From an uncultured Lachnospiraceae bacterium (GTDB lineage Bacteria; Bacillota; Clostridia; Lachnospirales; Lachnospiraceae), in contig CAMBAN010000020.1 in NCBI GenBank assembly GCA_945864145.1, positions 1 to 34,893 of the forward strand: a stretch of DNA of 34,893 nt, read 5' to 3'. A model generated the notes under the pieces. The model was not told the DNA's origin, made no database searches, and worked only from the letters and a program-made list of their open reading frames with translations. Below, in pieces: positions 1 through 34,893 of the stretch (positions are counted from its first letter, which is position 1; the number at the start of each line of letters is the position of its first letter). Position numbers and translations under genes: made by a program.

Positions 1-209
1 AGGCAGATGGATGGAGAGGAAGAAACGTGTGGTACCTAGGGAGGTCTGTGCGGTACGCCTTGAAAGAGGTAACCACTACCTAAGGTAGTGCTGAACGTAC
101 AGAAGTCAGCAGAGGCCATAGTAGCTAAAATGAATCTAGCTTCATTCGGGTGAAGGACCGAATCAGTAGGAGTCTTGAGTATGACCGAGAAAGGGAGGAA
201 TGACCATCT

Positions 210-1604
210 ATGGCAGAAAACATTGAAAACAATGGCTGTTCGCAAAGAGATAGTGCGGAACACGAAGGGTATGTGAAAGCGTCTAGGTCATTCAATCGGA
301 TATGGAAAGAAAGAGACAGTGCACAGCCGAGACTTTTGGAAACGATACTGTATAAAGACAACTTTAACAGAGCGTATAAGAGAGTTAAGGCAAACAAGGG
401 AGCGCCGGGAATTGATGGCATGACCATTGAAGAGGCTCTTCCATATCTAAAGGAACATCAACAAGAGATAACTGACCGCATTTATCGTGGAAAGTATACT
501 CCGTCTCCAGTAAGACGAGTTGAAATTCCCAAACCAGATGGTGGTGTGCGAAAGCTTGGCATACCAACAGTGATAGACCGTACACTTCAACAGGCAATAA
601 CCCAACAGTTAGTGCCAATCTATGAACCGCTGTTTGCAGATGGTAGCTATGGCTATCGTCCGAACAGAAGTGCAAAAGATGCAATACTTAAGGTTAAGGA
701 GTATGCAGAACAAGGCTATACATTTGCTGTAGTCCTTGACTTGTCAAAGTACTTCGATACTCTTAATCACGAAATTCTCATCAATCTTCTCCGGAAGAAT
801 GTAAAAGATGAACGTGTAGTACAGTTGATAAAGCGCTATCTGAAAAGCGGTGTAATGGAAAACGGAGTGGTCATTGACACAGAGGAAGGCTCACCACAAG
901 GTGGAAATCTATCACCATTGCTGGCAAATGTCTACCTCAATGAGTTCGACCAGGAATACCTGAAAAGAGGTGTTCCATGCATAAGATATGCAGATGACAT
1001 CGTGCTTCTTGCAAAGAGCAGGCGAGCATCAGAGAGACTCTTGGAAAGCAGTACAAAATATCTTGAGAAGAGGCTGAAACTTACAGTCAACCGAGAAAAG
1101 AGCCGTACTGTCAGCGTGTTTGCAATCCGAAATTTTAAATTCCTTGGCTTTGCATTGGGAAGGAACGGAAAAGGCATTTATGTCCGAGTTCATCCGAAGT
1201 CATGGAAGAAGTTTAAGTCCAGACTGAAGGAGTTATCTTCCCGTAAGCGATGTCAGTCAATCAAGCCAAGCCTTGAGAAAATCAAGGTGTATGCAAGGGG
1301 ATGGCTTAACTACTACGGAATTGCAAGTATGAAGAGCAACATAGATGACATCAACGGATGGCTCTATCACAGAATACGCATGTGTATATGGAAACAGTGG
1401 AAGAAACCTAGAACGAAATATAAAAATCTAGTCAAACTTGGAATCCCAGAACACTATGCGTCAGCAATAGCAAACAGTCGCAGAAAGTATTGGTATATCA
1501 GCAATAACAAAGCTGTGATTTGGGCGCTGAATAAAGAAAGACTGATAAACAGTGGCTTTTATGATTTAGCCACAGCCTATCAGTCTGTGCACGTCAACTA
1601 TTGA
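210..1604 (+). CDS. ltrA: Group II intron reverse transcriptase/maturase
   Basis: 464 aa ORF; RT motifs GAPGIDGM, IPKPDGGVRKLGIPTVIDR, SPQGGNLSPLLANVYL, IRYADDIVLL; C-terminal maturase (GIIM)-like KVYARGWLNYYGI. No HNH endonuclease domain seen. RBS GGGAGG near 194. Confidence 0.95.
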   Translation: MAENIENNGCSQRDSAEHEGYVKASRSFNRIWKERDSAQPRLLETILYKDNFNRAYKRVKANKGAPGIDGMTIEEALPYLKEHQQEITDRIYRGKYTPSPVRRVEIPKPDGGVRKLGIPTVIDRTLQQAITQQLVPIYEPLFADGSYGYRPNRSAKDAILKVKEYAEQGYTFAVVLDLSKYFDTLNHEILINLLRKNVKDERVVQLIKRYLKSGVMENGVVIDTEEGSPQGGNLSPLLANVYLNEFDQEYLKRGVPCIRYADDIVLLAKSRRASERLLESSTKYLEKRLKLTVNREKSRTVSVFAIRNFKFLGFALGRNGKGIYVRVHPKSWKKFKSRLKELSSRKRCQSIKPSLEKIKVYARGWLNYYGIASMKSNIDDINGWLYHRIRMCIWKQWKKPRTKYKNLVKLGIPEHYASAIANSRRKYWYISNNKAVIWALNKERLINSGFYDLATAYQSVHVNY

Positions 1605-1675
1605 AACCGCCGTGTACCGAACGGTACGCACGGTGGTGTGAGAGGACGGCGGTTAATCTCCGCCTCCTACTCTAT
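1605..1675 (+). ncRNA. Group II intron domain V/VI region
   Basis: Hairpin CCGCCGTG-TACCG-AACG-GTACGCACGGTGG followed by GAGGACGGCGG...CCGCCTCCTAC. Confidence 0.75.
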
Positions 1676-1744
1676 TAGGATTTAAGTCTGTTTCGCAAGA
1701 CGAAGTTTCTCAGCCGTAAAAAGAGTTTATTGAATAATTTGTTA

Positions 1745-1772
1745 TTGACAGTATGGAAATAATGAATATAAT
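1745..1772 (+). promoter_or_regulatory. Sigma-A-like promoter for the Zn/Cd efflux operon
   Basis: TTGACA (1745-1750), 16 bp spacer, TATAAT (1767-1772). Confidence 0.8.
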
Positions 1773-1781
1773 ATAATTATA

Positions 1782-1803
1782 CATATGAACAAATGTACAT
1801 ATG
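1782..1803 (+). promoter_or_regulatory. ArsR/SmtB-type operator
   Basis: 22-bp palindrome CATATG-A-ACA-AA-TGT-A-CATATG just downstream of the -10; resembles the SmtB/CzrA ATATGAACA-type operator; an ArsR gene lies downstream. Confidence 0.75.
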
Positions 1804-1832
1804 AAAGAATAAAAGAAGGATGGTAATGTAAT

Positions 1833-2051
1833 ATGAAAAAAACATATAAGATTGAAGTGGACTGTGCAAACTGTGCAAATAAGATGGAGGAAGCAGCTAA
1901 GGCTACTACCGGTGTAAAAGATGCAACAGTCAATTTTATGACTTTAAAAATGATTGTAGAGTTTGAAGAAGGTGCAGATGCAAAGGCTGTAATGCAAGAG
2001 GTATTAAAGAATTGCAAAAAGGTAGAGGATGACTGTGAAATCTTCTTATAA
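1833..2051 (+). CDS. Stand-alone heavy-metal-associated (HMA) domain protein
   Basis: 72 aa; KIEVDCANCANKMEEAAKATTGVKDATVNF matches an HMA domain with a DCxxC motif; immediately upstream of the P1B-ATPase. Confidence 0.85.
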   Translation: MKKTYKIEVDCANCANKMEEAAKATTGVKDATVNFMTLKMIVEFEEGADAKAVMQEVLKNCKKVEDDCEIFL

Positions 2052-2072
2052 GCTATTGGAAAGGAAACGAAA

Positions 2073-3956
2073 ATGAATAAAAAGCAAAAAAAGGTGTTTC
2101 TTAGGATTGTTGCAGCAATTCTGTGCTTAATAGTGATACAGTTTATTCCGATGTATAATGGTTATGTGGAGTTTATATTGTATATGATTCCGTATTTCTT
2201 AGTCGGTTATGATATTTTGCTAAAGGCAATAAAAGGAATAAAGAATAAGCAGGTTTTTGATGAAAACTTTTTGATGGCAGTAGCGACGGTAGGTGCGATT
2301 TGCCTGGGTGATTATAAAGAGGGCGTTGCGGTTATGCTTTTTTACCAGATAGGTGAGCTGTTTCAGAGCTATGCGGTTGGAAAAAGCAGAAAGAATATCA
2401 GCGACCTTATGGATATCAGACCTGATTATGCTAATGTAGAAAAGGAAGGCGGACAGCTGGAGCAGGTAGATCCTGATGAAGTGGAAATCGGCAGTATCAT
2501 TGTTGTACAACCGGGTGAAAAGGTTCCTATTGATGGTGTGGTAGTATCAGGAAGTACGACCTTGAATACAAGTGCATTGACAGGAGAAAGCGTGCCGCGT
2601 AATGCGACGGTTGGTGATGAGGTTATCAGTGGTTGTATTAATGAAAATGGTCTGATTAGATTAAAAACGACGAAGGAGTTTGGAGAATCTACTGTTTCGA
2701 AAATTTTGGAGCTTGTAGAAAATGCCAGCTCAAGAAAATCGAAATCTGAGAATTTTATCTCAAAATTTGCAAGAATCTATACACCTGTGGTATGCTATAG
2801 TGCATTGGCATTAGCTGTTTTACCACCACTTGTAAGAATGCTTTTTATGGGACTTTCACCGGAGTGGGGAGACTGGATTTTAAGAGCATTGACCTTTTTG
2901 GTAATCAGCTGTCCTTGTGCATTGGTTATTAGTATTCCGCTTAGCTTTTTTGCCGGTATTGGTGGAGCAAGTAATGCCGGAGTATTAGTAAAGGGCTCTA
3001 ATTATTTGGAGACACTTTCTCAGGTAAAGTATATTGTATTTGATAAGACAGGTACGATGACACAAGGCGTATTTGAAGTAAAAGAGATAGTACTGGATAA
3101 AGATACACAGATAGATAAAGAACAATTGTTAGATTATGCAGCATTGGCAGAAAGTTATTCTTCTCACCCAATCAGTAAAAGTCTTCAAAAGGCATATGGT
3201 AAAAAAATAGAGCAGGGACGTGTCAGTGATGTAAAAGAAATCAGTGGTCATGGTGTTTCTGCAGTTGTAGATGGCAGAAACGTATTGGCAGGAAATGAAA
3301 AACTGATGCAACAGCAGCAGATTTCCTATATGCAGCCGGATGAAGTGGGAACCATTGTACATGTGGCAATCGATGGAAACTATATTGGATATATCGTGAT
3401 TGCAGATTTATTGAAGGCAACTTCAAAGGATGCGGTAAAAGCATTAAAGAAGGTAGGCATGAAGAAGATTGTAATGCTGACAGGAGACAGCAAAAAGGTT
3501 GCAGACAAAGTAGCTACAGAACTTGGTATTGCGGATGTATATAGTGAACTGCTTCCGGGCGATAAGGTTACAAAGGTGGAGGAGCTTTTAGCACAGAAGA
3601 GTGAAAAGGATAAGCTTGCTTTTGTAGGAGATGGTATTAATGATGCACCGGTACTTTCCAGAGCAGATGTAGGTATTGCTATGGGAGCATTGGGAGCAGA
3701 TGCAGCCATTGAAGCAGCGGACATTGTTTTGATGGACGATGATCCTTTGAAAATTGCGAAAGCAATTAAAATTTCAAAGAAATGTATTAGAATTGTCTAC
3801 GAAAATATTTATTTTGCAATAGGTGTTAAGGTAATTTGTCTGTTTTTGGGAGCACTTGGTATTGCTAATATGTGGGCTGCGATTTTTGCAGATGTTGGAG
3901 TTATGGTGATTGCTGTATTAAATGCAATCAGGGCATTATCCGTAAGAAAACTGTAG
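2073..3956 (+). CDS. Zn/Cd/Pb-type P1B heavy-metal translocating ATPase (CadA/ZntA-like)
   Basis: SCPCALVISIPLSFFAGIGG, DKTGTMT, TGES, MLTGD, VGDGINDAPVL, C-terminal ADVGVMVIAVLNAIR (Zn/Cd-type TM8 signature); no N-terminal HMA. Confidence 0.9.
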   Translation: MNKKQKKVFLRIVAAILCLIVIQFIPMYNGYVEFILYMIPYFLVGYDILLKAIKGIKNKQVFDENFLMAVATVGAICLGDYKEGVAVMLFYQIGELFQSYAVGKSRKNISDLMDIRPDYANVEKEGGQLEQVDPDEVEIGSIIVVQPGEKVPIDGVVVSGSTTLNTSALTGESVPRNATVGDEVISGCINENGLIRLKTTKEFGESTVSKILELVENASSRKSKSENFISKFARIYTPVVCYSALALAVLPPLVRMLFMGLSPEWGDWILRALTFLVISCPCALVISIPLSFFAGIGGASNAGVLVKGSNYLETLSQVKYIVFDKTGTMTQGVFEVKEIVLDKDTQIDKEQLLDYAALAESYSSHPISKSLQKAYGKKIEQGRVSDVKEISGHGVSAVVDGRNVLAGNEKLMQQQQISYMQPDEVGTIVHVAIDGNYIGYIVIADLLKATSKDAVKALKKVGMKKIVMLTGDSKKVADKVATELGIADVYSELLPGDKVTKVEELLAQKSEKDKLAFVGDGINDAPVLSRADVGIAMGALGADAAIEAADIVLMDDDPLKIAKAIKISKKCIRIVYENIYFAIGVKVICLFLGALGIANMWAAIFADVGVMVIAVLNAIRALSVRKL

Positions 3957-3983
3957 TATAAAAAGAAAGGTATGTGAAGACGA

Positions 3984-4355
3984 ATGGAAAGAACACAATG
4001 TGATGAATTTACCTGTGATACAGTTGAAGTACATGAAGAACTTTTGAAGGTGGTAAATGACAGCATGCCAGATGAAGAGGAACTATATGATTTGGCTGAA
4101 TTGTTTAAGGTATTTGGCGATTCTTCACGTATAAGAATACTATTTGTATTGTTTGAAGCCGAAGTGTGTGTATGTGACTTGGCTGCAGCATTAAATATGA
4201 CACAGTCAGCAGTTTCTCACCAGCTAAAAATATTAAAGCAGAATAAACTGGTAAAAAGCAGGAGAGAAGGAAAATCTATTTTCTATTCATTGGCTGACGG
4301 ACATGTCAGAACGATAATTGACCAGGGTAGAGAGCATATAGAAGAGGATAGATAA
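3984..4355 (+). CDS. ArsR/SmtB family metal-sensing repressor (CadC-like)
   Basis: wHTH AAALNMTQSAVSHQLKILKQNKLVKSRREGKSIFYSLAD; EVCVCDL metal motif; C-terminal DGHVRTIIDQGREHIEE. Confidence 0.92.
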   Translation: MERTQCDEFTCDTVEVHEELLKVVNDSMPDEEELYDLAELFKVFGDSSRIRILFVLFEAEVCVCDLAAALNMTQSAVSHQLKILKQNKLVKSRREGKSIFYSLADGHVRTIIDQGREHIEEDR

Positions 4356-4357
4356 GC

Positions 4358-5086
4358 ATGTACAATCAATTTTCAAGAACAGAATTACTGTTAGGAAAAA
4401 GCAATATGGATAGATTGCAAAATGCGAAGGTTATTGTTTTTGGAGTAGGTGGCGTAGGTGGTTATGTAGTGGAGGCGCTTGCCAGAAGTGGAATAGGAAC
4501 GCTTGCACTTGTAGATGATGACGAGGTATCTTTAACCAATATAAACAGACAAATTATTGCAACACATAGTACGATAGGGAGACCAAAAGTACAGGTTGCC
4601 AGGGAAAGAGTGTTGGATATCAATCCACAGGCCATTGTTCATACCTATCAAACCTTTTATCTTCCTGAAAATGCAGAGCAGTTTCGATTGGAAGAATATG
4701 ATTATGTGGTAGATGCCATTGATACAGTTTCAGGAAAAATAGGATTAATTGTGCAGGCAAAAGAGGCCGGGACACCAATTATCAGCTCTATGGGTGCAGG
4801 AAATAAGCTTGACCCGACTGCTTTTCGTGTAACGGATATATATAAAACGCAGGTTTGCCCGTTGGCAAAGGTTATGCGACGTGAGCTTAAAAAGAGAGGA
4901 ATAGAGCATTGCAAGGTGGTTTATTCCGAGGAAATGCCTTTGACACCAGACCCGGAAGTCACAGCAGTATGTATGGAAGAATGTCAAAACAGTAAAAAGA
5001 GACAATTGCCTGGCAGTATTGCTTTTGTACCATCCGTAGTAGGATTGATTATTGCAGGTGAAGTAATAAAAGATATTTGTAAGTAA
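4358..5086 (+). CDS. ThiF/E1-like protein, probable tRNA threonylcarbamoyladenosine dehydratase (TcdA-like)
   Basis: N-terminal FSRTELLLGKSNMDRLQNAKVIVFGVGGVGGYVVEALARSGIG, DDDEVSLTNINRQI, GAGNKLDPTAFRVTDIYKTQVCPLAKVMRRELKKRGI. Starts 2 nt after the ArsR stop. Confidence 0.88.
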   Translation: MYNQFSRTELLLGKSNMDRLQNAKVIVFGVGGVGGYVVEALARSGIGTLALVDDDEVSLTNINRQIIATHSTIGRPKVQVARERVLDINPQAIVHTYQTFYLPENAEQFRLEEYDYVVDAIDTVSGKIGLIVQAKEAGTPIISSMGAGNKLDPTAFRVTDIYKTQVCPLAKVMRRELKKRGIEHCKVVYSEEMPLTPDPEVTAVCMEECQNSKKRQLPGSIAFVPSVVGLIIAGEVIKDICK

Positions 5087-5087
5087 G

Positions 5088-5144
5088 AAACTGCAGAGAA
5101 TAGTATTTTCTTTTTGGGAGATGCTATTTTCTGCAGTTTTTTTG
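5088..5144 (+). terminator. Rho-independent terminator
   Basis: AAACTGCAGAGAATAG ... CTATTTTCTGCAGTTTTTTT stem followed by a T run. Confidence 0.8.
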
Positions 5145-5265
5145 TAATAGGAAAGCGCTCGTATGTAGTTGAACCAGGAGTTTGATGCTGAGTAAACTCT
5201 TGGTTCTCGATAGATAAAGTAAATAGTGATGTCCTCATGATAGTTTATTTGAATAGAAACAATAC

Positions 5266-5294
5266 TTGCAAAATACCCCACCGGGGTATATAAT
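5266..5294 (+). promoter_or_regulatory. Copper-responsive promoter with CsoR-type operator in the spacer
   Basis: TTGCAA (5266-5271), 17 bp, TATAAT (5289-5294); perfect-arm palindrome ATACCCC-ACC-GGGGTAT at 5273-5289 fills the spacer. Confidence 0.85.
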
Positions 5295-5344
5295 GCAAGT
5301 AGTTAGATGCGTAAAACCACAAATGCAAAGGTAGGAGATTGCTT

Positions 5345-5647
5345 ATGGATGAAATGGAATGCTGCTGTCATAAAACAAAGGACAGGTCTGAAAAAGAAAA
5401 AAAGGATATGCTCAATCGTTTGAGTCGTATCGAAGGACAGGTGAGAGGAATTAAAGGCATGGTAGAGAAAGATGCCTATTGCCCGGATATTTTGATACAG
5501 GTTGCAGCTGTTAATGCTGCGTTAAACAGCTTTAACAAGGTATTGCTGTCAAAGCATATCAAATCCTGTGTGACAGAGGATATCAAGAATGGAAAAGAAG
5601 AAACCGTAGATGAATTAGTAACAGTCTTACAAAAGCTGATGAAATAG
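5345..5647 (+). CDS. csoR: CsoR-type copper-sensing repressor (DUF156 family)
   Basis: LNRLSRIEGQVRGIKGMVEKDAYCPDILIQVAAVNAALNSFNKVLLSKHIKSC: conserved Cys-His-Cys ligands. ATG at 5345 preceded by GGAG; the ORF track start at 5339 is a TTG. Confidence 0.9.
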   Translation: MDEMECCCHKTKDRSEKEKKDMLNRLSRIEGQVRGIKGMVEKDAYCPDILIQVAAVNAALNSFNKVLLSKHIKSCVTEDIKNGKEETVDELVTVLQKLMK

Positions 5648-5661
5648 GAAATGAGGAAAAT

Positions 5662-6039
5662 ATGGCAACAATTGTGATTATTCTGATTTTAGGTATTATT
5701 ATCTTTTTTGCAGTGAGAGGTACTTTAAAGCATATGAAGGGAGAGGGCGGCTGTTGTGGTGGTGGCTGTTCCTATGAAGAAGAGCAAAAAGTATTGAAGA
5801 ACCCGATTTTAGGCAGTCTTACTATAAGCGTAGAGGGCATGCATTGTCAGAACTGTAAAAATAGCATTGAGAGAAATGTAAATAAAATTGAAGGTGCATC
5901 CTGTAGAGTAAATTTGAAAAAGAAAACAGCAGTGGTGCAATATGACAGAGAAATTGACCCACAGGAAGTCAAAAGAGTGATTGAGCGATTAGATTTTATC
6001 GTGGGGGATATTATGGATGAAAGGAGGTCAGAGTCATGA
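5662..6039 (+). CDS. Membrane-anchored Cys-rich HMA-domain protein
   Basis: N-terminal TM MATIVIILILGIIIFFAVRGTL, Cys-rich GGCCGGGCS, then HMA ISVEGMHCQNCKNSIERNVNKIEG. Confidence 0.8.
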   Translation: MATIVIILILGIIIFFAVRGTLKHMKGEGGCCGGGCSYEEEQKVLKNPILGSLTISVEGMHCQNCKNSIERNVNKIEGASCRVNLKKKTAVVQYDREIDPQEVKRVIERLDFIVGDIMDERRSES

Positions 6040-8588
6040 AGCAATACACAGTAACGGGTATGAGCTGTGCTGCCTGTAGTAGTCGTGTGGAAAAGGCAGT
6101 AGGACAGGTTCCGGGTGTCACAGAGTGTTCCGTTAGTTTTTTGACAAACTCTATGGGGGTCGAAGGCACTGCGTCGGAAGCTGATATTATAAAGGCAGTA
6201 GAGAATGCAGGTTACGGAGCCAGTCTAAAGGATGGAAGGGCAAAGCAAATCAGTCCGAAAGCAATGGAGGAGACATTGGAAAATAAGGAATTTCCAATTA
6301 TGAAAAGAAGGTTGATTTCTTCCTTGATTTTTCTGATAGTGCTGATGTACTTTTCTATGGGACACATGATGTGGAACTGGTCTTTGCCCACCTTTATGGA
6401 AGGTAATCATGTGGCAATGGGATTGCTGCAGCTACTATTGACAGTGGCTGTGATGGTGATAAATCAGAGATTTTTTATCAGTGGTTTTAAGAGCTTATGG
6501 CATAAGTCACCCAATATGGATACCCTTGTGGCACTTGGTTCGACTGCTGCATTTGGCTATAGTACCTATGCACTGTTTGCTATGACAGATGCACAGGTGA
6601 AGCAGGATACAGAGCTTGTTATGTCCTATATGCACGAGTTCTACTTTGAGTCTGCAGCTATGATTTTAACCTTGATTACGCTGGGAAAAATGTTAGAGGC
6701 AAGGTCCAAAGGAAAAACGACAGATGCATTAAAAGGTTTAATGAAGCTTGCACCGAAAACTGCTACTTTAGTAGTGGATGGAGTGGAAAAAACAGTTGCT
6801 ATTGAAGAAGTTAAAATTGGAGATATATTTGTAGTGAGACCCGGTGAAAACATACCGGTGGATGGTGTGGTAGTTGAGGGAACCAGTGCTGTAAATGAAG
6901 CAGCATTAACCGGCGAAAGTATTCCGGTGGATAAGGAGACAGGAAGTGAAGTTTCTGCGGCAACCTTAAACCAGTCAGGTTTTTTAACCTGTCGTGCTAC
7001 AAGAGTCGGAGCAGATACGACTCTTTCGCAGATTATTCAAATGGTTTCCGATGCAGCAGCAACAAAGGCACCTATTGCCAAGGTAGCAGATAAGGTTTCA
7101 GGAGTATTTGTGCCGACAGTCATTGCTGTTGCAGTGGTAACAACGATTATTTGGCTATTTACAGGCGCAGGTGTGGGATATGCACTTGCCAGAGGGATAT
7201 CTGTTTTGGTAATCAGTTGTCCGTGCGCATTGGGACTTGCTACACCGGTTGCTATCATGGTAGGAAATGGAGTAGGTGCCAAAAATGGGATTATGTTTAA
7301 AACAGCTGTTTCTTTGGAGGAGACAGGAAAGGTTGATATCGTAGCCTTGGATAAAACAGGAACCATTACAAATGGAGAACCGCAGATTACAGATATTTTA
7401 CCTTTTAATAACCTGACAGAAAAGGAGCTTTTACAGGAGGCATATAGCCTGGAAAATAAAAGTGAGCATCCGCTTGCAAGGGCAATTATCAAAAGTGCAG
7501 AGGAACAGGGCATGAAAGCTCTGGAGGTTAGTGAATTTCAGATATTTGCGGGAAACGGGTTAAGTGCAAAAAAAGATGGAGAAACTTTGTATGGCGGCAA
7601 TTTAGTCTTTATCAGCAAATACTGTGAGGTAACAAAGGAGATCAGGGACAAAGCAGAAGCACTGGCAATCCTTGGGAAAACACCACTGTTTTTTGCCAAG
7701 GATACGAAGCTGCTTGGAGTGATTGCAGTAGCTGATACGATAAAAGACGATGTGAAAGAGGCAGTGGCTGATTTAAAAGAACTTGGTATTCAGGTAGTTA
7801 TGTTAACCGGAGACAATGAAAAAACAGCTAAAGCTATTGGAAAGCTTGCAGGTGTAGACAATGTCATTGCCAATGTATTGCCGGATGGCAAAGAAAAAGT
7901 GATTCAGCTATTGCAAAAGCATGGTAAGGTAGCGATGGTAGGCGATGGAATCAATGATGCACCGGCTCTTACCAGAGCAGACATGGGAATTGCAATTGGT
8001 GCAGGAACAGATATTGCAATTGATGCCGCAGATGTGGTATTAATGAAGAGTCACTTAAAGGATGTACCGGCAGCAATTCGTTTGAGCCGTCTGACTTTAA
8101 AAAATATTCATGAAAATCTCTTTTGGGCATTTTTCTATAATGTGATAGGGATTCCACTGGCAGCAGGTGTTTGGATACCGTTGTTTCACTGGGAGTTAAA
8201 TCCTATGTTTGCAGCGGCAGCAATGAGTCTTTCCAGCTTTTGTGTAGTAAGTAATGCGTTAAGACTTAATTTCGCAAAAATATATGATTTTACCAAGGCA
8301 ACAAGGAAAAAGAAAATAGCAGATACAGAGCTTACCGAAGAAATAGAAAGTATCATGGAAAAAGAAAGGAGTAAAAACATGAAAAAGACATTGAAAATTG
8401 AGGGCATGATGTGCGAACATTGTGAAGCAAGAGTAAAAAAGGTATTAGAGGCATTAGAACAGGTAGAAGAGGCAGTTGTCAGCCACGAGAGTGGCAGTGC
8501 AGAGGTAATGCTTTCAGCAGAGGTTTCTGACGAAGTGTTAAAGAAGGCCGTAGAGGAGCAGGATTATAAGGTAGTATCTATTTCATAA
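6036..8588 (+). CDS. copA: Copper-translocating P1B ATPase with N- and C-terminal HMA domains
   Basis: N-terminal GMSCAACSSRVEKAV; SCPCALGLATPVA; DKTGTIT; VGDGINDAPAL; TM motifs YNVIGIPLAAG and MSLSS (Cu type); C-terminal IEGMMCEHCEARVKKV. Overlaps the previous stop (ATGA). Confidence 0.95.
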   Translation: MKQYTVTGMSCAACSSRVEKAVGQVPGVTECSVSFLTNSMGVEGTASEADIIKAVENAGYGASLKDGRAKQISPKAMEETLENKEFPIMKRRLISSLIFLIVLMYFSMGHMMWNWSLPTFMEGNHVAMGLLQLLLTVAVMVINQRFFISGFKSLWHKSPNMDTLVALGSTAAFGYSTYALFAMTDAQVKQDTELVMSYMHEFYFESAAMILTLITLGKMLEARSKGKTTDALKGLMKLAPKTATLVVDGVEKTVAIEEVKIGDIFVVRPGENIPVDGVVVEGTSAVNEAALTGESIPVDKETGSEVSAATLNQSGFLTCRATRVGADTTLSQIIQMVSDAAATKAPIAKVADKVSGVFVPTVIAVAVVTTIIWLFTGAGVGYALARGISVLVISCPCALGLATPVAIMVGNGVGAKNGIMFKTAVSLEETGKVDIVALDKTGTITNGEPQITDILPFNNLTEKELLQEAYSLENKSEHPLARAIIKSAEEQGMKALEVSEFQIFAGNGLSAKKDGETLYGGNLVFISKYCEVTKEIRDKAEALAILGKTPLFFAKDTKLLGVIAVADTIKDDVKEAVADLKELGIQVVMLTGDNEKTAKAIGKLAGVDNVIANVLPDGKEKVIQLLQKHGKVAMVGDGINDAPALTRADMGIAIGAGTDIAIDAADVVLMKSHLKDVPAAIRLSRLTLKNIHENLFWAFFYNVIGIPLAAGVWIPLFHWELNPMFAAAAMSLSSFCVVSNALRLNFAKIYDFTKATRKKKIADTELTEEIESIMEKERSKNMKKTLKIEGMMCEHCEARVKKVLEALEQVEEAVVSHESGSAEVMLSAEVSDEVLKKAVEEQDYKVVSIS
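8379..8588 (+). CDS. Possible independently translated CopZ-like chaperone (in-frame internal start within copA)
   Basis: AAAGGAG at 8365-8371, 7 nt spacer, ATG at 8379, in frame with copA (codon 782); gives a 69-aa HMA protein MKKTLKIEGMMCEHCEARVKK... Confidence 0.5.
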   Translation: MKKTLKIEGMMCEHCEARVKKVLEALEQVEEAVVSHESGSAEVMLSAEVSDEVLKKAVEEQDYKVVSIS

Positions 8589-8608
8589 GAGAAAGGTATG
8601 GTCAGAAA

Positions 8609-9511
8609 ATGACATTGCAGCAATTAAAATATGTGGTAACAGTAGCAGAAACAGGAAATATTTCAGAGGCAGCAAGAAAACTCTATATTTCCCAGCCCAG
8701 CATGACAAATGCGATTAAAGAGCTGGAAGAAGAGATGCAGCTTTTAATTTTCAGAAGGACAAATAAAGGGGTCATGGTAACAAACGAAGGAGATGTTTTT
8801 TTGGCGTATGCCAGACAGGTCTTGGAGCAGGCATCACTCTTGGAAAACAAATTTTTGGGTAGTACAGTACAGAAACCGAAATTTTCGGTTTCCTGTCAAC
8901 ACTACTCCTTTGCTGTTAATGCGTTTGTAGACGTAATCAGAGAGTTTGACGCCGATGCCTATGACTTTACACTTCGTGAAACGCAGACACATGAAATCAT
9001 AGAGGATGTAAGCCGGATGAAAAGTGAGATTGGTATTTTATATTTTTCATCCAAAAACGAAGAAATCCTTACCAAGCTTTTAAAACAGAATGACCTTTAT
9101 TATGAGGAAATTTTTACTGCGAAACCACATGTTTTTATTGCAAAAGACCATCCTCTTGCAGAAAAAGAGGCTGTAAGTCTTGAGGATTTAGAGGAATATC
9201 CATACTTGTCCTTTGAACAGGGCGAGTATAATTCCTTCTATTTTTCGGAGGAAATTTTAAGTACCCTTGACCATAAGAAAAATATCAAGGTGCGTGACAG
9301 AGCTACCTTATTTAATCTGGTGATTGGATTACATGGTTATACAGTTAGCTCCGGAGTCATCAGCAAAGAGTTAAATGGAGAGCAGATTATTGCCAAGCCA
9401 TTACTTGTGGACGCATGTATGCGTATTGTGGCCATTACACAAAAGGACAAGGGACTTAGCCGTTATGGGACAGCCTATTTGGAAGCGATTAAAAGACATA
9501 TAGCACAATAA
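8609..9511 (+). CDS. LysR family transcriptional regulator
   Basis: MTLQQLKYVVTVAETGNISEAARKLYISQPSMTNAIKELEEEMQLLIFRR HTH plus substrate-binding domain. Confidence 0.92.
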   Translation: MTLQQLKYVVTVAETGNISEAARKLYISQPSMTNAIKELEEEMQLLIFRRTNKGVMVTNEGDVFLAYARQVLEQASLLENKFLGSTVQKPKFSVSCQHYSFAVNAFVDVIREFDADAYDFTLRETQTHEIIEDVSRMKSEIGILYFSSKNEEILTKLLKQNDLYYEEIFTAKPHVFIAKDHPLAEKEAVSLEDLEEYPYLSFEQGEYNSFYFSEEILSTLDHKKNIKVRDRATLFNLVIGLHGYTVSSGVISKELNGEQIIAKPLLVDACMRIVAITQKDKGLSRYGTAYLEAIKRHIAQ

Positions 9512-9526
9512 GTAAAGGACAAAATT

Positions 9527-10087
9527 ATGAAATATCAAGGTATTGAAAAAAGAGAGCAGGGACATTTTATTACAAGATATGATGTAACTTATGAAACAGA
9601 GGAAGGACAGGAGAAAATCTACGAAATTATCAGTAGAAATAAAGAGCTTTCTACTTTTGACGCATTACATAGCAGCAAACCTGACGCAGTTGTCATTATT
9701 GCAACAGATGAAACAGGGGAGAAAATATTGGTAAACAGAGAATTTCGTATGGCAGTAGGAGAATGGGTATATAATTTTCCGGCAGGCTTAATTGATCCGG
9801 GAGAGGAACCACAGGAAAGTGCGAAAAGAGAGCTGTGGGAGGAAACCGGTTTAGAGCTCTATGAGATTGAGGACTTGATACCTATCAGCTATAGCGCAGT
9901 AGGATTTAGTAATGAAACCAATGTGTGCATTGTAGGGAAAGCAAGAGGAAGCTTTCGTAAGAGCACATCAGACCTGGAAGAGATAGAAGCAGCCTGGTAT
10001 ACCAAAGAGGAAATGAGAGAGTTATTAAAAACGCAGCGTTTTGCAGCAAGAACCCAGGCATATTGCTACGTATGGAGTAAAAATTAA
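9527..10087 (+). CDS. NUDIX hydrolase (ADP-ribose pyrophosphatase-like)
   Basis: Nudix box GLIDPGEEPQESAKRELWEETGLE. Confidence 0.92.
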   Translation: MKYQGIEKREQGHFITRYDVTYETEEGQEKIYEIISRNKELSTFDALHSSKPDAVVIIATDETGEKILVNREFRMAVGEWVYNFPAGLIDPGEEPQESAKRELWEETGLELYEIEDLIPISYSAVGFSNETNVCIVGKARGSFRKSTSDLEEIEAAWYTKEEMRELLKTQRFAARTQAYCYVWSKN

Positions 10088-10189
10088 AATAAAATAATCT
10101 GTTTATTACTTGTACCAACTACAAAATATGTTACAATTAATATACGACACTAAAAATAACAGAAAGTAGTATTTTGTAGAAGGTATGGG

Positions 10190-11260
10190 ATGAGAATGGA
10201 AAAAAGATGGGGAATTCTGATTATCAGCATGTTTGTACTGGGAGTCTGCCTTGGCGGCGGTATTTTTGCAGTAGAAAAGGCAGTAGAAAAAAAGAAAATA
10301 GTACAAGATGAAGAGATTTTTGTAGATGTGTTAGATGAAAAAACTTTTCAGAATGTATATGTGGTAGAAAAAACGAATACAGAAGGTGTGCCACTGGCTG
10401 CAACAATGGAAACACAGGAGTTGACACAGGTAGAAATCGTTCCTGTGGAAATTCTGGGTGAGATGCATGCAAGTAATGAAGAGGAACTGTATTTTAATGA
10501 TTATCAGATTGCTGATTTGACAGCATTTATAGAAGCTCTGGCACAGTTTACCAATTTGCAGAAGGTAGAAATGTGCCATACAAATCTCAGCAATGAGGAA
10601 ATGGCAGGTCTGAGAGATTTATTCCCGGATACAAAGTTTGTATGGGTAGTGAATGTTGCAGGCTTCCAGGTACGTACTGATGCAGTTGCCTTTTCCACCA
10701 TGTTTACAGGCTATGGCTGGGGACCTGAGACTCAGGCTGATTTTGATGCCTTAAGATACTGTACGGATTTAGAAGCATTAGATATTGGTCACCATAGCAT
10801 TACCGACCTTTCTTTTATGAAGGATTTGAAAAAACTAAAAATCCTCATTATCGCAATTAACAAGCTGGAAGATATTTCTGTTCTGGCAGACATGACAGAA
10901 TTGACTTATCTGGAGCTGTTCTTGAATAAGATTACAGATTTGACACCGTTAGAAAACCTTGTCAATCTGGAACACTTGAATTTATGTCATAATAAAACAC
11001 TTGGCGATATCGAGCCAATCTTGCATTATCCTAATTTACAAAGATTGTGGATTTCTTATTGTAATCTTACCAATGATGAAATCGAACGTATTAGAGCAGC
11101 CTATCCAAATGCACAACTGGAATTTGAAGTCTATGAATCTGTACAGGCGGGCTGGAGGAGTACAGAGGTATATCCAAGGATGAGAAATGTTTTCAATACG
11201 AATACAATGGATGAAATGTTTCTGCCCAAGGTAACGCCAGGGGTTGCAAATATTGAGTGA
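10190..11260 (+). CDS. Membrane-anchored leucine-rich repeat protein
   Basis: N-terminal TM/signal anchor WGILIISMFVLGVCLGGGIFAV; repeats LKILIIAINKLEDISVLADMTELTYLELFLNKITDLTPLENLVNLEHLNLCHNK. Confidence 0.82.
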   Translation: MRMEKRWGILIISMFVLGVCLGGGIFAVEKAVEKKKIVQDEEIFVDVLDEKTFQNVYVVEKTNTEGVPLAATMETQELTQVEIVPVEILGEMHASNEEELYFNDYQIADLTAFIEALAQFTNLQKVEMCHTNLSNEEMAGLRDLFPDTKFVWVVNVAGFQVRTDAVAFSTMFTGYGWGPETQADFDALRYCTDLEALDIGHHSITDLSFMKDLKKLKILIIAINKLEDISVLADMTELTYLELFLNKITDLTPLENLVNLEHLNLCHNKTLGDIEPILHYPNLQRLWISYCNLTNDEIERIRAAYPNAQLEFEVYESVQAGWRSTEVYPRMRNVFNTNTMDEMFLPKVTPGVANIE

Positions 11261-11353
11261 AAATAATATAATATTTGTATTATTAAATGAAAATAACAAA
11301 TGATTAAATGAATTATGTAAACAATTTATGAAAAGTAATGGTAGGAATTGAGT

Positions 11354-13390
11354 ATGCACAGTAAGAGTACGATATTGATTGTTGATGATGACGAAATGGC
11401 AAAGGCATCATTGCGAGAAGAATTAGAAAAAGATTATATCGTGTTGGATGCGTATAATGGTATACAGGCGTTGAAGATTTTAAACGACCATGAGGTAGCA
11501 GCGATTGTTCTTGACCTTATTATGCCTGAAATGGATGGCATCGGATTTTTAGAGGAATTCAGCAAAAAGCAGGAATATAAAAAGATTCCTGTTATTGTTG
11601 CGACTTCTAATGATGATGAGGTAATGGAACAAAAATGTCTGGAACTTGGAGTATGGGATTTTGTTATGAAACCATACAAGCCTGTACTGTTGGAATTCAG
11701 AATAAAGAATGTCATAGATAAGAGCAGAATGATTATGGCAGAAAGGGATTCTGTCACAAAGCTTTATACGAAAATGAAGTTTTATCAGTCCACAAGACAG
11801 ATGCTGTTAGAACAGCAGGGTGAGTCTTTTGCTTTTTTGAGAATTGACATTGACCGTTTCAAAATGATTAATAACTTTTATGGTGTACAGGAAGGAGACA
11901 AGGTCTTAATTGCCATTGCAAAGGAGCTGCGAAGAATTTCAGGTACGTTTGAACACTTCCGTTACGGACGTCTGGATAATGATGTTTTTGCCTGCTGTGT
12001 ACCATATAAGGAAGAAAACATTGAATTACTTGTAAAAGCGCTACAGATTAAGCTAAAGCAGCTGAACAAGGACTATAATATAAAGATTTCCTGTGGTGTC
12101 TATGTGATTGATGATTATAACATGGATATTTCAGAAATGTATGACCGTGCTTTTATGGCAGCCAAAAACTGTAAGGGACAGTTTATTGAAAATATAGCTT
12201 ATTATGACGACAGTATGATTGAAAATATGCGTCAGGAACAGTTTATCATTAATGATGTAAATAAGGCATTGGAAGAAGAACAGTTCGTTGTATTTTTACA
12301 GCCAAAAATCAATTTGCAGACAGACAAGCCTTATGGAGCAGAAGCATTGGTACGATGGAAACATCCTGAAAAGGGTATGATTGCACCGTCAGATTTTATA
12401 CCTGTTTATGAAAGAAACGGTATTATCGGAAAACTTGATCAATATATGTGGAGACAGGTTTGTAAGCTACTACGCCGTTGGATTGATGAAGGGTTAGAAC
12501 CGGATCCGATTTCCGTTAATGTATCAAGAGTCAATCTATATAATCCACATTTGGTTGAAATCTTGAAAAATTTAATCACAGAATATCAAATCTCGGCTTC
12601 ATTATTAAATTTAGAGTTGACAGAGAGTGCCTTTATGGAAGACCAGGATTTAATCATGAGTACGATGAGCAAGCTGCATAAGCTTGGCTTTAAAATCATG
12701 ATGGATGACTTTGGAAGTGGTTTTTCTTCCTTAAACATATTGAAGGATATGGAACTTGACTATTTAAAAATTGATATGAAATTTTTAGATTCCCAGGGCT
12801 TTAACGGACGTGGAGAGAAGGTATTGACTTCGGTAATACGGATGGCAAAATGGCTTCAGCTGCCGGCTATTGTAGAAGGTGTAGAAACGCTGGAACAGGT
12901 GGATTTCCTAAAATGTATTGGCTGCGAATATGCACAGGGCTTTTATTTTGCAAAGCCAATGCCTGTGTTTGAGTATGAAAAATACATACGTAGGTCAAGA
13001 AAGCAGATAGCCAAAGAAGTAGACAGCGTACATGCAGATTTGGTTAATGAGCTTTGGGACTCCGGCTCTAATGTCAGCATTTTATTTGACAGTATCGCTC
13101 TACCAATGGCTGCTTTTGAGTATCGCAAGGGAAATGTCGAACTTTTGCGCAGTAATGCGACCTTTGATATTACCTTTAGAGGGGAGCAGATGCTTTCCGG
13201 CAAAGAAAAGGAAGCAAAGACGGAAAAAGAGCGCAAAATACTTGCTTATGCCTTTAAACAGGTACTTAGCGATCAAACGATGGAACTGGTAGTCATGGAA
13301 AAGTGTGAAAAGCGATATAAGCTTATGATAAATGTTTTAGGCAATCGAAAAGATACGCATATTTTTATTGTTACTTACATAGAAAAATAG
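11354..13390 (+). CDS. REC-GGDEF(degenerate)-EAL response regulator, probable c-di-GMP phosphodiesterase, with extra C-terminal domain
   Basis: REC ILIVDDDE...VLDLIMPEMDG; YGRLDNDVFACC at the GGDEF site; EALVRWKHPEKG, NLELTES, DDFGSGFSSLN, LKIDMKFL, VEGVE (EAL). ATG at 11354; track start 11348 is a TTG. Confidence 0.9.
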   Translation: MHSKSTILIVDDDEMAKASLREELEKDYIVLDAYNGIQALKILNDHEVAAIVLDLIMPEMDGIGFLEEFSKKQEYKKIPVIVATSNDDEVMEQKCLELGVWDFVMKPYKPVLLEFRIKNVIDKSRMIMAERDSVTKLYTKMKFYQSTRQMLLEQQGESFAFLRIDIDRFKMINNFYGVQEGDKVLIAIAKELRRISGTFEHFRYGRLDNDVFACCVPYKEENIELLVKALQIKLKQLNKDYNIKISCGVYVIDDYNMDISEMYDRAFMAAKNCKGQFIENIAYYDDSMIENMRQEQFIINDVNKALEEEQFVVFLQPKINLQTDKPYGAEALVRWKHPEKGMIAPSDFIPVYERNGIIGKLDQYMWRQVCKLLRRWIDEGLEPDPISVNVSRVNLYNPHLVEILKNLITEYQISASLLNLELTESAFMEDQDLIMSTMSKLHKLGFKIMMDDFGSGFSSLNILKDMELDYLKIDMKFLDSQGFNGRGEKVLTSVIRMAKWLQLPAIVEGVETLEQVDFLKCIGCEYAQGFYFAKPMPVFEYEKYIRRSRKQIAKEVDSVHADLVNELWDSGSNVSILFDSIALPMAAFEYRKGNVELLRSNATFDITFRGEQMLSGKEKEAKTEKERKILAYAFKQVLSDQTMELVVMEKCEKRYKLMINVLGNRKDTHIFIVTYIEK

Positions 13391-13396
13391 TATGAG

Positions 13397-13431
13397 GAGC
13401 TGTGAAAAGATTATTTTTTCATGGCTCTTTT
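13397..13431 (+). terminator. Rho-independent terminator
   Basis: GAGCTGTGAAAAGATTATTTTTTCATGGCTCTTTTT. Confidence 0.75.
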
Positions 13432-13481
13432 TGGCAAAAAAGATAGACCAACAGCATAATATGAAAAAAACAGGATAGAAA

Positions 13482-14939
13482 ATGAACGATTATGCAAAAA
13501 GCATTTCCGGGATTACAAAAGTAACAGCGCAGGCTCCCTTTCTTACGGGGAAAGGAGTTCTTACGGCTATATTGGACAGTGGAATAGATTACAGAAATAG
13601 AGAATTCATAGATAAAAATGGAAATACAAGGATTGTCGGTATTTGGGATTTGGCGGGAAATAGTGAAAAAACAGCACCACCAGAGGGATATGTACAGGGA
13701 AGCTTTTATGCGAAAGAGCAAATACAGCAGGCAATAGAAGAAAACAGCTATGAACTGGTTCCGGTGATTGACAGGTCAGGGCATGGAACGGCTGTCACAG
13801 GTGTGCTTGCAGGTACTTACGGAGGTATAGCAACAGAAAGTGACATACTGGTCATAAAATTGAATAGCATTACCAATGAGCTTTTAACAACAAGTCTGAT
13901 GCGAGGTGTGGATTTTGCGGTAAAATATGCAACTGCGCAAAATCAGCCCATAGTATTAAATATCAGCATTGGAAATAATTATGGTGATCATCAGGGAAAC
14001 TCTCTGTTAGAACGGTTTATGGATAATGCAGCAGAAGTAGGAAAAACAGCAATTGTGGTGGGTAGTGGTAATGAAGGAGCAGCAGGTGGTCATATGGCAG
14101 GTGTCCTGAATCAGGAAACAAATGTCATGCTGTCTGTGTCAGAGTATGAAACCGCACTCATGATTCAGTTATGGAAATTTGTCAAAGATAGCTTTCGGAT
14201 AAAAATCATTTCGCCCGGAGGAGAAACAGCAACGGTAGAAAACATATCTATAACAGAGCCGAAAAGCATAGAGCTAAAGTTAGGAAACACAACTGTTTTT
14301 TGCTATTTGGGAGTGCCACTTCCGTATCAGCAGCAACAGGAATTTCTGCTTCAATTTCTGGTGCAAAATGGAGGCTACATAGAAAGTGGGGTGTGGATGC
14401 TTGTATTAGAGCCTGTATCGATTGTACAAGGACAGTATCGTTTTTATCTGTCAGGAAGTGCAGTAAGAAACAGCAGAACAGGCTTTTTGCGACCAACACC
14501 GGATATGACGTTAACCATCCCTTCTACAGCACAAAAGGTTATTTCAGTAGGTGCTTATGACGTAGCTTATCAGAGTTATGCTGATTTTTCGGGGAGAGGC
14601 TATGTGTATCGATATGAGGATCAAAGTTCGGTTGGAGCACCAGACTTGATTGCAACAGTGAAACCAGATTTATCAGCTCCAGGTGTAAATATTATGGTAC
14701 CTATTGTAAATGGGGGCTATGAGGAAGTATCAGGGACTTCCTTTGCAGCTCCTTTTGTAGCAGGAATGGCAGCACTGTTAATGGAATGGGGTATCGTACG
14801 CAAAAATGACCCTTATTTGTATGGAGAAAAACTCAAAGCATTTTTGACTAAAAATGCAAGAAGACTGTCAGCGTATACGGAATATCCAAATCCGCAAGTT
14901 GGCTGGGGTGCACTTGATTTACAGACAGGATTGGATTAA
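13482..14939 (+). CDS. S8 family subtilisin-like serine peptidase
   Basis: Catalytic triad motifs AILDSGIDY (Asp), SGHGTAVTG (His), SGTSFAAPFVAGMAALL (Ser); no evident signal peptide. Confidence 0.92.
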   Translation: MNDYAKSISGITKVTAQAPFLTGKGVLTAILDSGIDYRNREFIDKNGNTRIVGIWDLAGNSEKTAPPEGYVQGSFYAKEQIQQAIEENSYELVPVIDRSGHGTAVTGVLAGTYGGIATESDILVIKLNSITNELLTTSLMRGVDFAVKYATAQNQPIVLNISIGNNYGDHQGNSLLERFMDNAAEVGKTAIVVGSGNEGAAGGHMAGVLNQETNVMLSVSEYETALMIQLWKFVKDSFRIKIISPGGETATVENISITEPKSIELKLGNTTVFCYLGVPLPYQQQQEFLLQFLVQNGGYIESGVWMLVLEPVSIVQGQYRFYLSGSAVRNSRTGFLRPTPDMTLTIPSTAQKVISVGAYDVAYQSYADFSGRGYVYRYEDQSSVGAPDLIATVKPDLSAPGVNIMVPIVNGGYEEVSGTSFAAPFVAGMAALLMEWGIVRKNDPYLYGEKLKAFLTKNARRLSAYTEYPNPQVGWGALDLQTGLD

Positions 14940-15013
14940 AATAGAAAAATGTATAAATATAGAAAATAATTTGCTACAATGAAAGCAAAGTATATACGAT
15001 GAGGAGAAAAGAC

Positions 15014-15958
15014 ATGAAAAAGGTATTTATAGATGGTAGTGAGGGTACCACCGGACTGCGTATTTTTGAAAGATTTGAAGGACGTGATGATATTGAAATT
15101 ATGAAAATCCCTTCAGAACTCAGAAAAGACCCAGCCGAGGTGAAAAAATATATCAATGCATCAGATATTACATTTTTATGCTTACCGGATGCTGCTGCAA
15201 AAGAAGCAGTTGCCATGGTAGAAAATGAAAACACAATTATCATTGATACCTCTACAGCCCATAGAACAGAAGAAGGCTGGGCATACGGATATCCGGAGCT
15301 TTCAAAGGAGCATAGAGAAAAAATCAGAAATGGCAAGCGTATTGCAGTGCCGGGCTGCTATGCAACGGGATTTATCACACTTGCGTATCCTTTAGTGGCA
15401 GGCGGTATTTTACCAAAGGATTATCCTGTTTCTGTTTTTGCAGTATCAGGCTACAGCGGAGGCGGAAAAAAGCTGATTGCAGAGTATGAAAATCCGGAAC
15501 GTGATAAAAAGTATGGTTCTGCAAGAATGTACGCATGGGGACAGACTCATAAGCATTTAAAGGAAATGCAGAAAATTACAGGCTTAGACAGAATGCCTCT
15601 GTTTTCACCAATGACAACAGATTATTACAGTGGCATGGTGGTAGAGTTACCCCTTTATACAGAATTGTTAAAAGAAAAGAAAACACCGGAAGAAATCAGA
15701 AATTACCTTGCTGATTATTATGCCGGTGAGAAATTTATCAAGGTTATGCCATTTGGAGCAGATGTAGAAGCAGGAGGAGTTCTTTTCTCTGATGCATGCT
15801 CCGGTTGGGACGGTATAGAGATTTATGTAACAGGTAATGAGGACAGAGTCATTGTGGCTTCTCGTTTTGATAATTTGGGAAAAGGCGCATCCGGCGCCGC
15901 AGTTCAGTGCTTAAATATTGTACTTGGCTGTGAAGAAGAGAAAGGCTTGGTTTTGTAA
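15014..15958 (+). CDS. argC: N-acetyl-gamma-glutamyl-phosphate reductase
   Basis: MKKVFIDGSEGTTGLRIFERF, FLCLPDAAAKEAV, VPGCYATGFITLAYPLV, SGYSGGGKKLI. RBS GAGGAG at 15001, ATG at 15014. Confidence 0.9.
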   Translation: MKKVFIDGSEGTTGLRIFERFEGRDDIEIMKIPSELRKDPAEVKKYINASDITFLCLPDAAAKEAVAMVENENTIIIDTSTAHRTEEGWAYGYPELSKEHREKIRNGKRIAVPGCYATGFITLAYPLVAGGILPKDYPVSVFAVSGYSGGGKKLIAEYENPERDKKYGSARMYAWGQTHKHLKEMQKITGLDRMPLFSPMTTDYYSGMVVELPLYTELLKEKKTPEEIRNYLADYYAGEKFIKVMPFGADVEAGGVLFSDACSGWDGIEIYVTGNEDRVIVASRFDNLGKGASGAAVQCLNIVLGCEEEKGLVL

Positions 15959-17403
15959 TGAGACTTCCGGAGAAGTTTGAAAGAAGAATGCAGGATATGC
16001 TTGGGGAAGCGTATCCTGCTTTCTTACGAAGTTATGATATGGAAAAATATCAGTCCCTGCGTATCAATCCATTAAAAGGGGATAAGGAAAAGTTTCTGAC
16101 ACTTGCGTCGTTTTCAATGGAACAAGTTCCATGGGAAAAGAATGGTTTGTATTATAGTATAACAGACCAGCCGGGCAAACATCCCTGGCATGAAGCAGGC
16201 GTGTATTATATTCAGGAGCCAAGTGCTATGGCACCTGCAGCATATCTGGAAGCAAAACCGGGAGAACGTATTTTAGATTTATGTGCAGCTCCCGGAGGAA
16301 AGTCAACGCAGGTAGCTTCTTATTTGCAGGGAGAAGGACTGCTTGTCTGTAATGAAATTCATCCACAGAGAGCAAAAATTCTGGCGGAAAATATAGAACG
16401 TATGGGTATCAGCAATGCTCTTGTAACAAATGAGACACCACAAAAGCTGGCAGAGGTATTTGACTGTTTTTTTGACAGAGTATTAGTAGATGCACCTTGT
16501 TCGGGAGAAGGCATGTTTCGTAAGAATGAGGATGCGCAGACAGAATGGAGTCCTGAAAATGTACAACTTTGTGCAGACAGACAGGATGAGATTTTAGACT
16601 GCGCAGACAGTATGTTAAAGCCAAATGGCAGACTGGTGTATTCGACTTGTACCTTTGCACCGGCTGAAAATGAAGGCAGTATTTCCCGCTTTTTACAAAG
16701 ACATCCGGAGTATGAAATCGTAGAAGTACCTTTTTCAGGCGGCATGGAGCCCGGTGTACCTGCATGGGGAGACGGTAACCCGATGCTTGCACGTACGATT
16801 CGTTTATGGCCACATAAATGTAAGGGAGAGGGACACTTTTTAGCAGTATTGCAAAAGAAGGGAGAAGCCGGAGCAAGTTATGAAGGCTTTTCTAAATATG
16901 GCTATGAATATGGAGTGCTTCCTGAAAAAGAAGGAAGCAGCAAGGGGAAAAAGGGAAAAGAAAAGAATAAAAACAATAAGACAGATATTATTAAGAGCGT
17001 ATTGGAGTTTCAAAAGGAAAATCTTAAGATTGACTTATTTTCCATGAAAAACCAGGGACTTCTTGCTTTCGGAGAACAGGTTTACCTGTTGCCAGAGGGA
17101 ATGCCGGCCTTACATGGCTTAAAGGTACTAAGACCGGGACTTCATCTTGGCACAATAAAAAAGGAACGTTTTGAGCCATCTCATGCATTGGCACTTTTCT
17201 TAAAACCGGAGCAGGCAGTACATGTGATGGAACTTTCTTCGAAGGAGCCGCAGGCAGCAGCTTTTATACAGGGACAAACCTTAAATTATGACGGAGAAAA
17301 GGGCTGGTATCTGATAACGGTAGACGGTTATAGCCTTGGCTGGGGAAAGCTTGCCGGACAGATTATGAAAAATCATTATCCCAAGGGACTTAGAAAAGGA
17401 TAA
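15958..17403 (+). CDS. RsmF-like rRNA cytosine-C5 methyltransferase (NOL1/NOP2/Sun family)
   Basis: ERILDLCAAPGGKSTQVA, VDAPCSGEGMFRK, YSTCTFAPAENE; start overlaps the argC stop (TAATG). Confidence 0.92.
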   Translation: MRLPEKFERRMQDMLGEAYPAFLRSYDMEKYQSLRINPLKGDKEKFLTLASFSMEQVPWEKNGLYYSITDQPGKHPWHEAGVYYIQEPSAMAPAAYLEAKPGERILDLCAAPGGKSTQVASYLQGEGLLVCNEIHPQRAKILAENIERMGISNALVTNETPQKLAEVFDCFFDRVLVDAPCSGEGMFRKNEDAQTEWSPENVQLCADRQDEILDCADSMLKPNGRLVYSTCTFAPAENEGSISRFLQRHPEYEIVEVPFSGGMEPGVPAWGDGNPMLARTIRLWPHKCKGEGHFLAVLQKKGEAGASYEGFSKYGYEYGVLPEKEGSSKGKKGKEKNKNNKTDIIKSVLEFQKENLKIDLFSMKNQGLLAFGEQVYLLPEGMPALHGLKVLRPGLHLGTIKKERFEPSHALALFLKPEQAVHVMELSSKEPQAAAFIQGQTLNYDGEKGWYLITVDGYSLGWGKLAGQIMKNHYPKGLRKG

Positions 17404-17408
17404 CAGAA

Positions 17409-18755
17409 ATGAAACCAAAGAACAGAACATTAACAGAAGGAAATCCAACAAAGCTGATTTTACTTTTTGCCATTCCCATTTTTATTGGCAATCTGTTTCA
17501 GATATTTTATAGCTTGATTGATACGAAAATTGTAGGAAGCATTTTAGGAGAAACAGCACTGGCAGCAGTAGGCTCTGTTTCTACCCTAAATAACCTGCTG
17601 ACCGGTTTCTTTAACGGACTGACATTAGGATTTAGTGTGATATTGGCAAGATTTTACGGAAGCGGAAACGAGAAAGAGTTTAAAAAGTATGTGGCAGGAG
17701 CCATTGAACTTGGATTTTTGACTGCTATTGTGGTAATCAGTGTGGTATTACTTGGATTGGAGCCTGTTTTACGTTTTATGAATGTACCGGATGATCAGTT
17801 TATGCTGGCAAAGGACTACGTATTTATCCTCGTAGCAGGTATGTTCATTACACTGTCTTACAACCTTTGTGCAAATACCTTACGTGCTATTGGAGATTCT
17901 GTAACGCCGCTTATTTTCCTGGTCATTGCTTCTGTCACCAATATTATTCTGGATTATACTTTTATTTTAAATTGGGGGCTGGGCGTAAAAGGCGCTGCTA
18001 TTGCGACAGTATTGTCACAATTTCTGTCAGTAGTGCTTTGCATGATTAGAATTATAAAGGCATTCCCTGTGCTGCATGTAAAAAGAGCAGATTTTAAGCT
18101 GACGAAGGAAAGAGTAGGAAAACTATACGAAAGTGGTCTGTCCATGGGACTTATGTCCAGTCTTGTCAATGTAGGTACCTTGATTTTGCAGACAGGCATC
18201 AATCAGCTGGGAACGAATACGATTGTTGCACATACGGCGGCAAGAAAGGTATTTGAAATCTGGGCACTGCCGGGTAGTGTATTAGGTGCTTCCATGGCAA
18301 CCTATTGCGGTCAGAATTATGGTGCACACCGTTATGACAGAATCAGACAGGGTCTAAAGAGTGTTTTAACCATAGGAGCTTGTTGGGCAATAGCAGTTTT
18401 TTTTATGGCACATACAATTTCTCCTTATTTGATTTCGTTTATTGCCAGTACAAAAAACGAGGAAATCATTTACTGGGGTTCTACTTATTTAAAAACAGAT
18501 ATGTCATTTATGATTGTCTGTGTTTTGATTGTGGTATTACGAAATTCCATGCAGGGATTTGGAGATGCCAAAACACCAATTGTATCCAGTACGATTGAGC
18601 TTTGCGGAAAAATTATTTTTGCAGGCTTCTTTGTAAAAATATTCGGATATTGGGCAATCATATGGACAGAACCAATTATATGGATTTGCATGGTCATTCC
18701 ATTGATTGTTATGACCTTGAAAAATCCGGTTATACGAGAAAAAGGAAAGGAATAG
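17409..18755 (+). CDS. MATE family efflux transporter
   Basis: Multi-TM; LTEGNPTKLILLFAIPIFIGNLFQIFYSLIDTKIVGSILGETALAAVGS. Confidence 0.92.
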   Translation: MKPKNRTLTEGNPTKLILLFAIPIFIGNLFQIFYSLIDTKIVGSILGETALAAVGSVSTLNNLLTGFFNGLTLGFSVILARFYGSGNEKEFKKYVAGAIELGFLTAIVVISVVLLGLEPVLRFMNVPDDQFMLAKDYVFILVAGMFITLSYNLCANTLRAIGDSVTPLIFLVIASVTNIILDYTFILNWGLGVKGAAIATVLSQFLSVVLCMIRIIKAFPVLHVKRADFKLTKERVGKLYESGLSMGLMSSLVNVGTLILQTGINQLGTNTIVAHTAARKVFEIWALPGSVLGASMATYCGQNYGAHRYDRIRQGLKSVLTIGACWAIAVFFMAHTISPYLISFIASTKNEEIIYWGSTYLKTDMSFMIVCVLIVVLRNSMQGFGDAKTPIVSSTIELCGKIIFAGFFVKIFGYWAIIWTEPIIWICMVIPLIVMTLKNPVIREKGKE

Positions 18756-18766
18756 CGATTATTCAT

Positions 18767-20122
18767 ATGGCGAAAAAATATGAGATGGATATGTGCAGTG
18801 GCTCTTTGTTTAAAAAGATGTTAGTATTTGCACTGCCATTGATGTTTTCCAGCATTTTACAGCTTTTATTTAATGCAGCAGATGTTGTAGTAGTGGGACG
18901 ATTTGCAGGTGATAATGCGTTAGCGGCAGTTGGTTCTACCGGTTCTTTGATAAACCTGCTGACGAATCTCTTTGTAGGTCTTTCCGTTGGTACGAATGTA
19001 CTTGTGGCACAGTTTTACGGTGCAAAAAGGGAAAAGGATTTACAGGAAACCATACATACCTCTATGCTGCTTGGTTTGTATAGTGGTATTTTACTTACGA
19101 TTTTAGGAATTGTGGCAACCAAACAGATATTGATACTTATGCAGTCACCGAAGGAAGTATTGGATTTATCGGCACTGTATTTAAAGATATATTTTCTTGG
19201 CATGACTGCTACTATGATTTATAACTTTGGCAGTGCAATATTGAGAGCAGTAGGAGATACGAGAAGACCTCTTTACTATTTGTTTTTTGCAGGTATCATC
19301 AATGTCATTTTGAATTTGATATTTGTAATAGGCTTTCGCATGGGCGTTGCAGGTGTTGCAGCAGCAACAGCGATTTCACAGACAATTTCTGCGGCGCTTG
19401 TAGTCAGATGCCTGATGAAGGAGCAGGGAAGTATCCATTTGTCCTTAAAGGCCTTAAAGCTGCATGAGGACAAGGTGAAAAAAATCATTCGTGTCGGTTT
19501 GCCTGCAGGCTTTCAGGGGATGGTATTTTCTTTATCCAATGTAGTCATTCAATCAGCCATCAATAGCTTTGGTGCTGTGATTGTAGCTGGAAATTCCGCA
19601 GCGGCAAATATCGAAGGCTTTGTGTATGTAGCGATGAATGCTTTTTATCAGACGACGGTGTCCTTTACCAGTCAGAACTATGGAGCGAAAAAGTTTAAAC
19701 GTATCAAACAGATTTTATATATTGGTGAGTTGTATGTTATTTTAACAGGTGTTATTTTGGGAAATGCAGTTGTCATTTTTGGAACACAGCTGTTAGGTAT
19801 TTATTCAGAAAGTACAGAGGTCATCGTGGCAGGACTTGCAAGACTTCATGTAATATGTGCGACTTATGAACTTTGCGGCATGATGGATGTATTAGTAGGG
19901 TCACTTCGAGGGATTGGCTATTCCATTTTACCGATGATAGTATCCTTAATCGGAGCCTGTGGACTACGACTTGTCTGGATTTATACTGTGTTTCAAATAC
20001 CGCAGTACCATGTCATCCACACTGTCTATTTGTCCTATCCGATTACCTGGACCATTACAATGACTGTTCACCTGATTTGTTTTATCTGGGCTTATAGAAA
20101 AATAGTGAGAAAGGAAGCATAA
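18767..20122 (+). CDS. MATE family efflux transporter (second, tandem)
   Basis: LPLMFSSILQLLFNAADVVVVGRFAGDNALAAVGSTGSLINLL. Track ORF starts at 18602 inside the upstream gene; the N-terminal homology starts near the ATG at 18767. Confidence 0.9.
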   Translation: MAKKYEMDMCSGSLFKKMLVFALPLMFSSILQLLFNAADVVVVGRFAGDNALAAVGSTGSLINLLTNLFVGLSVGTNVLVAQFYGAKREKDLQETIHTSMLLGLYSGILLTILGIVATKQILILMQSPKEVLDLSALYLKIYFLGMTATMIYNFGSAILRAVGDTRRPLYYLFFAGIINVILNLIFVIGFRMGVAGVAAATAISQTISAALVVRCLMKEQGSIHLSLKALKLHEDKVKKIIRVGLPAGFQGMVFSLSNVVIQSAINSFGAVIVAGNSAAANIEGFVYVAMNAFYQTTVSFTSQNYGAKKFKRIKQILYIGELYVILTGVILGNAVVIFGTQLLGIYSESTEVIVAGLARLHVICATYELCGMMDVLVGSLRGIGYSILPMIVSLIGACGLRLVWIYTVFQIPQYHVIHTVYLSYPITWTITMTVHLICFIWAYRKIVRKEA

Positions 20123-20126
20123 AAGT

Positions 20127-21296
20127 ATGACAGAAATAGGATCAACCAGAATGAAACATTTTTCAACCGGTATTTTTACAGAGTTGAATGAGAAAAAAGA
20201 GGAAATGGAAAAGAAAGGGAAAAAGCTGTACAACCTTTTTGTAGGAACGCCTGATTTTCCACCTGCACCACACATTATGGAAGCTGTGCAAAAAAGTGCA
20301 GCAAGTCCGGAAGCATATAAATATTCCTTAAAGGATTTACCGGAGCTTTTAGATGCAGTTGTGGATTACTATAAGGAACGCTTTGATGTAACGGTTACAC
20401 CGGACATGATTACCGGTGTACATGGATCACAGGAGGGAATCGGACATTTATGTATGGCACTTTGTGACCCGGGAGACTTGGTATTATTACCAAATCCCGG
20501 TTATCCGATTTTTGAAGCCGGCGCCTATCTTGCACAGACAGAGCAGTATTTTTATCCGCTGTTAGAAGAAAATCACTTTTTGCCGGTGCTTTCAGACATT
20601 CCGGAGGATGTGGCAAAGCGTGCAAAACTGATGATTGTATCCTATCCTTATAATCCGGTTTGCAAGGTGGCTCCGGACAGCTTTTATGATGAATTAATTG
20701 CGTTTGCTAAAAAATATGACATCTTTGTCATTCATGATAATGCTTATTCAGATATTATTTATGATGGCAGAGTTGGCGGTTCTTTTTTGAAGCACAAGGG
20801 TGCGCTGGAAATTGGTGCAGAGTTTTTCTCTTTATCTAAATCCTTTAATGTGACAGGTGCTCGTGTGTCCTTTATGATAGGTAGAAAGGATGCTATTGAT
20901 GCAATGAAGTTGTTGCGTTCCCAAATAGACTTCGGCACTTTTATTCCGGTGCAGAGAGGGGCAATTGCAGCATTAAGGGGACCGAAGGACTATGTAAAAG
21001 AGCAGTGCCAAAAATATCAGGAAAGACGAGATGCTTTGTGCGGTGGCTTTCGCAGCATCGGTTGGGATGTGCCTGACAGTGAAGGAACGATGTTCGTATG
21101 GGCACCGATTCCTGAAAAATATAAAACTTCAAGAGAGTTTGTCATGGACATGGTAGAAAAGGCCGGTGTACTTTGTACACCCGGTGATGCGTTTGGTTCT
21201 CTGGGTGAAGGCTATGTAAGATTTGCACTGGTGCTTCCACCCGAAGAACTAAAAGAGGCAGTAAAAGCCGTCAAAGAAAGTGGAATATTGAACTAA
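20127..21296 (+). CDS. PLP-dependent class I/II aminotransferase
   Basis: PNPGYPIFEAGAYLAQ, IVSYPYNPVCKVA, HDNAYSDIIYDG, SLSKSFNVTGARVSFMIG (PLP-Lys region). Confidence 0.9.
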   Translation: MTEIGSTRMKHFSTGIFTELNEKKEEMEKKGKKLYNLFVGTPDFPPAPHIMEAVQKSAASPEAYKYSLKDLPELLDAVVDYYKERFDVTVTPDMITGVHGSQEGIGHLCMALCDPGDLVLLPNPGYPIFEAGAYLAQTEQYFYPLLEENHFLPVLSDIPEDVAKRAKLMIVSYPYNPVCKVAPDSFYDELIAFAKKYDIFVIHDNAYSDIIYDGRVGGSFLKHKGALEIGAEFFSLSKSFNVTGARVSFMIGRKDAIDAMKLLRSQIDFGTFIPVQRGAIAALRGPKDYVKEQCQKYQERRDALCGGFRSIGWDVPDSEGTMFVWAPIPEKYKTSREFVMDMVEKAGVLCTPGDAFGSLGEGYVRFALVLPPEELKEAVKAVKESGILN

Positions 21297-21315
21297 AATG
21301 GACAAAATTGCAAAG

Positions 21316-21352
21316 AAAACGGTACAAAATGAATAATTTTGTACCGTTTTTA
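21316..21352 (+). terminator. Rho-independent terminator
   Basis: AAAACGGTACAAAA-TGAATAA-TTTTGTACCGTTTTT perfect stem. Confidence 0.88.
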
Positions 21353-21547
21353 TTTTACTCCAGTTGTGAAAATGTACAAAAACACAATGATATAATAGAA
21401 TTGCATGGTCATATTTGCATAGTATACATAAAATGTTGACGAGAAACTTCGTGAAAGTGCACATATAATACAAGTATGTGTAAATGGAGAATTTTCCAAT
21501 CTGAATAGAAGTAAGGGTTATAAAAAAAGAATGGGAGGATGCGCAGT

Positions 21548-24500
21548 ATGAGAAAGAGGAAGGAATGGATGAAATTCCTGTCAGTTGCATTAAGCGTTGC
21601 CATGCTGGGTACGTCAGTACAAGTACCGGGGATGGAAGTGCAGGCGCAAGAAAATGTGAGTGAGTCCACTGCAGAAGCTGAGGAGGAGAGCGAAGCAGAG
21701 GAAAGCGCACAGCAGGAAACAGAAGAAAAATCAACTTCCGAAGAGGAGACTTCGACTGCTGAGGAAGAAAGCACGGAGTCTGAAGAAACTTCTGAAACTG
21801 AGAGTTCTGTAGAAGAAACAGAGGAGACAGAAGAAGAGGAGACAACAGAAGAGGAAACGACAGAGGAAGAAACGGAAACAGAAACGGAGACAGAAACAGA
21901 AATGGAACTGATGCTGTTAAAGGATGAAGAGGTTCCTTTAGCTTACGGAGTTACTGTAGCTCAGGGCGATGATGGTTATTCTTCTTTCACGGAAGATCAG
22001 GTTGTTGCCGATTTTGTATTTGGGGATAATGTTTCAGCAGACACTGTTTATGACAGTAGTGTCGGTTATGGATTTGCAGACAATACCTACCCAACAGAAG
22101 CAAAGGGTTGGGAAAGCAATGTCTACTACCCAAGAGAGGAGTCTTTGGACACAGGAAAGGCATCTTATGTGAAAGATGATAAGGACTGTGTTGGCATTGA
22201 CAGTAAGGCTTGGACAGAAACAGAAAGTACAGGCTACGGTGTATATACTTATGAAAATACATCTGCATTTTTAGTTGATTTATATAATGCAGATTATCAG
22301 GTAGAGGTTACTTTAACAAATCCTACAGATTCTACCTATACAGCCTATGTAAAGGCAGAAAATATTTCTAAGCTGACAGGTGTTGAGGTTGGCGCAGGGG
22401 CAAGTAAGACAGTCACCTTTACCGCTTGTGTCGTAGATGGACAGCTTAACTTAAAGACAATTGGTACAAGCAGTGCGACAACAATGGATGGCGCAGATAC
22501 ACAGACCGTTTATGTATCACGCATTAAGCTGACAAGACTTGCAACCAATCAGACAGAGTCAAAACCAACTATCTTTATTGCTTCAGACTCTACTGTTCAG
22601 ACCTATGACAGCTATTACTATCCACAGACCGGATGGGGACAGACTTTGGCAATGTTCTTTGGTACCTCTGTAGATGAGTATGAGTGTGAGGATTGCAATT
22701 TCAGTCAGGCACAGAGCTATGAAACAGAAAATGTAATCGTAGAGAACAGAGCTATTGGTGGAAGAAGCTCAAAATCGTATGTAGAAGAAGGAAAGCTGGA
22801 TGATTTATTAGAGGACATTAAACCGGGCGATTACTTATTTGTACAGTGGGGACACAACGATGCAACCTATTCCAGACCAAATCGTTATGTTTCCAGCAAT
22901 GATTTTGAAAAATGGATGATGTACTATGTAAATGGTGCAAGACAACGTGGTGCAACACCGGTACTTGTTACACCGGTAGCAAGATACAGCTATACTACAA
23001 ATGCAGACGGAAGCTTAAACTCTTTTGCAAGTAACTTTGAGGCCTACAGACAGGTAATGTTAAAGATTGCAAAGAATGAAAACGTTCCGTATGTAGATTT
23101 AACACAGCGTTCGATTGATGTTTGTAATGATTTTGGTATTGAAGGAGCAAAATCGTTATTTTTACATGTGGCAGCAGGTGATTATCCAGGCGGCGCTTAT
23201 GCGGGCGGTGCAACAGACTCTACCCATCTACAATACTATGGTGCATACAAGTTTGCACAGTGTGTAGCAGATGGTGTTTTAGAATATGAAGATACTGACC
23301 AGTTAGATACGTTAAAACAGTATGTAGTAAGCAAAAAGTCAGACTCTGTACCTCAAAAGATAACAGGATTAAAGGTTACCTCAACAGGTGCTACCTCTGT
23401 CAGCTTCTCCTGGGATGCAGAGGATACGGCAGAGCTTTATTACATTTACCGTTCAGAAAGTGACAGCTTCGACAGTGCAGAAAAATATTCTGTTACTTCA
23501 TCAACTAAGTATACAGATAACTCCTGTGCAGCAGGAAAAACTTATTATTATGCAGTAGCAGGATTTAATGACAAAGGTGTCGGCGAACTGTCTGACAGTG
23601 TAGAGACAACGACAAAGACTGCCGGCTATCGCTTTGACTTTAACTACAACAATTCTACAACCATGGATGGCTGGACAGGTGTTAATCAGGACCAGATGTA
23701 TGATGCGACAGTAGGCTATGGTTGGATTACTGCTCCCGGAAACGGTAGATATCGTTCTGGAAATGGTAATGACGATTCATCCGCAATGGCAGATGACTTC
23801 TGTCTTGGAGCTGGAGAATTTGCAGTAGATTTACCAAACGGTGACTATGAAGTAACGATTTATGCAGCAGATTTATTACCAGGAACAAGTACCATTAAAC
23901 CGGCTTATACAGCAGAAGGAAAATCTTTGGGTTCTATCGCATGTAAGCAGGCATTAGGCTCTTGCACGAATACAGTAAGAGTAACGGATGGACAGTTAAA
24001 CATTGAAGTTGGCGGAACAAATATGTATATCAATGGTATGACCATTACCGCATTATTAGAGTCTCCGTCAGGTCTTGTAGCAACAGAAGGCTCAGCAAAA
24101 GAAAATAAGTACAGCTTCTTATTATCCTTCAATCCGGTAAGTGATGCTGCAGGCTATTCTATCTATCAGAAGGGTTCAACCGATAAGGAATTTTCATCTG
24201 TAAAGACCTTTACTGTAGAAGAATACAAGGATGATGAGCTAAGCTGTAAGGCTTTATCTGTAGACCTTGGTGATGAATATCAGTATTACATGACTTGCTA
24301 TACAGCAGATGGAACAGAGTCAGCACCAAGTGAAACGATTACCGTAAAAGCATTTGTAGATACTGCAGTACCTAGTGCACCAAAGAATGTAGTTTGTGTC
24401 AGCCCTACCAAGGATGAAACCAAGCTTCAGGATAAAATTGAATTATCATGGGATGCATCTACTGTAGAAGAAAGCAAATATCCTGTTATCAAATACATTA

Positions 24501-27500
24501 TTTATCGTTCAGATAAGGACGAGAATGATAAAGGATTTAAGGAATTTGTTAAAGTGGGTGAGTCAACCAAGACAAGCTACACTGATACAACTGTAAAGAC
24601 AAATATTTCTTACTATTATAAAGTAAGTGCCATGAACGCAGGTGGCGAGGGCGAACAGTCCGAAACCTGTAAAACACCGGTTGCAGGTACGCTTGCAAAG
24701 GGTGGCAGAGAAAGCTACTCAGACAGAGCTTTGGTAGCCATTTCTTTAGCAGGAGATGCTGGCGCACAGACCTGTATTTCCGCAACAGACAGCGACGGAA
24801 ATGAATTAACAAAGGGTGTTTATTTAAGCTGGAGAAGCTATGAAGCAGACTTTAACAGTGAGAAGGAATGTACAACGACTTTTGATGTATACTGCAATGG
24901 AGAATTGATCGCAAATGACATCAGTGTCACAAATATGGTTTATGAGGGCGGTACTGCATCAGATACTTTCAAGGTAGTTGGAAGCAATGACAGTAAGCTT
25001 GGTTTAAAGGAATCTTCAGCAAAATGCTGGGCAAATCAGTATTTAGAGCTTTCCCTTTATTGTCCGGAAAATGAAACCATGCCGGATGGCAGTACTTGTG
25101 ATTATACAGCAAATGATATGTCACTTGGTGATTTAGACGGAGACGGTGAGTTAGAGCTCATTGTAAAATGGTATCCTTCTAACGCACAGGATAACTCAAA
25201 AGGCGGTTATACAGGAAAGACCTTCTTAGATGGTTATGATGTGGATTTTTCAACAGGAGAAGTAAAACTGTTGTGGAGAATTGACCTTGGTGTCAATATC
25301 CGTTCCGGTGCTCACTATACACAGTTCCAGGTATGGGATTTCGACTGCGATGGAAAAGCAGAAATCGCAGTAAAGACAGCAGACGGTACAACTGTTTATA
25401 CAAGTACAGATGGAACAGCAGCAGGCTTGGAAGAGCTGGATTATGTGGGGGCATGCAGTGCAGCTGATTTACCTGTGGATACAGTTTCAGAAAAGAATGA
25501 TTATCGTAACTCATCAGGTTATGTATTAGATGGACCGGAATACTTCACCATCTTTAACGGAGAAGATGGCTCTATCATAGATACGACAGATTATATTCCG
25601 GAAAGAGGAAGCGTCAGCGCATGGGGCGATGCTTACGGAAACCGTGTAGACAGATTTTTATCAGCAACAGCATACTTAGATGGAGAAACACCATTTGCAG
25701 TATTCTGTAGAGGTTACTATACAAGAACATGCTTAACAGCATACTATTTGAAAGATACAGATGGTGATGGCATTGGCGATACCATTGATACCTATTGGAC
25801 ATTTGATACCAATGAAGCAGGCAGTGAATATGAAGCACAAGGAAATCACGGCTTAAGTGTGAATGATGTAGACAATGATGGCATGGATGAAATTATTTAT
25901 GGTTCTCTTTGTATTGACCATGATGGAACTGTAAAATACTCAACAGGTCTTGGACATGGAGATGCCATGCATGTATCAGACTGGGTATCATGGAATGACG
26001 GCTTGGAAATCATGGCTGTACATGAGCATGATAATGCTACTTATCATGTAGAAATCCATGACGCAGAAACAGGAGAAATGTTGATGGGTTACAATACAGG
26101 TAAAGACACCGGACGTGGTGTGGCATCTGATATTGACCCTACATCAGAAGGTGCAGAATGGTGGTCTATTGCAAGTCCTACTTACGAAAGCAATGATGAG
26201 CCTGAATGGGATTCCACAGACGGTGAGGTATACTCTACCTGGTCAAACTTAAACAAGTTGGTAAAACTTTCCAATGTGACACCGGCGTCAAATGCGACCT
26301 TATTCTGGGATGGTGATTTATTAAGTGAAATTCAGGATCACACCTTCAATAAAACAGCATATGCACCAACAGGTGTATCCATTGCAAAATGGAATTATGA
26401 GGATGAAACACAGGAAAAACTTCTTTATTCTACCGAAATTTACTCAAGCAATGGTACAAAAGGTAACCTGGGAATCATTGCAGATTTCCTGGGAGACTGG
26501 AGAGAAGAATTCATCGCAAGATGTGCAAACGATAACAACAAGGTACGTATTTACACAACAACGATTCAGACAGATTATGTAGTGCCATGCTTATTGGAAG
26601 ACTTAGCATACAGAGAGGGTGTAGCATGGGAGAATGTTGGCTACAATCAGCCTGCAAACGTAAGCTGTCTCCTTTCTGAAGGCTTAGTGACCGCAGAGCT
26701 TAGCGAAGGAAAGATTACCCAAACAACAGCAGAGGTTATCTTTACAGCAGCAAATGACGGAACAGGATATGGACATGATATTGAAGGCTATGAAATCTAC
26801 AGAGCAGATGGCGATGGAGAATACAAGCTTATCGATACTGTAAAAACAAGTGAACTAAAGAAAGTATCAGTTGGCTCCGAAGGGGCTTCGGAAGAAGAGG
26901 AAGAGACAAAGGAAGAAGAAAAGCTTGTTTCTTACAAATTTGACTTTGGTGGAAAAGATGGAAAGAACAGCTCCAAAGTAGGTCCTTGTATGGAGGGTTA
27001 TACAGAAATTACTTCTGCAAGTGCTTCTTATGAGGATAGTGAAGAAGGCTATGGCTTAACAGCAGAGTCCTTGAAGGGCATTACTTTCCGTTACTATGCA
27101 GGAGGTACGACAACCTATGGTAACAATTATGATAACTCCTATGCGGCATTATTTGATGACCTTGCCATGGGATGGAATTCAGATGTTGTATTTAAGGCAA
27201 ATGTACCAAATGGGAAATATGATGTGAAGGTATTGACCTCACATGTTTCCGGTACAGCTAAGAATTTAATCTATATCCAGGATATGGACACACAGGTTGC
27301 AAGATATGCAAATAAGAATGAAGTAAATGTAGCAAGTGCTTCTGTAGAAGTAACTGATGGTGTACTAACTGTAAAAGTAACCTTAGATCCAAAGTATGTG
27401 GGTGCAGTATGCTTAAATGGTTTGGAAATTGTGCAGACAGAAAGCTATGCAGAAGAGGAAAAGGAAGAGGAATCTACAGAGAACACAACCGGAACAAAGA

Positions 27501-29479
27501 CAGCTTACAGCTATACAGATACCGGTTTACAACAGGCATCTACATACTCTTATAAGATTGCAGCAGTTGTAGATGGTAAGACTTCTTATATGTCAAGAGC
27601 GTTAGAGCTTGAAACAGCGGTAGCAATTGCATCAGTAGAAGAATTAGAGGAGGTAACACTTGTAGAAGGTACACCGGTAGGTGAGGAGGAAGCAGTAGCA
27701 AGCTTACTTCCTGCAACAGTAAAGGTAACAACACAAGAGGGAGAAACTCTCGATTATGCTGTAACTTGGGATGTTTCAGCGCTCGATATTAATACAGTAG
27801 GTACTTATACCGTAGCTGGTACTATCAAAGGCTATGATGAGAGCATTGTTTTAAAGGTTAAAGTAATTGCAAATGAAGTAAAAGGATACGCAGAACTTCC
27901 TGAACTTACAACAATTGTTGGTGTAGAAATTGCTTTGCCTGCTACTGTAGATGTAGAGTATACAAATACAACCAAGGTTGCCAAGGCAATCACCTGGGAT
28001 ACAACAGATTTAGATTTTAATACAATTGGTGATTATCAGGTAACAGGTCAGGTCGCTGATAGTGAGGATACACTGACACTGACTGTACATGTAGTAGATA
28101 CTTATATTACATCAGTAGCAACAAGCTATGCGGAGATTGCTTTAAATAGTACAGACGTAGCAGCAGCGCTTCCATTAACAGTAGTTGCAACCTATGCTGA
28201 TGGAAAAACAGGAAATGTATTAGTGACCTGGGATGAAACAGCAGTTTCTGACATTGATGTCACAAAAACAGGAACAATAACCATTACCGGAAAAGTGGAA
28301 GGCTTTGAAGAAGCAGTAAGCTTACAGGTATCTGTTGTATATCCTGCAGTATGGAAATTTGATTTTGGTATTAAGACAGCAAGTGAAGCAGAAGGCTGGA
28401 CAGGTGTTACTGTAAATAGTAAAGGTGGCAAGAAGACAGTAGCTGACCTTGGTATTACTTATAGCGAAGAAAAGGGCTATGGCTTCTTAAATGAGGCAGC
28501 AGTTATCGAGGGACGTCAGGAAAGCTATACACAGGCAGGCGTCTTAGCAGAAAATGTTTATACAGATTTTGCAATTCCGGATGGTCAGACCTTTGTGGCT
28601 AATGTACCAAATGGTGTATATCAGGTACAGGTAGTTGGCGGTTCTGCATACAAGAGCACTGTAAAGGCTACTATCGAAGGAACGGCATTAAGCGTTGGTA
28701 ACAGCGCAGGAACATATACCATTGGTAGTGTAGAAGTAACCGTAACAGATGGACAGTTAACCTGTGAATTTACAAGTGGTGCTACTTCAAGACTGGATGC
28801 AATCATTGTAAGACAGATTTCTGTAGAAGAAACACCGGGTGGAGATGAAGGAGACAATAACCCTGATAGTGGAAATTCATCAGATGGAGATTCAACAACA
28901 GACAGCGGCGCTTCATCAGATAATGACTCAACAACAGACAACAGTACAACATCAGATAGCAGCTCATCTGTAAGCAGCAGTGCTTCATCAAGCACTACGA
29001 CAACAATTGCAGACAGTGACGTACCAATGGCTTCCGGTATTACTCAGCATGGTTTACCATATTTGACCTTACAGGGAGATGAGGCACTTCAGTTAAAGAA
29101 TGAACTGTTTACAAAATACCATGGAAAGAATTTATATCTCATGGCACATTTAGGAAACGGCATCGGATTTACCATTTACTCTGAGCAGTCAGCAGACAAA
29201 GAAGTAAAGCTTGCAACAGAAATAAAACAGCTACCAGGCTTTGCAATTGGCTATACTACATTCCAATTACAGCCTGTTCAGACGGCACAACTTTCTTACA
29301 CAATAGGCGTACATGTAAATGTGGGAAGTGAGTATGTTGGAAGAACTGCATATATCTTTAAGAAGAGTCTTTTGACAGGTGAATACGAACCGGTTCTTAC
29401 CATGAAGGTAAATGAAATTGGTAACGTAGCAGTACAGACAACAGATTTAACAGACTTTATGATTTTAGTCGAAGAATAA
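21548..29479 (+). CDS. Giant secreted multimodular protein: predicted rhamnogalacturonan acetylesterase (SGNH/CE12-like) + PL11-type rhamnogalacturonan lyase, with Fn3, Ig-like and galactose-binding-like modules
   Basis: Signal peptide MRKRKEWMKFLSVALSVAMLGTSVQV; acidic T/E-rich linker; esterase KPTIFIASDSTVQ / QWGHNDATY / DSTHLQYYGAYKFAQ; lyase ALVAISLAGDAGAQTCISATDSDGNELTKGVYLSWR, SLGDLDGDGELELIVKWYPSN, DFDCDGKAEIAVKTADGT; RBS GGGAGG at 21532 favours ATG 21548. Confidence 0.9.
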   Translation: MRKRKEWMKFLSVALSVAMLGTSVQVPGMEVQAQENVSESTAEAEEESEAEESAQQETEEKSTSEEETSTAEEESTESEETSETESSVEETEETEEEETTEEETTEEETETETETETEMELMLLKDEEVPLAYGVTVAQGDDGYSSFTEDQVVADFVFGDNVSADTVYDSSVGYGFADNTYPTEAKGWESNVYYPREESLDTGKASYVKDDKDCVGIDSKAWTETESTGYGVYTYENTSAFLVDLYNADYQVEVTLTNPTDSTYTAYVKAENISKLTGVEVGAGASKTVTFTACVVDGQLNLKTIGTSSATTMDGADTQTVYVSRIKLTRLATNQTESKPTIFIASDSTVQTYDSYYYPQTGWGQTLAMFFGTSVDEYECEDCNFSQAQSYETENVIVENRAIGGRSSKSYVEEGKLDDLLEDIKPGDYLFVQWGHNDATYSRPNRYVSSNDFEKWMMYYVNGARQRGATPVLVTPVARYSYTTNADGSLNSFASNFEAYRQVMLKIAKNENVPYVDLTQRSIDVCNDFGIEGAKSLFLHVAAGDYPGGAYAGGATDSTHLQYYGAYKFAQCVADGVLEYEDTDQLDTLKQYVVSKKSDSVPQKITGLKVTSTGATSVSFSWDAEDTAELYYIYRSESDSFDSAEKYSVTSSTKYTDNSCAAGKTYYYAVAGFNDKGVGELSDSVETTTKTAGYRFDFNYNNSTTMDGWTGVNQDQMYDATVGYGWITAPGNGRYRSGNGNDDSSAMADDFCLGAGEFAVDLPNGDYEVTIYAADLLPGTSTIKPAYTAEGKSLGSIACKQALGSCTNTVRVTDGQLNIEVGGTNMYINGMTITALLESPSGLVATEGSAKENKYSFLLSFNPVSDAAGYSIYQKGSTDKEFSSVKTFTVEEYKDDELSCKALSVDLGDEYQYYMTCYTADGTESAPSETITVKAFVDTAVPSAPKNVVCVSPTKDETKLQDKIELSWDASTVEESKYPVIKYIIYRSDKDENDKGFKEFVKVGESTKTSYTDTTVKTNISYYYKVSAMNAGGEGEQSETCKTPVAGTLAKGGRESYSDRALVAISLAGDAGAQTCISATDSDGNELTKGVYLSWRSYEADFNSEKECTTTFDVYCNGELIANDISVTNMVYEGGTASDTFKVVGSNDSKLGLKESSAKCWANQYLELSLYCPENETMPDGSTCDYTANDMSLGDLDGDGELELIVKWYPSNAQDNSKGGYTGKTFLDGYDVDFSTGEVKLLWRIDLGVNIRSGAHYTQFQVWDFDCDGKAEIAVKTADGTTVYTSTDGTAAGLEELDYVGACSAADLPVDTVSEKNDYRNSSGYVLDGPEYFTIFNGEDGSIIDTTDYIPERGSVSAWGDAYGNRVDRFLSATAYLDGETPFAVFCRGYYTRTCLTAYYLKDTDGDGIGDTIDTYWTFDTNEAGSEYEAQGNHGLSVNDVDNDGMDEIIYGSLCIDHDGTVKYSTGLGHGDAMHVSDWVSWNDGLEIMAVHEHDNATYHVEIHDAETGEMLMGYNTGKDTGRGVASDIDPTSEGAEWWSIASPTYESNDEPEWDSTDGEVYSTWSNLNKLVKLSNVTPASNATLFWDGDLLSEIQDHTFNKTAYAPTGVSIAKWNYEDETQEKLLYSTEIYSSNGTKGNLGIIADFLGDWREEFIARCANDNNKVRIYTTTIQTDYVVPCLLEDLAYREGVAWENVGYNQPANVSCLLSEGLVTAELSEGKITQTTAEVIFTAANDGTGYGHDIEGYEIYRADGDGEYKLIDTVKTSELKKVSVGSEGASEEEEETKEEEKLVSYKFDFGGKDGKNSSKVGPCMEGYTEITSASASYEDSEEGYGLTAESLKGITFRYYAGGTTTYGNNYDNSYAALFDDLAMGWNSDVVFKANVPNGKYDVKVLTSHVSGTAKNLIYIQDMDTQVARYANKNEVNVASASVEVTDGVLTVKVTLDPKYVGAVCLNGLEIVQTESYAEEEKEEESTENTTGTKTAYSYTDTGLQQASTYSYKIAAVVDGKTSYMSRALELETAVAIASVEELEEVTLVEGTPVGEEEAVASLLPATVKVTTQEGETLDYAVTWDVSALDINTVGTYTVAGTIKGYDESIVLKVKVIANEVKGYAELPELTTIVGVEIALPATVDVEYTNTTKVAKAITWDTTDLDFNTIGDYQVTGQVADSEDTLTLTVHVVDTYITSVATSYAEIALNSTDVAAALPLTVVATYADGKTGNVLVTWDETAVSDIDVTKTGTITITGKVEGFEEAVSLQVSVVYPAVWKFDFGIKTASEAEGWTGVTVNSKGGKKTVADLGITYSEEKGYGFLNEAAVIEGRQESYTQAGVLAENVYTDFAIPDGQTFVANVPNGVYQVQVVGGSAYKSTVKATIEGTALSVGNSAGTYTIGSVEVTVTDGQLTCEFTSGATSRLDAIIVRQISVEETPGGDEGDNNPDSGNSSDGDSTTDSGASSDNDSTTDNSTTSDSSSSVSSSASSSTTTTIADSDVPMASGITQHGLPYLTLQGDEALQLKNELFTKYHGKNLYLMAHLGNGIGFTIYSEQSADKEVKLATEIKQLPGFAIGYTTFQLQPVQTAQLSYTIGVHVNVGSEYVGRTAYIFKKSLLTGEYEPVLTMKVNEIGNVAVQTTDLTDFMILVEE
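22562..23290 (+). other. Predicted SGNH/rhamnogalacturonan acetylesterase domain (within giant CDS)
   Basis: ASDST block, GGRSSKSY, GHNDA, DSTHLQ. Confidence 0.8.
24683..26685 (+). other. Predicted PL11-type rhamnogalacturonan lyase domain (within giant CDS)
   Basis: GGRESYSDRALVAISL start, four DxDxDG-like Ca sites, NLGIIADFLGDWREEFIARCANDNNKVRIYTTTIQTDYVVPCLLEDLAYREGVAWENVGYNQPANVSCLL at the end. Confidence 0.82.
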
Positions 29480-29484
29480 AAATC

Positions 29485-29520
29485 AGGAGCATCTTGGGTT
29501 GAACCAGGATGCTCCTTTTA
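29485..29520. terminator. Bidirectional rho-independent terminator between convergent genes
   Basis: AGGAGCATCTTGG-GTTGAA-CCAGGATGCTCCTTTT. Confidence 0.75.
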
Positions 29521-29521
29521 G

Positions 29522-30520
29522 TTATTTCAAAATACTTTCAATCTTTGCAAGCTCGTCTGCTGTAAAGGCAGGCGCCTGAACAATTTTAACATTTTCAGTA
29601 ATCTGTGATGGTTTAGAAGCTCCGATTAGGACAGAGGTTACTTCGCCGTCTCTGAGTACCCAGGAAAGTGCCATCTGTGCAAGCGTTTGTCCACGATTGA
29701 CAGCAATGTCATTTAAGGCTTTGATTTGTGACAGGCGTTCCTCACTTAAGGCATTTTCCTTTAAGAAACGTCCGTCTGTACGAATGCGGCTGTCCTCTGG
29801 AATACCATGTAAGTATTTATCTGTTAACAAGCCTTGTGCCAATGGACAAAAAGCAATAATGCCAATCCCGTTTTTGGCAGCGTAGGACTTTAAACCATCT
29901 TCTTCAATATTGCGCTCAAACATAGAATATTTTCTCTGATTGATGATAAAAGGAGTCTTGAGCTCTCTTAAGATTTTCTCAGCCTGTATGGTCTGTTCCT
30001 TATTATAGTTGGAAATACCGACATAAAGAGCCTTACCACTTTTGACGATGTGGTCTAAGGCAAGCATAGTTTCTTCCAGTGGTGTTTCAGGGTCTGGTCT
30101 GTGATGATAGAAAATATCTACATACTCTAACCCCATTCTCTGTAAGCTCTGATCAAGACTTGCTATCAGGTATTTTCTGGAACCCCAGTTTCCGTAAGGA
30201 CCTTCCCACATGTCATAACCGGCTTTTGTAGAAATGACAAGCTCGTCACGATATCGACCAAGTCCCTTTTTTAAAATGCGACCGAAATTTTCTTCGGCAG
30301 CACCTGGTTCAGGACCATAATTGTTTGCAAGGTCGAAGTGTGTAATTCCATTGTCAAAGGCGGTATAACACATATCAGTCATGTTTTCAAAATTGCCATT
30401 ACTGCCAAAATTATGCCATAACCCCAAGGAAACCTGTGGGAGCTTTAAGCCACTGTTACCACATCTGTTGTAATTCATTTTGCTATAACGGTTTTCATCC
30501 GCAATGTAAAGTTCTTTCAT
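29522..30520 (-). CDS. Aldo/keto reductase
   Basis: LGLWHNFGSNGNFENMTDMCYTAFDNGITHFDLANNYGPEPG, DIFYHHRPDPETPLEETMLALDHIVKSGKALYVGISNY. Start MKELYIADEN at 30520 has RBS GGAGAAAGG; the track start at 30628 lies about at the predicted transcription start. Confidence 0.92.
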   Translation of the reverse strand: MKELYIADENRYSKMNYNRCGNSGLKLPQVSLGLWHNFGSNGNFENMTDMCYTAFDNGITHFDLANNYGPEPGAAEENFGRILKKGLGRYRDELVISTKAGYDMWEGPYGNWGSRKYLIASLDQSLQRMGLEYVDIFYHHRPDPETPLEETMLALDHIVKSGKALYVGISNYNKEQTIQAEKILRELKTPFIINQRKYSMFERNIEEDGLKSYAAKNGIGIIAFCPLAQGLLTDKYLHGIPEDSRIRTDGRFLKENALSEERLSQIKALNDIAVNRGQTLAQMALSWVLRDGEVTSVLIGASKPSQITENVKIVQAPAFTADELAKIESILK

Positions 30521-30634
30521 ATAACCTACCTTTCTCCTGACCTGCAAACTTTCAAGTGCGTTAATAACTTGTGCAGGTACAATGTATGCAACAGGAATGA
30601 TTCTTATTTTTACCCCAAAGAGCTGCATATGCTT

Positions 30635-30663
30635 ATCATAGCGATTTTTTGTGCATTAAGCAA
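30635..30663 (-). promoter_or_regulatory. Minus-strand promoter for the aldo/keto reductase
   Basis: Minus strand: TTGCTT, 17 bp, TATGAT. Confidence 0.6.
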
Positions 30664-30690
30664 TAAAAAAGAGTATTTTTGCAAAAAAGA

Positions 30691-30719
30691 TTGAGAAAAA
30701 GTTACCAGCTTGTTATACT
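30691..30719 (+). promoter_or_regulatory. Sigma-A-like promoter for GH27 gene
   Basis: TTGAGA (30691-30696), 17 bp, TATACT (30714-30719). Confidence 0.65.
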
Positions 30720-30745
30720 AAAAGTCGGGGAAAGGTGGTTACGAA

Positions 30746-32053
30746 ATGAATAAAAATGTATTTGCAAAAACACCACCAATGGGGTGGAACAGTTACGATT
30801 ATTATGACACAAGTGTCACAGAAGAAGAAGTAAGAGCCAATGCAAAATTCATGGCGGAGCATTTAAAACAATACGGCTGGGAATACATCGTCATTGACAT
30901 TCAATGGTATGCAAATGATGCAGGTACCAGACGAGCAGAGTATCAGTACATACCTTTTGGCAATACCCAAATGGATGAGTGGGGCAGATTTCAACCAAGT
31001 CCCAACAGATTTTCGTCTTCAGCAGATGGTACAGGCTTTAAAAAGCTGGCAGAGTATATCCATGAGCTTGGGCTAAAATTTGGTATTCATATTATGAGAG
31101 GTATTCCAAGAAAGGCAGCAGAGAAACGCTGTCGCATTTTGGGAACGGAGTTTACTGCAAATGATGTGGCAGACCCTTCATCAATTTGTGGTTGGAATCC
31201 TGATATGTATGGGGTAAGAAATACAGAAGCCGGCCAGGCATACTATGATTCTCTGATTTCCATGTATGCAGGCTGGGGTGTGGATTTCATCAAATGTGAT
31301 GATATTTGCGACAGCTGGATGTATCGTGGAGAAAACTTTAATGGTTGGTTTGAAACCCAAATGCTTCATAAAGCAATTGAAAAATGCGGCAGACCGATTG
31401 TCTTGAGCCTGTCGCCGGGACCAGCGCATATTGATAGGGCATATCAGTATTGTCAAAATGCCAATATGTGGAGAATTACAGATGATTTTTGGGATAATTG
31501 GGAGTTACTCAAAAACATGTTCTGGCGTTGTGAAATGTGGCAGGATCATGTAAAAGAAGGCTGCTTTCCGGATTGTGATATGCTGCCATTAGGAAAACTT
31601 GGTAAGGGCTTTGGGAATGGAGAAAGAGACTGCAGCTTTACCAGGGAAGAACAAAAGACCATGATGACATTATGGTGCATGTTCCGTTCGCCTTTGATGT
31701 TAGGTGCAGAAATGACAAAGCTGGATGAGTGGACAATGTCACTTCTAACCAATAAAGAACTGCTTTCTCTTTTAGGAGAGAATCAGGAAGGCAGACAGTT
31801 AGTAAGAACGGATGAGTATGCCATTTGGAAAAATGTCAATCAAAAGACAAAGGAAATTGTGGTTGCATTCTTTAATCTGGCTGAGAAAGAGCAGGAACTT
31901 ACATTTTCTGTAGAGGATTTGCAGGAGAATCTGAAAAAAGACCATACCTATACTCTTGAGGAGCTATGGGAGCATGACAGCTTACAAACAGAAAAGGGAG
32001 AGATAAAGGTCACAGTTGAGCCGCATGGAGTTAAGGTATATCAGATAAAATAA
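30746..32053 (+). CDS. Glycoside hydrolase family 27 (alpha-galactosidase-like)
   Basis: TPPMGWNSYDYY, YGWEYIVIDIQWY, GWGVDFIKCDDICD (catalytic Asp region), FRSPLMLGAEM. Confidence 0.9.
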   Translation: MNKNVFAKTPPMGWNSYDYYDTSVTEEEVRANAKFMAEHLKQYGWEYIVIDIQWYANDAGTRRAEYQYIPFGNTQMDEWGRFQPSPNRFSSSADGTGFKKLAEYIHELGLKFGIHIMRGIPRKAAEKRCRILGTEFTANDVADPSSICGWNPDMYGVRNTEAGQAYYDSLISMYAGWGVDFIKCDDICDSWMYRGENFNGWFETQMLHKAIEKCGRPIVLSLSPGPAHIDRAYQYCQNANMWRITDDFWDNWELLKNMFWRCEMWQDHVKEGCFPDCDMLPLGKLGKGFGNGERDCSFTREEQKTMMTLWCMFRSPLMLGAEMTKLDEWTMSLLTNKELLSLLGENQEGRQLVRTDEYAIWKNVNQKTKEIVVAFFNLAEKEQELTFSVEDLQENLKKDHTYTLEELWEHDSLQTEKGEIKVTVEPHGVKVYQIK

Positions 32054-32070
32054 TAGAAAAGATACAGGGA

Positions 32071-32099
32071 AAAGTGAAGCGAATGTCTTCACTTTTTTT
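32071..32099 (+). terminator. Rho-independent terminator
   Basis: AAAGTGAAG-CGAATGT-CTTCACTTTTTTT. Confidence 0.8.
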
Positions 32100-32184
32100 G
32101 TGTACTTTTTGATAATATTTAAGGAGATTTACCGCTTTTACTTTGTTAGTATAACCTTAGAAATATAATGGGAGGGATTATATC

Positions 32185-33891
32185 ATGAGAGGACCAGTAG
32201 CACCAAAAGACCCGGTAAAAAAAAGACCGTTTTTCTATATTTTGCAGGATCAGGACATTTTTGCAGCACCGACAAAAGAAGGGAAAGGCGTGCAATTTAT
32301 TTATCAAAATGACGGACGAATGATTACCAGCGCAAAAATCAATGGAAATCTTACAGATGACGCAATGTTACAGCTGTTAAAGACAACGGAGGGATTTCGA
32401 AAGCTTGTTGCAGCAATTGGCGTTTCTGTTACAGAGGAAACAGGCAAAGAGTATGTGAACTTTGTCTATCAGATGTATGGAAAAACAGACCCTTATCAGT
32501 CAGGCACAAGCATCGAGAGAAAAATCCTTGCAAATGGAGCAGAGGAAATCATAGAGCTTTCTGAGATTGCGTGGTCTGAGGATGACGATGAACCGGGACA
32601 GATTCGTTTTGAATTCGAAAAAAGTGAAATTCAGGCAAGTGCGAATGTACGCTTCTATGTAAAGGAAGGATTTCAGGTACCGGATGTCATAGAGAAAGAA
32701 AAGGTGGAAACAGACACACCAGATTATCAGGCTATGATAGCACGTTCACTGATGCAGCCTGGTAATCCTGCAAGAATAAAAAAAGCAATTAACAAAGCAA
32801 AAAAGGGAGAGGACGTAACCATTGCTTATATTGGCGGCTCTATCACACAGGGAGCAGGCGCCGTACCAATTCATAAAATGTGTTATGCCTATCGTTCTTA
32901 TCAGGATTTTTGTAATACTTATGCGACCAAGGAAAATGTACATTTCATTAAAGCAGGTGTAGGAGGAACCCCTTCCGAGCTTGGTATGATTCGCTTTGAA
33001 AGGGATGTATTAAGAGACGGCTCTGTAACACCGGATATTGTTGTGGTTGAATTTGCTGTGAATGATGAAGGAGATGAGACAAAAGGAAGATGTTATGACA
33101 GTCTTGTCAGAAAAATACTTTCCCTTCCAAATGAACCGGCGGTTGTTTTATTGTTTGCGGTATTTGCAGATGATTTTAATTTGCAGGATAGATTGGAAGT
33201 TGTAGGAAAGACTTATGACTTGCCAATGGTAAGCATTAAGAATGCAGTCACAGAGCAGTTTACCTTGACCAAAGAAAATGGCAGAGTAGTTTCCAAAAAC
33301 AGATTCTTTTATGACAGATATCATCCAAGCAATACAGGACATATGATTATGAAGGATTGTCTGAACTATTTATGGCAGCAGGCAGAGAAAGCGCCTGCAC
33401 AGGAGGATACTACGAAAGCACTTTTACAGAAAAAGACAGCTATCGGAAAAGAATTTGAAAACGTACAGCTCTTTGACCGGAAAGCAGGCTGTGAGGCAGT
33501 AAAAAATGTGTATGCAGGCGATTTTTTTCATGTGGACAGTGTGTTACAGTGCGTAGAGATGGATGACAGACTGGAGCAGATACCACAATTTCCTGAAAAC
33601 TGGCATTATGATGGGACAGGTGAGAACAGACCATTTTGCATGGACGTACTTTGTAAAAGTCTCGTTATCGTACATAAAGATTCCAACGATATACATAGCG
33701 GAAAAATTGACTGTTTTGTAGATGGGAAAAAGGTAAAAACGATAGATCCATTGGAAATTGGTTGGACGCATTGCGGACCTGTGATATTGTTTGAAGAAGA
33801 GGAAGCCGCATTACATCATATAGAAATTTGTATGGCTCAAGGTGATGAAAAGAAAAAATCGACAATTCTTGGCTTTGGTATCGTCAGATGA
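32185..33891 (+). CDS. SGNH/GDSL-type esterase, probable carbohydrate esterase
   Basis: TIAYIGGSITQGAGA, AGVGGTPSELG, VEFAVNDEGD, YDRYHPSNTGH (catalytic Ser and Asp-x-x-His blocks) with an N-terminal beta-rich extension. Confidence 0.82.
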   Translation: MRGPVAPKDPVKKRPFFYILQDQDIFAAPTKEGKGVQFIYQNDGRMITSAKINGNLTDDAMLQLLKTTEGFRKLVAAIGVSVTEETGKEYVNFVYQMYGKTDPYQSGTSIERKILANGAEEIIELSEIAWSEDDDEPGQIRFEFEKSEIQASANVRFYVKEGFQVPDVIEKEKVETDTPDYQAMIARSLMQPGNPARIKKAINKAKKGEDVTIAYIGGSITQGAGAVPIHKMCYAYRSYQDFCNTYATKENVHFIKAGVGGTPSELGMIRFERDVLRDGSVTPDIVVVEFAVNDEGDETKGRCYDSLVRKILSLPNEPAVVLLFAVFADDFNLQDRLEVVGKTYDLPMVSIKNAVTEQFTLTKENGRVVSKNRFFYDRYHPSNTGHMIMKDCLNYLWQQAEKAPAQEDTTKALLQKKTAIGKEFENVQLFDRKAGCEAVKNVYAGDFFHVDSVLQCVEMDDRLEQIPQFPENWHYDGTGENRPFCMDVLCKSLVIVHKDSNDIHSGKIDCFVDGKKVKTIDPLEIGWTHCGPVILFEEEEAALHHIEICMAQGDEKKKSTILGFGIVR

Positions 33892-33998
33892 AGAGATTTT
33901 GCAGATTTTTCGAACGTTCTTGAAAAGACCTGACACTAAACAAATGCTATACTGCAAAAGACAGTGTATATTATATATAGAAGAAAGGTATTTGAGTT

Positions 33999-34893
33999 AT
34001 GGTGAACAGGATAGAGTATGCAGCAACAGCAAGAGCCGTAGCTGCACAGGGATGTGTATTATTAAAGAATGATAATCAGGCATTGCCACTGAAAAATCAG
34101 GCAAAAGTAGCAGTGTTTGGTATCAATGCTTTTCATTATTATAAGAGTGGTCTTGGCTCAGGTGGAATGGTAAATACAGAATACGTGGTTTCTGTTTTAG
34201 ATGCATTAAAGGCAGAACAAAGTGTTACAGTGGATGAAACACTTTTGCAGGTTTATGAAGACTGGATTGCTAAAAATCCCTTTGATGAGGGGCATGGATG
34301 GGGAACAACACCATGGTCACAGGAGGAAATGCCACTTACAGAAGAAATTGTAGCACAGGCAAAAGCAAGAAATGACATTGCTGTCATTATGATAGGAAGA
34401 ACGGCCGGCGAAGATCAGGATAATACAAAAGAAGAAAAGAGTTATCTTCTTTCTAAGAAAGAACGCAAGATGCTACAGCTTGTATGCAGTACCTTTGAAA
34501 AAACAGTTGTACTTTTAAACGTAGGCAATATCATTGACATGAAATGGGTAGCAGAATACAATCCAAGTGCTGTTATGTATATCTGGCAGGGCGGTCAGGA
34601 AGGTGGAAACGGCGTATTAGACGTATTAACAGGAAAAGTTTCTCCCTGTGGAAAACTGACAGATACCATTGCACAGAATGTGGAGGATTATCCTTCCAAT
34701 GCACAGTTTGGAGATCCGGATAAAAATTTCTATGAAGAGGATATTTATGTAGGATATCGTTATTTTTCCTCTACAAAGGAAACAAGAAAAAAGGTATTGT
34801 ATCCGTTTGGATTTGGTCTTTCCTATACAGATTTTACAATAGCAGGTAAACTGAAAGCGATAGAGAAAAATCAGGTGGTTGTAGAGGCTGTAG
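33999..34893 (+). CDS. Glycoside hydrolase family 3 protein, truncated by window end
   Basis: Open frame from ATG 33999 to the window end (absent from the track because no stop): ARAVAAQGCVLLKNDNQALPLKNQAKVAVFG, TAGEDQD, WQGGQEGGNGVLDVLTGKVSPCGKLTDTIA, GYRYFSSTKETRKKVLYPFGFGLSYTDF. Confidence 0.88.
   Translation, partial: MVNRIEYAATARAVAAQGCVLLKNDNQALPLKNQAKVAVFGINAFHYYKSGLGSGGMVNTEYVVSVLDALKAEQSVTVDETLLQVYEDWIAKNPFDEGHGWGTTPWSQEEMPLTEEIVAQAKARNDIAVIMIGRTAGEDQDNTKEEKSYLLSKKERKMLQLVCSTFEKTVVLLNVGNIIDMKWVAEYNPSAVMYIWQGGQEGGNGVLDVLTGKVSPCGKLTDTIAQNVEDYPSNAQFGDPDKNFYEEDIYVGYRYFSSTKETRKKVLYPFGFGLSYTDFTIAGKLKAIEKNQVVVEAV

Follow-up and report, generated by a model that had tools for sequence, protein, structure and literature searches.

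Proteins that carry a CE12 esterase and a PL11 lyase on one chain have been catalogued previously. The arrangements PL11-Doc-CBM35-CE12 and PL11-CE12-CBM13-CBM13-CBM37 were described for ruminococci in 2014 (PMC4081043), and 50 CE12:PL11 proteins were counted in CAZy in 2023, none of which had been characterised to the knowledge of those authors (PMC10483417). These included CE12:CBM35:PL11 proteins such as HUW50_16055, for which no functional data were reported (PMC10483417). A phrase search of the literature for the CE12-PL11 combination returned no description beyond these two papers. The fusion itself was therefore ruled out as a novelty, and the giant protein considered here, encoded within a 34,893-nucleotide contig of a Lachnospiraceae genome (the whole stretch analysed, hereafter the window), is an uncharacterised example rather than new in kind.

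The gene formed one unbroken frame on the plus strand from an ATG at 21539 to the stop codon at 29479 (2646 aa). The second in-frame ATG at 21548 is the likelier start because it lies 9 nt from a GGGAGG site that the ATG at 21539 directly abuts, and the sequence-only reading of a single polypeptide of about 2643 residues starting at 21548 was thus the better choice of coordinates. Residue numbers in this report are counted from 21539; three are subtracted for the likelier start. The gene is probably a single-gene transcription unit, since terminator-like stem-loops lie on both sides and the next gene downstream, an aldo-keto reductase, is on the opposite strand. A pseudogene or chance motifs were ruled out by the intact frame and the invariant catalytic residues described below, and a plasmid origin was rejected as PLSDB gave no match. 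The source genome is an 83%-complete draft in 205 contigs.

Other features of the window included, right at the beginning of the contig, a group II intron (D1-D4 RNA match at 70-158, reverse transcriptase/maturase frame at 210-1604), which was the only hit of an Rfam scan of the whole window, and P-type metal ATPases at 2073-3956 and 6036-8588, the latter carrying two heavy-metal-associated domains. A pair of MATE-family efflux genes in a row was located at 17409-20122; the listed TTG start of the second is probably too early because its longest frame overlaps the first.

The domain order was derived from Pfam, a PDB sequence search and alignments, and some boundaries are approximate (Table 1). 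It runs from GBD1 through the CE12-type SGNH esterase, Fn3, GBD2, two Fn3-like domains, PL11, an Fn3 split by GBD3, three Big_4 domains and GBD4 to a Ser/Thr/Asp linker and the C-terminal domain. GBD denotes PF21254, a galactose-binding-domain-like family to which domains of beta-agarase and YxiM belong. Several carbohydrate-binding modules had been proposed; what the protein has are four copies of PF21254, for which sugar binding is putative.

Table 1. Features of the giant gene and its flanks, with positions in the window
Feature	Position	Strand	Basis or remark
Terminator-like stem-loop upstream of gene	21315..21351	+	
GGGAGG ribosome-binding-like site	21533..21538	+	9 nt before ATG 21548; sequence
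Whole gene	21548..29479	+	2643 aa from ATG 21548; second in-frame ATG
Signal peptide-like segment (MRKRKEWMKFLSVALSVAMLG...VQA)	21548..21646	+	Putative, from sequence
Glu/Thr/Ser-rich acidic linker	21653..21922	+	42 Glu in 90 residues
GBD1, N-terminal part of YxiM-like esterase unit	21941..22543	+	Pfam, PDB alignment; approximate bounds
CE12-type SGNH acetylesterase domain, aa 340-602	22556..23344	+	Pfam, PDB matches, alignment
Ser351, predicted nucleophile (ASDST block)	22589..22591	+	Alignment
Asp560 and His563, predicted catalytic Asp/His (DSTH)	23216..23227	+	Invariant in 16 domains
Fibronectin type III domain	23354..23614	+	Pfam, PDB
GBD2 (PF21254)	23621..24088	+	Pfam
Two Fn3-like domains before lyase	24095..24676	+	Second by Pfam, first by eye
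PL11 rhamnogalacturonan lyase, aa 1062-1722	24722..26704	+	Pfam, PDB, alignment, Foldseek
Lyase insert SIASPTYESNDEPEWDSTD at position of YesX loop PPGNDGMSY	26165..26221	+	Alignment
Split Fn3, first half	26720..26878	+	Versus uninterrupted Fn3 of L009, L013, L015, L021
GBD3, inserted in C'-E loop of split Fn3	26930..27436	+	Pfam, alignment, model
Split Fn3, second half	27470..27574	+	Comparison with relatives
Three Big_4 Ig-like domains	27575..28294	+	Pfam
GBD4 (PF21254)	28301..28813	+	Pfam
Ser/Thr/Asp/Gly-rich linker	28814..29005	+	Composition
Unnamed C-terminal beta domain	29006..29476	+	Common to six other large ORFs of same genome
Terminator-like stem-loop (strong) directly 3' of gene	29485..29516	+	13 pairs

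The esterase half matched Lipase_GDSL in Pfam (E=2.9e-8, score over the curated cut-off) and YxiM in the PDB sequence search (E=1.9e-19). YxiM (2O14), the closest solved esterase, aligned across GBD1 and the SGNH domain while the Aspergillus RG acetylesterase (RGAE, 1DEO/1K7C) aligned at the oxyanion-hole blocks, and on these matches the domain is assigned to the CE12 type. The SGNH catalytic set was complete (S351, G408, N440, D560 and H563) and did not vary among the 16 CE12 domains compared from fused relatives. G408 and N440 aligned with Gly42 and Asn74 of RGAE and are presumably the oxyanion-hole residues. The esterase blocks named in the sequence-only reading were all located, with IASDSTVQ at residue 347, GHND at 438-441 and DSTHLQ at 560.

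The lyase half matched RGL11_C over model positions 1-487 of 490 (E=3.6e-174) and RGI_lyase with 29.1 bits (cut-off 27.8), both in Pfam. Its best PDB sequence match was YesX (E=2.8e-148), and RGL11 and YesW were also matched. All seven Ca- or substrate-binding residues listed for PL11 enzymes (PMC8787155) were present (H1437, H1473, D1475, E1496, R1526, K1641 and Y1702) and invariant in 18 aligned PL11 sequences. The lyase signs noted previously were likewise recovered: ALVAISL and YLSWR stand at the lyase start, and the DxDxDG motif occurs four times, always within the lyase (1198, 1267, 1406 and 1443), whereas 2000 shuffles of the lyase sequence gave 0.07 on average and never more than 2. 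An AlphaFold2 model of residues 1045-2005, covering the lyase and split Fn3 and built from 19 sequences, was of moderate confidence (pLDDT 72, pTM 0.64). The PL11 portion is modelled as an eight-bladed beta-propeller, and its top four Foldseek matches in the PDB were 2zuy, 2zux, 2z8r and 4cag, which represent YesX, YesW (two entries) and the B. licheniformis lyase (E<1e-49, TM 0.84-0.85 by target length). The proposal of one polypeptide combining a CE12-like esterase with a PL11 lyase was therefore upheld, as domain search and alignments placed the esterase half as CE12-like and the lyase half in PL11, with catalytic residues intact.

A scan of genomes for the CE12-PL11 core returned 18 loci, at least 14 of which had CE12 and PL11 in one frame, including those of Butyrivibrio, Robinsoniella, Anaerobium, Falcatimonas and Konateibacter. 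Konateibacter massiliensis (L021) carried two complete CE12-PL11 giants in tandem at 8228-16363 and 16562-23788. Eight of 299 sampled Lachnospiraceae genomes had the CE12-to-PL11 form, seven in one frame (the source genome included) and one split by a contig break. Among 399 genomes across the phylum, CE12 followed by PL11 was found in two members of one family (f33; G320 and G403) and the order PL11, GBD, CE12 in three genomes (G653, G541 and G691). A further Lachnospiraceae genome, G033, encoded a 1047-aa PL11-CE12 protein with no obvious signal peptide between PcRGLX (PL26-like) and GH105-like genes; this reverse-order fusion (L046, 4646-7786 of G033:C43) is a candidate intracellular version.

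The PL11 tree kept the two groups of reverse order apart with starred support, and neither fell inside the forward group. Because CE12-PL11 and PL11-CE12 do not simply interconvert, the fusions arose at least three times (one forward and two reverse), and the forward fusions may themselves have two origins. Esterase-less relatives of Roseburia MAGs (L017-L019) nested within the fused clade and so, most simply, lost the CE12 half. Both the loss and the recurrent gain would fit a coupling that is useful yet optional.

The Fn3 domain behind the lyase was uninterrupted, with about 75 residues, in four relatives (L009, L013, L015 and L021). The giant protein and L005, L007, L019 and L020 had one GBD-like domain between the strands ...YKLIDTV and YSYTDTGL..., L006 and L010 had two, L012 had a different domain that was LamG-like by eye, and L014 had both kinds. 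The tandem copies of L006 and L010 were near-identical, suggesting a recent duplication. Since the inserts differ between relatives, this Fn3 loop has been used repeatedly. In the AlphaFold2 model most of GBD3 had intermediate to good confidence, with malectin and CBM6/CBM61-like fold matches in Foldseek, while the split Fn3 had confidence gaps.

Both the giant protein and L014 end in an unnamed beta domain of 156 residues. Its model had a pLDDT of 87.8, yet the domain is left without a named fold because no PDB match fell below an E of 0.005 and the best matches had low TM-scores. Six further large frames of the source genome (G000 contigs C13, C19, C34, C60, C102 and C112) close with this domain: a GH43/GH10 protein of 2598 aa, a GH53, a CE8-like pectinesterase, a GH16, a pullulanase-like GH13 protein and one without an assignment. 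In other family members, what came after distant relatives of the domain was, as judged by eye, an LPXTG-like tail, LysM-like repeats or a membrane segment. Relatives of the giant protein ended in choline-binding repeats (Butyrivibrio), sortase-type tails (L012, L013 and G284) or Ig-like domains (Roseburia), and their sequences indicate that C-terminal modules are swapped between species. Pfam matched no sortase, LysM or choline-binding anchor in the giant protein and no LPXTG-like end was seen by eye; the genome has two sortases. The simplest reading of these sequences is that the C-terminal domain is wall-proximal. A wider proposal, which we advance tentatively and regard as rather unlikely, is that the C'-E loop of the Fn3 serves as an exchange slot in which substrate-binding modules are swapped while the enzyme keeps its place along the chain, that the C terminus swaps wall anchors independently, and that the C-terminal domain would be a new wall attachment for the whole set of giant glycan-degrading enzymes of this lineage.

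Genes for GH27-like, SGNH and GH3 proteins are located downstream of the giant gene, and no signal peptides were seen by eye on their products. They had been read as a partner set that processes the released oligosaccharides, but they lie outside the transcription unit, and a common operon or PUL was ruled out by the strong 3' stem-loop and the intervening aldo-keto reductase gene; these genes may process galactosides. Likelier RG-I partners were on other contigs. Three GH88/GH105 genes were present, one adjoining a GH112-family phosphorylase and an ABC transporter and another adjoining GH28 and a pectin-esterase-like gene. A second PL11, apparently intracellular, adjoined a PcRGLX (PL26-like) gene, a small CE12-like gene adjoined a transporter, and CE8 was also encoded. 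GH112 includes galactosyl-rhamnose phosphorylases. Together this set of genes supports the use of RG-I by the organism.

The giant protein is very probably an extracellular, likely cell-wall-associated, two-enzyme RG-I pectinase with esterase and lyase on one chain; secretion, substrate, synergy and surface attachment are what we infer from its domains and relatives. The CE12-type domain would remove RG-I acetyl groups by a Ser-Asp-His SGNH mechanism and the PL11 beta-propeller would cut the Rha-GalA backbone by Ca-dependent beta-elimination, with the galactose-binding-like, Fn3 and Ig-like domains spacing the two enzymes and probably holding substrate and the C-terminal domain probably at the cell surface. 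After import of the unsaturated oligosaccharides, GH105, GH112 and intracellular lyases from other parts of the genome would complete their degradation. An order of action, deacetylation and then cleavage, had been part of the sequence-only reading but is not carried by the sequence evidence. RG-I would be the substrate of the esterase half because that half is fused to an RG-I lyase; several acetylated pectins and xylan are among the polymers that CE12 enzymes attack, and the family spans pectin, RG and xylan (PMC10483417). It is rather unlikely that the esterase half instead targets another acetylated polymer (acetyl-xylan or homogalacturonan), the two activities then serving the same plant cell wall with no direct RG-I synergy. 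This alternative draws on the breadth of CE12, on the deposition of YxiM as a hypothetical protein and on an NCBIfam match to the pectin acetylesterase PaeY that scored far under its cut-off, whereas the independent fusions in both orders, one of them adjoining PL26-like and GH105 genes, favour a common RG-I substrate. It is highly improbable that one of the halves has lost its activity and persists as a relic for binding, since neither half shows any change at a catalytic residue across the fused clade, even though the CE12 half is dispensable in the Roseburia-type MAGs from which it is absent.

Compatible with the two-enzyme RG-I explanation, and not exclusive of it, is an exo-acting or size-restricted lyase. 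YesX is an exo-lyase (PMC7596534) and the title of 2zuy also says exotype. At one alignment position YesX has PPGNDGMSY, the endo-acting YesW has nothing and the giant protein has the long insert listed in Table 1. Ochiai and colleagues in 2009 reportedly held the YesX loop, closing the cleft, to be the cause of exo action. An insert enlarged at this position makes exo action plausible: its 17-19 residues would fill the cleft like the YesX loop, and the lyase would trim chain ends while the esterase clears acetyls ahead. We put the chances of this as about even. The insert lies exactly where exotype YesX diverges from YesW, most fused Lachnospiraceae relatives conserve it and YesX is the best PDB match, but the loop is short in L013 and L020, two fused relatives that branch early, the sequence of the YesX loop itself is not shared and the model of the insert region has low to moderate confidence.

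Acetylation hinders rhamnogalacturonan-degrading enzymes and it is there that the fusion is relevant, its recurrence in both orders being evolutionary evidence for coupled deacetylation and cleavage. The family offers a test case in which full-length proteins can be compared with separated halves, with the natural esterase-less relatives as controls, and the swapped Fn3 inserts and C-terminal modules give a view of how giant cell-surface pectinases are assembled in gut and rumen Lachnospiraceae. What is added to the known fusions is a conserved loop, a putative exchange slot, wall modules that are interchangeable at the C terminus and the repeated origin of the fusion in both orders.

Compared to solved enzymes, the esterase half shares its GBD plus SGNH layout with YxiM and its aligned catalytic Ser, Gly and Asn, with Asp/His in a DxxH block, with Aspergillus RGAE, but has ASDST in place of AGDST as the nucleophile block and is part of a fusion. 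The lyase half shares its fold and all seven Ca/substrate residues with YesX (2ZUY) and YesW (2Z8R) of Bacillus subtilis at 40-42% identity to the model, whereas those enzymes are single-domain and the YesX loop is shorter. The ruminococcal proteins likewise have both activities on one chain, but in the reverse order and with dockerin or CBM37 attachment rather than Ig repeats and the C-terminal domain (PMC4081043). Metabacillus HUW50_16055 has the same enzyme order with a binding-like domain between and an intact triad and Ca sites (PMC10483417), while the giant protein exceeds it by about 1200 aa and has four GBDs, the split Fn3, Big_4 repeats, the C-terminal domain and the long lyase loop.
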